Part shown: positions 1 through 64,000 of the stretch, in pieces | Layout: each line of letters opens with the position of its first letter | Position numbering within the stretch: the first letter of the stretch is position 1 | NCBI RefSeq assembly: GCF_017355525.1 | Contig: NZ_CP067395.1 | Location: 2,170,001-2,234,000 of the forward strand | DNA: 64,000 nt | Direction of reading: 5' to 3' | DNA from: Lysobacter enzymogenes | GTDB lineage: Bacteria; Pseudomonadota; Gammaproteobacteria; Xanthomonadales; Xanthomonadaceae | Program-made: the position numbers and the translations under genes | Notes under the pieces: model-generated | The model's input: the letters and a program-made list of their open reading frames with translations, nothing else | The model's database searches: none | Told to the model about the DNA's origin: nothing

Positions 1-9
1 AACCCGCTA

Positions 10-1788
10 GTGACCGCAGCAAGCCCCGCCACGCCCGCGCCCCTGTCCGCCCGCGACGACGACTTCCTCGGCCATCCCAAGGGCCTGTACGTCTGCTTCT
101 TCACCGAGATGTGGGAGCGCTTCTCCTTCTACGGCATGAAGGCGTTGCTGCTGCTGTACTTGCTCAAGTACCACCTGTTCGGCGACGACGCCGGCTACGA
201 CCTGATCGGCGCTTACGGCGGCCTGGTCTACGCGGTGCCGGTGATCGGCGGCCTGCTCGCCGACCGTTACCTGGGCATGCGCAAGGCGGTGGTGCTCGGC
301 GGCGTGCTGCTGGTGCTGGGGCATCTGGGCATGGCCTACGAAGGCCACGCCGCGCGACTGGTCGACGGCAAGGTGGTGCGCGACGAAACCGCGATGCAGG
401 TGTTCTACCTGTCGCTGGCGCTGATCATCGCCGGCGTCGGTTTCCTCAAGCCGAACATCTCGACCATCGTCGGCAAGCTCTACGCCCAGGACGATCCGCG
501 CCGCGATTCGGGCTTCACCCTGTTCTACGCCGGCATCAACGTCGGCGCGCTGTTCTCCTCGCTGATCTGCGCGTTCCTCGGCGAAACCTACGGCTGGAAG
601 TACGGCTTCGGCGCCGCCGGCATCGGCATGATCGCGGGGCTGGCGATGTTCGTGTGGGGCCAGCGTTATCTGCGCGGCCACGCCGAAGCGGCCGACCCGG
701 CCGCGCTGCGCGAGAAGGTCAACGGCCTGTCGCGGCAGACCTGGATCTACCTGGGCACCGCCGCCGGCGTGCTGGTGCTGTGGGGCACGATCCAGTTCGC
801 TTCGCAGGTCACGCTCAAGCTCGGCGACGTCAGCTTCACCGCCGCGCTGGCGATCATGCTCGCGACCCTGGCGGTGTTCCTGATCTGGTTCTTCGGCTTC
901 ATCGCCCGCGACTGCACCAAGGTGCAGCGCGAACAGATGCTGGCGCTGGTGGTGTTGATCCTCGCGGTGCTGATCTTCTTCACCCTGTACGAGCAGACCT
1001 ACGGCTCGTGGGTGACCTTCAACGACCGGCTGATGACCAAGGACATGTTCGGCGCGGCCGACGCGGCGAACTACAAGCCGACCCTGCCGTGGTCGCTGTT
1101 CTCGCTCGCCGCCAGCCCGCCGCTGATGATCCTGGCGCTGATCGCCAGCGACCGCGGCCGCAACGGCGCGGCCAAGGCGCTGGTGGCGCTGCTGGTGCTC
1201 GGCATGGCCGCGGCGACCGCGCACGACGTGGTGCTGGTGCCGCAGACCGCCGGCTCGCTGACCTACCTCGGCCCGTTCTTCCTGGTCGTGCTGGCGCCGC
1301 TGTTCTCGTGGCTGTGGCCGTGGCTGGCGCGGCGCGGGCGCAACCCGAGCAAGCCGGTGACGATGTCGCTGGGCCTGATCCTGGCCGGCCTGTCGTTCCT
1401 GCCGCTGGTGGCCGCGGCCAAGGTGTCCGGCGGCGGCGAGATGGCCAGCGTCTGGTATCTGGTGCTGGCCTACCTGGTGCTGGAAATCGGCGAGATGTGC
1501 CTGTCGCCGATCGGCATGTCGGCGGTGACCCAGCTGTCGGTGGCGCGCGTGGTCGGGCTGATGATGGGCGCGTTCTGGCTGTCGACCGCGTTCTCGGAAG
1601 TGCTGGCGGCGCAGTTCGCGAAGATCGCCTCGGTCGAGATTCCCGCCGGCGGCGCGATCGACATGGCGGCCGCGTCGGTCAAGTACGGCGAGTTGTTCTC
1701 GATGCTGACCTGGCTCGGAATCGGCTCGGGCGTGCTGTTCCTGGTGTTGTCGCCGTGGTTGAAGCGGTGGATGCACGGGGTACAGTGA
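10..1788 (+). CDS. Proton-dependent oligopeptide transporter (POT/PTR2 family)
   Basis: Inner-membrane symporter that imports di- and tripeptides with protons. The 592-residue product starts with GTG at position 10, very close to the window edge, so an upstream start cannot be fully excluded. The first helix carries the family ExxER motif (FTEMWERFSFYG, about residues 31-42). The second PTR2 signature lies around residues 140-185 (GFLKPNIS, then a FTLFYAGINVGALFSS block). Many hydrophobic segments run to the C-terminus, consistent with about 14 helices, and the length is usual for long bacterial POT proteins. A bidirectional hairpin terminator follows. Family assignment is firm; substrate preference cannot be read. 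Confidence 0.93.
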   Translation: MTAASPATPAPLSARDDDFLGHPKGLYVCFFTEMWERFSFYGMKALLLLYLLKYHLFGDDAGYDLIGAYGGLVYAVPVIGGLLADRYLGMRKAVVLGGVLLVLGHLGMAYEGHAARLVDGKVVRDETAMQVFYLSLALIIAGVGFLKPNISTIVGKLYAQDDPRRDSGFTLFYAGINVGALFSSLICAFLGETYGWKYGFGAAGIGMIAGLAMFVWGQRYLRGHAEAADPAALREKVNGLSRQTWIYLGTAAGVLVLWGTIQFASQVTLKLGDVSFTAALAIMLATLAVFLIWFFGFIARDCTKVQREQMLALVVLILAVLIFFTLYEQTYGSWVTFNDRLMTKDMFGAADAANYKPTLPWSLFSLAASPPLMILALIASDRGRNGAAKALVALLVLGMAAATAHDVVLVPQTAGSLTYLGPFFLVVLAPLFSWLWPWLARRGRNPSKPVTMSLGLILAGLSFLPLVAAAKVSGGGEMASVWYLVLAYLVLEIGEMCLSPIGMSAVTQLSVARVVGLMMGAFWLSTAFSEVLAAQFAKIASVEIPAGGAIDMAAASVKYGELFSMLTWLGIGSGVLFLVLSPWLKRWMHGVQ

Positions 1789-1810
1789 GCTTGCGGTTCG
1801 TTACGACATG

Positions 1811-1838
1811 AAAAAGGGCGCCGTTGGGCGCCCTTTTT
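1811..1838. terminator. Bidirectional rho-independent terminator
   Basis: Perfect 12-bp stem with a GTTG loop. The left arm starts with AAAAA and the right arm ends in TTTTT, so it can act on both strands. It sits between the convergent ends of the peptide transporter (+) and the S9 peptidase (-). Confidence 0.85.
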
Positions 1839-1852
1839 CTTTCGGGTGGTTG

Positions 1853-1952
1853 GGGTTTCGGCGCGATCGGTGGGTTCGCGGTCGCGGCTCGCGCCGTTCC
1901 TACAGGCAGCCTATGCCGCGACCGCGCCAATGCGACGACGATGCGGCCACCC
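1853..1952. repeat. Degenerate copy of a REP-like palindromic element
   Basis: The left half matches the element at 8402-8517 almost base for base (GGTTTCGGCGCGATCGG, then a GCGGTCGCGGCTCGCGCCG core and TCCTACA). The inverted right half is shortened but keeps CCGCGACCGCGCCAA and the following GCGAC...GCCACCC tail. Two copies in non-coding gaps of one 64-kb window suggest a dispersed family. Confidence 0.7.
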
Positions 1953-1962
1953 TGCTCCCGCG

Positions 1963-4092
1963 TTACTTCTTCTCCGCCGCCGGCGCGGCAGGCGCCGCGG
2001 TCTTCCCGCCCAGCGACCGCGACAGGAACGCCAGCAAACGCGTATAGAACTCGCGCTTGTGCGCCGGCTCGTAGAAGCCGTGCCCTTCGGTCTTGTAGTA
2101 CAGCGACTCCACCGGCACGCCGGCCTCGCGCAAGGCCTTCTCCATGCGTTCGCTGTGCAGCTGCGGCGCGCGCTGGTCTTCGCCGCCGGCGGCCAGGAAC
2201 ACCGGCGCCTTGATCTGCACGGCGAGCTTGGTCGGCGACACCGCGGCCACCGCTTCCGGCGCGCCGATCCATTCGCGCAAGTAGGTCGCGCCCGAACGCA
2301 CGTCCTGGGTATCGCCGCGGGTGTGCATCAGCGGCAGGTCGTACACGCCGACGTAGCCTGCCGCGCACTTGTACAGCGAAGGCTCGCGCGCCGCGCCCAT
2401 CAGCGCGGCGTAGCCGCCGTAGCTGGCGCCGTAGATGCAGATGCGGCCGGCGTCGGCCACGCCCTGCTCGATCGCCCAGCGGGTCGCGTCGGTCAGGTCG
2501 TCCTGCATCTTGCCGCCCCACTGGCGCCGGCCGGCTTCGACGAAGGCGTCGCCGTAACCGCCGGAGCCGCGGAAGTTGACCTGCAGCACCGCGTAGCCGG
2601 CCGCGGCCAGCAGTTGCGCGTCGTCGTCGAACTGCCAGCGGTCCTGGATGTTGTACGGCCCGCCGTGCGGCATCACCACCATCGGCAGCGACTTGCCGGC
2701 GCTGTCCTTGGGCAGGGTCAAATAGCCGTGCAGGGCCAGACCGTCGCGCGCGCGCAGCTCGACCGGCTTGACCGGCGCCATCCGCGCCGGATCGAACCAG
2801 GTGCGCCGGCTGATCACGTGCGCGGCGCTCTTGTTCTTGTTGTCGAACAGGAAGATGTCGCCGGGATTTCGGTCGTTCCACACCTCCACCAGCGACAGGT
2901 TGCCGTCGGAAGTGCTGGATGTGATTCGCACCGCGTCGCCGGGGAACGCCGCTTCCAGGCTCTTGTACTGGCGCGCCTCGGGCGAGTTCTTGTCGAAGAA
3001 CACCGTGCGCGGCTTGCCGTCGGCGAAGAACGCGCCGACCGGGATGCGGCTGCCGTTGCGGTAGATGATCCGGTCCGGATCGGCGACCGGATCGCGCAAC
3101 AGCTCGCTGCGCTTGCCGCTGGCGATGTCGTAGGCGACGATCGAATCGGGCCCCTTGGCGTGTTCGGTGCGGAAATAGGCGGTCTTGTCGTCGGCGGAAA
3201 AGCCCAGCGGCAGGTCCATGCCTTCCACCCCGTCGTCGTCGCCGGCGACCTGCTTCCACGGCGCATCGGCGCTGGCGCGATAGAACAGCTTGCGCACGCG
3301 GTCGCCGCCGAAGCCGTAGGCGAAGCGGATCACGCCGGCGTTGTCGGTGGCGAAGCGGGTGTTGCGCACCGGCGACAGCGCGATCAGGTTGCGCTGGCCG
3401 GTGAACACGTCGAGCCGCTCGGCGCGCGAATACGCGTCGGCGGTGAACGGCTGCACCGAGATCACCACCGAACGTTCTTCGCCCGGCAGTTCGTCGACCA
3501 GGAACGCGGCCACGTCCTCGACCTTCTTCGGCTGGATGCGGGTGCCCGCGCCGCGCCCGGCGACGCGATAGCCGACCAGCACGTCGGCGCCGGTGCCGTT
3601 GGCGTTGATCGCGTAGATCTCGCCGGTCGGCGTCGGCTGGTCGCGCGAACCGAGCTTCTGCGCCATCCCCATCAACACCCGGGTCGGGCTGACCCATTCG
3701 AAATCGTCGACGTGGTTGTGCTTGCCCATGCGGAAGGTGCCGGTGCGCTTGAGCCCGTCGCGGCTGAAGATCACCAGCGCGGTTTCGTTCTCCAGCGGCA
3801 CCGTCGCGGCGTAGAACTCGCCGGTCGGCGAGAGCTTGATGTCGTCGATGGTGTCGGGCTTGACGAAGCCTTCGATGTCGAAGGTGTTCGCGGCGGGCGC
3901 CTGCGCCGAGGCCGTCGCGGGCGCCTGCGCCTGCGCCTGCGCCGAAGCCGTCGCGGCCGACAGCGCCAGCGCGGCCGTCAGCGCCGCCAGGACCGGCGCG
4001 CGCTTCGGCGCGCGGTGATTTTCGTCGCGCACGCACTCGCGCGCATTCGCGGCCGCCGCTGCGCGGCCGGCCGATCGCAACCAGAACTGCAT
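1963..4092 (-). CDS. Secreted S9 (prolyl oligopeptidase-type) peptidase
   Basis: Serine peptidase of the alpha/beta-hydrolase fold, probably periplasmic. The 709-residue reading has a hydrophobic segment ending in ALSAATASAQA, read as a signal peptide; it starts about 30 residues in, so a start downstream of 4092 is possible. A beta-propeller-like middle is followed by the catalytic domain from about residue 450. The catalytic triad is visible: Ser557 in GASYGG, Asp639 in GGEDQR and His671 in TEGHGF. The oxyanion region HGGP is around residue 480. An Ala/Pro tail ends in EKK. It stands alone between the transporter and the rhamnose operon, with no sign of co-transcription. Confidence 0.9.
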   Translation of the reverse strand: MQFWLRSAGRAAAAANARECVRDENHRAPKRAPVLAALTAALALSAATASAQAQAQAPATASAQAPAANTFDIEGFVKPDTIDDIKLSPTGEFYAATVPLENETALVIFSRDGLKRTGTFRMGKHNHVDDFEWVSPTRVLMGMAQKLGSRDQPTPTGEIYAINANGTGADVLVGYRVAGRGAGTRIQPKKVEDVAAFLVDELPGEERSVVISVQPFTADAYSRAERLDVFTGQRNLIALSPVRNTRFATDNAGVIRFAYGFGGDRVRKLFYRASADAPWKQVAGDDDGVEGMDLPLGFSADDKTAYFRTEHAKGPDSIVAYDIASGKRSELLRDPVADPDRIIYRNGSRIPVGAFFADGKPRTVFFDKNSPEARQYKSLEAAFPGDAVRITSSTSDGNLSLVEVWNDRNPGDIFLFDNKNKSAAHVISRRTWFDPARMAPVKPVELRARDGLALHGYLTLPKDSAGKSLPMVVMPHGGPYNIQDRWQFDDDAQLLAAAGYAVLQVNFRGSGGYGDAFVEAGRRQWGGKMQDDLTDATRWAIEQGVADAGRICIYGASYGGYAALMGAAREPSLYKCAAGYVGVYDLPLMHTRGDTQDVRSGATYLREWIGAPEAVAAVSPTKLAVQIKAPVFLAAGGEDQRAPQLHSERMEKALREAGVPVESLYYKTEGHGFYEPAHKREFYTRLLAFLSRSLGGKTAAPAAPAAEKK

Positions 4093-4320
4093 GCTGTCCC
4101 CCTGCTTCGATGTCGATCCATGATCGCGACCAGGCTGGCCGCCCCGGGCGTCCTCGCCCGCCGGGCAATCTTACGCAATGCGATGAGGGTCGCGAAACCG
4201 GGGCGCTGCCTGCGCCTGCGCAGGCAGGTCCGAAGCCCGCGGCGGGGCCTGCAAGCCGTCAGCAACCGGACGGTTGCGCATGCGCAGCAGGCACGCAGCG
4301 ACAGCGCAGGCGGGCGCTGT

Positions 4321-5232
4321 TCAGGCCGAGCCGCCGCGTTCGAACGCAGTTCGCAAGCCTTCGCGCCAGTCGGGAAACTCCAGCGCGTACTCGCTGCGCA
4401 GCGCCTGCGTATCCAACACCGAATACGCCGGCCGTTGCGCCGGGGTCGGATAGTCGGCGGCGCCGATCGCGATCACCCGCGGCGCGCGCGCCAACAGGCC
4501 GCGCGCGAGCGCTTCGGCGAAGATCGCTTCGGCGAAGCCGTGCCAGCTGGTTTCGCCGGCGGCGGCGAGGTGGCGCACGCCGGAGGCGACGATGCCGCGC
4601 TCGAGCACGCGCGCCGTCGCCTCGGCCAGCAGCCAGGTCGGCGTCGGCGAACCGCGCTGGTCGGCGACCACGCGCAGTTCCTCGCGTTCGGCGCCCAGCC
4701 GCAGCATGGTGCGCAGGAAGTTGTGGCCGTGCGCCGCCGCGTACACCCATGCCGTGCGCAGGATCAGATGGCGCGCGCCGCTGTCCGCGATCGCGGTCTC
4801 GCCGTCGAGCTTGCTGCGGCCGTACACGTTCAGCGGCGCGGTCGCGTCGTCTTCGCGATACGGCCGGGTCGCGCGGCCGTCGAACACGTAGTCGGTCGAG
4901 AAATGGATCAAGCCGATGCCGGCCGCGGCGCAGGCCTCGGCCAGCCGTTCCGGCGCGACGGCGTTGACCGCGTGCGCCAGCGCCGGCTCGGATTCAGCGC
5001 GGTCGACCGCGGTGTACGCGGCGGCGTTGACCACATGATCCGGACTCAGCCGCCGCAGCAAAGGCGCGATCGCGTCCGCATCGCCGAGGTCGAGCGCCTC
5101 GCATTCGCCGCCGTCGGCGAGGCGGCCGCTGCGCGTGGTCGTCAGCACCTGCGCCGTAGCGGCCAGACGCCGGCGCAGGTCGGTGCCGACCTGGCCGTCG
5201 CCGCCGACCACCAGCACCCGGCCGAGGCTCAC
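4321..5232 (-). CDS. rfbD: dTDP-4-dehydrorhamnose reductase
   Basis: Last step of dTDP-L-rhamnose synthesis: NAD(P)H reduction of dTDP-4-dehydro-L-rhamnose in the cytoplasm. The 303-residue product has the Rossmann motif GGDGQVG at residues 10-16, the STDYVFDG segment and the YGRSKLDGE active-site motif (YxxxK). The start is a GTG at 5230-5232. It is the last gene of rfbBACD, 49 bases after rfbC. Length is typical. The product, dTDP-rhamnose, feeds O-antigen or exopolysaccharide assembly; no glycosyltransferases are in the window. Confidence 0.95.
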   Translation of the reverse strand: MSLGRVLVVGGDGQVGTDLRRRLAATAQVLTTTRSGRLADGGECEALDLGDADAIAPLLRRLSPDHVVNAAAYTAVDRAESEPALAHAVNAVAPERLAEACAAAGIGLIHFSTDYVFDGRATRPYREDDATAPLNVYGRSKLDGETAIADSGARHLILRTAWVYAAAHGHNFLRTMLRLGAEREELRVVADQRGSPTPTWLLAEATARVLERGIVASGVRHLAAAGETSWHGFAEAIFAEALARGLLARAPRVIAIGAADYPTPAQRPAYSVLDTQALRSEYALEFPDWREGLRTAFERGGSA

Positions 5233-5281
5233 GCTGACGCTCCTGCACGAGCCGAAACGGCGAAACCCGGCGCCGCAGCGC

Positions 5282-5839
5282 TCACGGCGCGTACACCGGC
5301 AAGCGGTCTTCCGCCACGTCTTGCAGCAGCGGCGTGGCCTGGTCCTTGGCCGACAGCAGCGGATCGCTCAGCGGCCAGTCGATCGCCAGCGCGGGATCGT
5401 CCCAGCGAATGCCGGCATCGGCCTGGGCGTCGTAGGTGCGGGTGCACAGATACGTGAACACCGCGCGCTCGCTGAGCACGGCGAAACCGTGGGCGAAACC
5501 TTCGGGTATCAGGAAATGGCGCTTGTTCTCGCCGCTGAGCAAGGTCGCGGTCCAACGGCCGAAGTGCGGCGAACCGCGACGGATGTCGACGGCGACGTCG
5601 TAGACCTCGCCTTCCAGCACCGACACCAGCTTGCCCTGCGGATGCGGCCACTGGTAATGCAGGCCGCGCAGCACGCCGCGCGCCGACGAGGACACGTTGC
5701 CCTGGACGAAGCGGTAGTCCAGCCCGGCTTCGGCCAGCCTGTCCTGGTTGAACGACTCGTAGAAATAGCCGCGCGCGTCGCCGAACACGCGCGGCTCCAG
5801 GACCAGGCAGCCGGGCAGTTCGGTTTCGATGATCTTCAT
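5282..5839 (-). CDS. rfbC: dTDP-4-dehydrorhamnose 3,5-epimerase
   Basis: Cupin-fold epimerase for the third step of dTDP-L-rhamnose synthesis. The 185-residue product shows the RGVLRGLHYQ segment with the catalytic His, the PEGFAHGF strand, and a C-terminal DPALAIDWP motif characteristic of RmlC. It sits 25 bases downstream of rfbA and is clearly in the same operon. Confidence 0.96.
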   Translation of the reverse strand: MKIIETELPGCLVLEPRVFGDARGYFYESFNQDRLAEAGLDYRFVQGNVSSSARGVLRGLHYQWPHPQGKLVSVLEGEVYDVAVDIRRGSPHFGRWTATLLSGENKRHFLIPEGFAHGFAVLSERAVFTYLCTRTYDAQADAGIRWDDPALAIDWPLSDPLLSAKDQATPLLQDVAEDRLPVYAP

Positions 5840-5864
5840 GGGGATTCTTTGGCGGTGCGGGCGG

Positions 5865-6749
5865 TCACGGCACCGGGCCGCGTTCGATCAGGCTGAGCAG
5901 ATACTGGCCGTAGCCGTTCTTGGCCAGCGGCTTGGCCAGCTCGGTCAGGCGCTGCGCGTCGATCCAGCCGTTGCCGTAGGCGATTTCCTCCGGACAGCAA
6001 ATGCGCAGGCCCTGGCGGGTCTCGATGGTCTCGATGAAGTTCGACGCTTCCAGCAACGATTGGTGGGTGCCGGTGTCGAGCCAGGCATAGCCGCGGCCGA
6101 GCTGCTCCAGATGCAGCGAGCCTTCCTCGAGGTATTTGCGGTTGAGGTCGGTGATTTCCAGTTCGCCGCGCGCGGACGGCTTGAGCTGGGCGGCGAAGTC
6201 GCTGGCGCGGCCGTCGTAGAAGTACAGGCCGGTGACCGCATAGCGCGAACGCGGCTTGAGCGGTTTTTCCTCGAGCCCGATCACCCGGCCGTCGGCGTCG
6301 AACTCGGCCACGCCGTAGCGCTCCGGATCGCTGACCCAGTAGCCGAACACCGTCGCGCCCTCGCGCCGCGCGTCGGCGCGCTTGAGGATGCCGGTGAGGC
6401 CGGGGCCGTGGAAGATGTTGTCGCCGAGCACCAGGCAGCTCGGTTCGCCGGCGACGAAATCGCGGCCGATCAGATAGGCCTGGGCCAGGCCGTCGGGGCT
6501 CGGCTGCACCGCGTACTCGATGCGCATGCCCCACTGCGAGCCGTCGCCGAGCAAGTGCTGGAACAGCGGCTGCTCGTGCGGGGTGTTGATCACCAGCACT
6601 TCGCGGATCCCGGCCAGCATCAGCACGCTGAGCGGGTAGTAGATCATCGGCTTGTCGTACACCGGCAGCAGCTGCTTGCTGATCGCCTGGGTGATCGGAT
6701 ACAGCCGCGTGCCGGAGCCGCCGGCCAGGATGATGCCTTTGCGGTTCAT
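5865..6749 (-). CDS. rfbA: Glucose-1-phosphate thymidylyltransferase
   Basis: Makes dTDP-glucose from glucose-1-phosphate and dTTP, the first step of the rhamnose pathway. The 294-residue product begins with the nucleotidyltransferase signature LAGGSGTRL followed by [17 protein letters not shown], and contains VLGDNIFHG, all typical of RmlA. Length is normal for the short RmlA form. It lies 25 bases after rfbB. Confidence 0.97.
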
Positions 6750-6774
6750 GGGGTGTTCCTGTGCGAGGGGCCGG

Positions 6775-7827
<1,053 letters not shown>

Positions 7828-8401
7828 TCAGGACACTCCTTAAAAAGCTCGCGAGATGGGGGGCCTGATGCCGTCCGCGGCGCCGGCCGCGTTCAGCCCG
7901 GGCCGCCGGCCCCGCCAAAGGCCTGATTGTAAAGCCTTCCGCCGCCGCTCCGATGGCCGCCGCGGCCGCGCGGACGGCTTGGCTACAGCTTGTGTGATCC
8001 GGCACTGCGCAAGCGGGCGCGCGGTCGTACTGGAACTGTGCGCGCCGTAAGCCCCTGCGCCGCAGGCGCCGACGCGGCCCTGCCGCGGTCCCGCCTCCGC
8101 TCCCCATCGGGCTGGCGGAGGCGGCGAAGGCATCCTCGCGCTGGTGCGGGATCGGCCTGTGGCCGCAGGATGCGGAGCGTCTCGCTAGTCCGGATCGGAC
8201 AGACCAGGGCGCCCCCCCATACGCCAAATTCGGAACGATGACGGGGCCCCGCTGCCGAGGTGCCGGGACGAAAGCGCCGGCCGGGCCGAAACGGCCGACG
8301 GCGCGGACTGCCGCAGCGACCGCCGCGCGAGGCTGTGCGCAAGAGCGGGTAAACCGCCGGTCTGTTCGCGGCGCGGAGCGCGGTGGACACTGCGTGGCAT
8401 C

Positions 8402-8517
8402 GGGTTTCGGCGCGATCGGCAGACTCGCGGTCGCGGCTCGCGCCGCTCCTACAGGGGGCCCATGTAGGAGCGGCGCGAGCCGCGACCGCGCCAATACGAC
8501 TACAACGCGACCACCCC
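8402..8517. repeat. REP-like element with perfect 28-bp inverted repeat
   Basis: Arms at 8426-8453 and 8463-8490 are perfectly complementary over 28 bp and separated by a 9-base loop (GGGGGCCCA). The outer parts read GGTTTCGGCGCGATCGG on the left and CCAATACGACTACAACGCGACCACCCC on the right. The core TGTAGGAGCGGCGCGAGCC is of the kind seen many times in Lysobacter and Xanthomonas intergenic DNA (from memory). A degenerate copy is at 1853-1952. Confidence 0.8.
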
Positions 8518-8537
8518 ACCCCCACCTCAGTACCGCT

Positions 8538-8550
8538 GGATAACGTTGTC
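8538..8550 (+). promoter_or_regulatory. LacI-family operator-like site 1
   Basis: GGATAACGTTGTC, centred on AACGTT. It is the exact reverse complement of bases 8705-8717. Near-palindromes with this core resemble operators of LacI-family sugar regulators. No LacI-type gene is in the window. Confidence 0.4.
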
Positions 8551-8704
8551 TTGCAACACCGGTCGCCGCGAACGGATTTGCGCGACGCATCCAGGACGCT
8601 GCGCCGTCGCGAGTGCCCTCGCCATCGAACGCCGGAGCGCTCGCATCACGCCGCGCACCAGGCAATCCGCGATTGCGTGACCGGCGACCGCCGCCGCATC
8701 GGAT

Positions 8705-8717
8705 GACAACGTTATCC
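8705..8717 (-). promoter_or_regulatory. LacI-family operator-like site 2
   Basis: GACAACGTTATCC, the perfect inverse of site 1, with centres about 167 bp apart. It ends 114 bases before the start of the secreted protein at 8832, a sensible place for an operator of that gene. The pair could allow looping. Confidence 0.4.
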
Positions 8718-8831
8718 CGCACTTCGCACCGGCAATGCCGGTGCTAGGTTCGCCGCTGCCGCGCGCGTCCATGCCGACGCATCGCAGCGTGCGCCGCCGC
8801 ACCCGTCCCGTCATCGCACAGGAGACCTCCC

Positions 8832-9590
8832 ATGCCCAAGCTCTGCCCGCCCGCCCTGCTCGCCGCCTGCCTGCTCGCCGCGCCGGCCGCGCAGGCGGTC
8901 GTCGTCGGCGGCATCGTCAGCACCGATGCGCGCTGGCCGGCCGCCAGCGCCGGCTACGACCGCATGACCTTCTACGATCAGGTCGACCGCGACGGCGGCG
9001 CGCGTTCGAACTACTACTGGGCCAACCAGTTCTGGTTCGTCGGCGGCGACGGCGGCTACATCGGCCTGCAGAACCGCAGCGGCCAGCATTGGCTGAATTT
9101 CTCGATCTGGCTCGCCAGCGGCTGGGATCCGGCCAGCCGCGCCGCCTGCAACCACTTCTCGCACGAAGGCAGCGGCGTGCAATGCCAGCTCCAGTGGGAC
9201 TGGAAGCCCGGGCACAAGTACAAGGTCGATCTGGTGCGCGCGTCCAATCGCGTCACCGGCACCGTCACCGACCTGATGAGCGGCGACAGCGTCGCGGTCG
9301 CCACCATCCTCATTCCCACGGCATGGGCCGGCTTCAAGAACGCCGCCGTCAGCTTCGTCGAAGAATTCAGCCAGGGCAGCGGACAACTGGCCTCGTGCAG
9401 CGCGATCGGCGCGCAGTCGTCGGTGTTCTACCGCCCGGTCGCGAACGGCAACCTGCCGGCCGCCAGCCACACCACCCGCACCTACGGCAACTGCAACGAC
9501 CGCAACATCGCCCACGCCGCCTGCGACGCCGACGGCAAGTGCATCAACCTGGTCAGCGACCTCGGCGGCTATCCCTCGCCGGCTGAATGA
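8832..9590 (+). CDS. Secreted protein of unknown function (DUF3472-like pattern)
   Basis: A 252-residue product with a clear signal peptide (hydrophobic LLAACLLAAPAAQA, cleavage near residue 22). A strong ribosome site (AGGAG) lies 8 bases before the ATG. The mature part is rich in Trp, Tyr, Gly and Asn, with YYWANQFWFVGGDGGYIGLQ at about residues 58-77. That pattern resembles the lectin-like DUF3472 domain, but I cannot confirm it. Cysteines cluster in the second half (NCNDRN, ACDADGKC) and may form disulfides. It stands alone, downstream of two LacI-type operator-like sites, which hints at sugar-linked control. No enzymatic motif was recognised. Confidence 0.75.
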   Translation: MPKLCPPALLAACLLAAPAAQAVVVGGIVSTDARWPAASAGYDRMTFYDQVDRDGGARSNYYWANQFWFVGGDGGYIGLQNRSGQHWLNFSIWLASGWDPASRAACNHFSHEGSGVQCQLQWDWKPGHKYKVDLVRASNRVTGTVTDLMSGDSVAVATILIPTAWAGFKNAAVSFVEEFSQGSGQLASCSAIGAQSSVFYRPVANGNLPAASHTTRTYGNCNDRNIAHAACDADGKCINLVSDLGGYPSPAE

Positions 9591-9892
9591 ATGAGCGAAC
9601 GTGAGCGATGCGCAGCGCCGCATCGCTGCTCCGCACGGCTCGCATACGGGCCCGCCGCGAGGCGGTCCCGCGCGTTCGCGCGGCCGCGCGTCGCGGTCTC
9701 ATGACGGTCGCGTTACCACGCATCGGCGCCGTGCGTGTCCCCTTCGGGTTCGTGACGCCGTTATCCGTAGTCGCCATACCAGCGGCGTAAGCTGCGCCGC
9801 ATCTCGCGCCCGCAACGGGCGCCGGCCAGCGAACGGGCGATGGCCGCCCACGCCCCGTTCGCTGCGTTAGGGATTAAGCAGGGGCTGATGTC
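9591..9892. other. Intergenic region before the sigma-54 activator
   Basis: About 300 bases with no convincing gene. A hairpin (AGCGATGCG / CGCATCGCT, 9604-9627) just after the secreted protein may end its transcript. No clear -35/-10 pair for the activator could be identified. Confidence 0.5.
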
Positions 9893-11047
<1,155 letters not shown>

Positions 11048-11155
11048 ACGCGCCGGCGGGCGCGCTTCGAACCGCAGCGCTTCGAACCGCAACGCCTCGA
11101 GCCTCACCGACCGGACCGCGCATCGCGAACCGCGCGCAGCGGGATCGGTCGCGCC

Positions 11156-11187
11156 CGCGCAGGCGTATACGCGTATACGCCTGCGCG
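11156..11187. promoter_or_regulatory. 32-bp perfect palindrome, candidate enhancer site for the sigma-54 activator
   Basis: Half-site CGCGCAGGCGTATACG followed by its exact reverse complement, so the centre holds two tandem copies of GCGTATAC. It ends 159 bases before the sigma-54 promoter, within the usual range for upstream activating sequences of enhancer-binding proteins. It lacks a T tract, so it is a poor intrinsic terminator for the activator gene. The palindrome is seen directly; its role as activator binding site is inference. Confidence 0.6.
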
Positions 11188-11346
11188 AATGCAAGCGCAT
11201 GCGCGCATCCGCCGACCCGCCCCTGCGTCTTCGCGCACCCACCCGGCGCGCGCGGCCGGGTGCGCCGCGACCCGGCCCAAGCCGGCCGCGAGCACGCAAG
11301 CCGTTGATTCGCCGGGCGCGCTCGCCGGCGGCCCGCGCCGAAAAAG

Positions 11347-11363
11347 TTGGCACGCCGATTGCG
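11347..11363 (+). promoter_or_regulatory. Sigma-54 promoter of the contractile injection system operon
   Basis: TTGGCACG-CCGA-TTGCG matches the -24/-12 consensus (YTGGCACG-N4-TTGCW) at every core base. The invariant GG (11349-11350) and GC (11361-11362) are separated by exactly 10 bases. A transcript would begin near 11374, leaving a leader of about 34 bases before the ATG at 11408. Confidence 0.88.
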
Positions 11364-11407
11364 AAGTGTTGGGAACGGACTCTGCGCGAGCGAAAGGAAT
11401 GCTGGCC

Positions 11408-11683
11408 ATGACGACACCCGCAAGCGTCGGCGACGACCGCGAAGTCGAAAGCGCGGTGCTCGCCTATCTCGACCGGCATCCCGGCGCGTCGGACACGCTC
11501 GACGGCATCGCCCAATGGTGGCTGCCGCGCCAGCGTTACGTCACCGCGCGCGCGCGCATCCACGGCGTGCTGTCGCGTCTGGTCGCCGACGGCGTGCTGC
11601 AACTGCGCCAGCTTCCCGACGGCACCGCGCTGTACGCGCTCGACGCGGCGCGCCGCCGCGCGCCGCGCTCCCCGGCTTCCTGA
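11408..11683 (+). CDS. Small winged-helix-like protein, first gene of the eCIS operon
   Basis: A 91-residue product starting at ATG 11408 behind GAAAGGAA. Its pattern (helix, then a YVTARARIHGVLSRLVADGVLQL segment with a beta hairpin ending in GTALYAL) looks like a small winged helix-turn-helix domain. The C-terminus is basic (ARRRAPRSP). It is the first gene after the sigma-54 promoter and ends 47 bases before the sheath gene. It could be a regulator of the operon or a small assembly factor. No closer family was recognised. Confidence 0.75.
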   Translation: MTTPASVGDDREVESAVLAYLDRHPGASDTLDGIAQWWLPRQRYVTARARIHGVLSRLVADGVLQLRQLPDGTALYALDAARRRAPRSPAS

Positions 11684-11730
11684 CCGATCGTCCCGCGATC
11701 GCCCAACCGCATCAGCAAGGAGATAAGGCT

Positions 11731-13641
11731 ATGCCAGCTGCGCTCACCTACCCGGGCGTGTACGTCGAGGAAATCCCCAGCGGCGTGCGCACCATCACCG
11801 GCGTCGCCACCTCGATCACCGCCTTCGTCGGCCGCGCGCTGCGCGGGCCGGTCAACCAGGCCGTGGTCGTCAACAGCTTCGGCGATTTCGAACGCCGCTA
11901 CGGCGGCCTGTGGCTGCGCAGCCAGCTCGGCTACGCGGTGCGCGACTTCTTCCTCAACGGCGGCAGCCAGGCGATCATCGTGCGCCTGTACGCGCCCGGC
12001 TACGCCGACGACGCCTCGCGCGAAACCGCCGAGGCCGCCGCGGCCGCGGTCGCCGCCGCCACCGACGGCGCCGATGTCGCCGCCGCGGCCAAGGCCGCCA
12101 AGGACAAGGCCGCGACCTACCTGGAAGAACCGGCCAAGAGCGCCGCCGCCGCGGTCGCCCAGGCCGCCGACGCGGCCTCCAAGCTGGCCGGCGCGAAAGT
12201 CAAGGACGTCGCCGATGCGGCCAAGGCCGCCGCCGCGCCCTCGCGCGCGCCGCTGACCATCGGCGATCTCAAGCTGCAAGCCGCCTACGAAGGCCGTTGG
12301 GGCGGCAAGCTGCGCGGCGAGGTCAGCAAATCCGGCACCGCCGAAATCGCCCTCGCGCTCGGCGTGAACCAGAGCGACCTGTTCAACCTCAGCGTGCGCG
12401 ACACCTCGCCCGGCGGTTCCAGCGAGACCTATCTCAACCTCACCACGGTCGAGAGCCCGCGCCGGGTCGACCGCATCCTCGCCGCCGAATCGGCGCTGGT
12501 GCGCACCGTCGGCTCGCTGCCGGCCAGCGTCAGCGCCGCCAGCGACGCGGTCACCGCCGCGCAAGGCGCGGTCGACGACGCGCAGGCCGCGCTCGACCAG
12601 AAGATCAAGGCCGGCGCGCCGGATTCGGAACTCGACCCGCTCAAGGCCGCGCTGAAGACCGCGCGCGACGCGCGCGACGCCAAAGCCGCGCAGGCCGACG
12701 CCTCGGCCAGCGACGGCGGCGACCTCAACGCGCAGAGCTTCCTGCCCGACAACGGCCTGGCGCTCAAGCTCGGCCTGTACGCGCTGGAGCAGGCCGACCT
12801 GTTCAACCTGCTGTGCATCCCGCCGTACAAGACCGACGACGGCGCGGCCTACGACGCCGAGCCGATCGTGCTCGCCGCCGCGACCGCCTACTGCGAACGT
12901 CGCCGCGCGTTCCACCTGATCGATCCGCCGAGCAGCTGGAAGGACAAGGACACCGCCAAGGCCAAGTTCGACGAATTCGCCGACCCCAAGAGCCGCAACG
13001 CCGCGCTGTTCTTCCCGCGCCTGCGCCAGCCCAACCTGCTGCGCAACAACGCGCCGGAGAACTTCGCGCCGGGCGGCGCCGTCGCCGGCGTGTTCGCGCG
13101 CACCGACACCAATCGCGGCGTGTGGAAAGCCCCGGCCGGTCTCGACGCCGGCCTGGTCGGCGTGCCGCAGCTGTCGGTGCCGCTGACCGACGCCGAGAAC
13201 GGCGAGCTCAACCCGCTCGGCATCAACTGCCTGCGCGCGATGCCGGTCAGCGGCCGCGTGGTGTGGGGCTCGCGCACCTTGCGCGGCGCCGACCAACTGG
13301 CCGACGAGTACAAGTACATCCCGGTCCGCCGCACCGCGCTGTTCATCGAGGAAAGCCTGTTCCGCGGGCTCAAGTGGGTGGTGTTCGAACCCAACGACGA
13401 GCCGCTGTGGGCGCAGATCCGCCTCAACGTCGGCGCGTTCATGCACAACCTGTTCCGCCAGGGCGCGTTCCAGGGCAGCTCGCCGCGCGATGCCTACTTC
13501 GTGCGCTGCGACAAGGACACCACCACCCAGAACGACATCAACCTCGGCGTGGTCAACGTCGTGGTCGGCTTCGCGCCGCTGAAACCGGCCGAATTCGTGG
13601 TCCTGCGCCTGCAGCAGATCGCCGGCCAGATCGACGTCTGA
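11731..13641 (+). CDS. Contractile sheath protein (eCIS, phage tail sheath family)
   Basis: Polymerises around the inner tube and contracts to drive it into a target. The 636-residue product starts at ATG 11731 behind AAGGAG. The N-terminus YPGVYVEEIPSGVRTITGVATS is the classic sheath opening. The C-terminal half holds NPLGINCLR and VVWGSRTL, and near the end a QNDINLGVVNVVVGFAPLKPAEF block, all sheath hallmarks. Unusual are an Ala/Lys-rich helical insert at about residues 90-175 and a second Ala-rich, coiled-coil-like stretch near 265-330; both would sit in the surface-exposed variable domain. Only one sheath gene is present, whereas Afp and PVC loci have several. Confidence 0.96.
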   Translation: MPAALTYPGVYVEEIPSGVRTITGVATSITAFVGRALRGPVNQAVVVNSFGDFERRYGGLWLRSQLGYAVRDFFLNGGSQAIIVRLYAPGYADDASRETAEAAAAAVAAATDGADVAAAAKAAKDKAATYLEEPAKSAAAAVAQAADAASKLAGAKVKDVADAAKAAAAPSRAPLTIGDLKLQAAYEGRWGGKLRGEVSKSGTAEIALALGVNQSDLFNLSVRDTSPGGSSETYLNLTTVESPRRVDRILAAESALVRTVGSLPASVSAASDAVTAAQGAVDDAQAALDQKIKAGAPDSELDPLKAALKTARDARDAKAAQADASASDGGDLNAQSFLPDNGLALKLGLYALEQADLFNLLCIPPYKTDDGAAYDAEPIVLAAATAYCERRRAFHLIDPPSSWKDKDTAKAKFDEFADPKSRNAALFFPRLRQPNLLRNNAPENFAPGGAVAGVFARTDTNRGVWKAPAGLDAGLVGVPQLSVPLTDAENGELNPLGINCLRAMPVSGRVVWGSRTLRGADQLADEYKYIPVRRTALFIEESLFRGLKWVVFEPNDEPLWAQIRLNVGAFMHNLFRQGAFQGSSPRDAYFVRCDKDTTTQNDINLGVVNVVVGFAPLKPAEFVVLRLQQIAGQIDV

Positions 13642-13672
13642 GCCCTTCCACTTCGATCCAGGGAGCACCGAG

Positions 13673-14197
13673 ATGGCCCAGTTCACCGTAAACGCGCAGC
13701 GCTTCGATCCGTACAAGAACTTCAAGTTCCGGGTCAAATGGGACAACAAGTACGTGGCCGGCATCAGCAAGGTCAGCGCGCTCAAGCGCAGCACCGAAGT
13801 GGTCGAGCACCGCGAAGGCGGCGACCCCAGCAGCGGGCGCAAGTCGCCCGGACGCACCAAGTACGAGGCGATCACGCTCGAGCGCGGGGTCACCCACGAC
13901 AAGGAATTCGAGCAGTGGGCCAACAAGGTCTGGAACTACGGCGCCGGCCTGGGTTCGGAGAGCTCGCTCAAGGACTTCCGCAAGGATCTCATCATCGAGG
14001 TCTACAACGAAGCCGGCCAGCTCGCGATCGCCTATCGCGTGTACCGCTGCTGGGTGTCCGAGTTCCAGGCGCTGCCGGACCTGGACGCCAACGCCAACGC
14101 CGTGGCGATCCAGCACCTCAAGCTGGAAAACGAGGGCTGGGAACGCGATCTCGACGTGGTCGAGCCGAGCGAACCCAGCTTCACCGAACCGGCTTGA
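13673..14197 (+). CDS. Inner tube protein (eCIS, T4 gp19-like)
   Basis: Builds the rigid tube enclosed by the sheath. The 174-residue product has the family opening FDPYKNFKFRVKWDNKYVAG, then KRSTEVVEHREGGDP and KYEAITLERGVTHD. These are the typical conserved segments of Afp1/PVC1-type and phage T4-type tube proteins. The length is slightly more than the usual 145-160 because of an acidic C-terminal extension (VEPSEPSFTEPA). It follows the sheath gene by 31 bases. Only one tube gene is present. Confidence 0.96.
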   Translation: MAQFTVNAQRFDPYKNFKFRVKWDNKYVAGISKVSALKRSTEVVEHREGGDPSSGRKSPGRTKYEAITLERGVTHDKEFEQWANKVWNYGAGLGSESSLKDFRKDLIIEVYNEAGQLAIAYRVYRCWVSEFQALPDLDANANAVAIQHLKLENEGWERDLDVVEPSEPSFTEPA

Positions 14198-14223
14198 GCG
14201 CCGATTCGGGGACCGCCGCCGCG

Positions 14224-15000
14224 ATGAGCGCGCCGCCGACCAGCGCCGAAACCGTCCAGCACACCCTGCTGCTGGCCTGGGAACGCCTGCACGCGCACGG
14301 CGCGCAGGCGCGCGCGCTCGGCCTGCTGCAGGCGGTGTGGCCGCAGCCCGATCCCGACGACTGGCGCCGCGCCAGCGTCGGCGAACGCGACGGCGGCCTG
14401 TTCCAGCTGCAAGCGGCGCTGTTCGGGCCGCGCCTGCAAACCCAGGCGGCGTGCCCGTTCTGCGGCGAGCGCCTGGAATCGCAGTTCGACATCGAAGACC
14501 TGTGCCCGCTGCCGGTGCGGCCGCCTTCGTTCGCGCAGCCGCTGGAATTCGTCGACCGCGGCTGGCATATCCGCTATCGCCTGCCGAGCAGCGAGGACCT
14601 GCAAGCGCTGCCCGAGGCCGCGTCCGGCGACGCCGAGACCGACGCGCGCGCCGCGGTCGCGGCCTTGCTGCAGCGCTGCGTGCTGCACGCCGAACGCGGC
14701 GGCCGCCGCGTGGACGGCGCGCAGCTGCCGGCGAACGTCGCGCAGCGGCTCGGCGAGCGCATGGCCCAGGACGATCCGGTCGCCGACCTGCGCCTGGACA
14801 TGGTCTGCCCGGCCTGCGCGCGGCACTGGCCGTGCGCGCTCGACATCGGCGCGTACCTGTGGGGCGAACTCGACGACTGGGCCCAGGACCTGCTGGTCCA
14901 GGTCGGCGCGCTGGCCCGGCATTACGGCTGGAGCGAGCGCGACATCCTCGCGCTGACGCCGCTGCGGCGGCGCTTCTATCTCGATCTGGTGCAGGCATGA
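14224..15000 (+). CDS. eCIS hub-assembly/baseplate protein (T4 baseplate protein family-like)
   Basis: A 258-residue protein in the position where many eCIS loci encode a relative of the T4 baseplate-hub assembly proteins. Two cysteine pairs, ACPFCGE (about residues 78-84) and VCPACAR (about 197-203), could bind one zinc. The middle has PSSEDLQAL, and the C-terminus HYGWSERDILALTPLRRRFYLDL is the most conserved-looking segment for this family. It starts with ATG 14224, 26 bases after the tube gene, and its stop overlaps the next start. The role in assembly is inferred from position and family resemblance. Confidence 0.75.
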   Translation: MSAPPTSAETVQHTLLLAWERLHAHGAQARALGLLQAVWPQPDPDDWRRASVGERDGGLFQLQAALFGPRLQTQAACPFCGERLESQFDIEDLCPLPVRPPSFAQPLEFVDRGWHIRYRLPSSEDLQALPEAASGDAETDARAAVAALLQRCVLHAERGGRRVDGAQLPANVAQRLGERMAQDDPVADLRLDMVCPACARHWPCALDIGAYLWGELDDWAQDLLVQVGALARHYGWSERDILALTPLRRRFYLDLVQA

Positions 15001-15812
15001 GCGACTTCCTGCGCCATCTGGTCGAACGCGCGCGCGGCCAGCTGCCGAGCCTGCAGCGGCGGCGGCCGGGGCTATTCGAAACCCGCGATGCGCTGGTCGC
15101 CGAAACGCCCGCGCTGGACGAAACGCCGCCGGCGCGCGCGCCGGCGCCGCCTGCCACCGGCGCGCCGCCGCAAGCGGCGCCGCAAGTCGTGCGCGAACGC
15201 GCCGAGGCCGCACCCATGCCGGTGCCCGCACCGGCGCCGACTGCGCCGCGCGCGGCCGCGATCGCGCCACAGGAACCGGCGCCGCTGCCGATGCCGGCTG
15301 CGCTGAAGCCGGCCAGCGCGCCGCCGCTGCCGCCAGTGCGCGCGCACCGCGAACAAGCGCCGGCGTCGCAGCCGACGCCGCAGCGTTCGGCCGCATCCGC
15401 CACGCCCGCGGCGCCGGCCGCAGCGCCGACGCCGCCGGCGCGCGCGCCCGAATCCGGCATCGCCAGCGTGCGCACGCACCTGCGCGAAACCCTGCGCATC
15501 GAAACGCGGCACGCGCCCGCCGCGCCCGCGCGCACCGACGCCGCCGCCGGCGCGCGCCCGGGCCTGCCCGCGCCGCAGCCGCTGCAAACCCGCGCCCGCG
15601 CCGCCGCGCCGGTCGCCCATCCCGCGCGCCGCGGCCTCGCGCCGGCGAAAGCGCCGGCCGCGCCGGCGCCCGCGCCGGTGCAGGTCAGCATCGGCCGCAT
15701 CGACATCCGCGCCAGCGCGGCGCCCGCGGCCAAACCCGCGCGCGCGCAGGCCCACAACCCCGCGCCGACGCTCGACGACTACCTGCGCCGCCGTCATGGA
15801 GATCAGCGATGA
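14997..15812 (+). CDS. Pro/Ala-rich eCIS linker protein with conserved C-terminal motif
   Basis: A 271-residue protein translationally coupled to the genes on both sides by ATGA overlaps. Residues about 1-30 form an amphipathic start (MSDFLRHLVERARGQ). The next 200 residues are low-complexity Pro/Ala. Near the end is VQVSIGRIDIRA followed by a short tail ending LDDYLRRR. Proteins with this VxIGRIxVRA signature recur in eCIS loci (from memory), but I know of no established function. The architecture suggests an extended tether with a binding motif at each end. Base composition is extremely G+C-rich. Confidence 0.75.
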   Translation: MSDFLRHLVERARGQLPSLQRRRPGLFETRDALVAETPALDETPPARAPAPPATGAPPQAAPQVVRERAEAAPMPVPAPAPTAPRAAAIAPQEPAPLPMPAALKPASAPPLPPVRAHREQAPASQPTPQRSAASATPAAPAAAPTPPARAPESGIASVRTHLRETLRIETRHAPAAPARTDAAAGARPGLPAPQPLQTRARAAAPVAHPARRGLAPAKAPAAPAPAPVQVSIGRIDIRASAAPAAKPARAQAHNPAPTLDDYLRRRHGDQR

Positions 15813-17098
15813 GCAACGCCCTGGCCATCGCCGCGGTCACCGCTTCGCTGAAGGATCTGATCAGCGACAGCCTGATCGGCCTGGATCTTTCCTCGATCGG
15901 CAGCGTCGCGGTCAGCGCGCTGTCGCCCGACCGCATCCTCACCGGCGAGAACGAGCCCAACCAGCTCAACCTGTTCCTGTATCAGGTCAGCCCCAACATC
16001 GGCTGGCGCAACGCCGCCCTGCCCTCGCGCGACGGCGCCAGCCAGCGCCTGAGCAATCCGCCGCTGGCGCTGGACCTGCACTATCTGCTCAGCGCCTACG
16101 GCAACCAGGACCTCAGCGCCGACGCGTTGCTCGGCCTGGGCATGCAGGCGCTGCACGAGACGCCGGCGCTGGACCGCGAGCGCCTGCGCTCGGTGCTGGG
16201 CCCGCCGACGCCGCCGTTCGGCAATTTCTCCGCGCTCAGCCTCGCCGACCAGGTCGAGTGGCTGAAGATCGCGCCGCAGTTCCTGACCCTGGAAGAACTG
16301 TCGAAGCTGTGGACCGCGGCGCAGGCGCGCTGCCGCCCGTCGATGGCGTATCAGGTGTCGGTGGTGCTGATCCAGGCCGAAGCGGGCACCCGCGGCGCGC
16401 TGCCGGTGCTGCGCCGCGGCCCCGGCGACCGCGGCCCGGTCGCGACCGCGGGCGCGGCGCCGCAACTCGACCGGGTGCGCAACGCCGCGTCCGAATTCCT
16501 GCGCGCCGCGCGCCTCGGCGATCGCCTGCTGCTGGAAGGCCGCGGCCTGCAAGTCGCCGGCAGCGAAGCGGTGTTCGAACACGCGCGCACCCATGCGCAG
16601 CGCAGCCTGCCGGTGCAGGCCGGCGACACGCCGCAGCAATTGCAGGTGACCCTGCCGGCCGCCGGCGACGCCGGCGCGCTGGCCGATTGGACGCCCGGCC
16701 TCTACACCGTGCGCGTGCGCACCGTCCGTCCCGACCTGCCGGCGCTGACCAGCGCGCCGCTGGCCTTGATGCTGGCGCCGCTGCTGAGCGTGGATCCGCT
16801 GGCCGCGGCCGCCGGCGCGGACCTGCCGCTGAGCGTGGAATGCCGCCCGCGCCTGCACCCGGACCAGCACGCCGGCGTGCGCCTGCGCTTCGGCGCCAAC
16901 GAACTGCCGGCCGACGCCATCGTCACGCCCGCCGATCCGGCCCAGCCGAGCACGCTGCAGGCGACCGTGCCGGCGGCGCTGGTCGCGGCCGGCCGCTATC
17001 CGGTCGTGCTCAGCGTCGACGGCGCCGACAGCGTGCCGGCGGTGCAGGCCGCCGACGGCGCGCAGTTCGATCCGCAACAGACCGTGGTCGTCAGCTGA
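15809..17098 (+). CDS. DUF4255 eCIS tail-terminator/cap protein (Afp16/Pvc16-like)
   Basis: Predicted to cap the distal end of the sheath-tube, as Afp16/Pvc16 do. The 429-residue product opens with a helical DUF4255 domain (about residues 1-185): SNALAIAAVTASLKDLI, later PNQLNLFLYQVSPNIGWRN and DLHYLLSAYG, all typical. The remaining 240 residues are beta-rich and Ig/IPT-like. Such an extension is common in family members but its role is unknown. The start overlaps the previous stop (ATGA). Confidence 0.9.
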   Translation: MSNALAIAAVTASLKDLISDSLIGLDLSSIGSVAVSALSPDRILTGENEPNQLNLFLYQVSPNIGWRNAALPSRDGASQRLSNPPLALDLHYLLSAYGNQDLSADALLGLGMQALHETPALDRERLRSVLGPPTPPFGNFSALSLADQVEWLKIAPQFLTLEELSKLWTAAQARCRPSMAYQVSVVLIQAEAGTRGALPVLRRGPGDRGPVATAGAAPQLDRVRNAASEFLRAARLGDRLLLEGRGLQVAGSEAVFEHARTHAQRSLPVQAGDTPQQLQVTLPAAGDAGALADWTPGLYTVRVRTVRPDLPALTSAPLALMLAPLLSVDPLAAAAGADLPLSVECRPRLHPDQHAGVRLRFGANELPADAIVTPADPAQPSTLQATVPAALVAAGRYPVVLSVDGADSVPAVQAADGAQFDPQQTVVVS

Positions 17099-17107
17099 GG
17101 CGCGCGC

Positions 17108-19246
17108 ATGAATCCGAACGTTTCCGCCGCGACCGCCGCCTGGAACGCCGCCGACAGCGACGGCGAGGCCTGGAGCGAACGCAACAACCGCTACCTCGCC
17201 GTCTCGCTCGACTGGCTGCGCCTGCGCCTGGACCACCTGCGCGAACAGAACCAGGCCGCGGCCGCGACGCCGGCCGCCGCGCCGGCGCGCGCGCCGTGGT
17301 GGGGCCGCGCCGACGGCGCGCCGGCGCTGCCGCCGCCGTCGTCGCTGGCGCAGCGTCTGCGCGAGGCCGAACAAGAACGCGAACGCGCCGCCGTGGCCGA
17401 ACCGGCGCCGGCGCTGCCGGCATTGGCGCGGCGGCTGGGCCTCAACGATTTCGAGCGCGACATCGTGCTGCTGTGCGCGGCGGCGGAACTCGACCCGGCG
17501 CTGCCGGCCGCGATCGCCGCCGCGCATCCGATCGCCCACGCCGGCGGCTCCGCCCATCCCAGTTTCGGCCTGGCCCTGCGCCTGTTCGACGACCCGGCCT
17601 GGGACGCGCTGTCGCCGCACCGGCCGCTGCGCCATCTGCGCCTGCTCGAGATCAACCAGCCCGGCGCGACCGCGCTGACCGCCGCAGCGCTGCGCATCGA
17701 CGAGCGCATCCTCGGCGCGCTCAAGGGCCTGGACGAGATCGACGAACGCCTCAGCCCGCTGCTCGCCGGACCCGAGCCGGAACGGCCGCTCGGCGCCGCG
17801 CAACAAGCGTGCGCCGAGGAAATCCTGGCCTACGCGCAGGCGCGCGAAGCCGCCGACGCGCCGGCGGTCGTGCAACTGCTCGGCCGCGACCGCGGCGATC
17901 GCCTCGCGGTCGCCGCTCACGCGTGCGCGCGCCTGTCGCTGGCCTTGTACCGCATCGCCGCGGACGCGCTGCCGTCGCAGCGCGCCGAGGTCGACGCGCT
18001 GGCGCGGCTGTGGCGGCGCGAGGCGCAACTGTTGCCGGTGGCCTTGTACATCGAAGCCGACGAGGCCGACGCCGGCGGCGAGCGCGCCGCGGCGCTGGCC
18101 GCGCTGCTGGCGCAGGCGCCGGGGCTGGCCTTCGTCGGCCTGCGCGACACCGCGCTGCCGTTGGCCGAAGCCTCGTGGAGCCTGGACGTGCCGCCGCCGA
18201 GCGCGCTGGAACAACAACGCGCGTGGCGCGAAGCCTTGCCGCCGCAGCTGCGCGAGGACGAGCGCGAACGCCAGGCCGACCGTCTGTCCGGCCATTTCCA
18301 GCTCGACCTGGCCCAGATCGCCGACACCGCGCGCGAAGCCCGCGCGCGCGGCGTCGACGCCTGGGACGCCTGCCGCGAACGCTGCTCGGCGCGGCTGGAA
18401 TCGCTGGCCCAGAGGCTGCAGCCGAAGGCGCGCTGGGACGACCTGGTGCTCGGCGAGGAAAGCACCGGCCTGCTGCGCCAGATCGCCGCGCAGGCGCATC
18501 ACCGCCACCGCGTCTACCAGCACTGGGGCTATGCGCGAAGGCTCAACCGCGGCATGGGCATCAGCGCGCTGTTCGCCGGCGAAAGCGGCACCGGCAAGAC
18601 CATGGCCGCCGAAGTCATCGCCAACGAACTGCGCCTGCACCTGTTCCGCATCGACCTGTCGTCGGTGGTCAGCAAGTACATCGGCGAAACCGAGAAGAAC
18701 CTGCGCCGGGTGTTCGACGCCGCCGAGCGCGGCGGCGCGCTGCTGTTCTTCGACGAGGCCGACGCGCTGTTCGGCAAGCGCAGCGAGGTCAAGGACAGCC
18801 ACGACCGCTACGCCAACATCGAGATCAACTACCTGCTGCAACGCATGGAGGCGTTCTCGGGGCTGGCGATCCTGGCCACCAACATGAAGGCCTCGCTCGA
18901 CGCCGCGTTCCTGCGCCGGCTGCGCTTCGTCGTCAATTTCCAGTTCCCCGGGCCGCAGGAACGCGAGCGCATGTGGCGCCAGGCCTTCCCCGCGGAAGTG
19001 CCGCTGGCGCCGCTCGACTACGCCTGGCTCGCGCGCTTCAACCTGTCCGGCGGCAACATCCACAGCGTCGCGCTGAACGCCGCGTTCGCGGCCGCCGCGG
19101 CCGACGGCGCGGTCGACATGGCGCGCTTGTCGGCGATGGTGCGCGCGGAACTGCGCAAGCTCGGCAAGCCGGTCAACGAGGCCGAGTTCCGCATGCCGCG
19201 CGCGCAGGACGCCGGCGCGCAGGCCGGCGCGGGGGCCGCGCCATGA
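17108..19246 (+). CDS. AAA+ ATPase of the eCIS (Afp15/Pvc15-like)
   Basis: ATPase present in nearly all eCIS loci, thought to act in assembly or cargo loading. The 712-residue product has an N-terminal helical region and a classic AAA domain at about residues 455-680: Walker A GESGTGKT (491-498), Walker B ALLFFDEAD (about 545), then ILATNMK and the arginine-finger region AFLRRLRF. The N-terminal half is degenerate at an AAA-like position (no Walker A). Residues about 40-70 carry an Ala-rich linker. It starts 9 bases after the DUF4255 gene and ends overlapping the next gene. Confidence 0.94.
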   Translation: MNPNVSAATAAWNAADSDGEAWSERNNRYLAVSLDWLRLRLDHLREQNQAAAATPAAAPARAPWWGRADGAPALPPPSSLAQRLREAEQERERAAVAEPAPALPALARRLGLNDFERDIVLLCAAAELDPALPAAIAAAHPIAHAGGSAHPSFGLALRLFDDPAWDALSPHRPLRHLRLLEINQPGATALTAAALRIDERILGALKGLDEIDERLSPLLAGPEPERPLGAAQQACAEEILAYAQAREAADAPAVVQLLGRDRGDRLAVAAHACARLSLALYRIAADALPSQRAEVDALARLWRREAQLLPVALYIEADEADAGGERAAALAALLAQAPGLAFVGLRDTALPLAEASWSLDVPPPSALEQQRAWREALPPQLREDERERQADRLSGHFQLDLAQIADTAREARARGVDAWDACRERCSARLESLAQRLQPKARWDDLVLGEESTGLLRQIAAQAHHRHRVYQHWGYARRLNRGMGISALFAGESGTGKTMAAEVIANELRLHLFRIDLSSVVSKYIGETEKNLRRVFDAAERGGALLFFDEADALFGKRSEVKDSHDRYANIEINYLLQRMEAFSGLAILATNMKASLDAAFLRRLRFVVNFQFPGPQERERMWRQAFPAEVPLAPLDYAWLARFNLSGGNIHSVALNAAFAAAAADGAVDMARLSAMVRAELRKLGKPVNEAEFRMPRAQDAGAQAGAGAAP

Positions 19247-19497
19247 GCGCGAACGTGCGCATCGAGCGCGTGGTCCTGCACGACCTGGCGCTGACGCCGC
19301 AGCAGGCGCGCGCCTTCCACGCCGCGCTGGAGCGCCAGTTGGCGCTGCTGCTGGCGGCGAACGCCGGCGCCGCGCACGCGCCGGCGCCCGCGCGCGCGTA
19401 CGCGCAGGCCGGCGACATCGTCGCCGACCCGGCGGGCGACCCGGCCGCGCTCGCGCGCGAGGTCGCCCGTTCGCTGGCGGAGTGCATCGGCCCATGA
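19243..19497 (+). CDS. Small eCIS-operon protein of unknown function
   Basis: An 84-residue product with ATGA overlaps on both sides (with the ATPase and with the DUF4157 protein), which strongly supports translation. It has a beta-strand-like N-terminus (VRIERVVLHDLAL), an amphipathic helix (PQQARAFHAALERQLALLL) and a helical C-terminus. No family was recognised. Its position directly before the toxin gene makes a cargo chaperone or loading adaptor a reasonable guess, but this is inference only. Confidence 0.75.
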   Translation: MSANVRIERVVLHDLALTPQQARAFHAALERQLALLLAANAGAAHAPAPARAYAQAGDIVADPAGDPAALAREVARSLAECIGP

Positions 19498-22400
19498 GCG
19501 AACCGGCCGCCCGCCGCGCCAGCCAACGCACCGCGCCCAAACGCGGCGACACCGACGTGGCCGCGCGCCGCTGCGGCTGCGGCACCCACACGCCCGGCGG
19601 CGGCACTTGCGGCGCCTGCGCCAAGCGCGGGCGCGAGGATCTGTCGAGCATCCGCCTCGGCGCGCTCGACGATCCGCACGAACACAGCGCCGACCGCGCC
19701 AGCGCCGCGGCGCTCGCCGGAAGCGGTTTCGCCGGCGTTCCGCTGCACGGCGGCAGCCGCGGCGGCGGCGAACGCATCGACACGCCGGCCGCGGTCCGGC
19801 GCACCCTCGCCAGCCCCGGCCTGCCCCTGGAGCCGCAGCTGCGCGAAGAATTCGAGGCGCAGTACGCGACCTCGCTGGCGCACGTGCGCGTGCACCGCGA
19901 CGACGCGGCCGACGCGGCCAGCCGCGAACTCGGCGCGCTGGCCTGGTCGCACGGCGACCACGTCGCCTTCGCCGCCGGCCGCTACGCGCCCGCCAGTGCC
20001 GACGGCCGGCAACTGCTCGCGCACGAACTCGCGCACGCCGCGCAAGCGCAGGCCGGCGAGCCTGTGCTCCGGCGCAAGCCCGACCCGGCCAAGGCGGCCG
20101 CGCCGGCCAAGCCCGCCGAGCCGGCCAAAGCCGCCGACGCGCCGGGCCAGGACTGGGGCCGCCTGCAGATCTTCGCCAGCGGCATGGACCTCGGCGCGCA
20201 GATCCTCGCCGGCGCCAAGCCGACCTTCGCCGGCGCGAAGGGGCGCACGCCGGTCTACGTCGGCCTGCATCCGGAATTCCTCAAGGTCTACGACCAGACC
20301 GGCAAGGCGCTGACCGGCAAGCTGCAATTCAAGAAAGACAAGACCAAGGGCCTGCGCTTCGCGCCCGGCGTGTACGTGCACATCGACGGCAAGATGTCGG
20401 CGGTCACCGTCGACAACAGCAACCAGCACATCGACCTGGAAGCCGGCGCCAGCGTCGTCGCCACCCGCGACCTGAGCAAGGAAGAACGCGCCAAGGCCGC
20501 CGCCGACGCCGCCAAACCGGCGGCCGAAGGCGCGCCGGCCAAGCCGCTGCCGGTGATCGACATCAACCAGTTGCTGATCGAACCGGAGAAATACGCCGCC
20601 GCGGTCCGCAGCGTGCCGAACTTCCTGCTGTTCTATTTCGTCCCGACCTATCCCAGCGGCGCCGGCGGCAAGGCCGGCGGCGCCGGCGGGCAGATCTACG
20701 CCAGCCCGATCGAAGGCCGCGGCGACGGCCAGAAGGCCAACGCGCCGCCGTGGCCGGTCAAGGTGACCGGGCCGAAGCTGGTGCCGATCGATTCGACCCC
20801 GACCTACTCGGCCAGCGTCGACTGGACCGCGAACGGCAACTACACCCTGGCCTCGCAAGTGATTTCGCAGGTCGGCGAAACCATCCACTACCGCTGGGAA
20901 TCCTACGACGTCACCCAGTACGCCGAGCAGGCGTTGGTCAAGGACGTCGAGGCGATGCGCAAGCAGACCGCCGGCGGCGACGAGCCGAGCTACGAAGAAC
21001 GCCTGGAGCGGCTCAAGCGCGCCAAGGTCGGCAGCGGCGAAGACGTCACCGGCATGGGCGGCGCGAACCGCGAGTTCCAGCGCGAGTTCGAGAACTGGTG
21101 GGGCGACACCCGCCGCGCCGCCAAGGGCACCCGCAACCCGACCGGCGACACCGCCGGCCAGCGCGTGTCCAACGCGGTCGCCAACCGGCTGGCGCTGGAG
21201 CTGGCGCCGGTGTCGCTGCTGACCACCGCGATCGGCGCGACCATGACCTGGTTCGCCGAACTGTTCGCCGGCCCGCGCCAGCAGCAGGAAGTGTCGCTGA
21301 AGAAGAAAGGCATCTACCTGATCCGCACCATCACCACGCCGGCGATCAACGAAGACCGCGAAGGCAACCAGATCGTGCGCCCGCCCTCGGTCGACGCCAA
21401 GCTGACCGAAGTGACGACGATGGAAACCTCGGTCAAGGAGTCGCTGGACGAACCGGCCGCGCAACTGGCCGAGCTGCAATCGCAGATCGACCTGGCGGTG
21501 CAGGCCGGCAACACCGCCAAGGCCGATTACCTGCGCGAACTGCTGGCCCAGGCCAAGGTCCGCCACCAGGGCACGCCGCTGGCGGTGCTCAACAAGAGCA
21601 AGCAGGACAAGCAGCGCGAGATCGAGGAACTGCGCAAGGACAAGCGCGACTCGGCCGCCAACGCGCGCCAGCGCGAGATCGACCTGATCGACGACCAGAT
21701 CGCCCTGTACCAGCGCCACGACGCCCAGCGCGGCGCCGGCCAGGCGCCGATGCAGCGGGTCAACGCGACCCTGATTTCCGAAGTCACCGGCGAGCAATAC
21801 CCGCTGCTGCTCGCGGCCGGGCCGATGGCGATGGACGGCAGCCGCTACCGCTGGCTGCTCAGCGACGTCACCACCCGCAACGGCGACGCCTACATCGGCC
21901 TGGGCGACACGCCGAGCGCCGCGTTCGAATCGGCGCTGACCAAGTTCGGCGAGCACGCCGCCTACGGCCGCGGCCGCATCGGCGCGCGCACCGTCGGCCT
22001 GGGCCTGGAAGCCGGGGCCAAGGACACCATCTTCGTCGACAGCGCGCCGGCCAACTGGGCGCTGGCGGAAAAGCGCCTCGACGACCTGGTGATGACGCTG
22101 GCGGCGATCGGTTTGTTCGTGGCCTCGGCCGGCACCGCCAGCGCGGCGATCGGCGCCGCGGTCGCGGCCGCGCGGCTGATCCAGCGCTGGCAGGCCGGCA
22201 AGCTCTATCTCGACGCGCAGACCGTCACCGACCTGCTCGGCGTGCTCGGCGGCATCGGCGCCGCCGGCCAGCTCGCCGCCGGCCTGCGCGTGCAGAAGTT
22301 CGAAAAGGTCTTCGCCATCGTGCGCGAGGGCCAGTTCACCGAAGCGCAGGTCAGCGCCGCCAACAACGCGCTCAAGGGCGCGCAGCGCATCGCCAAGGGC

Positions 22401-23939
22401 GCCGAGCTGGCCAACGAGGCGCTCGGCTACGCCGGCCTGCTGTGGGGCGACCTGAGCTTCATCGACCAGATGATCGACGTCGCCGAACAGGAACGCAAAG
22501 GCGACCTGACCCACGCCGCCGCGCGCCGCCAGCGCGCCCAGGCGATTTCCTCGATGGTGCAGAACAACGGCTTGTTCATCGCCGGCAACGTGATCAAGGC
22601 CAAGCAGCAGGCCAAGGCCCAGCAGACGCAGGCCAAGGCCAAGCCCGCGCCCGGCGAAGGCGGCGCGGGCAAGGCGCTGGAACCGGCGGCCAAGGGCGGC
22701 GCCGGCGAACCCGCGCCGAAGCCCGGCGAAGCGCACGACGCCGCGCCGGGCAAGATCGAGCCGCGGCCCGAGCCGCTGGCCGAAGGCGCCCAGGGCGAGA
22801 ACAAGCCCAAGCGCGAAGGCGAGCCCGAAGCGCGCGCCGACGCCGACGCCAAGGCGGCGCCGAAGGCCGATTCGGTGCCGGCCGGCGAGCGCCGGGCGAC
22901 ACCGCAGGAACTGGCCGGCGCGCTGCCGCCGGACCTGCGCCAGATGCTCAACATCACCGACACGCTGCAGGGCGATTCGGTCCAGGTCGAATACAAGCTG
23001 GACAAGAACACCGGCCTGATCAGCGAGATCACCGTCTCCGCCAGCCCCGACGCGCGCCCGGAAACGGTCGCGCTGCACGTGGACACGGTGCGGCAGATGC
23101 AGAAGTACCAGGGCTTCGGCGGCCAGGTGCGCAACGCCATCGCCAAGGTCGGCAAGCTGATCGGCTTCGAGACGATCACGCCCGAGCACAAGGCCGCGTA
23201 CGAGGCGGTGCTGGAGATCCGCAAGCTGCCCAAGCTGATCGACGCGCAGATGCAGCGCATGCAGAGCATGCGGCCCGACGCGCTGAAGCTGGCCGCGGCC
23301 GAGCTCGACAGCCTCAAGCTGCAGCTCGAACAGCACCTGCGCAACCTCGACCTGGGCCCGGAGCTGGCCGGCGACGGCCAGGGCTACGTCGCCGGCAAGG
23401 GCCTGTCGAAGCAGAAGCAGAAGCGCTACGCCGAGCTCACCGAGAAGCTGCGCAACTACGACGCCGGCACCGACTCGCACAAGAAGATCCGCCGCGAGAT
23501 GTACGAGCTGATCGGCGGCGACATGCCGTACGACAGTTGGGAACGCGTCTACGACAGCAACGTCGAGCGCGCCAACAAGGCCAACAAGATCGTCGCCGAG
23601 GAGCATGCGCGGCTGGGCTGGGGCGACACCGAGCAGACCATCAAGACCGGCAAGGACGAGGTGCGCCGGCTCGACATCGCCGACGTCGCCAAGAAGACCG
23701 GCATCGAGATCAAGGCCTACGAATCGGGCGAGATCTACGCCACCGAAGACAATCTTTCCGAAATCGAGCGCGACGCCAAGCTGGTCAAGCGCGGCTGGAA
23801 GATCAAGTGGGTGCTGATCGACACCGAACCCAGCGGGCCGCTGCTGAAGAAGCTGCTGGAGTCGGGAATCCTGGTCGAACGGCGCACCCGCACCAAGAGC
23901 GGCACCCAGTTCGTCAGCCGCAACCTGCCGCGCAAATGA
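19494..23939 (+). CDS. DUF4157 eCIS cargo protein with C-terminal nuclease-like toxin domain
   Basis: A 1481-residue multidomain protein. Start chosen at ATG 19494 (overlapping the previous stop) rather than 19482. Residues 25-45 hold a Cys/Gly/Thr-rich patch (CGCGTHTPGGGTCGAC). A DUF4157 domain spans about 105-190 and includes HELAH (177-181), a zincin-like motif. A Lys/Ala/Pro linker follows, then a long mixed region with coiled-coil stretches (about 640-740), a Gly/Ala hydrophobic helix pair near 865-900, and a Pro/Lys-rich linker (about 1040-1130). The last 90 residues (RRLDIADV, then GIEIKAYESG, then VKRGWKIKWVLID) match the Asp...ExK layout of PD-(D/E)XK nuclease toxins. DUF4157 is a known marker of eCIS-associated toxins. 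The nuclease call is by motif only. Confidence 0.88.
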   Translation: MSEPAARRASQRTAPKRGDTDVAARRCGCGTHTPGGGTCGACAKRGREDLSSIRLGALDDPHEHSADRASAAALAGSGFAGVPLHGGSRGGGERIDTPAAVRRTLASPGLPLEPQLREEFEAQYATSLAHVRVHRDDAADAASRELGALAWSHGDHVAFAAGRYAPASADGRQLLAHELAHAAQAQAGEPVLRRKPDPAKAAAPAKPAEPAKAADAPGQDWGRLQIFASGMDLGAQILAGAKPTFAGAKGRTPVYVGLHPEFLKVYDQTGKALTGKLQFKKDKTKGLRFAPGVYVHIDGKMSAVTVDNSNQHIDLEAGASVVATRDLSKEERAKAAADAAKPAAEGAPAKPLPVIDINQLLIEPEKYAAAVRSVPNFLLFYFVPTYPSGAGGKAGGAGGQIYASPIEGRGDGQKANAPPWPVKVTGPKLVPIDSTPTYSASVDWTANGNYTLASQVISQVGETIHYRWESYDVTQYAEQALVKDVEAMRKQTAGGDEPSYEERLERLKRAKVGSGEDVTGMGGANREFQREFENWWGDTRRAAKGTRNPTGDTAGQRVSNAVANRLALELAPVSLLTTAIGATMTWFAELFAGPRQQQEVSLKKKGIYLIRTITTPAINEDREGNQIVRPPSVDAKLTEVTTMETSVKESLDEPAAQLAELQSQIDLAVQAGNTAKADYLRELLAQAKVRHQGTPLAVLNKSKQDKQREIEELRKDKRDSAANARQREIDLIDDQIALYQRHDAQRGAGQAPMQRVNATLISEVTGEQYPLLLAAGPMAMDGSRYRWLLSDVTTRNGDAYIGLGDTPSAAFESALTKFGEHAAYGRGRIGARTVGLGLEAGAKDTIFVDSAPANWALAEKRLDDLVMTLAAIGLFVASAGTASAAIGAAVAAARLIQRWQAGKLYLDAQTVTDLLGVLGGIGAAGQLAAGLRVQKFEKVFAIVREGQFTEAQVSAANNALKGAQRIAKGAELANEALGYAGLLWGDLSFIDQMIDVAEQERKGDLTHAAARRQRAQAISSMVQNNGLFIAGNVIKAKQQAKAQQTQAKAKPAPGEGGAGKALEPAAKGGAGEPAPKPGEAHDAAPGKIEPRPEPLAEGAQGENKPKREGEPEARADADAKAAPKADSVPAGERRATPQELAGALPPDLRQMLNITDTLQGDSVQVEYKLDKNTGLISEITVSASPDARPETVALHVDTVRQMQKYQGFGGQVRNAIAKVGKLIGFETITPEHKAAYEAVLEIRKLPKLIDAQMQRMQSMRPDALKLAAAELDSLKLQLEQHLRNLDLGPELAGDGQGYVAGKGLSKQKQKRYAELTEKLRNYDAGTDSHKKIRREMYELIGGDMPYDSWERVYDSNVERANKANKIVAEEHARLGWGDTEQTIKTGKDEVRRLDIADVAKKTGIEIKAYESGEIYATEDNLSEIERDAKLVKRGWKIKWVLIDTEPSGPLLKKLLESGILVERRTRTKSGTQFVSRNLPRK

Positions 23940-24403
23940 GTCCGCGCGTCTTTACGCCATCGAGGATCGTCGCCGTGTCCAACCCGTTCCGCGCCCTGCA
24001 GCTGCATTCCCGCGAAGCCTTCCAGCGCTGGCTCGCCGGCGAGGACGAGGCGCGCGCCGCGCTCGACGCGCTGATCGGCGCGAAGCTCGGCGCGGACGAG
24101 GATTCGCTCGACGCGCTCGAAGCGTTCCTGCTCGAGCGCTACGCCGGCCCCGAGAAGCTGCTCGCCCCCGCGCAGCGCGAGACGCTCGACGCCGCCGCGC
24201 GCCACGTCGGCCGGGCGCTGCTGTCCGCCGCCGACGGCGCGCAATGGGCGATCGATCTCGACGACCCCGACAACGCCTACTACCGCCTGCCGATCGTGCG
24301 CTTCGACGACGACGCCGAGGAATGCCCGCTGAGCATGGTCACCGCCGCGCTCGACCGGCGCAGCGGCCGTTACCTGCGCGGCGTGGTCGAGGCCTACCGA
24401 TGA
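23936..24403 (+). CDS. Putative immunity protein to the eCIS nuclease toxin
   Basis: A 155-residue product whose ATG overlaps the toxin stop (ATGA), although a GTG at 23974 is an alternative start. It is acidic, with helical segments (EAFQRWLAGEDEARAALDAL) and an Asp/Glu-rich C-terminal part (AIDLDDPDNAYYRLPIVRF). No structural eCIS protein of this kind is known to me. Small acidic proteins encoded immediately after polymorphic nuclease toxins are usually cognate inhibitors, so immunity is the leading hypothesis. A cargo chaperone is the main alternative. No family was recognised. Confidence 0.65.
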   Translation: MSPRVFTPSRIVAVSNPFRALQLHSREAFQRWLAGEDEARAALDALIGAKLGADEDSLDALEAFLLERYAGPEKLLAPAQRETLDAAARHVGRALLSAADGAQWAIDLDDPDNAYYRLPIVRFDDDAEECPLSMVTAALDRRSGRYLRGVVEAYR

Positions 24404-24428
24404 ATCCGACTTGCAGAGACCCGCGACC

Positions 24429-25082
24429 ATGAGCGCGCCCCCCAACGCACCCAAGCTGATCAAAGGCGGACTGGCCCTGCTGGACCCGCTGGCCGGCAGC
24501 GTGCTGCGCATCATCGCCTTGCAATACAACCCCGACACGCTCAGCCGCACGCTGCAGGTCAAGGGCGTGGGCGGCGAGGCCGGCGAACGCAGCGAAGCGC
24601 TGCGGTTCAAGGGGCCGGCAGTGGAGACGATCAAGCTCGAAGCCGAGATCGACGCCACCGACGCGCTCGCCGCCGGCACCGAGCCGGCGATCAGCGTCGG
24701 CCTGCATCCGGATCTGGCCACGCTGGAAGCGCTGGTGCAGCCGACCAGCGCCGCGCTGATCGCCGCCAACGGCATCGCCGCCGGCGGTTCGCTGGAGATC
24801 GCTCCCGCGATGGCGCCGCTGGCGGTGTTCGTGTTCGGCCCGCAGCGCATCGTGCCGGTGCGGGTCACCGAACTGAGCATCACCGAGGAGGCCTTCGACA
24901 CCCAGCTCAATCCGATCCGGGCCAAGGTCAATCTCGGCCTGCGCGTGCTCAGCGTCGACGACCTGGGCTTCGACAGCCGCGGCGGCGGCCTGTTCGTGGG
25001 TTACCTGCAAGCGCGCGAGCGCCTGGCCGCGCGCGCGGTCGGCGGCGATTTCCGCACGCTCGGCATTTCCGGAATCGGTTGA
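24429..25082 (+). CDS. eCIS tube-baseplate adaptor (Afp7/Pvc7 N-terminal, gp53-like)
   Basis: A 217-residue protein matching the pattern of the N-terminal domain of Afp7/Pvc7. IIALQYNPDTLSRTLQVKG near the start (residues 28-46) is the signature 'NP..L' segment. LKFKGP-type LRFKGPAVETIKLEAEIDATD follows, and VPVRVTELSITEEAFDTQLNPIRAKV is near the C-terminus. The family joins the tube to the baseplate. ATG 24429 is chosen over an upstream TTG at 24411. In Afp/PVC this domain is fused to LysM; here the LysM-like part is the next gene. Confidence 0.85.
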   Translation: MSAPPNAPKLIKGGLALLDPLAGSVLRIIALQYNPDTLSRTLQVKGVGGEAGERSEALRFKGPAVETIKLEAEIDATDALAAGTEPAISVGLHPDLATLEALVQPTSAALIAANGIAAGGSLEIAPAMAPLAVFVFGPQRIVPVRVTELSITEEAFDTQLNPIRAKVNLGLRVLSVDDLGFDSRGGGLFVGYLQARERLAARAVGGDFRTLGISGIG

Positions 25083-25091
25083 GGAACGATC

Positions 25092-25415
25092 ATGGCCAAC
25101 TACGACTTTCCGCCCGGCAGCCGCTACTACGACATCGCCGTCGCGCAGTTGCCGCAGCCCGACGGCGGCGCGCTGCCGTACCTGCGCCGGCGTTTCCTGC
25201 CGGCGGCCGACGCGCTGGCGACGCTGGCCCGGCGCCGGGTCGTCGAGGGCGACCGCCCCGACCTGATCGCCGCGCGCGAACTCGGCGACGCCGAAGCGTT
25301 CTGGCGCCTGTGCGACGCCAACGCGACGATGCATCCCGACGAGCTGACCGCCGAGCCCGGCGCGATCGTGCGCATCGCCCTGCCCGACGGCGTGCCGCCT
25401 CCGGCGCGGGAGTGA
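25092..25415 (+). CDS. Small LysM-like / tail protein X-like eCIS baseplate protein
   Basis: A 107-residue product located between the gp53-like adaptor and the hub, where phage tail protein X or a LysM domain normally sits. SRYYDIAVAQL, a YLRRRFLP motif and a C-terminal GDAEAFWRLCDANATMHPDEL with GAIVRIALPDG resemble the LysM-like fold ('D...W.IADAN..L.P..L..G..L.IP'). It starts 9 bases after the previous gene. Probably clamps the hub to the tube base. Confidence 0.8.
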   Translation: MANYDFPPGSRYYDIAVAQLPQPDGGALPYLRRRFLPAADALATLARRRVVEGDRPDLIAARELGDAEAFWRLCDANATMHPDELTAEPGAIVRIALPDGVPPPARE

Positions 25416-25418
25416 TCC

Positions 25419-26546
25419 GTGGTCACCGGCATCCATCTCACCGTGATGATCGGCCCGGCGGTGCCCGCGCCGGCGCCGCAGGTGGTGATCGACGCGCTGC
25501 AAAGCGTGGAAGTGACCAGCGGGCGCGACAAGAGCGGGTTCCAGCTGACCTTCAGCGTCGGCAAGCTGTCGCCTTTGCTGACCACGCTGCTGCCGGCGGG
25601 CTACTTCGATCCGCTGGTCACGCGGGTCATCGTCGCCGTCACCCTCGGCGGGCTGCCGCACGTGCTGATGGACGGCATCGTCACCCGCCAGGACCTCGCG
25701 CCGAGCAGCGAGCCGGGGCAGTCGACGCTGACCATCACCGGCGAAGACCTCAGCGCGGCGATGGACCTGATCGAACTGGCGATCCCCTATCCGAACATGT
25801 CCGACACCGTGCAGGCCTATCTGGTGCTGGCGCGCTACGCGATGTTCGGGGTGACGCCGATCGTGATTCCGGGCTTCATCCCGGAGCAGCCGATCATGAC
25901 CGAGAAGATCGAATCGCAGAACGGCACCGACCTGTCGCACCTGCGCCGCATCGCCGAAGCCAACGGCTTCGTGTTCTACGTCGATCCCGGCCCGCTGCCG
26001 GGCCAGAGCATCGCCTACCTCGGCCCCGACATCCGCATCCCGGTGCCGCAGCCGGCGCTGAGCGTGAACATGGACGCCGACACCAACGTCGAATCGCTGA
26101 GCTTCGGCCTGGACGGGCTGGCCAAGGAAACCTTGCTGGTCACGGTCAACGACCCGGTCACCGGGCGCATTCCGATCCCGATCCCGATTCCCGCGATCAG
26201 CGTGTTCCAGCCGCCGCTCGGCGCGCGGCCGACGCCGCCGCTGAAGATGGTGCTGTCGCGCGACACCGGCGGCGACTCGGTGCCGTACACGATCAAGAAG
26301 ATGCTCGGCCGGCTGCTGAAGGGCTCGGCCAACGCGATCACCGCGACCGGCTCGCTCGACGTGCTGCGCTACGGCCACGTGCTGCGCTCGCGCATGCTGG
26401 TCGGCGTGCGCGGCGCCGGGCTGGCCTACGACGGCATGTACTACGTCGACAGCGTCACCCACTCGCTCAAGCGCGGCGAATACAAGCAGAGCTTCCAACT
26501 CAGCCGCGACGGATTGATTTCGCTGACGCCGAAGGTGCCGATATGA
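25419..26546 (+). CDS. eCIS central hub protein (gp27-like, phage late control D family)
   Basis: A 375-residue protein starting with GTG 25419. Hub features: VEVTSGRDKSGFQLTFSVGK near the start, LTITGEDLSAAMDL in the middle, and HLRRIAEANGFVFYVDPG (about residues 169-186), which is typical of gp27/VgrG N-terminal domains. The C-terminal MYYVDSVTHSLKRGEYKQSFQLSRDG is also characteristic. It forms the trimeric ring on which the spike sits. In Afp8/Pvc8 the hub and spike are one polypeptide; here they are two genes, joined by an ATGA overlap. Confidence 0.9.
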   Translation: MVTGIHLTVMIGPAVPAPAPQVVIDALQSVEVTSGRDKSGFQLTFSVGKLSPLLTTLLPAGYFDPLVTRVIVAVTLGGLPHVLMDGIVTRQDLAPSSEPGQSTLTITGEDLSAAMDLIELAIPYPNMSDTVQAYLVLARYAMFGVTPIVIPGFIPEQPIMTEKIESQNGTDLSHLRRIAEANGFVFYVDPGPLPGQSIAYLGPDIRIPVPQPALSVNMDADTNVESLSFGLDGLAKETLLVTVNDPVTGRIPIPIPIPAISVFQPPLGARPTPPLKMVLSRDTGGDSVPYTIKKMLGRLLKGSANAITATGSLDVLRYGHVLRSRMLVGVRGAGLAYDGMYYVDSVTHSLKRGEYKQSFQLSRDGLISLTPKVPI

Positions 26547-27082
26547 GCAACGCCTCGCGCAACGGGCAGTTTCCCGGCCTCTACCGCGGCACGGTGACCT
26601 TGAACACCGACCCGGAATTCCGCGGCCGCCTGCTGCTGATGATTCCCGACGTGACCACCTTCGTGCCCTCGACCTGGGCCGAACCGTGCACGCCGCTGGC
26701 CGGGCCGACCGGCCCCGGCATGGGCGTATACATGGTGCCCACGGTCGGCGCCGCGGTGTGGGTCATGTTCGAACACGGCGACGTCAACAAGCCGGTGTGG
26801 ATGGGCTGCCGCTTCGACACCCAGGCCGATGCGCCGTCGATGTCCAAGCTCAGCAATCCGCTCGACCCCAGCATCATCATTTCGACCGTGCTGCAGAACC
26901 AGTTGATCATCAGCGACCTGCCGCCGACGCCGCTGACCGGCGGCATCGTGCTGCAGACCACCACCGGCGCGATGCTCGTGGTCAACGACAGCGGCATCTA
27001 CATCGACAACGGCAAGGGCGCGTCGATCTGGCTGGTCGGGCCGACCATCACCTTCAACAAGACCGCCATGGCCATCACCTGA
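26543..27082 (+). CDS. eCIS spike protein (gp5/gpV-like OB-fold)
   Basis: A 179-residue spike subunit. GLYRGTVTLNTDPEFRGRLLLMIPDV (residues 10-35) opens the OB-fold as in gpV/VgrG. PTVGAAVWVMFEHGDVNKPVWMGC is the diagnostic 'P.vG..V.V.FE.GD...P.W.G' motif. The rest is short and beta-rich, without the long triple-stranded needle of phage spikes. It is coupled to the hub gene by overlapping stop and start. Confidence 0.92.
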   Translation: MSNASRNGQFPGLYRGTVTLNTDPEFRGRLLLMIPDVTTFVPSTWAEPCTPLAGPTGPGMGVYMVPTVGAAVWVMFEHGDVNKPVWMGCRFDTQADAPSMSKLSNPLDPSIIISTVLQNQLIISDLPPTPLTGGIVLQTTTGAMLVVNDSGIYIDNGKGASIWLVGPTITFNKTAMAIT

Positions 27083-27092
27083 GGACGCCGCG

Positions 27093-27458
27093 ATGCCCGG
27101 ATTCCTGCTTCACGTCAACGCCGCGCTGACCTGCCAGCACGCGGCCGGCCAGGCCAAGATCGCGCCGACGCAGACGCGCGTGCTGGTGTCGGCGCAACCG
27201 GTGGCGACGATTCCGCCCGGCGCGCCGACCATCAGCGTGATGGGCTGTCCTTTCACCTTGCCCAACGGCAAGCCGCAGCCGTGCGTGACGATCAAATGGG
27301 CGATGCCGTCGGCGCGCGTGACGATCATGGGCTTGCCGGCGATGGTGGTGCCGCCGCCGGGGCCCGGGCCCGGCCCCGGCATCTGCCAGAGCGCCGAACA
27401 GATTCCGCAGGGCGCGCCGATCGTCGGCGCCGTGCAGACCCGCGTATTGGCGACGTGA
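27093..27458 (+). CDS. eCIS spike-tip protein (PAAR-like)
   Basis: A 121-residue protein immediately after the spike gene, in the place of Afp10/Pvc10. It has CQHAAGQAKIAPTQTRVLVSAQPV near the start, the cysteines GCPF and QPCVTIKW in the middle, and the Pro/Gly segment PPPGPGPGPG. The pattern of short strands with Cys and His is compatible with a metal-bound PAAR-type cone that sharpens the spike. It also resembles DUF4280-type PAAR-like proteins. Confidence 0.8.
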   Translation: MPGFLLHVNAALTCQHAAGQAKIAPTQTRVLVSAQPVATIPPGAPTISVMGCPFTLPNGKPQPCVTIKWAMPSARVTIMGLPAMVVPPPGPGPGPGICQSAEQIPQGAPIVGAVQTRVLAT

Positions 27459-27496
27459 GCGCAGCGCCCAGCACACCGAGCTTAGGAGCCCACGCC

Positions 27497-27853
27497 ATGC
27501 ATCTCGACTTCCCCTTCCGCATCGACGGCCGCGGCCGCAGCGCGCAGACCGACCACGCCGGCTACGTGCGCGACCTGATCGAACAACTGGTGTTCACCCA
27601 ACCCGGCGAACGGGTCAACCGCCCCGACTTCGGCAGCGGCCTGATGCAGCTGGTGTTCGCCGGCAACAGCCCCGAGCTGGCCGCGACCGTGCAGTTCACC
27701 CTGCAAGCGGCGCTGCAACGCTGGCTGTCGGACCTGATCGAAGTGCGCGAGCTGCGCGTCGACAGCGACGACGCCACCCTCACCGTCAGCCTCAGCTACC
27801 TGCTGCTGCGCACCCGCGAGCAGGTCGACGCCCGCTTCGTCCGCCCCATCTGA
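27497..27853 (+). CDS. eCIS baseplate wedge protein (gp25/GPW family)
   Basis: A 118-residue gp25-like protein. Start ATG 27497 is preceded by TTAGGAG. Motifs: DFPFRIDGRGR at the N-terminus, then HAGYVRDLIEQLVFTQPGERVNRPDFGSGL, which is the hallmark of gp25/Afp9 (the 'PGER...P.FGSGL' block). It initiates sheath assembly at the baseplate. There are 38 bases between the PAAR gene and this one. Confidence 0.95.
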   Translation: MHLDFPFRIDGRGRSAQTDHAGYVRDLIEQLVFTQPGERVNRPDFGSGLMQLVFAGNSPELAATVQFTLQAALQRWLSDLIEVRELRVDSDDATLTVSLSYLLLRTREQVDARFVRPI

Positions 27854-27881
27854 ACGCATGCGCCCAGGCCAGGACACCGCC

Positions 27882-30410
27882 ATGAATCTTTCCTGCCGCA
27901 ACGACCCGCGCCGCGACGCGGTCCGCGCCTTCCAGGGCCGGGTCGGCCTGGACTTCGTCGAAGTCTCCGCCGACCAGCTGACCCTGCACGTGTACTTCCT
28001 CGGCAAGCTGCCGCCGGAACTGGCCGAAGACGGGCCGGCGCTGGAGCGCCACCTGCGCATCGAAGGCGGCGCGCGCATCCGCGACATCCGCATCCTCGAC
28101 GCCGACCCGCACGCCAGCGGCGAGCCCGACGTCGACGACTGGCTGACGCTGCGCCTGGACCGCTACGGCGACCATTCGCGCTACCGCCTGCGCCTGCTCG
28201 ACATCGACGGCCTCGACCCGATGTACGCCAGCGCCGAGTTCTCGTTCAAGGTCGGCTGCCCGTCGGACCTGGACTGCAAGCCGGCCCAGGCCTGCGTCGA
28301 AGCGCCGCCGGCGGAGCCCGCGATTTCCTATCTGGCCAAGGACTACGCCAGCTTCCGCCGGCTGATCCAGGACCGGCTCGCGCTGATCGCGCCGGACTGG
28401 CCGCTGACCCACGTGCCCGACCTCGGCGTGACCCTGACCGAGCTGCTGGCCTACGCCGGCGATTACCTCAGCTATTTCCAGGACGCGGTCGCGACCGAAG
28501 CCTATCTGGGCACCGCGCGCCAGCGCATCTCGGTGCGCCGGCACGCGCGCCTGGTCGACTACTTCCTGCACGAAGGCTGCAACGCGCGCGCCTGGGTCGC
28601 GATCGAAACCGATCAGGACGTGAGCCTGCCGACCGCGGCGATGGCCTTCCTCAGCGGCGTCGATCCGGCGCTGGCGCTGCCGAACGTGCTCGGCCCCAAG
28701 CGCATGGCCGAGCATCCATCGCTGGCCTGCGAACGCTTCGAACCGATGCTGCCGGCGGATTGCGCGACGCTGCATCTGTACGCCGCGCACAGCCGGGTCG
28801 GCTTCTACGATTGGGGCCGCGAAGACTGCTGCCTGCCGCGCGGCGCGACCCACGCGACCTTGCGCGACGCCTGGATCGACGCCGAAGGCGACGCGCGCGC
28901 GCTGAACCTCAAGCCCGGCGACGTGCTGCTGCTGCGCGAAGTGCGCGGCGCGCGCACCGGGCTGGAAGCCGACGCCGACCCGACCCGGGTGTGGCCGGTG
29001 CGGCTGACCCGGGTCGAACGCAGCGAAGATCCGCTGTTCCCGGTCGTGGTCGGCACGCCGGGCGACGAGCGACACGGCCCGGCGCGGCCGATGCCGCTGC
29101 TTGAAGTGCACTGGCATCGCGACGATGCGCTGCCGTTCGCGCTGTGCCTGTCGGCGCTGGGCCCGGCGCCGACCTGCACGCGCCTGCACGATGTGTCGAT
29201 GGCCTTCGCCAACGTGGTGCTGGTCGATCACGGCGCCAGCGTCGGCCCGCGCGATCTCGGCGTCGTGCCGGAACAGCCCGGCGCAGCCGAATGCCTGTGC
29301 GAAGACCAGCCCGGCGACGTGCAGCGCCTGCCCGGGCGCTTCCACTGGCGCCTGCCGGACGCGCCGCTGACCCACGCCGAAGCGGCGCCGCCGCCGGCGC
29401 GCGCGGCCAGCGCCAGCCTCGTCCAGGACCCGCGCGCGGCGCGTCCGGCGCTGCGCCTGGACGACAGCGGCGGCGGCGTGTGGACGCCGGTGTTCGACCT
29501 GCTCGCCAGCCGCCCCGACGACCGCCACGTGGTCGCCGAGATCGACAACGACGGCCGCGCGCGTCTGCGCTTCGGCAACGGCGAACTCGGCCGCCGCCCG
29601 GATCCGGGACTGAGCTTCGCCGCGCGCTACCGGCTCGGCAACGGCCGCGCCGGCAACGTCGGCGCGCACAGCATCAACCGCCTCGTGCTCGGCGACGGCG
29701 AATGGAACGGGCTGCATCTGAGCATCGACAACCCGCTCGCCGCCGCCGGCGGCAGCGATCCCGAATCGCTGGCGCAGGCGCGCCTGCTCGCGCCCGGCGC
29801 GTTCCGCACCCGGCTGATGCGCGCGATCACCGCCGACGACTACGCGCGCATCGCCGAACGCGACCCGCGCGTGCAGCGCGCCAACGGCGAGCTGGTGTGG
29901 ACCGGCAGTTGGTACGAAGCCGATGTCGCGCTCGATCCCTACGGCCTGGTGCCGGCCGACGCGGAGCTGATCGAACAGACCCAGGCCGCGCTGGAACGGG
30001 TGCGGCGCATGGGCCACGACCTGCACGTGGAAACCGCGGTCTACGTGGCGCTGGAGCTGGCGCTGGAGTGCTGCGCCCTGCCCGGCTACGAACGCGGCGA
30101 AGTCGAAGCGGCGCTGCTGGACCGCTTCGGCAACGGCCGCCGCCGCGACGGCGGACTCGGCTATTTCCATCCCGACCGGCTCGGCTTCGGCCAGCACCTG
30201 CGGGTCAGCGCGTTGGTCGCCGAGGCGATGTCGGTGCCGGGCGTGGAGTGCGCGCGGGTGGTGCGCCTGCAGCGCCTGTTCGAAGCGCCCAACCGCGAAC
30301 TCGAAGACGGCGTGCTGCGCCTGGGCGCGCACGAGATCCCGCGCCTGGACAACGATCCCAACTATCCCGAACACGGCAAGCTCGCCATCGGCGTCGGAGG
30401 TGGACGATGA
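27882..30410 (+). CDS. eCIS baseplate wedge protein 1 (putative baseplate assembly protein, Afp11-like)
   Basis: An 842-residue protein. ATG 27882 is preferred over 27858 because AGGAC lies at normal spacing. It carries the family segment YLAKDYASFRRLIQDRLALIAPDW (about residues 150-173), then DLGVTLTELLAYAGDYLSYFQDAVATEAYLGTARQRISVRRHARLVDY. Later come LRFGNGELG and TRLMRAITADDYARIAERDP, typical of baseplate J/gp6-related proteins. It forms the wedge heterodimer with the next gene. The stop overlaps the next start. Confidence 0.9.
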   Translation: MNLSCRNDPRRDAVRAFQGRVGLDFVEVSADQLTLHVYFLGKLPPELAEDGPALERHLRIEGGARIRDIRILDADPHASGEPDVDDWLTLRLDRYGDHSRYRLRLLDIDGLDPMYASAEFSFKVGCPSDLDCKPAQACVEAPPAEPAISYLAKDYASFRRLIQDRLALIAPDWPLTHVPDLGVTLTELLAYAGDYLSYFQDAVATEAYLGTARQRISVRRHARLVDYFLHEGCNARAWVAIETDQDVSLPTAAMAFLSGVDPALALPNVLGPKRMAEHPSLACERFEPMLPADCATLHLYAAHSRVGFYDWGREDCCLPRGATHATLRDAWIDAEGDARALNLKPGDVLLLREVRGARTGLEADADPTRVWPVRLTRVERSEDPLFPVVVGTPGDERHGPARPMPLLEVHWHRDDALPFALCLSALGPAPTCTRLHDVSMAFANVVLVDHGASVGPRDLGVVPEQPGAAECLCEDQPGDVQRLPGRFHWRLPDAPLTHAEAAPPPARAASASLVQDPRAARPALRLDDSGGGVWTPVFDLLASRPDDRHVVAEIDNDGRARLRFGNGELGRRPDPGLSFAARYRLGNGRAGNVGAHSINRLVLGDGEWNGLHLSIDNPLAAAGGSDPESLAQARLLAPGAFRTRLMRAITADDYARIAERDPRVQRANGELVWTGSWYEADVALDPYGLVPADAELIEQTQAALERVRRMGHDLHVETAVYVALELALECCALPGYERGEVEAALLDRFGNGRRRDGGLGYFHPDRLGFGQHLRVSALVAEAMSVPGVECARVVRLQRLFEAPNRELEDGVLRLGAHEIPRLDNDPNYPEHGKLAIGVGGGR

Positions 30411-33400
30411 ACTCCCTGAGCAACGCTTCCGGTTGCGGCTGCGGCGGCGGTTGCGGCGATGACGGCGCCTGCGGTTGCTGCGACGGCATCGCCGCGCTGA
30501 CCCCGGTCGACATCGCCAACCGGCCCGGCCTGCCCGCGCTGAATTACCGCGTCGGCACCCACGGCCGCTTCATGGCCAGCATGAAGGCGCGGCTGTCCAC
30601 CGTCGAAGTGGACATCGCCGGCGACGACGGCCAGCCGCCGCGCACGCTGCGGCCGTTGCAGGCGCTGACCACGCGCGACCCGGCCGACCCGGCGATCGCC
30701 CTGCTCGACGCCTGGGCCACCGTCGCCGACGTGCTGACGTTCTACCAGGAGCGCATCGCCAACGAAGGCTATGTGCGCACCGCGACCGAACGCCGCTCGC
30801 TGGTCGAGATGGCGCGGCTGGTCGGCTACGCGCCGCGTCCGGGCGTGTCTTCCAGCGTGTTCCTGTCCTACACCGTCGACGCCAATCAGGCCGAACCGGT
30901 CGAACTGCCGGTCGGCACCCGCGCGCAGAGCATTCCCGGCCCCGGCGAGTTGCCGCAGTCGTTCGAAACCGACGCGCCGCTGCAGGCGCGGCGCGAATGG
31001 AACGACTTGTCGATCCGGCGCGAACGCCCGCAAGGCATCGACAGCGCAAGCGTGCTGTCGCTCGACCGTGTTTATGTGCAGGGCGTCGCCACCGGCGTGC
31101 AGGCCGGCGAACTGTTGCTGTTCCGCTTCGGCGCGGGCGCGAGCGCGGTCGACCAGATCCGCCGCGTCGCCGCGGTCGAGACCGACTTCGCCGCCCAGCG
31201 CAGCGCGATCGCGCTGCAACCCATGCAGCCGCTGCTGGCGCAGGCGCTGGCGCCGCTGGCCACGTTGATTTCCAAGCTCGCGCCGCTCGGCAGCAGCGGC
31301 GCCGAAGCGCTGGCGCGCGCGCAGGCGCTGCAGTCGGCGGTGCGCCTGGGCGCTCCGCACTGGCCGCTGGCGCAGTGGCACGAGCGCATCGCCAAAGGCG
31401 CGAGCGGCGCGGCGCTGGTCCCGCTCGACGAGTTCGACGATGCGATCGACCGCATCGTGCTGCCGCTGGCGGCGGTGCTGGCCCAGGCGCTGTCGATGCT
31501 GAAGCTGCTGATCTCGCAATTGCAGTGGCGGCAAGGCCAGGGCCAGGGCGACGCGGTCGCGGTGCAGAACGCGCAATCGCTGCTGGCGCGGATCGAACAA
31601 GGCGTGCAGGTGGCTCCGTTGCAGGAATGGGACGGCGAGCTGCTCGGCGGCGTCGAGGAAGAAGAATCGATCGGCCTGATCCAGAACTTCTGCACCGCCA
31701 TCGCCCAGTTGCAACCGGCCGCGGCCGGCGCGGCGACCAGTTCGCCGGACCGTTTCGTCGACGGCCTGTTGAACAAGCCGGTGGTCCAGGCCGCCAGCCC
31801 GCAGCGCCTGCGCCGCGATCTGCGCAGCGCGTTCGACTACGGCGCCGACCTGCAACCGCAACTGATCACCGACTTCGCCCCGCGCCTGAAGGACAGCTAT
31901 TACCAGGCCTGGCGCGGCGCCGAGCCGGACACCCATCTGCCCTACCAGGCGCTGACCGCGCTGTATTCGCTCGGCGCCGGCGAAGCGCTGTTCGGCGCCG
32001 GCGCCGGCCGGCCGATGCCGGAGATCGTCAACAACAAGGTGCCGGCGGTGCAGAACTGGCCGGACTGGCTGTACGCCGGCGACGAAACCGCGAGCAACGC
32101 CTTCCTCGGCAAATCGCTGCCGCTGCTGGCGCAGGGCGATCTGGTGCTGGTCACCCGCCCCGGCGCGAACGGCCTGCCGGATTACCGCATCCTCGCCGTC
32201 GACGCCGCGCGCACCGGCCCGCGCAACGCTTACGGCATATCCGGCGAGAGCACCGAACTCGACTTCGGCGGCGACTGGCGCAAGATCGAAGCCGGCAAGG
32301 ACGGCGTCGCCGACATCGCCGAACTGCGCCGCACCTGGCTGCACCCGCAGCGCGCGCGCCTGCAGGTCGTGCCCGAACCGATCCTCGGCGACGTCGCCGG
32401 CAACGCGCTGGAACTCGGCCCGCTGCACCAGGAACTGCAATCGGGCCGCTGGATCGTGGTCGAAGGCGAGCGCAGCGACATCGCCGGCGTGCGCGGCGTG
32501 CGCGCCAGCGAGCTGATGATGGTCGCCGGCCTGGAACACGGCTACGACGCCTACCTGCCCGGCGACCGCCCGCACACCACCCTGCACCTGGCCACATCGC
32601 TGGCCAACACCTACTACCGCGACGGCCTGCGCATCCACGCCAACGTGGTCCCGGCCAGCCACGGCGAGAGCCGGCGCGAAACGCTCGGCAGCAGCGATGC
32701 GCGCCGGCCGATGCAGCGCTTCGCCCTGCGCCAGCCGCCGCTGACGTATCGCCCGGCGGCGACCGCGGCCGGCGCGGCGAGCACGCTGAAGGTGCTGGTC
32801 GACGGCGTGGAATGGCAGGAAGCCGACAGCCTGTCGGCGCTGGCGCCGGACGCGCGCGCCTTCGTCACCCAGACCGGCGACGACGGCGTCACCCAGGTGA
32901 TCTTCGGCGACGGCGAGCACGGCCTGCGCCCGCCGAGCGGGTTCGAGAACCTGCGCGCGGAATACCGCAACGGCATCGGCGGCGTCGGCAACGTGCGCGC
33001 CGGCCAGATCTCGCTGCTGGTCAGCCGCCCGCTCGGGATCAAGGACGTGGTCAACCCGCTGCGCGCCTCCGGCGGCGCCGACCGCGAAACCCTGGAACTG
33101 ATCCGCGAGAACGCGCCGCGTTCGCTGATGGCGCTGGACCGGCTGGTGTCGCTGTCGGACTACGCCGACTTCACCCGCATGTTCGCCGGCATCGCCAAGG
33201 CCGACGCGGTGCGCCTGGGCGACGGTATCCGCGAGCTGGTCCACATCACCGTCGCCGGCGTCGACGATATGCCGATCGACGAAGACTCCGACCTCTATCG
33301 CAACCTGTTGAGCGCGTTGCGCGAACTCGGCGACCCGGCCCTGACCGTGCAGGTGGCGATGCGCGAGCGGCTGGCGCTGGTGCTGCAGGCCAAGCTGAAA

Positions 33401-33838
33401 CTGCTGCCCGGCTATCGCTGGGAACCGGTCTCCACCGCGGTGCGCGAGCGCCTGCTCGACCGCTTCGGCTTCCACGCCCGCGCCATCGCGCAGCCGGCCC
33501 TGCTGTGCGAGCTGGTCGCGGCGATGCAGTCGGTGCGCGGCATCGACTGGGTCGACGTCGACAGCTTCGGCGCGATCCCGGAAACCGAGATCGACTGGTA
33601 CACGAAGAAACGCCGCCTGATCACCCAGGACGGAATCACCGACACCGTGCGCCGGATCCTCGACGGCGACGACGACAGCAACGGCTTCGACGACGACGGC
33701 TTCCACGAGCCCTTGCAGCCGCCGCCGCGCGTCGACGCCCAGCGCGCGCAACCCGAGGGCGACCGCATCCGTCCCGCGCAGCTGGCGTTCTTCGCCGCCG
33801 CGGTGCCCGACACCCTGATCCTCAACCCGGTCCAGTGA
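30407..33838 (+). CDS. eCIS baseplate wedge protein 2 (baseplate J/gp47-like, Afp12-like)
   Basis: A 1143-residue protein with two baseplate J-like parts. Near the N-terminus ALLDAWATVADVLTFYQERIANEGYVRTATERRSLVEMARLVGYAPRPGVSSS is the typical entry segment (split here only in description). Toward the C-terminus VIFGDGEHGLRPPSG, EYRNGIGGVGNVRAGQI and RSLMALDRLVSLSDYADFTRMFAGI are conserved. Unusual is the extreme N-terminus (about residues 8-25), a Cys/Gly cluster of seven cysteines. A long insert (about 270-460), rich in Ala/Gln/Leu, is helical. It is coupled to the upstream wedge gene by an ATGA overlap. Confidence 0.9.
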   Translation: MNSLSNASGCGCGGGCGDDGACGCCDGIAALTPVDIANRPGLPALNYRVGTHGRFMASMKARLSTVEVDIAGDDGQPPRTLRPLQALTTRDPADPAIALLDAWATVADVLTFYQERIANEGYVRTATERRSLVEMARLVGYAPRPGVSSSVFLSYTVDANQAEPVELPVGTRAQSIPGPGELPQSFETDAPLQARREWNDLSIRRERPQGIDSASVLSLDRVYVQGVATGVQAGELLLFRFGAGASAVDQIRRVAAVETDFAAQRSAIALQPMQPLLAQALAPLATLISKLAPLGSSGAEALARAQALQSAVRLGAPHWPLAQWHERIAKGASGAALVPLDEFDDAIDRIVLPLAAVLAQALSMLKLLISQLQWRQGQGQGDAVAVQNAQSLLARIEQGVQVAPLQEWDGELLGGVEEEESIGLIQNFCTAIAQLQPAAAGAATSSPDRFVDGLLNKPVVQAASPQRLRRDLRSAFDYGADLQPQLITDFAPRLKDSYYQAWRGAEPDTHLPYQALTALYSLGAGEALFGAGAGRPMPEIVNNKVPAVQNWPDWLYAGDETASNAFLGKSLPLLAQGDLVLVTRPGANGLPDYRILAVDAARTGPRNAYGISGESTELDFGGDWRKIEAGKDGVADIAELRRTWLHPQRARLQVVPEPILGDVAGNALELGPLHQELQSGRWIVVEGERSDIAGVRGVRASELMMVAGLEHGYDAYLPGDRPHTTLHLATSLANTYYRDGLRIHANVVPASHGESRRETLGSSDARRPMQRFALRQPPLTYRPAATAAGAASTLKVLVDGVEWQEADSLSALAPDARAFVTQTGDDGVTQVIFGDGEHGLRPPSGFENLRAEYRNGIGGVGNVRAGQISLLVSRPLGIKDVVNPLRASGGADRETLELIRENAPRSLMALDRLVSLSDYADFTRMFAGIAKADAVRLGDGIRELVHITVAGVDDMPIDEDSDLYRNLLSALRELGDPALTVQVAMRERLALVLQAKLKLLPGYRWEPVSTAVRERLLDRFGFHARAIAQPALLCELVAAMQSVRGIDWVDVDSFGAIPETEIDWYTKKRRLITQDGITDTVRRILDGDDDSNGFDDDGFHEPLQPPPRVDAQRAQPEGDRIRPAQLAFFAAAVPDTLILNPVQ

Positions 33839-33846
33839 GCGCCGAC

Positions 33847-36108
33847 ATGGATATTCCCTCGCTGCACGTCCCGCCGCGCGTCGACCGCCTCTACCGGCTG
33901 CTGCCGGCGATCCACCGCATCCGCGATGCCGAGCAGGGCTATCCGCTGCAGGCGCTGCTGCGCACCATCGCCGAGCAGATGAATTTGGTCGAGGACGACA
34001 TCGCCCGGCTCTACGACAACTGGTTCGTGGAAACCGCCGACGACTGGGCGGTGCCGTACCTCGCCGACCTGCTCGGCTATCGCCCGGTGCTCGCCGCCGG
34101 CGCGCTGTCGCGCGAACTCGGTGCGTCCGGGCAGGCGCTGAACCGCGCGCTGGTGCCGCGGCGCGAAGTCGCCCACCTGATCGGCCAGCGCCGGCGCAAG
34201 GGCACGATCGCCCTGCTCGAAGACCTGGCCTTCGACGTCGCCGGCTGGCCGACCCGCGCGGTCGAATTCTTCAAGCTGCTCGACCGCACGCAGGACATCA
34301 ACCATCTGCACAGCGACCGCCTCGGCACCGCGTCGATGCGCGACGGCGCCGCGCTGGAGCGTTGCGGCAGTCCGTTCGACACCCTCGCCCACAGCGTCGA
34401 CGTGCGCCGCATCGCCTCGCACCGTCGGGTCGGCCGCCACAACATTCCGAGCGTCGGCGTGTTCGCCTGGCGCATGCGCAGCTATCCGGTCACGCGCACG
34501 CCGGCTTACTGCGTCGAAGACGCCGGCCCGCATTGCTACACCTTCAGCGTGCTCGGCCAGGACGCGCCGCTGTACCGCAAGCCGCGGCCGGAAACCGACC
34601 CCAGCCATCTGGCCGAAGCCGGCAACCTGCCGCTGCCGCTGAGCCGGCGCGCGCTGCGCGACGGGCTGGCCGAGGAATACGGCAGCGACGCCAGCCTGGC
34701 GATCTGGGCCGAACAATGGGCCGGCAGCGACGGCAGCCAGCCGGTGCCGGCCAGCGCGATCGTGGTCGCCGACCTCAGCGGCTGGCGCTACCGCACGCCG
34801 CGCGGCAAGGTCGCGGTCGATCCGGTGCTCGGGCGGCTGATGTTCCCGCCGTCGCAGGTGCCGAAGAAAGGCGTGCGGGTCAGCTATCGCTACGGCTTCG
34901 CGATGGACCTGGGCGGCGGCGAGTATCTGCGCGGAGTGCAGGATCCGGCGCAGGACTTCGTGCTGTACCGGGTCGGCGACAGCGAGGCGGCCGCCGCCGC
35001 GGACCAGGACCCGGCCTTGCCGCCGGTGGTGCCGCGCATCGGCGACGCGCTGCGGCGCTGGAACGAGCAATCGCCGCAGCATGCGGTGATCGAACTGCTG
35101 CACAGCGGCGTGTGGGTGGAACCGCTGCATGTCCGCCTGCGCCCCGGCCAGTCGCTGACTCTGCGCGCGGCCGACGGCGTGCGTCCGGTGATCCGCCTGA
35201 TCGACTGGCAGACCGACCTGCCCGACGCGTTGACCGTGGAAATGGACGTGGGCAGCCGCTTCCATCTCGACGGCATCCTGCTGACCGGGCGGCCGCTGCA
35301 CGTGTGCGCGCCGCGCGAGCCCGGCACCTACGCACAGGACGCGCAAGCCACGCCGAACTGCGCCGCCGAAGTCTCGATCCGCCATTGCACCCTGGTGCCC
35401 GGCTGGGGCATCGATTGCGGCTGCGAACCCGAGCGTCCGGCCGAACCGAGCCTGGAGCTGCATGGCGTGCGCGCCAAGGTAAGCGTGCGCCACAGCATCC
35501 TCGGCTCGATCCAGGTGCAGGAGGACGAAGTCGGCACCGATCCGATCCCGCTGTCGATCGAGGACAGCATCGTCGACGCCGCCGGCCCGCGCGAGCAGGC
35601 GATCGGCGCGCCCGCCGCCGCGGTCGCCCACGCGTGTCTGACCATGCGCCGCTGCACCTTGTTCGGCAGGGTCGAGGTGCATGCGGTGGAACTGGCCGAA
35701 AACAGCCTGTTCAACGACTGCCTCAACGTCGCCCGCCGGCAACTGGGCTGCATGCGCTTTTGCTACGTGCCGTGCCGCTGCCGCACGCCGCGCCGCTACC
35801 GCTGCCAGCCCGACGAAGCGATCGCCGCGATCCGCGCGCAGCAGTGGCCGGCGGATGTCGAAGCCGAACTGATCGCGGCCGAACGATTGCGCCTGCGGCC
35901 GCGTTACCGCTCGCGCCGCTACGGCCGTCCCGGCTACGCGCGGCTCGCGGCCGAATGCGCGCCCGAGTTGTTCCGCGGCGCCGACGACCAGTCCGAGCCC
36001 GGCGTCTACCACGATCTGTTCGAACCCCAGCGCCAAGCCAACCTGCGCGCGCGCCTGGACCAGCACACCCCGGCCGGCATGACGGTCGGACTTCTTCTTG
36101 CCGACTGA
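33847..36108 (+). CDS. eCIS tail protein with gpI-like N-terminus and beta-helical C-terminus
   Basis: A 753-residue protein. Start ATG 33847; a GTG at 33835 overlapping the previous stop is possible. The N-terminal about 180 residues resemble phage P2 tail protein I: RLYRLLPAIHRIRDAEQG, LVEDDIARLYDNWFVETADDWAVPYLADLLGY, RRKGTIALLEDLAFDVAGWP. The C-terminal half has repeated short strands with His/Cys (VSIRHCTLVPGWGIDCGCE, VSVRHSILGSIQV), suggesting a right-handed beta-helix like tail fibres. A Cys/Arg-rich block (CYVPCRCRTPRRYRCQ) follows. It probably links the baseplate to receptor-binding or fibre parts. Confidence 0.82.
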   Translation: MDIPSLHVPPRVDRLYRLLPAIHRIRDAEQGYPLQALLRTIAEQMNLVEDDIARLYDNWFVETADDWAVPYLADLLGYRPVLAAGALSRELGASGQALNRALVPRREVAHLIGQRRRKGTIALLEDLAFDVAGWPTRAVEFFKLLDRTQDINHLHSDRLGTASMRDGAALERCGSPFDTLAHSVDVRRIASHRRVGRHNIPSVGVFAWRMRSYPVTRTPAYCVEDAGPHCYTFSVLGQDAPLYRKPRPETDPSHLAEAGNLPLPLSRRALRDGLAEEYGSDASLAIWAEQWAGSDGSQPVPASAIVVADLSGWRYRTPRGKVAVDPVLGRLMFPPSQVPKKGVRVSYRYGFAMDLGGGEYLRGVQDPAQDFVLYRVGDSEAAAAADQDPALPPVVPRIGDALRRWNEQSPQHAVIELLHSGVWVEPLHVRLRPGQSLTLRAADGVRPVIRLIDWQTDLPDALTVEMDVGSRFHLDGILLTGRPLHVCAPREPGTYAQDAQATPNCAAEVSIRHCTLVPGWGIDCGCEPERPAEPSLELHGVRAKVSVRHSILGSIQVQEDEVGTDPIPLSIEDSIVDAAGPREQAIGAPAAAVAHACLTMRRCTLFGRVEVHAVELAENSLFNDCLNVARRQLGCMRFCYVPCRCRTPRRYRCQPDEAIAAIRAQQWPADVEAELIAAERLRLRPRYRSRRYGRPGYARLAAECAPELFRGADDQSEPGVYHDLFEPQRQANLRARLDQHTPAGMTVGLLLAD

Positions 36109-36125
36109 CCTGAAAGGACACAGAC

Positions 36126-37727
36126 ATGAAAGGCGACTTCTCGCGGGTGAGCTTCGACCCCCGCAACCATTTCAGCCAGGTGCTGCTGCAACAGGGCCGG
36201 GTCACCCTGGACGCGGATCCGAACGAGCAGGGCGCGATCCTGCTGCACTACCTGCGCACGCTCGCGCGCGACCTGTTCGGGCCGTACGCCGCGCCGGTCG
36301 ACAACGCCGGCTTCGACCTGCAGCTCGACGGCGACGACGGCGCGCTGAGCCTGCGCATCGGCGCCGGCCGCTACTACGTGCAGGGCATCCTGTGCGAGAA
36401 CGAAGGCTGCGACTACACCGCCCAGCCGCACTTCCGCCCGCAGCCGCAGGGCAAGGAGCAAGGCTCCGGCGACCCGCTGCGGCGCTGGCTGGAATCGTCG
36501 AACCGCGACGACGACACGCGCTTCTGGATTTACCTCAAGGTGTGGGAGCGCCACCTCACCAGCGTGGAATGGCCGCAACTGCGCGAGGTCGCGCTCGGCG
36601 GCCCCGACACCTGCAGCCGCGCCCAGGTGGTGTGGCAGGTGCGCGCGCTGGCGCTCGACGAGATCGAAAGCGCGCTGAAGGATCGCTACGAAGCGACCAA
36701 AGCGCGCCTCGGCACGACCCAGGACGACGCCGAACGCGCGCGCTTGCAGGCGCGCCTGGACGATCTGCAAGAGCGCATCTCGCAATTGAACGAGGACTAC
36801 CGCCAGTCCTGCGCGGTGCCGCTGGCGCTGTTCGACCGCGACCTGCCGACCCTGGCCGCGCAGCTGCGCCCGGCCGAGCGCCTCGACGACCCGTGCATCG
36901 TCAGCCCCGACGCCGAGTACCGCGGCGCCGAGAACCAGCTGTACCGGGTCGAGATCCACCGCGGCAACGAGGACGGCGGCACCGCCACGTTCAAATGGTC
37001 GCGCGACAACGGCAGCGTGCTGACCCGCTGGATCGGCGGCGGCGGCAGCCGTCTGGAAGTGGCCAACCCGCGCGACTTCCGCGACGCGCAATGGATCGAA
37101 CTCAGCGACGAGGACGACGACCTGCTCGGCGAGCCCGGCAGCCTGTGCCGCATCGCCAGCGTCGAAGGCAACGTGCTGATCCTCACCGCCGAACAGGACC
37201 GCCTGCCCGGCCCGACCAGCAAGCTGCGGCGCTGGGACCAGAGCGCGAACGGCGACGTGCGCCTGAAGGACGGCGCGGTGCCGGTGGTCGACAAGAACGG
37301 CGACTACGCCTGGATCGACCTGGAAGACGGCGTGCAGGTGCGCTTCGCCGCCGACGGCGAATACCGCAGCGGCGATTACTGGCTGATCCCGGCGCGCACC
37401 ACCGGCAAGATCGACTGGCCGCTCGATTCCACCGGCAACGCGGCCTACCAGCCGCCGCGCGGCGCCGACCCACAATACGCGCCGCTGGGTTTCATCGGCG
37501 CCAATTCCGACGGCAACCCGAGCGCGGAAACGCCGTGCCGCTGCTTCGTCCATCCGACCAGCACCTGCGGGATCCTGCAAGGGCGGGTGCGCGAAGATGG
37601 CGACCGGGTGGTGGCGAAGCCGCAGGCGCTCGACACCCAGGCGGCGACCAAGGCGGTCGCCAAGGTCGCGCGTACGACCAAGAGCACGAGCAAAGACGCT
37701 GCGGGCAAAGGCGGCAAGGACGTCTGA
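36126..37727 (+). CDS. DUF6519 protein, last gene of the eCIS operon
   Basis: A 533-residue protein starting behind GAAAGGACACAGAC. The opening MKGDFSRVSFDPRNHFSQVLLQQGRVTLDADPNEQ is the signature of DUF6519, seen in several eCIS clusters. Later come FKWSRDNGSVLTRW and DWVEL-like AQWIELSDEDDDLLGEPG, then ADGEYRSGDYWLIPARTTGKIDWP. The C-terminal 40 residues are Lys/Thr/Ser-rich (TTKSTSKDAAGKGGKDV). The family's function is unknown; position after the tail protein suggests an external fibre or receptor-binding component. Confidence 0.85.
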   Translation: MKGDFSRVSFDPRNHFSQVLLQQGRVTLDADPNEQGAILLHYLRTLARDLFGPYAAPVDNAGFDLQLDGDDGALSLRIGAGRYYVQGILCENEGCDYTAQPHFRPQPQGKEQGSGDPLRRWLESSNRDDDTRFWIYLKVWERHLTSVEWPQLREVALGGPDTCSRAQVVWQVRALALDEIESALKDRYEATKARLGTTQDDAERARLQARLDDLQERISQLNEDYRQSCAVPLALFDRDLPTLAAQLRPAERLDDPCIVSPDAEYRGAENQLYRVEIHRGNEDGGTATFKWSRDNGSVLTRWIGGGGSRLEVANPRDFRDAQWIELSDEDDDLLGEPGSLCRIASVEGNVLILTAEQDRLPGPTSKLRRWDQSANGDVRLKDGAVPVVDKNGDYAWIDLEDGVQVRFAADGEYRSGDYWLIPARTTGKIDWPLDSTGNAAYQPPRGADPQYAPLGFIGANSDGNPSAETPCRCFVHPTSTCGILQGRVREDGDRVVAKPQALDTQAATKAVAKVARTTKSTSKDAAGKGGKDV

Positions 37728-37735
37728 GCCGGCGC

Positions 37736-37765
37736 GCCCGCTGCGCCCGCAATGGGCGCGCGGGC
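37736..37765 (+). terminator. Hairpin at the end of the eCIS operon
   Basis: GCCCGC-T-GCGCCC / GGGCGC-GCGGGC with a five-base loop and one bulged T, 8 bases after the DUF6519 stop. There is no T tract, so it is a weak terminator or a 3' end stabiliser. Confidence 0.4.
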
Positions 37766-37823
37766 TGCGCTTGCGGCGCTCCGGCGCGGTCCGCGTCGGA
37801 GCGTCGCGTTCGCTGCTTCGCGC

Positions 37824-38906
37824 TTACTTCAATTCCGCCGCGGCCCGATTGCGGTCGACGCCAACGATCGGCCATGCGCTCGGCACGAACTGTTCGTCCA
37901 GCGACAGTTTGTAGTTCGCGCCGACGAAATAGGCCTTGGCCGCCGCATTGTCCTGCAACACATAGCGGATGAAAGCCGTGCTGATGCCGCCGAACTCGTT
38001 GTACCTCAGCTCGCGCACCGGGCTGAAATGGGTCGCGAAGCGCGCGGTCGCGCCCCACGCCGGCAGCCGCTGCAGCTGCGGGTCCTGCCACAGGTTCGGC
38101 CAGGCGATCGCCGGCACCACGGTGTCGGCCGCGCCGGTCAGGATCAGCGCCGGCGCCTGCAGGGTCGCGCTGAGGCCGAGCGGTCCGGGTTCGATCGGCA
38201 ACACTCCGACGATGCGCAGGCGCGGGTCGATCGCCGCCTGCACGCGCGCCGGAAAACTGCCGGTCTGCAGCGCCGCCTGCCCACCGGCCGAATGCCCCGC
38301 GATCAGCGTGCGCGCCAGATCGACCTTGCCGAACAACGGCGACTGCGGATCGCGATCCATGCGGATCAGTTCGTTGAGCCCGAGCAGCGGCATCGCCGGC
38401 GTGGAGTTGATGAAGTCGCCGACGTTCATGACGATGACGCCCTGGCTGGCCCAGTGCTGCACCATCGGCGCGTACTGCCCCGGGTTCGACAGGATGCCGC
38501 CGGCGAACACCACCACCGGCAGTTTGCCGAGCTGGCCGATGTTGCGCGGGTAATACACGCTGGTGCTGATCGGGTCTTCGAAGCCGTACGGGAACGCGGC
38601 ATCGCAGCGCACGCCCGTATCGAGCAGCACCAGTTTCGCGATCAGGCCGACCAGTCCGCGGCAATCGCCGACCACCGCGTCGGTGGCGACGCTGTACGGC
38701 CCGGGCGCCGCAGCGAATTGCGCGTTGGCCTTGCCGAACGCGGGAAACAGCAGGGAGCGCGCCTGCACGTCCTGCTGCTGCAGGTAGGCGAGCCGGACCG
38801 CCGGTTCGCTCACGCGTTCGGTCGCCGGTTCTGCCGCGCCGGCGTGAGCGGACAGCGCCGACAACGCCAGCAGCGCCGCGGCGCTGAGCTTGTGCTTGGT
38901 TTTCAT
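37824..38906 (-). CDS. Secreted alpha/beta-hydrolase
   Basis: A 360-residue exported hydrolase. Start ATG at 38904-38906, giving a signal peptide (MKTKHKLSAAALLALSALSAHAGA) with cleavage near residue 25. Nucleophile elbow AGHSAGGQ (Ser near residue 204) and acid residue in LTGAADTVVP are clear. PVVVFAGG is the oxyanion strand. Cys pairs (GDCRG, GVRCDAA) may form a disulfide. It resembles dienelactone-hydrolase or cutinase-like esterases; the substrate is unknown. It is convergent with the eCIS operon and separated by 141 bases from the next gene on the same strand. Confidence 0.85.
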   Translation of the reverse strand: MKTKHKLSAAALLALSALSAHAGAAEPATERVSEPAVRLAYLQQQDVQARSLLFPAFGKANAQFAAAPGPYSVATDAVVGDCRGLVGLIAKLVLLDTGVRCDAAFPYGFEDPISTSVYYPRNIGQLGKLPVVVFAGGILSNPGQYAPMVQHWASQGVIVMNVGDFINSTPAMPLLGLNELIRMDRDPQSPLFGKVDLARTLIAGHSAGGQAALQTGSFPARVQAAIDPRLRIVGVLPIEPGPLGLSATLQAPALILTGAADTVVPAIAWPNLWQDPQLQRLPAWGATARFATHFSPVRELRYNEFGGISTAFIRYVLQDNAAAKAYFVGANYKLSLDEQFVPSAWPIVGVDRNRAAAELK

Positions 38907-39047
38907 TTCGTATCGTCCTGACTGCGGGGGGAGGTTCGCATTGGGGAGGTTCGCGTTGCGCTGCATCCGCGCCGTTGCGTGGCGGCCCGGGCGCGGTACG
39001 GGCCTTGCGCGCGTCCGGCCGCAGCGCGGCCGGACGCGCGCGGACGC

Positions 39048-39893
39048 TCACAGACCCAGCGGCCAGTACGGCACGCAGGTCGCCGGCCGCTGCGGATCCA
39101 GCGCGTTGAGCACCAGACTCAGCACGTTCGGCGAGATCGCCATGCCGACGTGGTTGCTGAAATCCAGCGGGCAGCGGTCCTGCAACACCACGTCGCGCGC
39201 GTTCGGCGCCTGCATGAAACCGCTGGTGTACGGCACCACGGTGCGGTCGTAGCGGGTGGCGATGTTGACGTACTCGACGCCCGGCACCGCCGCGGTTCCG
39301 CCGGCGTTGAGCTCGTCGAGGAACGCGCTAGGCGGCAGGTATTCCAGGCACGCGGCGCACACGCCGTCGTAAAACGCGGCGCCGAGGTACGGCGCGGCGT
39401 CGGTCAGCGCATGCACCAGATCGTTGAGCCCGTTCAAAGTCGTGCCGCGGTAATTCGGCGCGAAACCGATCAGCTTGCGGACCTTGCCGGCGCCGCCGGC
39501 GTATTTGATGTAGTACGCCGGAACCGTGGTGCCTTCGGAATGGCCGACGATGTCGAGCTTGGCCGCGCCGGTGGCGGCGAGCACGCGGTCGACGAAGCCG
39601 CCGAGCTCGATCGCGCTGTCGGCCATCGGCGCGATGCCTTTGACCCCGAACGCGCCGGCGCCGTAATCCAGCGAATACACGCAGCGCCCGGTCGCGGCGA
39701 TCTTCGGCCCCATGTAGGCCCAGTTGAGCAGGCGGCCGGCGCCGAGGCCGTGCACCAGCACCACCGGCTCGGGATGCGCCGCCGACGGCGTGCAGCGCCA
39801 GTCGTTGATACCGCGGTCCGCGGCCGCGGCCGGCAGGGCCGCGCAGGCGGCGACGAGCAATGCGACAAGGGCGAGCGCGCGACGTAGATTCAT
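39048..39893 (-). CDS. Secreted lipase (class 2 lipase family-like)
   Basis: A 281-residue exported lipase. Start ATG 39891-39893, giving a signal peptide MNLRRALALVALLVAACAALPAAAA. The oxyanion motif VVLVHGLGAGRLLNWAYMGPKIAATG and nucleophile VGHSEGTT (Ser near residue 123) match Lipase_2/EstA-type esterases. Cysteines in RCVYSLDYG, CAACLEY and DRCPLDFSNHVGM suggest disulfides, and the last segment contains the likely catalytic His. It is divergent from the TetR regulator gene, 101 bases away, so that regulator may control it. Confidence 0.85.
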   Translation of the reverse strand: MNLRRALALVALLVAACAALPAAAADRGINDWRCTPSAAHPEPVVLVHGLGAGRLLNWAYMGPKIAATGRCVYSLDYGAGAFGVKGIAPMADSAIELGGFVDRVLAATGAAKLDIVGHSEGTTVPAYYIKYAGGAGKVRKLIGFAPNYRGTTLNGLNDLVHALTDAAPYLGAAFYDGVCAACLEYLPPSAFLDELNAGGTAAVPGVEYVNIATRYDRTVVPYTSGFMQAPNARDVVLQDRCPLDFSNHVGMAISPNVLSLVLNALDPQRPATCVPYWPLGL

Positions 39894-39994
39894 CTGGGGT
39901 GCTCCGGTGGGCGGGTGGATGCCGCGTTGGCCGGCCAGGGGTTCCCGGATAAACTGAAAACCAACCTGACCACATTCCCGGCGATCACTACTGC

Positions 39995-40723
39995 ATGCCC
40001 GCCTCATCTGGCAAGAGCCCTGACCAGATTCCTTTGACCGCCTCCGCAGAACCGGCCGAAGCGGCGCCGGCGCGCCCGCGCGTCTACCGCAACCGCACAT
40101 CGGACGAGCGTCGCGCCGAACGCCGCGACAAGCTGCTGGAGGCGGCCAAGACCGCGTTCACCGAGCAGGGCTACGCCCGTACCTCGATCGAGCACCTGTG
40201 CGCGGCCGCCGGCATCTCCACCCGCAACTTCTATGAGGAGTTCGCGCGCAAGGAGGAAGTGCTGTTCGCGCTCTACGACACGGTCAACGGCCAGGCCCTG
40301 GACGCGGCGCTGGCGGCGACCCGCGACGCCCCGCTCGACGTGGTCGCGCGCGCCCAGGCCGGCGTGCGCGCCTACCTGCGGGTGATGACCGCCGACCCGC
40401 GCCTGGCGCGCATCTCCTACGTCGAATCGGTCGGCGTCAGCGCCGAGATGGAGCGCCACCGCAACGCGTCCTACCGCGCCTTCGCCGCCTTGATCGAACG
40501 CCAGGCCGGCGAACTGATGGCCGCCGGCTTCATCCCGACCCGCGATTTCTCGCTGACCGCGATCGCCCTGGTCGGCGCGGTCAAGGAACTCGGCGTGGCC
40601 ACGGTCGCGGCCGGCGCGGGCGAGGAGGAAGCGCGGATCGAACGCGCCAGCGAGGAGGCGGCGCGGTTGGTGGTTGCGGCGATATTGGCGCCGTCGTTGC
40701 GGGGGTTGTTGGGGTCAGCCTGA
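39995..40723 (+). CDS. TetR-family transcriptional regulator
   Basis: A 242-residue regulator. The N-terminal DNA-binding domain is RRDKLLEAAKTAFTEQGYARTSIEHLCAAAGISTRNFYEEFARKEEVLFALYD (read in segments, about residues 45-97). A preceding Ala/Pro-rich leader of about 25 residues could mean a later start. The C-terminal ligand domain is helical. The gene is divergent from the class 2 lipase gene. Imperfect copies of CCTGACCA(C/G)ATTCC at 39965-39978 and 40019-40032 flank the start codon and may be its operator. Confidence 0.9.
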   Translation: MPASSGKSPDQIPLTASAEPAEAAPARPRVYRNRTSDERRAERRDKLLEAAKTAFTEQGYARTSIEHLCAAAGISTRNFYEEFARKEEVLFALYDTVNGQALDAALAATRDAPLDVVARAQAGVRAYLRVMTADPRLARISYVESVGVSAEMERHRNASYRAFAALIERQAGELMAAGFIPTRDFSLTAIALVGAVKELGVATVAAGAGEEEARIERASEEAARLVVAAILAPSLRGLLGSA

Positions 40724-40874
40724 TCAGCCAGGCCGACTCCTCGCGAGCCCGCGCCCTTGGCGCCGCCATGCGCCGCCCCGCTCGCGAACTTCGGCACAAG
40801 CAGCGCTTGAAGCTCAAGCGGCCTCCAGCTCCGGCTGCGTGCGTTGTCGCGCGCAGCCGAACCCCAGACGAGTT

Positions 40875-41294
40875 TTACCCGGAAATACCCAGCCGCTTGA
40901 GCAGCGCGACGGTGACCTTCTTCGACGGAAGTTCCATCGCCGAATCGTGGACTTCCTGCATTTTCTGCTTCAGGGCATCCACATACGCCTGCGGCTTGCC
41001 GGCCATGACCGCCACCTGCAGCGCCTCCATGATGTAGTTGCGCAAACGCAACTCCGCTCCCGCCGCGAAACCGTTGTCCGGCGTCGCCCTGCGAACGCAA
41101 TCGTCCACATCGAACTGCGACTGCACGTTGTCGCAAAAACTGTCGAGGTGCAGGTCGATGAAGTAAACCTTCGATCCATCCGCGATATTCGGGAACGCGC
41201 CATGATCGAAGCCGGCGACCTCTTGTCCGGACTCGACGACAGCCCAGATCCCTGAACCGCTCGCGCGCGCAACTCCTTTTCCGATGGCGTTCAT
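40875..41294 (-). CDS. Hypothetical protein downstream of the lipoprotein
   Basis: A 139-residue product starting 2 bases after the stop of the lipoprotein gene, so almost certainly co-transcribed. The N-terminal part reads like a beta-sandwich (SGSGIWAVVESGQEVAGFDHG). DVDDCVRRATPDNGF and two helices (AYVDALKQKMQEVHDSAMEL) follow. No signal peptide or family was recognised. Base composition looks lower in G+C than flanking genes, as in its partner. Confidence 0.7.
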   Translation of the reverse strand: MNAIGKGVARASGSGIWAVVESGQEVAGFDHGAFPNIADGSKVYFIDLHLDSFCDNVQSQFDVDDCVRRATPDNGFAAGAELRLRNYIMEALQVAVMAGKPQAYVDALKQKMQEVHDSAMELPSKKVTVALLKRLGISG

Positions 41295-41296
41295 GC

Positions 41297-43864
41297 TCAG
41301 GTCCCTCCCGCTCGGGAAATTCGCACCGCCCTGGTATCGAGCGGCTTGCTCGCGGCATCGAAGAATTCGAGCTTCGCCCCGCTCTCGTCGGCGGGAATGC
41401 TTCGGGTCTTGGCGGCCGAGAAAGCGATCTCCAAACGGTCGGCGCCAAGCGGCTTCAGCACGCCCGCCTGTCCGTGCAAGGTCACCTTCTTGACCAAGTC
41501 CAGATTCTTGCCCTGTACGGTGATCGTGAAATCCGACGGCACCGCGAAATGCAGATCCGGACTGATCGACGCTATGGCCATCTGCTTCGCCGCAGCTGCG
41601 GGCGCGGCGGCCGCGCCGTCCTTGCAGGCGTCGCCCGAGGGGGCGTCGACGTAATCCAGGTCGTGCCTGTCCCGACCGTGCGGTGAAATCACCCACACCG
41701 AGCGGTCTTTCTGCATCGCCGCCAGACGCGGCGAAATCGCGGGCGCCTTCACCACGATGCCGCGCATGTCCGGCGCGATGCTGAAATCGCTTGGCGTCAA
41801 CGATTGGCCCAGCACCATCACGGTCTGTGCGCGCCATACGTTGCGTCCCTCCAGCAGCAACACGGAAGGGAAGCAGGCATTCACCGTACCCGACACTTGG
41901 CTGATCCGGACGCCCCTGTCGGCGCTGCCCAGCAACAGCGAGGTGAACCAGTCGAAGTCCGCGGCCTTGCGGTCTATCGGCACGACGATCGATTTACTCT
42001 GCGACCCCGCAAGTTCGCCGGATACCAGCTTCGCCGTCTGCGGCCCCCACTTGGTTTCGACCTGAAGCTCGATCGCGCGCCACCAGGCCGGCACCGACAT
42101 GTCCACGGACAGGTCGTAAGGCTTCAACCTCTGCTCGATATCGATGCTGCCATGCTTGGCGTCCACCACCGCCCGCGGCCCGAGCACCCAGCCGAAGGTC
42201 TGTTTGCCGCCCACGGTGTATCCGACCACCGACGGCACCCGCTCGAGCGCGCTGACCTTGTCGACGGCTTGCCGCGAATAGCCTAATGCGGCATTCGCCG
42301 CCCGGCCCGACCCGGGCGCGGCCGCTGCTATGGACAACGCCAACGCCATGCTGTCGGCGGCGCGAGCGCTCGTCGACATCTGCTGCGCCTGTTCCCTGGG
42401 GCCTACCTCGTAAATACGGACGCCCGCCTCGCTGATGGCCGCGTCCAATTTCGCCAGCAAACCCTCTGAGCGCAGGGCATCCGCGTCCATTGGAATATCC
42501 GCGACGGCGCCGGCGCATGCGCCTATGACGCTCATTCGCCCGCGCGCCGCGTCCAGGAATCTCTCGGCCTCGGCCAAGTCGGCTTGAGTCGCGGTCGCCC
42601 GGCGCTCAGGAGACCATTTGTCGCGGTGCACTTGATAGTCGTAGCTGCGGATCCGCGCTTTCGCCCGATGCACGTCCCGCATGAAGGCGGCCACCGCCGC
42701 AGGCCTCGGCACCCCTGGAGTACCGGGCCCGCACGACTGCGCGATGCCTGTCGCGAGCGCCTTCGCATCGACGCTTGAAAGCCAGGACAGCGACTCGGAA
42801 TAAGACACGGGCGGATCGCCCCAGCGGGCGTCCGCCGCCAACGCCGCCCGCGCCTTGTCGGCCGAGGCCGAACCGGTGCTGGGCATGGCCACGGGCTGCC
42901 CCAGGCTGCGGTCGACGAAGACCGCGCCCTCGCGTTCGAGCGCGGCCACATCCGAGCCCAAGCCAAAATCGCCGTTCACTCGCGCATGTGCGTTGATGCT
43001 GAGCATCCATTCGTCGATGTACTGCCGCTTGGCCACATCAGCGTCCCCGCCCTTCGGCTTGACGCTTACCTGGACCACGCCGAGCGACCTGGGCGCCTTC
43101 GGATCGGGAACGACCGTGACCTGAAAATTGAGGCGGACCAGCGCCGAGCCCCGATAATCGTGCAGATCGTCGAGCGAGGCCGCATTGCGCGCGCTCTTGA
43201 GCAAATCCAGATAGGCCTGCTGATCGCGAAAACGGTCGAACGGACTGGAAAGCGCGTCGGTCGCGGCGATCTTTCCGGCCTGGCCGGCGAACGCTGTCTT
43301 CATCGACGCGACCAAAGCATCGATCTGGGTCTTGAGCTTGTCCAGCGCTTCGGGCTCGACCTTGCCAGGACTCGTACCCAAGGGGGCCGATGCGGAAACG
43401 CCGAGATTCGGATTCACCGGCGCGGTCTGCTCAGGCAGCTTGCTGCGCAGGATCTCGGCGTCGCGCTTGAGCTGATCGAGTTGAAGCTGAAGCCGCAGCT
43501 GGTTGATCTCGTGCTGGATTTTGTCGCCCTCCTGGTCGCGGCGGTAGTCCAACCCTGCGGCGGGATCGAATTTCAAGCCGAGCGCGGCCGACAGAGCGCT
43601 TATCCGCTCGACGTCCCGGTAGATGTCGGGCGTGAACTGGACGTTTGGCGCGTCGTCGATCAGTTCCTGCAACCGCGCCATCTCGCGACTGCGTTCGCTG
43701 ATGAGCGCCTCGCGGCTGTAAAGCTTCGGATCGGAAACGACGATCGTCCCCGGCAGCGAACGTTCGCTGGGATCGTACTTGGTCGACTTCGGACTGATCG
43801 TCGCGCACCCACATACAACAACCGCCGTGAACGCCAACACGAACCCTTGGCCCCTGAGTCTCAT
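41297..43864 (-). CDS. Large outer-membrane lipoprotein of unknown function
   Basis: An 855-residue lipoprotein. Start at 43862-43864, chosen for AAGGA 9 bases upstream and the lipobox VVVCGC at about residues 15-20. After the signal peptide come a coiled-coil region (about 90-150, RLQLQLDQLKRDAEIL), a long mixed domain, and helical Ala-rich parts around 480. A C-terminal domain (about 765-855) with DFTITVQGKNL and KVTLHGQAG resembles an IPT/TIG-type Ig fold. G+C content appears lower than its neighbours. It pairs with the 139-residue gene. No known family; a surface or envelope role is likely. Confidence 0.78.
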   Translation of the reverse strand: MRLRGQGFVLAFTAVVVCGCATISPKSTKYDPSERSLPGTIVVSDPKLYSREALISERSREMARLQELIDDAPNVQFTPDIYRDVERISALSAALGLKFDPAAGLDYRRDQEGDKIQHEINQLRLQLQLDQLKRDAEILRSKLPEQTAPVNPNLGVSASAPLGTSPGKVEPEALDKLKTQIDALVASMKTAFAGQAGKIAATDALSSPFDRFRDQQAYLDLLKSARNAASLDDLHDYRGSALVRLNFQVTVVPDPKAPRSLGVVQVSVKPKGGDADVAKRQYIDEWMLSINAHARVNGDFGLGSDVAALEREGAVFVDRSLGQPVAMPSTGSASADKARAALAADARWGDPPVSYSESLSWLSSVDAKALATGIAQSCGPGTPGVPRPAAVAAFMRDVHRAKARIRSYDYQVHRDKWSPERRATATQADLAEAERFLDAARGRMSVIGACAGAVADIPMDADALRSEGLLAKLDAAISEAGVRIYEVGPREQAQQMSTSARAADSMALALSIAAAAPGSGRAANAALGYSRQAVDKVSALERVPSVVGYTVGGKQTFGWVLGPRAVVDAKHGSIDIEQRLKPYDLSVDMSVPAWWRAIELQVETKWGPQTAKLVSGELAGSQSKSIVVPIDRKAADFDWFTSLLLGSADRGVRISQVSGTVNACFPSVLLLEGRNVWRAQTVMVLGQSLTPSDFSIAPDMRGIVVKAPAISPRLAAMQKDRSVWVISPHGRDRHDLDYVDAPSGDACKDGAAAAPAAAAKQMAIASISPDLHFAVPSDFTITVQGKNLDLVKKVTLHGQAGVLKPLGADRLEIAFSAAKTRSIPADESGAKLEFFDAASKPLDTRAVRISRAGGT

Positions 43865-44335
43865 CGTCTTAGTCCTTGAAGACAGCGATCTCGTCCCGGC
43901 ATCGGCTCGGCATTCACGACCGGCCCGTGTTCCGGCCGACATCGAACGAACGCCTTGGCCCAGCCCCCTGTGCCCAGCCCCGATCGCGAAACCGCTTCGA
44001 TCCTGTGCGGCTGTCGCCGGCCGCTTTGCGGGTCCGCCGCGCAAATCACGCTTGCGCACCCACCTCATCGAAATCGTCCCGCTTACGACACCATGCGATC
44101 CAATGCAACGTGCCGCACTACCCGGAGCGGCCATGTTTCGATCGGTCTCGTCAACTCAAGCGAAAGCACTCTGGTTTTGCATCCATTTCATGCTTACGAC
44201 TAAACCTTTAGACACACTTTTCGAAGATCTCCACTTCTAATAAGAAAAGCCCTCCTTTCGGAGGGCCTTTTTTTTGTTAGCTACTTCAACCAAGAATTCG
44301 GTCGAGCGCCGAATCTTAGCGGTTCGGCGCCGTCC
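43865..44335. other. Intergenic region with a terminator
   Basis: About 470 bases with no convincing gene, less G+C-rich than the surroundings near 44140-44240. It should contain the promoter of the lipoprotein gene (-), which I could not pin down. The hairpin at 44245-44275 ends the TonB receptor transcript. Confidence 0.5.
44245..44275 (-). terminator. Rho-independent terminator after the TonB receptor
   Basis: Seven-base stem GCCCTCC/GGAGGGC with a four-base loop (GAAA on the minus strand), followed on the minus strand by TTTTCTTATT. The plus-strand side also ends in eight T residues, so it can work in both directions. Confidence 0.88.
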
Positions 44336-47300
44336 TCAGAACTTGTAGCCCACGGTAAAGCTATAGCTGCGCCCGAAGATACTCGCGTAATCCGGCGAAT
44401 CCCCCAGGAAGCTGTTCGGATCGTAGAACGGCAACCGATCGAACAGGTTCTTGACCGTCACGCCGACGTTGATCTTGTCGGTCGGCCGCCAGTTCAAACT
44501 CAGGTTCGCCGTCCACCACGACGGCGCGCCGTCGCACTGCGGCTTGGGCACCGGCAGGTAGCCGGCGGTGCAGGTCTGTTCGTTGTTGTCGACTTCGTCG
44601 ACGCGCTCGCGCGCCCACTTGGTGCCGCCGACGTAGTTGACGAAGACGCTGGTGGTGAACTTCTGATAATTCCAGTCGGCGTTGATCGTCGCGCGCAGGC
44701 GCGGGTTGTTGTAGTAGCCGACGGTGTCGCCGTAGAACCAGCCGCTTTCGTCGTCGAGGTAGGAGCGGTTGCGGTTGGCGAGGGTCGCGGCCAGGCCGAT
44801 GTTGAGGTTGCCCCACTCGCCCAGCGAGAAGCGGCTGCGCGCGTCGATGTCGAAGCCGTCGATCAGGGTGCGGCCGCGGTTCTTGTACTGGCCGACCACG
44901 CTGGCGACGTTGCCGGCGCTGTAGCCCGGCAGCGTGCCCGGGCAGGTCACGCCGCTGGCGGGGTCGGCGCACATCGCCGCCAGCGCCGCGACCGCGGCGC
45001 GGTCGGAGTCGGTGATCGGCGAGCGGATCAGTTCCGAGATGTCCTGGATCTTGCTGAAGTCCGGCGCGGAGATTTCGTTGCGGCGGTAGACGAACCAGTA
45101 GTCGGCCGACACCGACAGCCAGTCCAGCGGCTCGAACACGAAGCCCAGGGTGGCGATCTTGGCCTTCTCCGGTTTGAGCTCCTGGTTCGGCTGGGTCATG
45201 CGCGCGACGGTGCGGCTGCAATCGACGTTGAGCAGCGAGTTGCCGAGATCGACGTCGCCTGCGCGGCGCGACTGGCGCAGCAGGTTGGCGATGGCGTTGG
45301 TCTCGCTGCAACGCTGTTCGTCGCGGAAGCCGCCGAGCTGGGCGAACACGCCGCCGGTGCCGGCCTCGGCCAGGCTCGGCGCGCGGAAGCCTTCCGAGTA
45401 GGTGCCGCGCAGCATCAGCTGCGGCAGCACCTGGTACTTCAGGCCGATCTTCGGCGCCACGTTGGCGTTGAAGTTCGGGTACTTGTCCACGCGCAGCGCG
45501 GCGTCGAGTTCGAGCTTGTCGGTCAGCGGCGCCACGGTCTCGGCGAACAGCGCGTAGGTGTTGCGCTTGCCGTCGAACCACGAGCCGCCCTGCTGGGTGA
45601 TCAGGCCGCGCGCGGCGTCTTCGTTGCCCGGGGTGTAGAAGGTCTCGCGGCTGATGTTGAAGCCGAACGCGGCGCGCATCTCACCGCCCTTGAGCTGGGC
45701 GATCGGCCCTTCGATCTTGCCGTCGAGGGTGTGCAGGCGGGTCCAGGACTGGATGTCGAAGGTCGGGTAGGCCTCGCGCAGCAGCTTCGAGTTGGCTTCG
45801 CTGATCTCGCCGAACTTGTACGCCGGGTGGTCGGAGATGATGACCCGGCCGGTGCCCGGATCGACGGTGAACGGTCCGAACGCCCTGCGGAAACCGTCGA
45901 GGTTGACGTTGATGGTCTGGTAGGTGGTCGAATGGGTGCCGGCGGTGGCGAACGCGGTTTCCCAGTTCCAGTCGCCGAAGCTGCCGCGCAGCCCGGTCAG
46001 CGCGCGGTAGCTCTTGTCGGTGTTGCGCTGGCCGAAGTAGTCGCTGCCGGCGTCCTGCAACAGGTACTGCAGGCCGACCACGCCGCCCATCATCGCGCGC
46101 AGCTCGGGGCTGGCGTGGTTGTACTCGTTGTTCGGGCCGAGGAAGGGATACAGGAACTGGTTGACGGTCGCGCCGGTGTCGCGCGAGAACCAGCTGGTCG
46201 GGTTGCCGGTGGTGGTGCTGAACGCGCGCGGGGTGCCGCCGTTGGCGCGCAGGTCGATGTCGGTGTAGGTCAGCTCGGTGAACGACTCGGTGTTCTCGCC
46301 GATCAGGAAATGCGCGTTGACGTAGCCGGTCATGCGCTCGGTCTGCGCGCCGGCGTCGATCTCGTTGTTCATCCAGGTCTGCCAGATGCAGCGCGGGCCG
46401 GCGGCTTCGCCGGTCAGCACGTTCTTGCAGCCCGGCGCGGCTTCCTGCACGCGCGCGCCGGTTCGCGGATCGAAGGCGAAGTAGGTGCCGGGGTTGAATT
46501 CGCCCGGCTTGCTGCCGGTGCCCAGGCGCAGGTTCTTGAGGTAGTTCGGATTGTTGATGTAGTACTGGTTCGGCCGCTTGTCGTAGAAATCGCTCAGCGG
46601 GATCGCGTCGCGGCGATAGAAATTGAAGGTGCCGTAGACGTTGAAGCGGTCCTTGTCGAGATCGCCGAAGCCGGCGGTGACGCTGGCCTGGTGCTCGCCG
46701 TAGGAATCGATGCGCGAGGACATGTCGGTGGTCGCGGTGACCTCGGCGCCCTGGTAGTTGCGCTTGGTGATGACGTTGATGACGCCGGCCATCGCGTCGG
46801 TGCCGTACACCGCCGAGGCGCCGTCGGTCAGCACTTCCATGCGGTCGATCGCCGCGGCCGGGATCGAGTCGATGTTGACGAACTGGGTCTGGAACCCGGC
46901 CGGCGCGCCGTAGTACGACAGGCGGCGGCCGTTGAGCAGGACCAGGGTCGCCTGCGCGCCGAGGCCGCGCAGGTTGGCCTGCGAGGCGCCGTCGGAGCCG
47001 GTGAACAGCGAGCGCGAATCCTGCTGCGCCGGACGCGCGGCCGGCAGGTTGTCGAGCACCTGCAACAGCGTGCGCGCGCCCATGTTCTCGATGTCCTGCT
47101 TGCTGATGACCTGCACGGGCGAGGCGGTTTCCACATCCGAGCGGCGGATGTTGGAACCGGTCACTTCCACCCGCGACAGTTCGGTGGTCTTGCCCTCGGC
47201 CTTGTCGCCCGGCGCGTCCTGCGCGGCGGCGAGCGGGAGGTGGCCGAGCAGCGCGGCGGCCAGCGCCAGCGACAGCGGAGCGACGGGAATGCGGGCGTTG

Positions 47301-47359
47301 CGACAGGAAACGGGGCGGTGGGCGCGGTGATCGCGCGGGCGGCGGCGGGCGGACGACAT
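44336..47359 (-). CDS. TonB-dependent outer-membrane receptor
   Basis: A 1007-residue receptor for TonB-powered uptake. ATG 47357-47359 is chosen because AGGAG lies 7 bases upstream; a start at 47407 would bury the signal peptide further. The signal peptide is long, ending LGHLPLAAAQDA. The plug follows at about residues 60-190: RVEVTGSNIRRSDVETASPV, LRGLGAQATLVLLNGRR, VYGTDAMAGVINVITKR. A 22-strand barrel ends in the typical SFTVGYKF with terminal Phe. No STN domain or TonB-box regulator was seen. It lies directly after the GH31 gene on the same strand, so it probably imports the sugars that enzyme releases or the glycans it attacks. Confidence 0.94.
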   Translation of the reverse strand: MSSARRRPRDHRAHRPVSCRNARIPVAPLSLALAAALLGHLPLAAAQDAPGDKAEGKTTELSRVEVTGSNIRRSDVETASPVQVISKQDIENMGARTLLQVLDNLPAARPAQQDSRSLFTGSDGASQANLRGLGAQATLVLLNGRRLSYYGAPAGFQTQFVNIDSIPAAAIDRMEVLTDGASAVYGTDAMAGVINVITKRNYQGAEVTATTDMSSRIDSYGEHQASVTAGFGDLDKDRFNVYGTFNFYRRDAIPLSDFYDKRPNQYYINNPNYLKNLRLGTGSKPGEFNPGTYFAFDPRTGARVQEAAPGCKNVLTGEAAGPRCIWQTWMNNEIDAGAQTERMTGYVNAHFLIGENTESFTELTYTDIDLRANGGTPRAFSTTTGNPTSWFSRDTGATVNQFLYPFLGPNNEYNHASPELRAMMGGVVGLQYLLQDAGSDYFGQRNTDKSYRALTGLRGSFGDWNWETAFATAGTHSTTYQTINVNLDGFRRAFGPFTVDPGTGRVIISDHPAYKFGEISEANSKLLREAYPTFDIQSWTRLHTLDGKIEGPIAQLKGGEMRAAFGFNISRETFYTPGNEDAARGLITQQGGSWFDGKRNTYALFAETVAPLTDKLELDAALRVDKYPNFNANVAPKIGLKYQVLPQLMLRGTYSEGFRAPSLAEAGTGGVFAQLGGFRDEQRCSETNAIANLLRQSRRAGDVDLGNSLLNVDCSRTVARMTQPNQELKPEKAKIATLGFVFEPLDWLSVSADYWFVYRRNEISAPDFSKIQDISELIRSPITDSDRAAVAALAAMCADPASGVTCPGTLPGYSAGNVASVVGQYKNRGRTLIDGFDIDARSRFSLGEWGNLNIGLAATLANRNRSYLDDESGWFYGDTVGYYNNPRLRATINADWNYQKFTTSVFVNYVGGTKWARERVDEVDNNEQTCTAGYLPVPKPQCDGAPSWWTANLSLNWRPTDKINVGVTVKNLFDRLPFYDPNSFLGDSPDYASIFGRSYSFTVGYKF

Positions 47360-47484
47360 CGGAACTCTCCTGGCAGGATCTGCGGCGCGGATGGCGGAAA
47401 GAGGCAACAGCGATCCCGGGCCGCGGCCGGTCGGCCGCAGTCGGTATGGGCGGGGGGAGGAGCGGTGTTACGTGGCGAGTGCGG

Positions 47485-50400
47485 TCATGGCGCGAGGATG
47501 CTGGCGGTATCGCCCTCCTGGCCGATCAGCGCGGCGTTGGCCCAGTTGGCGCAGACCTGGGCGGGTTGGTCGCCCTGCGCGCCGAGCGTGCGCAGGCTCA
47601 GGCGGGACAGGCCGCGGATGTCGAGTTCCGGCTTGACCACGCCGGGCGCCTTGACCAGACCGCTGTCGTAGAGCAGGCGGCCGTCGCCCCAGACCTGGAA
47701 TTGCAGGCCGCCGGCGGCGCGGCAGGCGTCGTCGACGCCGAGGTCGGCGCGCAGCAGACGCCACTGGCCGCGCAGGTCGACCTCGATGCGGCTGGCCGGA
47801 CCGACGCCGAGGCCGCGGCGGAACAGCAAGCCGTTCATGCGCAGCGCGCCGTCGCCGCGGAACGCGCGGTCGGCGCGCGCCTGGGTGGCCAGGGCGGCCG
47901 GCAACGGCAGCTCGGAGAGATAGCGTTGCTGTGCCGGGCGCTCCGGTTCTTGATGTTCGAGGATGTGGAAGCTCGACAAGGCGATCGGGCCGACATCGCG
48001 CGGCTGCAGCGCATCGACCGCGCGCGCCGCGCCCGCTTGTGCAGCGATGACCATCGGATCGCTAGCCGAAGCGCCGTCGCCTTCGGGGTTCTGCACGCTG
48101 AGCACGCGGAAGCGCAGCAGGCGGCCGGCGCGCGCCGGGAAGTCGATGCGCTGGGTCTCCTGTTTCAGCTGCAGGCGGCCGCGCGCGACCGGTTCGCCCC
48201 ACTCGCCGTTGCTGTCGCCGAGGTACACCTCGTAATCGCGCACCTGGCCGTGCTTCCAGTTCTTGTCGTTGCGCGGCGCCAGCTCGATGCCGTCGATCAG
48301 CTTGCGTTCGCCGAAGCCGATCGTCCATTCGTGCGCGCCGGTGCGGATCGCCTGATTGCGCACGCTGCGGAACCAGGTCTGCGGATCGTCGTCGAACGCG
48401 TTTTCCAGGGCGTGCCCAGGTTCTTCGGCCGGACGGTTGACCACCAGCAGGCTGTCGGCCGGCAAGGCGCGGCCCAGCGCCGGCGCGGCCGGATACGCAT
48501 CGTCGGCGGGCGCCGCGGCGACGGCGAAGTCGAGCGCGAAACTCAGCGGCTTGCGGATGTCCGCCGCGGCGCTGCGCACGTGCACGCTGCCCTTGCGCTC
48601 GGCCGGATCGAAGTACCAGCCTTCCGCCGCGGCTTGCAGCGCGGCCGCATCCTTCAGTTGCGGCAGCGCGCGGCCGTCCAGCGACACCGAACGCGGCGCC
48701 TGCCGGCTCAGCACGCGCAGCGCGTAACGGCGCTGCGGCAACTGGCCTTGGTACTGGCCCTGCACCGCGTCGATCGCCACCGTCACCGGGCCGCTGCCGG
48801 CCGCCGGTGCGCTCATGCGCACCTGCTGGGTGCTCGACTCGCCTTGCTCGTAACGACGGGTGTTGCCGTCGTCCTCGTACAACGCGTACTGCGATTCGCC
48901 CTGCGGATACAGGTCGAACGCGATCTCGTCCAGCGGCTTCTCGCCGTCGTACAGCATCGCCGGATGCATCGGCACGATCGCGCCGGCGCGCACGAACAGC
49001 GGCAGCGTAGCCAGGTCGACCTGGCGGTCGAGATCGCGCCCGGCCGCGCCGGCCTGCACGCTGCGGCCGTCCCAGTAGTCGAACCAGCGCCCGGCCGGCA
49101 GATGGATGCCGCGCCGCCAGCCGCGGCTGGCGGCCTGGCTGCGGTACACCGGCGCCACCAGCAGATCGCGGCCGAGCAGGAACTGATATTTGTAGGCTTC
49201 GTCGCGCGCGTGCGGGTCCTGCGGGTAATCCCACATCAGCCCTCGCACCGGCGGCGCGCCGGTCTGCGCGGCCTCGTGGCTCAGGCCGTACATGTACGGC
49301 GTCAGCCGCATCTTCAACTTGAGGTAATCGCGGTTGATGCTGCGGTACGGCTCGTCGAACCACCACGGATGCTTGCGCGCGTTCGACGACCAGCCCGACA
49401 TGCCCATCAGCACCGGCGTGAACGCTTTCCACTGCAGATCGCGGGTGTAAGTCTCGGCGCTGCCGCCGAAGATCGCGTCGACGTCGCCGGTGGCGTAGGC
49501 CATGCCCGACAGGCCCGAGCCGATCAGGGTCGGCACGTGCCAGCGGATGTAATCCCAGCTCGCGCTCTGGTCGCCGGTCCAGGCCACCGCATAGCGCTGG
49601 ATGCCGGCCCAGCCCATCACCGTCCACAGGAACGGGCGCGAGTCGGAGTTCTTCATGATGCCGTCGAACGCGGACTGGTTCGCGTCCATCGCGAACTGAT
49701 AGCCCTTGCCGGTCCAGGCCACGTCGAGCTTCTGCACCCGGCTGCCGGCGGTGCCGACTTCCCAGGCGATCTTGTCGACGCCGTTCTCGGTCCACAGGCC
49801 GGTGCGGAAACCGTATTTCGCCAGCCCCTTCACCGTCTCGGGCAGTTGCTTGTAGCCGCAGCCGTAGCCGTCGTTGGGCAGGATCCAGCCGCCGGGCATG
49901 TCGTGTTCGCGGTACTGGCGCGCGACGCTCTCGACCACATCGGGCGTGGTGCCGGTGGGGCCGTCGTGCCAGCCTTCGGGCACGGTGCCGGGCTTCTTGA
50001 CGTTGTCGCCGTCGTTGTAGCAATCGGCGTCGCCGTACGACAGCGCCCAGCGCGGCAGCAGGCCGGCGCGGCCGGTGAGGCGGGTGTAGCGTTCGAGCAG
50101 GCGCGGCAGCTCGCCGACGAAGTAATACGCGTCGAAGCGGTCTTCGCGGTGCAGCAGCGTGGCCTGATCGCTCTGGCGCAGGTCGTAGCTGCCGTCGCTC
50201 CAGGTGTTGCGCAACATGCCCCAGCCGCGCGAGCTCAGCAGCATCGGCGCTGGGCTCGGGCGGTCGCCCTCCTCCCAGCCGCCGGAATACGACACTTCGA
50301 CTTCGCGGCCCTTGAACTGATAGCGGCCGTTCTGCTGGCCGCCGCCGTAGAACGCTTCGTCGGGCTGCGACGACAGCACCTGCACGCTTTGCGCCGCGTC

Positions 50401-50844
50401 CAGGTCCAGCGGTTGCAGTTCCTGCCACAGCGGCGTGCGGCGCTCGCCGTCGATGCGCTCCAGCCGCAGCTTCAGCGGCGCGCGCTGCACGTGCAGCACC
50501 AAGGCGCCGGTGCGCACGCGCACTTCGGCCGCGTCTTCTTCGAGGCTGGCCGCGGTTTTTTCCGCCGCCTGCGGCAGCACGATCGGCGCAGCCTTGTCGC
50601 CGGCGCCGGTCAGCTTGCCGCGGCGGCCGGCCTGGACCCGCACGATGTCGTCGGCGAGCACGTCGATCCGCAGCACCGCGCCGGTGTCGGTGCTCAGTTC
50701 CCAGTTCGGCGTCGCGCCGTCGCCGGCGCGCACCGCGCGCAGGTTGCCGACCGGCTCGGCGACGGCCGGCACGGCCAGCGCGGCCAACAACGCGGCCGAC
50801 AAAGTCGCGACCGACAGTCGCGCACGACGCACACGGAATTCCAC
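47485..50844 (-). CDS. Secreted GH31 glycosidase, probable alpha-N-acetylgalactosaminidase
   Basis: A 1119-residue exported glycosidase with a signal peptide (LSAALLAALAVPAVAE). An N-terminal beta domain contains FYGGGQQNGRY. The GH31 barrel spans about residues 250-600, with LDVAWTG (likely nucleophile Asp) and AVAWTGDQSASW (likely acid/base Asp) about 51 residues apart. A discoidin-like domain follows at about 810-920 (NAFDDDPQTWFRS), then a C-terminal NPCBM-like domain (about 945-1110: FRRGLGVGPASRIEVDL, CRAAGGLQFQVWGDG). GH31 includes a subfamily of alpha-GalNAcases. The neighbouring aga-type genes favour that activity over alpha-xylosidase, but substrate is inferred from context. It is transcribed away from the aga operon. 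Confidence 0.88.
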   Translation of the reverse strand: MEFRVRRARLSVATLSAALLAALAVPAVAEPVGNLRAVRAGDGATPNWELSTDTGAVLRIDVLADDIVRVQAGRRGKLTGAGDKAAPIVLPQAAEKTAASLEEDAAEVRVRTGALVLHVQRAPLKLRLERIDGERRTPLWQELQPLDLDAAQSVQVLSSQPDEAFYGGGQQNGRYQFKGREVEVSYSGGWEEGDRPSPAPMLLSSRGWGMLRNTWSDGSYDLRQSDQATLLHREDRFDAYYFVGELPRLLERYTRLTGRAGLLPRWALSYGDADCYNDGDNVKKPGTVPEGWHDGPTGTTPDVVESVARQYREHDMPGGWILPNDGYGCGYKQLPETVKGLAKYGFRTGLWTENGVDKIAWEVGTAGSRVQKLDVAWTGKGYQFAMDANQSAFDGIMKNSDSRPFLWTVMGWAGIQRYAVAWTGDQSASWDYIRWHVPTLIGSGLSGMAYATGDVDAIFGGSAETYTRDLQWKAFTPVLMGMSGWSSNARKHPWWFDEPYRSINRDYLKLKMRLTPYMYGLSHEAAQTGAPPVRGLMWDYPQDPHARDEAYKYQFLLGRDLLVAPVYRSQAASRGWRRGIHLPAGRWFDYWDGRSVQAGAAGRDLDRQVDLATLPLFVRAGAIVPMHPAMLYDGEKPLDEIAFDLYPQGESQYALYEDDGNTRRYEQGESSTQQVRMSAPAAGSGPVTVAIDAVQGQYQGQLPQRRYALRVLSRQAPRSVSLDGRALPQLKDAAALQAAAEGWYFDPAERKGSVHVRSAAADIRKPLSFALDFAVAAAPADDAYPAAPALGRALPADSLLVVNRPAEEPGHALENAFDDDPQTWFRSVRNQAIRTGAHEWTIGFGERKLIDGIELAPRNDKNWKHGQVRDYEVYLGDSNGEWGEPVARGRLQLKQETQRIDFPARAGRLLRFRVLSVQNPEGDGASASDPMVIAAQAGAARAVDALQPRDVGPIALSSFHILEHQEPERPAQQRYLSELPLPAALATQARADRAFRGDGALRMNGLLFRRGLGVGPASRIEVDLRGQWRLLRADLGVDDACRAAGGLQFQVWGDGRLLYDSGLVKAPGVVKPELDIRGLSRLSLRTLGAQGDQPAQVCANWANAALIGQEGDTASILAP

Positions 50845-51179
50845 CTTGCCCCCAAGGCCCGCGCGGCGGGCATTCGAAATCGATGAACGAAAAGCGAGTG
50901 CGGCCGACTCTAGGCCAGGATTTCAAAACCTGTCAATGAATTGAAAGAAAATAGGAAGAAATTCTTTGGTGAAACGAAAGATTGTGCAATGCAATACTTT
51001 CCAAAGTACGCAAAAACCCCTGTTAAGCGCGCAACGAAAGCGCTCTGCGCCAAACCTTTCGCTTTGACCCGGCCGGCACGCACACGAAGCCCATTTAGCC
51101 GGTTTCTTTTGTTTTACTTTCGATAATTGACTTTCCGAAAGAAAACGCAGATCGTGCCGTCGCTCAACAGGAATCTTTC
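50845..51179. promoter_or_regulatory. Divergent control region of the amino-sugar regulon with CGAAAG motifs
   Basis: An A+T-rich 335-base gap between the divergent GH31 (-) and agaS (+) genes. CGAAAG or CTTTCG occurs five times: 50975-50980, 51035-51040, 51056-51061, 51117-51122 and 51136-51141. The last four form two inverted pairs with gaps of 15 and 13 bases. Repeats of this type are typical operators of DeoR-family repressors such as AgaR, which is encoded in the operon. Direct binding is inference. Confidence 0.7.
50907..50936 (-). promoter_or_regulatory. Probable sigma-70 promoter of the GH31/TonB receptor unit
   Basis: On the minus strand TTGACA (50936-50931) is followed after 18 bases by TAGAGT (50912-50907), giving a start near 50900 and a leader of about 55 bases. 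The nearest CGAAAG motif lies about 40 bases upstream of the -35. Confidence 0.5.
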
Positions 51180-52334
51180 ATGGACGCCACTCCGCTTTCC
51201 GATTCGTCCGCCTGGCAGCGCCTGGGCGGAGCCGACACCGCCGCCGAGATCGCCCAGCAACCGGCGTTGTGGGAACGGCTGGCCGAAGATCTGGCGCAGG
51301 CGCGCGAGCGCGTGCAGGCCTTCCTCGGCGACCGCCTCAGCGATCCGCGCCAGCGCGTGCTGTTCACCGGCGCCGGCAGTTCCGGCTTCATCGCCGACAT
51401 GGTCGCCGACCGCATCAACGCGCAATGGCCAGCCGACGTGCGCGCGGTGCACACCACCAGCCTGCTGACCCATCCGGCGCTGTACTTGCAACGCGACCGG
51501 CCGACCCTGCTGGTGTCGTTCGCGCGCAGCGGTTCCAGCCCGGAAAGCGTGGCCGCGGTCGATCTGCTGCGCGCCCAGGTCGACGACGCGCGCTTCCTCG
51601 ACATCACCTGCAATCCCGACGGCGAACTCGCGCGCCGCGGCGCCGGACGCGAGGACACCTGCACCCTGCTGATGCCGCCGGCCAGCTGCGACCGCGCCTT
51701 CGCCATGACCAGCAGCCTGAGCTGCATGCTGCTGTCGGCGCTGTGCGTGTTCGACGCGGCGCCGTGGCCGCAGCGCCTGGAGCATCTGCGCGAAGCCGCC
51801 GCGCTGGCGCGCGAAGGGCTCGCGCAATGGGACGCGCCCGCCGCCGCGCTGGCGCAGCGCTCGTTCAACCGGGTGATCTATCTCGCCAGCGGCCCGCTGG
51901 AAGCGCTGGCGCGCGAGGCCGCGCTGAAGGTGCTGGAACTCACCGCCGGGCAGACTCTCGCGTTGGCCAACACGCCGCTGGGTTTCCGCCACGGGCCCAA
52001 GTCCACGCTCGACGGCAACACCCTGGTGGTGGTGATCCGCAGCGCCAACGCGCTGGCGCGGCGTTACGAGCAGGACCTGCTCGACGAACTGCGCCGCGAC
52101 GGCGTCGCCGGGCAGGTGCTGTCGATCGGTCCGCAGTCGGACCTCGGCGGCGGCGACGACCACAGCCTGCGCGCGCCGCCGCTCGACGACGCGTGGCTGG
52201 CGCCGGTGTGGCTCGGCTTCGCCCAGCTTTATGCCTTGCAGCGTTCGGCCGCGCTCGGCCTGACTCCGGACAATCCGTTCCCCGACGGCACCGTCAACCG
52301 CGTGGTCAAGGGCGTCGTCATCCATCATGGCTGA
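51180..52334 (+). CDS. agaS: AgaS-type sugar isomerase/deaminase (galactosamine-6-phosphate)
   Basis: Two-SIS-domain enzyme of the AgaS family, proposed to convert galactosamine-6-phosphate to tagatose-6-phosphate with release of ammonia. The 384-residue product shows FTGAGSSGFIADM (residues 61-73) and SFARSGSSPESVAA in the first SIS domain. The second has YLASGPLEALAREAALKVLELTAG and LGFRHGPKSTLDG, the last being diagnostic of AgaS. It is the first gene of the five-gene operon, behind AACAGGAAT. Its stop overlaps the kinase start by 8 bases. Confidence 0.92.
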   Translation: MDATPLSDSSAWQRLGGADTAAEIAQQPALWERLAEDLAQARERVQAFLGDRLSDPRQRVLFTGAGSSGFIADMVADRINAQWPADVRAVHTTSLLTHPALYLQRDRPTLLVSFARSGSSPESVAAVDLLRAQVDDARFLDITCNPDGELARRGAGREDTCTLLMPPASCDRAFAMTSSLSCMLLSALCVFDAAPWPQRLEHLREAAALAREGLAQWDAPAAALAQRSFNRVIYLASGPLEALAREAALKVLELTAGQTLALANTPLGFRHGPKSTLDGNTLVVVIRSANALARRYEQDLLDELRRDGVAGQVLSIGPQSDLGGGDDHSLRAPPLDDAWLAPVWLGFAQLYALQRSAALGLTPDNPFPDGTVNRVVKGVVIHHG

Positions 52335-53262
52335 CGCCGCGCCTTCCGCTGCCGCGCTGAACTACGGCATCGACATCGGCGGGACCAAGATCGAACTGGT
52401 CGCCTGCGATGCCGGGTTCGAGGTGCGCCATCGCCGGCGCATCGCCACGCCGCAAGGCGACTACGCCGGGTTCCTGGCCGCGCTGGAGGCCTTGGTCGCC
52501 GACGCCGACGCCGAACTCGGCAGCGCCGGCGCCGCGGTCGGCATCGCCCTGCCCGGCGTGCGCGACCGCCGCAGCGGCTTGCAGCTCAGCGCCAACGTAC
52601 CGTCGCTGACCGGGCGCAGCGTCGCCGCGGATCTGCAGGCGCGCCTGCGCCGGCCGCTGTTTTTCGGCAACGACCTGCAGTGCTTCGCCTTGTCGGAAGC
52701 GCACGGCGGCGCGGCGGAAGGCTATCCGAGCATGTTCGGCGCGATTCTCGGCACCGGCGCGGGCGGCGGGTATTGCCTGCACGGCCGCCTGGTCTCCGGC
52801 TTCAACAGCCTGGCCGGCGAATGGGGCCACTGGAGCGTGCCGGCGCATCTGGTCCAGCGCCATGGTCTGGCGGTGCTCGACTGCGCCTGCGGGCTGCGCG
52901 GCTGCGTCGAGCGTTACGTCTCCGGCAGCGGGCTGGTCGCGCTGTACCGCCACTTCGGCGGCGAGGCGGCCGAGGCCGGCGAAGTGTTCGCCCGCGCCGA
53001 CGCCGGCGATGCGCGCGCGCAGCAGGCGTTGTCCGCGCATCTGGACCTGCTCGGCCACAGTCTGGCCGCGCTGGTGCTGGCGCTGGATCCGCACGTGATC
53101 GTGCTCGGCGGCGGCCTGTCGCAACACGCGCCGCTGTACGAAGTGTTGCCGACGGCGGTCGCCGCGCATCTGTTCAACGGCGTGCAGGTGCCGCCGATCG
53201 TGCCGCCGCGGTTCGGCGACGCCGGCGGCGCGCGCGGCGCGGCCTTGCTCGCGCTGCCTTGA
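52327..53262 (+). CDS. ROK-family amino-sugar kinase (probable N-acetylgalactosamine kinase)
   Basis: Cytoplasmic kinase expected to phosphorylate the imported amino sugar at O-6. The 311-residue product has YGIDIGGTKIEL at the N-terminus (phosphate loop) and GTGAGGGYCLHGRLVSGFNSLAGEWGH in the middle. The ROK zinc signature CACGLRGCVE (about residues 188-197) precedes VLGGGLSQ near the end. It overlaps agaS by 8 bases. The context (AgaS, deacetylase) favours GalNAc, as in the AgaK enzymes of other proteobacteria, but GlcNAc cannot be excluded from sequence. Confidence 0.88.
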   Translation: MADAAPSAAALNYGIDIGGTKIELVACDAGFEVRHRRRIATPQGDYAGFLAALEALVADADAELGSAGAAVGIALPGVRDRRSGLQLSANVPSLTGRSVAADLQARLRRPLFFGNDLQCFALSEAHGGAAEGYPSMFGAILGTGAGGGYCLHGRLVSGFNSLAGEWGHWSVPAHLVQRHGLAVLDCACGLRGCVERYVSGSGLVALYRHFGGEAAEAGEVFARADAGDARAQQALSAHLDLLGHSLAALVLALDPHVIVLGGGLSQHAPLYEVLPTAVAAHLFNGVQVPPIVPPRFGDAGGARGAALLALP

Positions 53263-53300
53263 GTTTTCCGTCGCTTCGCCCTTTCCGTTGGAGTTCCGCC

Positions 53301-54644
53301 ATGTCGCCCGTGCAATCGCTGATCGCCTCCCACCGCCAAGGCCGCAACGTCGGCTTGTACAGCGTGTGCTGCAGCAACGAACTGGTGCTGCGCGCGGCGA
53401 TGGACGTGGCCCGCCGCCACGGCACCGTGCTGCTGATCGAGGCGACTTCCAATCAGGTCGACCAGTTCGGCGGCTACACCGGCATGACCCCGCCGCAGTA
53501 CCGCGACTACGTGCTGGCTCTGGCGCGCGAGGAGGATTTCCCGCTCGAACGGTTGGTGCTCGGCGGCGATCATCTCGGCCCCAACGCCTGGCAGAAGCGG
53601 CCCGCCGAGCAAGCGATGGCGCATGCGCGGGTGCTGATCGAGGCCTATGTCGCCGCCGGTTTCCACAAGATCCATCTCGATTGCAGCATGTCCTGCGCCG
53701 ACGATCCGGTGCCGCTGGCCGACGCGACCGTCGCCGCGCGCTCGGCCGAACTGGCGCGCATCGCCGAACGCACCGCGGCCGAACACGGCCTGCCGCCGCC
53801 GGTGTACGTGATCGGCACCGAAGTGCCGGTGCCCGGCGGCGAAGCCTCGCTGGCCGGCGGCTTGCAGGTGACCACGCCGCAGGCCGCCGAGCAGACCCTG
53901 GCGATCCACCGCGAGGCCTTCGCCGCGCCCGATCTGGCCGCGGCCTGGGAACGGGTGATCGCGATGGTGGTGCAGCCCGGCGTCGACTTCGACCACAGCA
54001 GCGTGCACGACTACGACCCCGAAGCGGCGCGCGAACTGGCCGACTTCCTCGAACGCCAGCCGCGCATCGTGTTCGAAGCGCATTCCACCGACTACCAGCG
54101 CGAGGACGGCCTGCACGCGCTGGTGCGCGACCATTTCGCGATCCTCAAGGTCGGCCCGGCCGCGACCTTCGCCTATCGCGAGGCCTTGTTCGCGCTGGCC
54201 GCGATCGAGGCCGAGCTGCTGCCGCCTGCGCAGCGCTCGAACCTGCCCGAGGTGCTGGAACGCTGCATGCTCGACCACCCGCGCCACTGGCAGCAGCACT
54301 ACCACGGCGACGAGCAAGAGCTGCACCTGCTGCGCCTGTACGCACTCAGCGACCGCTGCCGCTACTACTGGGGCGAGCCGGCCCTGGTCGCCGCGACCGC
54401 GCGCCTGTTCGACAACCTCAGCGCGCACGCGCCGCCGCTGTTCCTGCTGAGCCAGCACCTGCCCGAACAGTACCGCGCAGTGCGCGCCGGTACCCTGGCC
54501 AATACGCCGCAGGCGCTGGCGCGCCACCGCATCGGCCTGTGCCTGGACGAATACGCCCGCGCCTGCTCGGCTAACGCCTCTGGCGAGCGTGCCGCCGGCG
54601 AACATGCCGCCGGCGAACGCGCCGCCGCCGCGGCGAACGGCTAA
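53301..54644 (+). CDS. GatZ/KbaZ-like tagatose-bisphosphate aldolase subunit family protein (AgaZ)
   Basis: A 447-residue member of the GatZ/KbaZ family. Start ATG 53301 behind GTTGGAG. Family motifs: LLIEATSNQVDQFGGYTGM (residues 39-57), LGGDHLGPNAW, FHKIHLDCSMSCADD and VVQPGVDFDHSSVHDYD. In enterobacteria this protein stabilises a GatY/KbaY aldolase; no such partner is in the window. In some GalNAc pathways an AgaZ relative has been proposed to be the tagatose-6-phosphate kinase (from memory), which would fit this gene set. The last 20 residues are a repetitive Gly/Glu/Ala tail with no evident role. Confidence 0.9.
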   Translation: MSPVQSLIASHRQGRNVGLYSVCCSNELVLRAAMDVARRHGTVLLIEATSNQVDQFGGYTGMTPPQYRDYVLALAREEDFPLERLVLGGDHLGPNAWQKRPAEQAMAHARVLIEAYVAAGFHKIHLDCSMSCADDPVPLADATVAARSAELARIAERTAAEHGLPPPVYVIGTEVPVPGGEASLAGGLQVTTPQAAEQTLAIHREAFAAPDLAAAWERVIAMVVQPGVDFDHSSVHDYDPEAARELADFLERQPRIVFEAHSTDYQREDGLHALVRDHFAILKVGPAATFAYREALFALAAIEAELLPPAQRSNLPEVLERCMLDHPRHWQQHYHGDEQELHLLRLYALSDRCRYYWGEPALVAATARLFDNLSAHAPPLFLLSQHLPEQYRAVRAGTLANTPQALARHRIGLCLDEYARACSANASGERAAGEHAAGERAAAAANG

Positions 54645-54671
54645 TCTTCGACTTTCTCCGCGGACCCGCCG

Positions 54672-55454
54672 ATGGCCATGCGCAATACCCGTTCCCGCCG
54701 GCAGCAGATCCTGCAGTGCCTGATCGAACTGGGCTCGGTGCAGGTCGCCGAGCTGGTCGAGCGCTTCGAGGTGTCGGCGGTGACCATCCGCGCCGACCTG
54801 AGCCACATCGAATCGCAGGGCCTGGCCACCCGCACCCACGGCGGCGCGACCCTGGTGCGCACGCCGCCGCAGGAACAGGACATCCATGAGAAGGACGCGC
54901 TGAACCTGCCGCTGAAGGAGCGCATCGGCGCGCGCGCCGCGCAACTGGTGCAGGCCGGCGACAACATCATCATCGATTCGGGTTCGACCACCATGACCCT
55001 GGCCCGCCACTTGCGCGGCCATCGCGACGTCACGGTGATGACCAACGGCCTCAACATCGCCTGGGAACTGGCCAACGCGCCCGGCGTCGACGTGCTGCTC
55101 AGCGGCGGGCTGCTGCGCAAGCAATCGCTGTCGCTGCAAGGCAGCCAGGCCGAGGCCAGCCTCAACGCCTACAGCTTCGACACCTTGTTCCTCGGCGTCG
55201 ACGGCCTGGACCTGCAGTTCGGCCTGACCACCCACGACGAGGCCGAAGCGCGGCTCAACCACCGCATGGTCGAGCGCGCGCGCCGGATCGTGGTGCTGAC
55301 CGATGCGTCCAAGTTCGGCCGGGTCAGCCTGCACCGCATCGCCCGCCTCGACCAGATCCACGCCATCATCACCGACGCCGGCATCGACGAGCGCTACCGC
55401 GAGGGGCTGCTGAAGCTCGGCATCGAAGTGATCATCACCGAGCCGCTGCCGTGA
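54672..55454 (+). CDS. agaR: DeoR-family repressor of the amino-sugar operon (AgaR-like)
   Basis: A 260-residue regulator. The N-terminal DeoR helix-turn-helix is RRQQILQCLIELGSVQVAELVERF then VSAVTIRADLSHIESQGLATRTHGGA (about residues 10-60). The C-terminal sugar-phosphate-binding domain carries IIDSGSTTMTLARHL and ELANAPGVDVLLSGG. It is the fourth gene of the operon; the deacetylase start overlaps its stop. The likely effector is a phosphorylated amino sugar. The likely operators are the CGAAAG motifs between GH31 and agaS. Confidence 0.92.
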   Translation: MAMRNTRSRRQQILQCLIELGSVQVAELVERFEVSAVTIRADLSHIESQGLATRTHGGATLVRTPPQEQDIHEKDALNLPLKERIGARAAQLVQAGDNIIIDSGSTTMTLARHLRGHRDVTVMTNGLNIAWELANAPGVDVLLSGGLLRKQSLSLQGSQAEASLNAYSFDTLFLGVDGLDLQFGLTTHDEAEARLNHRMVERARRIVVLTDASKFGRVSLHRIARLDQIHAIITDAGIDERYREGLLKLGIEVIITEPLP

Positions 55455-56557
55455 GCGAATCCCACACCCTCAGCGGCCGCATCCTCACGCCCGCCGGCTG
55501 GCGCCGCGGCCGCATCGCGTTCGACCGCCGTATCCGCGCGATCGAAGAAGCCGACGACATCGGCGGCGACGAACGCATCGTCCTGCCCGGCTTCATCGAC
55601 CTGCACGTGCACGGCGCCGCCGGCGTCGATCTGATGCAGGGCGGCGACGTCGCCCGCACCATCGCCCGCGCGCACGCGCGCTACGGCACCACCGCCCTGC
55701 TTGGCACCACCATGACCGCGGCCGAGGACGACATCGTCGAAGCCTTGCGCGCGCTCGCGAACGTCATCGCCGCGCCGGATCCCGACGCGGCGCAAATCCT
55801 CGGCGTGCACCTGGAAGGTCCGTTCATCAGCCCGCACCGGCTCGGCGCGCAACCGCCGCTGACGGTCGAGGCCACGCTCGACTCGGTGCGCCGCCTGCAC
55901 GCGCTGGCGCCGATCCGGGTGCTGACCCTGGCGCCGGAAATCGGCCGCCACACCGAACTGATTCCGGCCTTGAACGCGCTCGGCATCCGCGTCCAGATCG
56001 GCCACAGCGCCGGCACCTACGAAGAAGGCCTGGCGGCGCTCAGCGCGGGCGCCGCCGGCTTCACCCACTTGTTCAACGGCATGACGGGCGTCGACCACTA
56101 CAAGCCCGGCATCGCCGCGGCCGCGCTGGCCCACGCCGAATACGCCGAGCTGATTCCCGATCTGCAACACGTGCACCCCGGCGCTATTCGTCTGGCCCTG
56201 CGCGCGATCCCGCGCTTGTACGCGGTCACCGACGCCACCGCCGCCACCGGCATGCCCGACGGCGAATACGCGCTGGGTTCGCAGCGCGTGCACAAATGCC
56301 TCGGCTGCGTGCGCCTGGCCAGCGGCTCGCTGGCCGGCAGCGCGCTGACGATGGATCAGGCGCTGCGCAATCTGGTCGAAGTCGGTCTGGACTTGGCCGA
56401 TGCCTCGCGGCGCGTGTCCACGTTCCCGGCCGACTATCTCGGCCTGGGCGAGCGCGGGCGGCTCGAACCTGGCGCTTGCGCGGACCTGGTGGTGCTGGAC
56501 GCGCAGTTGCGGGTGGTCGAAGTGCGGGTCGCGGGACAGGCGATCGATTTGTCCTGA
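55451..56557 (+). CDS. N-acetylgalactosamine/glucosamine-6-phosphate deacetylase
   Basis: Amidohydrolase removing the acetyl group before the AgaS step. The 368-residue product starts with a GTG that overlaps the agaR stop (GTGA). Metal and substrate motifs of the NagA family are visible: DLHVHGAAGVD (residues 51-61), GVHLEGPFISP (about 118-128), IGHSAGTYEEG, FTHLFNGMTG and TDATAATGMPDG. In this operon it should act on GalNAc-6-phosphate (AgaA role). GlcNAc-6-phosphate specificity (NagA) cannot be ruled out from motifs. Confidence 0.93.
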   Translation: MSESHTLSGRILTPAGWRRGRIAFDRRIRAIEEADDIGGDERIVLPGFIDLHVHGAAGVDLMQGGDVARTIARAHARYGTTALLGTTMTAAEDDIVEALRALANVIAAPDPDAAQILGVHLEGPFISPHRLGAQPPLTVEATLDSVRRLHALAPIRVLTLAPEIGRHTELIPALNALGIRVQIGHSAGTYEEGLAALSAGAAGFTHLFNGMTGVDHYKPGIAAAALAHAEYAELIPDLQHVHPGAIRLALRAIPRLYAVTDATAATGMPDGEYALGSQRVHKCLGCVRLASGSLAGSALTMDQALRNLVEVGLDLADASRRVSTFPADYLGLGERGRLEPGACADLVVLDAQLRVVEVRVAGQAIDLS

Positions 56558-56823
56558 CAGACGCCGGCCGGCTTCGGACCGGCGGATCGGAAAACATCGG
56601 GCCTGAAGGCCTTCCCACAAGCCAGACTCCTCGGCTGCGCAGCGGCGTTGCGCTCCGTTGGTACGCCACACACGCACGTCCATCCGAAACCCGGCCGCCG
56701 CCTGTCCCCTGCCGGCCCGGACTGCGTTCGTCTTAGGTGCGCCGCGAACCGGCACGTCCGCTTCGCCCGCCGGAGCAGCGACCGCGCTGCCCGACTCATC
56801 GCCACACGGACTACGGAGCATCC

Positions 56824-57141
56824 ATGAAACAGTCATCGACGACGCTGTTGCCCGCCTCTCTCGCTACGCTCTGCCTCGGCCTGGCCCTCGCCGGCGCTGC
56901 CGTCGCCGCACCGCCGGGCGGTATCGGCACCACGCCGGCGCCGCAGCCTGCGGGCAACTGGCAGGCGCGGGTGAAGTACCTGCATCCGCATAGCGGCCCC
57001 GACGGCCGCTATCTGACCTGGAGCTATGCCGACATCGTCGCGTCGAGCCAGGAAAACTGCGATTACCAATTGCAGTCCTGGTACAACAGCGGCAACACCG
57101 TGGTGGTCGAGTATTGCCATCTGGTACCGTTCGGCGGCTAA
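56824..57141 (+). CDS. Small secreted protein of unknown function
   Basis: A 105-residue product with a signal peptide (MKQSSTTLLPASLATLCLGLALAGAAVAA, cleavage near residue 29). GGAG lies 5 bases before ATG 56824. The mature part has a Pro/Gly-rich start and a beta-like core (YLTWSYADIVASSQENCDY, VVVEYCHLVPFGG) with two cysteines that may pair. A strong terminator follows. No family was recognised. Confidence 0.75.
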   Translation: MKQSSTTLLPASLATLCLGLALAGAAVAAPPGGIGTTPAPQPAGNWQARVKYLHPHSGPDGRYLTWSYADIVASSQENCDYQLQSWYNSGNTVVVEYCHLVPFGG

Positions 57142-57803
57142 GCGCACCAGGCCGGCGCAGTGCGGGCAGCGGTCAGAAACTGCGTATCGGCAGCGACGCT
57201 CTTGCACGATGCTGGCTCGAGCCGGCCGCTGACGCGGCCGGCTTTTTCTTCGCAGCCAGCGCAGCGGTCGGTTCGCCGTTGCGACGATGATCCGGCGCCA
57301 CGGTCCGTCGCCGTCTTGTGCCGGCCGTCGAGCCGGCAACACCGGCCCTGAAAAAGAAACGAACGATCAATCGTGTCCGAGCGCATCGCACACGCATTCA
57401 GCGACCGATCCGCGCCCGAAAGACGCATCCGCCAACGCGCGCCGCGCCGGACTCATCGAACCGGAATCCGCGTCCTTGCCAAAAACCACAGCCGGGCTTA
57501 TACGCATCGCAAGCGCAGCCGCACCGCTGCCATTCAAGAGCAGGGAACGCTCATGAACGACCAACCGGTTTCCGCCGCTGCCGCGCCCACTCCGGCATGC
57601 GCGCAACGAACCGCTTTCGCACCCGGCTGCGCCGAACCCACCGCCGACTTGCGCACGCATTGGAATTCTTGCGCGACCCGCGCAGGAAAGCGCGGCCCGT
57701 CTTCCTGCACGGCTCTCAGGAGGTTGAGCAACACAGGGGGCGCCGTTTGCCTCAAGAGTCGAACCAGCCCGATGTCCCATCGACCCTACCGGGAGAGAAA
57801 GTC
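57142..57803. other. Intergenic region between small secreted protein genes
   Basis: About 660 bases holding the terminator at 57220-57248 and otherwise no gene I can support. An open frame at 57553-57807 has a possible AGGGA site but no recognisable product (see rejected items). The promoter of the Cys-rich pair should lie here. Confidence 0.5.
57220..57248 (+). terminator. Rho-independent terminator after the small secreted protein
   Basis: Stem GCCGGCCGC/GCGGCCGGC with a TGAC loop followed by TTTTT; 79 bases after the stop of the gene at 56824. Confidence 0.85.
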
Positions 57804-58019
57804 ATGACCCGCACCATCAAGATGGCCACCGCCTGTGCGTTCTTGTTCGGCATGAGCTTCGCGACCGCCGTCTTCGCAGGACAGGATTACGATCTGATCT
57901 GCCTGTCCAACTGCCAATCCATCGAAATCCAGAAATGCAGGGACGCGGGCGGCGGCGACGAATGCCTCTACGTCAATTACGACCACTGCTATTACCAATG
58001 CCCTGTGATCTATCCCTGA
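57804..58019 (+). CDS. Cys-rich small secreted protein A
   Basis: A 71-residue product starting behind GGGAGAGAAAGTC. Signal peptide MATACAFLFGMSFATAVFA (cleavage near residue 26). The mature 45 residues hold six cysteines: ICLSNCQS, IQKCRDAGGGDECLYV, HCYYQCP. The same spacing recurs in the next gene, so the two are tandem paralogues. Probably a disulfide-bonded peptide; function unknown. No toxin or bacteriocin leader (double-glycine) was seen. Confidence 0.8.
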   Translation: MTRTIKMATACAFLFGMSFATAVFAGQDYDLICLSNCQSIEIQKCRDAGGGDECLYVNYDHCYYQCPVIYP

Positions 58020-58082
58020 GCCCGCTTCGACGCGGGCATCGACGTCGACGCGCCCACCCCTGGGCCTGCAAAGGAGAACGAA

Positions 58083-58298
58083 ATGAAAAGCAAGGTCGGT
58101 CTGACGGCGGTCTGTACCTTCGTGTTCGGCATGGGCTTCGCCCTGACAGCGATGGCGTTTCCGCATTGCAGGGTCGATTGCCTGGAGAACTGCAAGCAGC
58201 GCGAGATCCAGAAGTGCCTGGCCGAGGGCGGCGGCGATCAGTGCTATCGCGAAGACTATCTGCAGTGCTATCCGCCCTGCGATTGTCTGGCGCCCTGA
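58083..58298 (+). CDS. Cys-rich small secreted protein B (paralogue of A)
   Basis: A 71-residue product starting behind AAAGGAGAACGAA. Signal peptide MKSKVGLTAVCTFVFGMGFALTAMA. The mature part repeats the Cys pattern of the previous gene: DCLENCKQ, IQKCLAEGGGDQCYRE, QCYPPCDC, with one or two additional cysteines. The IQKC...GGGD-C core and the 'FVFGMGFA' signal-peptide segment are shared. A hairpin without a T tract lies at 58313-58340. Function unknown. Confidence 0.8.
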   Translation: MKSKVGLTAVCTFVFGMGFALTAMAFPHCRVDCLENCKQREIQKCLAEGGGDQCYREDYLQCYPPCDCLAP

Positions 58299-58416
58299 AG
58301 CGGCCGGAGCAAAGCGCCCCCACCCGCGGGCGGGGGCGCTGACCGCCGCGCCGGTCGCCGCATGTATCGGCAAACGACCGACAGCGCGTCCGGATTGCGA
58401 TCGCGCGGTCGCGACG

Positions 58417-59403
58417 CTAGGCCGCCATCGCGCCCTCGTACGTCTCCGCGGCATGCGCCGCCGCTCCGAGCAAGCCCGAACACGCGTGCACGATCGCCGC
58501 CGACGGCACCTCGGCCATCGCCGGCGCGAAGCGTCCCTTGGCTTCGAACGCCTCGCGAAAGCTGCCGCCTTGCAGCGAACCGAGCAGCTTCGGCACCACG
58601 CCGCCGGCCAGGAACACGCCGTCCCACGCGCCCAGCGTCAGGACCAGATCCCCGGCCATCGAACCAAACGCCGCGCAGAACAACTCCACCGCATGCGCGC
58701 AACGAGCGTCGCCGCCCACGGCCTGGGCATTGATCTGCGCCGGCGACAAATCCTCAGCCGCAACGCCTTCCAGTTCGCACACCGCCGCGTACAGATTGAC
58801 CAACCCCGGCCCGGACACCAAGCGCTCGCACGACACCCGCCCGAACCGGCGCATCAGGCACTCCAGCACCGCCATGTCGCGCGGCCGCGACGGCGCGAAA
58901 CCGGCGTGGCCGCCTTCGGTTTCCAGCGCGAAGCAACGCCCGTTGCGCACCAGCAACCCGCCGACGCCCAGGCCGGTGCCGGGCCCGATGACCGCGTAAG
59001 TCTGCGCCGCGCGAAGATCGAAGCCAGGCCAGGCGATGTCGCCGACCGCGGCGACGTCGGCCGCGCCGAGGCGCGAGATCGCCATCGCCTGCGCCGCGAA
59101 ATCGTTGATCAGCGCCACCCGTCCCGTGCCCAGCGCCGCGCCGATGTCCGGCGCGCGGATCCGCCACGGATGATTGGTGATGTGCGCTTCCTCCAGCCGC
59201 ACCCGTCCGGCCACCGCGAACACCGCCGCGTCCGCGCGTTCGCCGAGTTCGGCGAGGAAGTGGCGCGCAGCGTCGGCCGCGCTGGCGAACTGCGCCGCCG
59301 GATATTCGCGCACGCTGTCGTGCAGCAGCCGCTCGCCGCGCGCCAATTCGGCGATCGCGAAGCGCGCGTTGGTGCCGCCGATATCGCTGACCAGCACGCG
59401 CAT
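58417..59403 (-). CDS. glk: Glucokinase
   Basis: ATP-dependent glucose phosphorylation in the cytoplasm. The 328-residue product has SDIGGTNARFAIAEL (residues 6-20), ALINDFAAQAMAI, YAVIGPGTGLGVGGL and ETEGGHAGFAPS, all typical of bacterial Glk. The start at 59401-59403 overlaps the GH5 stop by one base (TGATG), so it is translationally coupled to the glucanase. This fits a pathway from beta-glucan to glucose-6-phosphate. Confidence 0.93.
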   Translation of the reverse strand: MRVLVSDIGGTNARFAIAELARGERLLHDSVREYPAAQFASAADAARHFLAELGERADAAVFAVAGRVRLEEAHITNHPWRIRAPDIGAALGTGRVALINDFAAQAMAISRLGAADVAAVGDIAWPGFDLRAAQTYAVIGPGTGLGVGGLLVRNGRCFALETEGGHAGFAPSRPRDMAVLECLMRRFGRVSCERLVSGPGLVNLYAAVCELEGVAAEDLSPAQINAQAVGGDARCAHAVELFCAAFGSMAGDLVLTLGAWDGVFLAGGVVPKLLGSLQGGSFREAFEAKGRFAPAMAEVPSAAIVHACSGLLGAAAHAAETYEGAMAA

Positions 59404-61163
59404 CAGCGAGCGTCTCCGGCGACGGGTTCGATCCGCAACGCGGCCAGATCCGGCGCGCCCGACACCGCCTCGACGACCAGCGTATTGCGGCCGCGCAACA
59501 GCGTCGCGCGCTGCGGCCGGTTGGTCGCGACCGGCGCCAGCGCGTCGCCATTGATCTTGTTGCGCAGCGTGCCCGCGCCGCCGCGCCAGGTCAGCGCATA
59601 CGCGCCCGCCGCCTCCACTTCGATGCTGTACTTGAGCCATTCGCCGCGCTGCATCGCCGCGACCCGCACTTCATCGCCGGCGCGGACCAGGTCGACGCCG
59701 TCGTTGCGGTACAGCTGCGACGGATTCCAGTCGGAGTTGGGTTTGCCGCTCTCGTTGGCCGGGGCCGTATCGAAATACGCCACGCCGTTGCGTCCCATGT
59801 CGAAATCGACTGCCGCCACTTCCCCCCCGCCGTGCGCGATCCGATGCGGCTTGAACGGCACGCTGCGGTCCTCGTGCGGCGCGCGCAGCCAGGCGTCGGC
59901 CACGTCGGGATGGCGGGCGTTGTGCTCGAAGCGCACATCGCGCTGCGCCAGGGCCATCAACGCTTCGCGCGCCTGCGCGCGCTCCGGCCGCGGCCCCTTG
60001 CCTTCCCAGTACGCCAGCACCCGCTCGTAGCCGGGGTTGGCGATCACCTGCAGCGGATTGTTGTAACGCAGCTTCTTGACCGGCCAGTTGGCCCAGCCGA
60101 TGCCCTCGCCTTCCACCGTCGCCACCGTGCGCGCGAACCAGTCGTTGGAGTTCTCGCCGGTTTCGCCTAGCCACAGCGGCACGTTCCAGCGCTCGCGCAA
60201 GGCCAGGTGTTCGGCGATGCTGTCGCGGCCGGTGCCGTTCCAGTACTTGTGGAAGCTCAGGGTCAGATTGCGGTCCCACAGCCCGGCATCGAGCACGCCG
60301 CGGTAGTTGTTGCCCCAGCAATTGCCCTCGACGATGAGCATGTGGCGCGTGTCGACTTCGCGGATCGCCGCACTGATGCGCACCAGCAGTTCGCGCAGCG
60401 GCGCGTTGCCGGTTTCCTTACAGCCGTGCTTGTCCTGCGCATCGGCAAAGCCCCAGTTGGGCTCGTTGATGAGGTCGTAGCCGGCCACCGCCGGTTCGTC
60501 GCGATAGCGCCGGGCCAGTTCGCGCCACAGCGCCACGGTCTTGTCGCGGTTGGCCGCGTCGTCCCACAGCGACGGCTGCGACGGATCGCGGTCGGCGATG
60601 TTCAGATCGTTGCCCTGCCCGCCCGGCGCGGCGTGCAGGTCCAGGATCACGTACAGGCCATTGGCCTTGGCCCAGGCGATCAGTTCGTCGGTGCGGCGGA
60701 AACCGTCGTCCAGCCAAGTCTGCCGTCCCGCGACCGGTTCTTCGGCGACCGACAAGGTATAGAGCCGGTAATGCATCGGCAGGCGCACCGAATTGAAACC
60801 CCAGGCCGCGAGCGCGTCGATGTCGTCCTTGCCGACATAGTTGTCGAGCCACGCGGTGTAGAACGCCTGCGTGTCCTGCTCGCCGACCAGATCGACGATG
60901 CGCCGGCGGATCGCGTGCTGCATGCCCGGGCCGGTCAGGCCGAGCATGTAGCCTTCCTGCAGCATCCAACCGCCGAGGCCGACGCCGCGCAGGATCACCG
61001 GACGGCCGTTCCCGTCGACGATGCGTTGGCCGTCGGCGCGCAGGAAACCCTCGGCGCGGCCCGGCGCCGGATACGCGGCCAGCAGCGCCGCCAGGCCGAC
61101 GGCGACCGCCGCGCCCGCGAATCGGCGCGCCGCGCCCGCCGTAGTGTCGGTCCTGTCGTGCAT
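59403..61163 (-). CDS. Secreted GH5 glucanase with C-terminal carbohydrate-binding module
   Basis: A 586-residue exported endo- or exo-beta-glucanase. Start ATG 61161-61163; a signal peptide ends AAYPAPGRAEG. The GH5 domain (about residues 45-400) shows LRGVGLGGWML, FNSVRLPMHY, DLINEPNWG (acid/base Glu) and LWLGETGEN (nucleophile Glu). A beta-sandwich module at about 445-585 (VDFDMGRNGVAYFDT, GEWLKYSIEVEAAGAY, RGRNTLVVEAVSG) resembles CBM6/CBM35. The gene is part of the SapC/cupin/receptor operon and lies 8 bases after the cupin gene. Substrate is inferred to be a beta-glucan because glucokinase follows. Confidence 0.92.
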   Translation of the reverse strand: MHDRTDTTAGAARRFAGAAVAVGLAALLAAYPAPGRAEGFLRADGQRIVDGNGRPVILRGVGLGGWMLQEGYMLGLTGPGMQHAIRRRIVDLVGEQDTQAFYTAWLDNYVGKDDIDALAAWGFNSVRLPMHYRLYTLSVAEEPVAGRQTWLDDGFRRTDELIAWAKANGLYVILDLHAAPGGQGNDLNIADRDPSQPSLWDDAANRDKTVALWRELARRYRDEPAVAGYDLINEPNWGFADAQDKHGCKETGNAPLRELLVRISAAIREVDTRHMLIVEGNCWGNNYRGVLDAGLWDRNLTLSFHKYWNGTGRDSIAEHLALRERWNVPLWLGETGENSNDWFARTVATVEGEGIGWANWPVKKLRYNNPLQVIANPGYERVLAYWEGKGPRPERAQAREALMALAQRDVRFEHNARHPDVADAWLRAPHEDRSVPFKPHRIAHGGGEVAAVDFDMGRNGVAYFDTAPANESGKPNSDWNPSQLYRNDGVDLVRAGDEVRVAAMQRGEWLKYSIEVEAAGAYALTWRGGAGTLRNKINGDALAPVATNRPQRATLLRGRNTLVVEAVSGAPDLAALRIEPVAGDAR

Positions 61164-61171
61164 GCGATCTC

Positions 61172-62185
61172 TCACCGGTTCAGGCCTTGCAGCAGGCGCG
61201 CGCGCAGCTCGCGCGAACGCGCTTCGTCCAAAGGCGCGAGCGCGCCGCGCGCGGCTTCGGGAATGTGCGCCGGCGTTTGCGCGTCGGCGTCGAATACGTA
61301 ATGGCGGAACACCTCGCGCCAGATCTCGCGCTGCTGCGGCGGCAGGTCGCGCACGCTCAGGATCGCGTGCAGCAACGCGTTCATCGGCGTGTCCATCCAG
61401 CGCGGCGATTGCCGCCACCAATAGTTCACCAGCACGTTGAAGGCATCCAGGCCTTCCATGCGATGCCACCACATGCTCGGGATCAGCAGCGCATCGCCCG
61501 GCCCCAGCTCCGCGCTCAGCGCGTGGCGCATGGCTTCGGCGAACTTCGGAAAGCGCTCCAGGTCGGGCGCGGCGAAATCGACCACGCTGATCGCCTGCCC
61601 GGCCGGCGTGCGGTCGAGCGGCCCGATGTACAAGTTCTGCAATTGATCCGGCGGAAACAGCGTCGCCCGGCGGCGGCCGGCGACGACGCAGGCGATGTTG
61701 TCCGGCACGTCCTGGTGCGCGGGGATGCGGGTGCGGTTGCCGATCCAGATGCTGGCCAGCGGCTGCACCGCGCCGAAACCCAGGTCGTTGCGCTCGCGCA
61801 GGCCGGGCAGCCAGGTGTCGATGGTGGTCGAACCGACGTAGATCGTCGGCGGCGCCGGGTCGGCCGCGTGGTGCAGCAAGGCGTCCAGCACCGCCGGCAG
61901 CGGCGCTTTCTGCTGGGCGAAACCGAAGCCTTGCAGATCGGGCCGATAGCCGATGGCGCCGGCGGCCTCGGGCGGCGCCACGCTGACGGTCACGGGCGCG
62001 TCGCCGACGAAGGCCTTGAGGTACTCGGCCGAGCTCTGCGCGGAGGCGAGGCCCGCGCGCACCAGCGGCCAGTGCGCGACCAGACCGCGCAGCACGTACG
62101 GCCGGGTCGGCCGCAGCAAGGCCTCCGGCAGCGCCGCCGCGTCGACGCCGTGCAGTTCCTCGATCGGCTCAGCGACCGGCAGCAT
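61172..62185 (-). CDS. Cupin-like (JmjC-type) protein
   Basis: A 337-residue protein of the Cupin_8 type. LRPTRPYVLRGLVAHWPLV near the N-terminus, the metal-binding HxD in IPAHQDVPDN (about residues 155-164), and a second His in LIPSMWWHRMEG (about 233-244) fit an Fe(II)/2-oxoglutarate oxygenase fold. Such proteins recur beside SapC and TonB receptors in Xanthomonadaceae and Caulobacter sugar-uptake loci, with no settled role. It overlaps the sapC 3' end by 17 bases. Confidence 0.88.
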   Translation of the reverse strand: MLPVAEPIEELHGVDAAALPEALLRPTRPYVLRGLVAHWPLVRAGLASAQSSAEYLKAFVGDAPVTVSVAPPEAAGAIGYRPDLQGFGFAQQKAPLPAVLDALLHHAADPAPPTIYVGSTTIDTWLPGLRERNDLGFGAVQPLASIWIGNRTRIPAHQDVPDNIACVVAGRRRATLFPPDQLQNLYIGPLDRTPAGQAISVVDFAAPDLERFPKFAEAMRHALSAELGPGDALLIPSMWWHRMEGLDAFNVLVNYWWRQSPRWMDTPMNALLHAILSVRDLPPQQREIWREVFRHYVFDADAQTPAHIPEAARGALAPLDEARSRELRARLLQGLNR

Positions 62186-62897
62186 GGCGCCGGCTCAAGC
62201 GTTCGATGACATCGCGCAGGCGCGACAGCGAAGCGATGGCCATGTAGATCGCCTCCAGATGTCCGGCCTGCTTCAACGCGTGCAGGTCGGCCGCGCCGAG
62301 ATCGCGCAGCTTGTCTTCGTCGATGCAGTGGAAGCCGGAAACGCGATGCTGGGTGTGTTCGTCCAGGCTCAAGTCGAGCGAAAACGGCTCCAGCAAGTCG
62401 CAGCGGCGCAGTGCTTCGATGAAGCCGGCCTCGTCGCGCAAACCTTCGTGCAGCGCCCGCAGCAACGAGACCACGCGTTGCAGGAACGCGGTGTTGCCGC
62501 CGTGTTCCAGGAACAGTGCCTCGCCCTCGCCGCCGCCGCGCACGACCCGCGGATGCGCGAGATCGATGTGGATCATCGGCTCCTCGTCGGCGATGCCGAT
62601 CAGGAACGGCAGGCGCTCGATCGACATCGGCAGATAGCGCGCGTCCCAGCGCTCGCCGCCGGCCTCGTCGCGTTCGAGGAACAGGTTTTCGTCGCGGCGC
62701 AGGCCCAGCAAGGCCAGCGAACGGAAGCCGCCGTCGGCGGTCTTCTGGAACACGATCGGGTAATGCGCCTGCAACTCGCGGAATTCGCCGAAGAAGGTCG
62801 GCGCGAGCATCTGGTCGTCGCCGTAGCGCGCGCCGCGCGCCTGGATCACGCGCAGATCGTGGTGGTCGACGTTGTTGAGCAATACGGCTTCGGGCAT
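62169..62897 (-). CDS. SapC family protein
   Basis: A 242-residue SapC-type protein. Start at 62895-62897. Family features: MPEAVLLNNVDHHDLRV at the N-terminus, then RELQAHYPIVFQKT, ALLGLRRDENLFL and RYLPMSIERLPFLIG. The C-terminal IASLSRLRDVIERLSRRH is also typical. It has no signal peptide in this reading. Members accompany TonB receptors in carbohydrate loci; their activity is not established. It overlaps the cupin gene start by 17 bases. Confidence 0.9.
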   Translation of the reverse strand: MPEAVLLNNVDHHDLRVIQARGARYGDDQMLAPTFFGEFRELQAHYPIVFQKTADGGFRSLALLGLRRDENLFLERDEAGGERWDARYLPMSIERLPFLIGIADEEPMIHIDLAHPRVVRGGGEGEALFLEHGGNTAFLQRVVSLLRALHEGLRDEAGFIEALRRCDLLEPFSLDLSLDEHTQHRVSGFHCIDEDKLRDLGAADLHALKQAGHLEAIYMAIASLSRLRDVIERLSRRHAAGR

Positions 62898-63067
62898 CGC
62901 GGTGTCCAGGATCGTGGTCGGCGGCAGGCCGGCGGCCGCGCCGCGGCGGCGCGGTCGCGGGCTCGAACCGGAGTGCAGGCCTGCGCGCAAGGCGTCGGCC
63001 ATCGGCCGCGCCGTCGCCGACGCGGCCGGCGCCCCGTCCTCGCGGGCGGGACGCGCGATCGCCGCGA

Positions 63068-64000
63068 TCAGAACTTGTAGCGCACCCCGAACATGTAGCG
63101 CGGTCCGTACTGGTCGAACGAATACAGCTGGCGGCTGTTGCGTCCGCGCGTGCGCATGGTCTCGTCGGTCACGTTGATGCCTTCCAGCGTCAGCACCAGA
63201 TTGTCGGACACCGCGTAGCTGACGTTCACGTCCAACTGCCCGTAAGCCTCGACGTAGATCGGGTTGGCGCCCTTGCCGTCGCCGAGGTTGGTCAGGAACT
63301 GGTCGCGCCAGTTGTAAGCCACGCGCGCCTGCCACGGCCCCTTTTCGTAGAACCCGACCAGGTTGGCCGAGTCGCTCAGGCCGGTCATCGCGAACTGGGT
63401 GCCGAGGCTGCCGTTCTTGTAGGTCAGGCCCGAATCGACGATGGTGTAGTTCGCGGCGAGGCCGAAGCCCGATTCGCCGAACACGTGCTGGATGTTGAAC
63501 TCCCAGCCGTCGAGCGTATCGGAGCGGTTGTTGACCGGCTGGGTGACGTTGAACGACAGCACCGGATCGCCGCTGAGCCCGCTGACGGTGCCGGTGGCGA
63601 AGCCGTTGGAGTCGGTGCCGGTCTTCACCACGCCGGGCTGGCCGTTGTAGGTGTTGAGGATGTAGTTGCGGATGCAGGGCCGGTCGGTCGCGGCGCAGCC
63701 GCCGGCGCTGATCGCCTGGTTCCAGTAGTTGCCGCCGGACGGCGTGTGCAGGTTCGGATACGGCGTCTGCTTGCTGACCTGGTCGGCGATGAAGTTGTCG
63801 ATCTTCTTGCGGAAGTAGCCGACCGAGAAATAGCTCGACTCGCCGTAGTACCACTCGTAGGACAGATCGAAATTGCGCGATTCCAGCGGCTTGAGGTTGG
63901 GATTGCCCGCGCTGCCGCCGCCGCCGTCGAAGCGGGCCTGGCCGCCGACGCTCAGCGCCGGGTTGAGGCTGCCCCAGTTCGGCCGGCCGATCGATTCGCC
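63068..64000 (-). CDS. TonB-dependent receptor, C-terminal part (cut by window edge)
   Basis: The reading frame is open to the window edge; 310 residues are visible. It shows NLKPLESRNFDLSYEWY, YFSVGYFRKKIDNFIADQV, then a barrel ending in YMFGVRYKF with terminal Phe, typical of TonB-dependent receptors of the Xanthomonadaceae 'NPNLKPLES' type. It is the first visible gene of a minus-strand operon with sapC (170 bases downstream), cupin, GH5 and glk, and probably imports the glucan fragments those enzymes use. Confidence 0.93.
   Translation of the reverse strand, partial: GESIGRPNWGSLNPALSVGGQARFDGGGGSAGNPNLKPLESRNFDLSYEWYYGESSYFSVGYFRKKIDNFIADQVSKQTPYPNLHTPSGGNYWNQAISAGGCAATDRPCIRNYILNTYNGQPGVVKTGTDSNGFATGTVSGLSGDPVLSFNVTQPVNNRSDTLDGWEFNIQHVFGESGFGLAANYTIVDSGLTYKNGSLGTQFAMTGLSDSANLVGFYEKGPWQARVAYNWRDQFLTNLGDGKGANPIYVEAYGQLDVNVSYAVSDNLVLTLEGINVTDETMRTRGRNSRQLYSFDQYGPRYMFGVRYKF

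What the first reader, a model, noticed from the sequence alone, without database searches (positions are those of the whole stretch)
11347..11363. Textbook sigma-54 promoter drives the injection-system operon
TTGGCACG-N4-TTGC with GG and GC exactly 10 bases apart lies 45 bases before the first operon gene, and the gene just upstream is a sigma-54 activator. Sigma-54 control would make the whole 26-kb operon strictly dependent on an ATP-driven activator, giving an off/on switch. I do not know of eCIS operons described as sigma-54 dependent.
Basis: partly seen in the sequence, partly recalled or inferred. Interest (0 to 1): 0.8.

Follow-up and report, generated by a model that had tools for sequence, protein, structure and literature searches.

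The report
Sigma-54 switch for injection-machine operon
The genes for a phage-tail-like injection machine in this bacterium sit behind a special promoter that, by all signs, only a dedicated ATP-driven activator encoded next door can open, and the same starting arrangement is kept in dozens of relatives and in a second kind of injection machine, so its trigger can now be looked for.

Summary
Confirmed, and wider than reported. TTGGCACGCCGATTGC lies at 11347-11362, 45 bases before the first operon gene. The exact core occurs 3 times in the genome (backwards control 4); the other two precede a glutamine synthetase and a Ro60-like gene, homologues of classic sigma-54 targets (recalled). Conservation decides: 35 of 35 loci with the neighbouring activator (bEBP) and the first-gene homologue keep the site within 1 mismatch; five control patterns give 0 of 35. 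Palindromic activator sites, CGGGT-N8-ACCCG, lie upstream in 33 of 35, in steps of about 11 bases. The activator lacks a sensor domain and has a GAFTDA loop. The small winged-helix first gene is the marker: in the order sample all 22 loci holding it have a sigma-54-like site before it; outside the order 10 of 14 do, controls 0 of 14, and there it heads eCIS and T6SS operons alike. Paper searches found no sigma-54-controlled eCIS; T6SS precedents exist. Binding, expression and strict dependence are untested. New variant of a known kind.

The parts
11347..11362 (+). sigma-54 promoter, -24 (TTGGCACG) and -12 (TTGC) elements
   Evidence: read directly; kept in 35 of 35 loci with at most 1 mismatch
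11374..11374 (+). expected transcription start (12 bases after the -12 C); inferred, not mapped
   Evidence: spacing rule recalled; position follows
11257..11274 (+). proximal activator site (UAS) CGGGTGCGCCGCGACCCG, centre 83.5 bases before the first G of GG
   Evidence: at most 1 mismatch in 33 of 35 loci, spacings 6, 7, 9, 10 give 0-1 of 35
11224..11241 (+). probable distal, degenerate activator site TGCGTCTTCGCGCACCCA, 33 bases from the proximal one (3 mismatches to the consensus)
   Evidence: assigned by register with relatives that have a pair 32-33 apart
11297..11309 (-). IHF-like site AATCAACGGCTTG (exact match to WATCAANNNNTTR, consensus recalled)
   Evidence: exact in 3 of 35 loci, at most 1 mismatch in 6 of 35; 300 shuffled patterns mean 0.21, maximum 5 at 1 mismatch; looked for after seeing it in the window
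9893..11047 (+). sigma-54 activator (bEBP) without sensor domain; likely start 9953 or further in; GAFTDA loop; Fis-type HTH
11394..11398 (+). AAGGA, probable ribosome-binding site of the first gene
   Evidence: read directly
11408..11683 (+). first operon gene: 91-aa winged-helix protein of an undescribed family, found behind the promoter in all 35 loci
   Evidence: model pLDDT 80, three helices and a wing; no Pfam or NCBIfam match
11731..13641 (+). contractile sheath protein
   Evidence: PF04984, PF17482
13673..14197 (+). tube protein
   Evidence: PF06841 E=4.6e-47
15809..17098 (+). Pvc16-like protein
   Evidence: PF14065 E=3.9e-47
17108..19246 (+). AAA ATPase of the eCIS
   Evidence: PF00004, PF22977
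19482..23939 (+). eCIS_core-domain protein
   Evidence: PF13699 E=7e-22
24411..27853 (+). stretch from a CIS_tube-like protein (below cut-off) to a gp25-like baseplate protein
   Evidence: PF19266 4e-5, PF04965 5.5e-15
36126..37727 (+). DUF6519 protein, last clear gene of the run
   Evidence: PF20129 E=5.7e-88

Best explanation
11347-11362 is a genuine sigma-54 promoter for the eCIS operon. RpoN-RNA polymerase binds it as a closed complex that cannot open by itself. The sensor-less bEBP encoded at 9893-11047 binds the palindromic sites at 11257-11274 and probably 11224-11241, is looped onto the polymerase, in this lineage with help from IHF at 11297-11309, and opens the promoter by ATP hydrolysis. 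Transcription starts near 11374, reads a small winged-helix protein first and then the injection-machine genes. As the bEBP has no sensor domain, the signal must act on its synthesis, stability or a partner protein; the winged-helix first gene is a candidate feedback regulator. Shown: site, conservation, synteny, UAS pattern and phasing, domain content. Inferred: binding, start point, dependence on RpoN and the bEBP, IHF role, signal route, transcript length.
For: 35 of 35 loci keep the site within 1 mismatch (25 exact), five controls 0 of 35. Independent test outside the order, with loci chosen by the first-gene profile and not by the site: 10 of 14 have a site within 2 mismatches in the 170 bases before the gene, five controls 0 of 14, permuted patterns mean 0.22, maximum 7; within 1 mismatch 5 of 14, permuted mean 0.01, maximum 1. 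UAS within 1 mismatch in 33 of 35, other spacings 0-1. UAS distances cluster at about 49, 60, 71, 83, 93 and 104, with others at 127-130 and 139: period about 11, resultant 0.78 for 47 sites, 0.73 for the 20 distinct distances. The combined UAS plus promoter pattern occurs once in this genome and in 13 of 299 genomes of the order, backwards control 0; 10 of the 13 hold Pvc16_N. Where genes lie between the bEBP and the first gene, 4 of 6 loci have a second UAS plus promoter before the first gene (L007, L009, L014, L048). The other two exact core matches in the genome precede glutamine synthetase and Ro60-like genes. One rpoN. Catalytic motifs intact, TDA of the loop invariant among 12 aligned members.
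Against: No expression data. The loop is GAFTDA or GAYTDA, not GAFTGA; VfmH with GAFTDA did not pull down RpoN (PMC10714721, passage), although both variants are listed among those expected to stay active in Desulfovibrio (PMC4641369, passages). The base after TTGC is G. The window's distal UAS has 3 mismatches; L081 has no UAS within 1 mismatch, L082 none within 2, L091-L093 none within 1 mismatch nearer than about 129 bases. With 2 mismatches allowed the UAS controls also rise, to 31 of 35 for spacing 9. IHF-like sites in 6 of 35 loci only. L125 has bEBP and first gene but no site between them, and L130 only a 3-mismatch one. The loci are related, so 35 is not 35 independent events; the UAS consensus was taken from these same loci.
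Confidence: 0.9

Rival explanations
1. The motif is a real sigma-54 promoter but is worked mainly by another bEBP of the cell, the neighbour having another target.
For: Some relatives keep a sigma-54-like site with the bEBP 20-26 kb away at the other end of the cluster; L065 has a site and no bEBP match at E<=1e-50 within 280 kb.
Against: bEBP, promoter and first gene are kept together in 35 of 35 loci (which were chosen for bEBP and first gene) and the UAS in 33 of 35; the combined pattern is unique in this genome.
Confidence: 0.05
2. The operon is transcribed mainly from an ordinary sigma-70-type or ECF promoter, or by read-through from the bEBP gene; sigma-54 is an accessory input.
For: No intrinsic terminator was found between the bEBP and the operon; consensus scans are poor at finding promoters in G+C-rich DNA; L125 keeps bEBP and first gene without a site.
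Against: No sigma-70-like site from 9590 to 41500; in the 105 columns around the box only the box stands out, apart from one base just after it (1.0 bit), though windows were anchored on the box.
Confidence: 0.08
3. Chance match to a short consensus.
For: Exact matches in the genome are no commoner than the backwards pattern (3 against 4).
Against: 35 of 35 conserved with 0 of 35 in five controls; 10 of 14 against 0 of 14 outside the order.
Confidence: 0.005

Closest known systems
sigma-54/bEBP control of type VI secretion clusters (VasH type; Bernard et al. 2011, seen only as cited in PMC6653060, passages)
   Same: A contractile injection system under a sigma-54 promoter with a bEBP gene in the cluster. 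Three T6SS-type loci in my set carry the same first-gene family (L123, L125, L136), two of them with a bEBP upstream.
   Different: The window's machine is an eCIS; its bEBP has no sensor domain and stands before the promoter, and a winged-helix gene comes first. I did not compare with VasH itself.
Sensor-less bEBPs such as PspF and HrpR/HrpS (recalled)
   Same: AAA+ plus Fis-type HTH only; control must come from a partner or from synthesis.
   Different: Falls short of the PspF model (TIGR02974: 244 bits against a cut-off of 444); GAF/YTDA loop; linked to eCIS; no PspA- or HrpV-like partner was looked for.
Published eCIS regulators: GerE/LuxR-type, BTAD, RfaH (PMC8213781, passages)
   Same: Regulator genes beside eCIS operons.
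   Different: Other classes of regulator; 'sigma' has 0 occurrences in that paper's main text. L046, a same-type eCIS of the order without the first gene, has a receiver-GerE protein (PF00072, PF00196) and a kinase-like gene upstream.

Membership tests
sigma-54 promoter | -24 GG and -12 GC in TGGCAC-N5-TTGC context with fixed spacing | tested here: met
   spacer 3 or 5 controls 0 of 35 within 1 mismatch
sigma-54 promoter | rpoN in the genome | tested here: met
   PF04552 E=4.3e-63, one match
sigma-54 promoter | upstream activator sites, phased on the helix | tested here: met
   (sequence pattern only; binding not tested)
sigma-54 promoter | transcription start about 12 bases after GC and dependence on RpoN | not testable with these tools
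   needs 5' mapping and a deletion strain
bacterial enhancer-binding protein | AAA+ sigma-54 interaction domain with intact Walker motifs | tested here: met
   PF00158 1e-61; GETGTGKE and FLDE invariant in 12 aligned members
bacterial enhancer-binding protein | GAFTGA loop | tested here: inconclusive
   GAFTDA or GAYTDA in window and 23 relatives; papers point both ways
PspF (TIGR02974) | score over the curated cut-off | tested here: not met
   244.2 against 443.55 bits
eCIS | sheath, tube, Pvc16-like, AAA, eCIS_core, gp25 genes in one run | tested here: met
eCIS | released, contractile particle | not testable with these tools
   needs electron microscopy of culture supernatants

The most novel reading that the evidence does not exclude
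A portable start cassette, consisting of a sigma-54 promoter, a small undescribed winged-helix gene read first, and a bEBP at one end of the cluster, heads operons of both eCIS and T6SS in several families of the class and at least one genome of another class. The winged-helix protein would be the partner that reports signal or assembly state to the (often sensor-less) bEBP, a counterpart of PspA or HrpV feedback, so two separately evolved contractile machines would share one ATP-driven on-switch.
Probability: 0.4. Interest if true: 0.85.

Novelty: new variant of a known kind. Interest (0 to 1): 0.68.

Why it matters
What turns eCIS operons on is mostly unknown. A sigma-54 promoter with a dedicated activator makes it a defined genetic question: delete rpoN or the bEBP and measure sheath, or express the bEBP from an inducible promoter and look for particles. 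The same first gene heading T6SS operons elsewhere suggests that one regulatory cassette serves two classes of contractile machine and gives a marker gene to find them. Second promoters in front of the first gene where other genes have been inserted in relatives hint that the activator co-expresses extra genes, possibly cargo.

Tried and rejected
The perfect 32-bp palindrome at 11156-11187 was my first candidate for the activator site; it is absent from 7 comparison sequences (two of them the same locus, L005 and L090) and was dropped in favour of CGGGT-N8-ACCCG. Autoregulation of the bEBP gene: no UAS or sigma-54 site within 1 mismatch in the 350 bases before it in 35 loci, a CRP/Clp site in 1 of 35; rejected. 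Genome-wide count as proof: rejected. In one search the first count gave 31 of 35 because the interval was cut too short in 4 loci; recounted with the first gene's stop codon as anchor (35 of 35). A conclusion that the wiring is confined to this order, drawn from 18 phylum-wide eCIS loci, was given up when first-gene homologues elsewhere turned out to have bEBPs and sites. IHF: 6 of 35 only, kept as a lineage feature. The fold search for the first gene gives a general winged-helix answer: its only two matches at E<=0.001 are O-methyltransferases, then Fur, LmrR and Z-alpha types.

Full report
What is there. TTGGCACGCCGATTGC stands at 11347-11362. Upstream is a bEBP gene, 9893-11047; downstream, on the same strand, a 91-aa gene (11408-11683) and an eCIS run from the sheath (11731) to a DUF6519 gene (ends 37727).

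Is it more than chance? Exact cores are not rarer than the backwards control: 3 against 4 in the genome. All three stand before genes, though: L004 before a glutamine synthetase (PF00120 E=4e-133) and L003 before a Ro60-like gene (PF25045, PF05731); the sigma-54 dependence of glnA and of rsr-rtcBA is recalled. Conservation decides. A scan with the bEBP found 24 related loci; 23 of 24 have a site with 0-1 mismatch 122-555 bases after the bEBP stop. The exception, L025 (Aliidiomarina), has a 42%-identical, different bEBP and no matching eCIS gene. All 23 carry the first-gene homologue and 21 of 23 a sheath match (L010 and L012 have none in the stretch held, that of L024 is broken up). In the genus, 6 of 20 genomes hold the sheath and all 6 have the exact core. 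The site is kept in 35 of 35 within one mismatch, 25 exact; five controls 0 of 35 within one mismatch, 3-15 within two. Nine of the 11 specified columns reach 1.8-2.0 bits and the other two 1.2 and 1.6; flanks stay at 0.6 or less except one base (1.0) just after the box. The windows were anchored on the box, so these figures are partly by construction.

Activator sites. Two copies of CGGGT-N8-ACCCG, 32-33 bases apart, usually lie 70-75 and 102-107 bases before the GG, the distal one often weaker. Some loci are shifted by about one or two helical turns (49, 60, 83, 93); the best of eight periods tried is 11-11.5. The window is one such case: its proximal site is at 83.5 instead of about 73, and its IHF-like site is displaced by the same 10-11 bases relative to L005, L081, L082 and L089, as if one full turn had been inserted between IHF site and promoter. 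Spacing of this kind is what looping by a bound activator would require; the mechanism is inferred.

How common in the order? In 299 genomes, 40 hold Pvc16_N at 44 places; I fetched the other 43. A profile of the first gene finds it in 22 of the 44 loci, and all 22 have a sigma-54-like site before it: 15 within 1 mismatch with the bEBP just upstream (the window, 13 others and the remnant L070); L055 within 1 mismatch, with a sensor-less bEBP after the DUF6519 gene at the far end; L053, L060, L062 and L065 with TGGCAT-N5-TTGC (2 mismatches) 27-28 bases before the start codon; L074 and L077 within 1 mismatch. In L053, L060 and L062 a bEBP stands convergent at the far end (its receiver-like match is below Pfam's cut-off in two and absent in the third). 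L065 has no bEBP match at E<=1e-50 within 280 kb, and none was seen near L077 in the stretch fetched. Three rows of the profile (L053, L060, L074) had been found by looking behind a site, so for these the association is circular; the rest were found by the protein. Of the 22 loci whose sheath is of this type and whose upstream DNA is readable, 19 hold the first gene and a site, and 18 also a bEBP at one end; L046, L047 and L051 lack the first gene and have no site within 1 mismatch near the sheath. L057, L083 and L084 are cut by contig ends and L078 repeats L046. Other loci without the first gene show only scattered 1-mismatch matches (L067, L072, L087, L088).

Outside the order. In a phylum-wide sample, 19 of 398 genomes hold Pvc16_N. 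In 18 further places fetched (about 18 kb upstream only, less in L099, L106 and L110) there is no bEBP match and no first gene; 1-mismatch matches occur in five of them (L097, L102, L104, L110, L111), among them one 232 bases before a tube frame in L111, which by eye seems to lie inside a reading frame. Searching instead for the first gene gave 3 further genomes outside the order in the phylum sample and 12 in the class sample. Fourteen of these 15 loci were examined in full (L123, L125-L137; the 15th, L122, a partial match, was only scanned and has no site within 1 mismatch). They were picked by protein alone. Ten of 14 have a site within 2 mismatches in the 170 bases before the gene, 5 within 1, 1 exact; five controls 0 of 14. 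L123 has TTGGCACACCCCCTGCA about 186 bases before the matched part; L130 has only a 3-mismatch match; L125 and L137 have none. A bEBP lies in the stretch in 10 of 14 (not L132, L133, L136, L137; on the other strand in L126 and L135, and 4.9 kb away in L129). Seven of 14 have an eCIS-type sheath match; three are T6SS clusters with a fused TssB-TssC sheath: L123 and L125 by Pfam and NCBIfam (VipA, VipB, Hcp, TssF), L136 by similarity to these. The other four show no sheath in the stretch held, two of them (L132, L135) on contigs that end just behind the gene.

The activator. It has AAA+ and a Fis-type HTH and no room for a sensor: relatives start at the AAA+ domain. The loop is GAFTDA or GAYTDA. 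PMC4641369 (passages) lists both among variants that should stay active, with target operons for DVU2106 (GAFTDA). PMC10714721 (passage) found no RpoN in a pull-down with a GAFTDA protein and leaves the cause open. The co-occurrence with sigma-54 sites argues that this loop works here. No UAS or sigma-54 site within 1 mismatch precedes the bEBP gene, so its own control lies elsewhere.

The first gene. An undescribed small winged-helix family: AlphaFold model pLDDT 80 with three helices and a wing, 191 proteins at E<=1e-5, no Pfam domain in the 120 listed, a few named by their sources as ArsR, MarR or metal-uptake regulators. Its constant place behind the promoter makes it a candidate regulator; this is inference.

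Extent of control. Terminator scans of the operon are at shuffle level and no sigma-70-like site was found; this neither proves nor excludes internal promoters. The strict off/on claim stays open.

Known context. Sigma-54 control of T6SS is known (PMC6653060, passages). For eCIS, PMC8213781 (passages) names GerE, BTAD and RfaH. Two eCIS reviews have no occurrence of 'sigma' or 'promoter' (PMC12961389, PMC10598620; term searches of the main text). Searches for eCIS or contractile injection with sigma-54, sigma54 or RpoN gave 1, 6 and 8 papers, three of five terms required, listed 15 of 18, none with RpoN. PMC10599522 and PMC11150451 were checked by passages and do not treat the question; PMC6653060 is cited above; the others I judged by title and abstract start. 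Most subscription papers are not held, and no search was made on the first gene in T6SS clusters.

The finding outside the order replaced a narrower conclusion; it raised the odds of the novel reading from 0.3 to 0.4 and the interest from 0.62 to 0.68.

Noticed in passing
L123 (reverse strand) 1390-9990, L125 8150-15737, L136 6450-11712: T6SS clusters with a fused TssB-TssC sheath whose first gene is the same winged-helix family; bEBP upstream in L123 and L125, none in the stretch of L136.
   Followed up: partly
window 11156-11187: Perfect 32-bp palindrome CGCGCAGGCGTATACGCGTATACGCCTGCGCG between bEBP and promoter, not found in 7 comparison sequences. Function unknown.
   Followed up: partly
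L007 9197-10690, L010 13022-14476: Calpain-family protease genes (PF00648) between the sigma-54 promoter after the bEBP and the first eCIS gene in Rhodanobacter; L007 has a second UAS plus promoter before the first gene. Possible cargo under the same activator.
   Followed up: partly
L010 9125-16954: bEBP, UAS, promoter and first gene kept, but no sheath match in the stretch; G259, with the identical UAS stretch, and the similar G242 hold the pattern but no Pvc16_N. Perhaps a remnant or another use of the cassette.
   Followed up: no
L018 7579 (minus strand): A divergent sigma-54 site with a UAS upstream of the bEBP gene in Dyella lutea, facing away from the eCIS.
   Followed up: no
L074 12334-14973: A distant eCIS type in another genome of the genus with a longer bEBP, sigma-54 site and winged-helix first gene in the same order.
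   Followed up: partly
window 11062-11091: Exact tandem repeat of GCGCTTCGAACCGCA just after the bEBP stop.
   Followed up: no
L046 8435-9846: A same-type eCIS of the order with a receiver-GerE protein and a kinase-like gene upstream instead of first gene and bEBP.
   Followed up: partly
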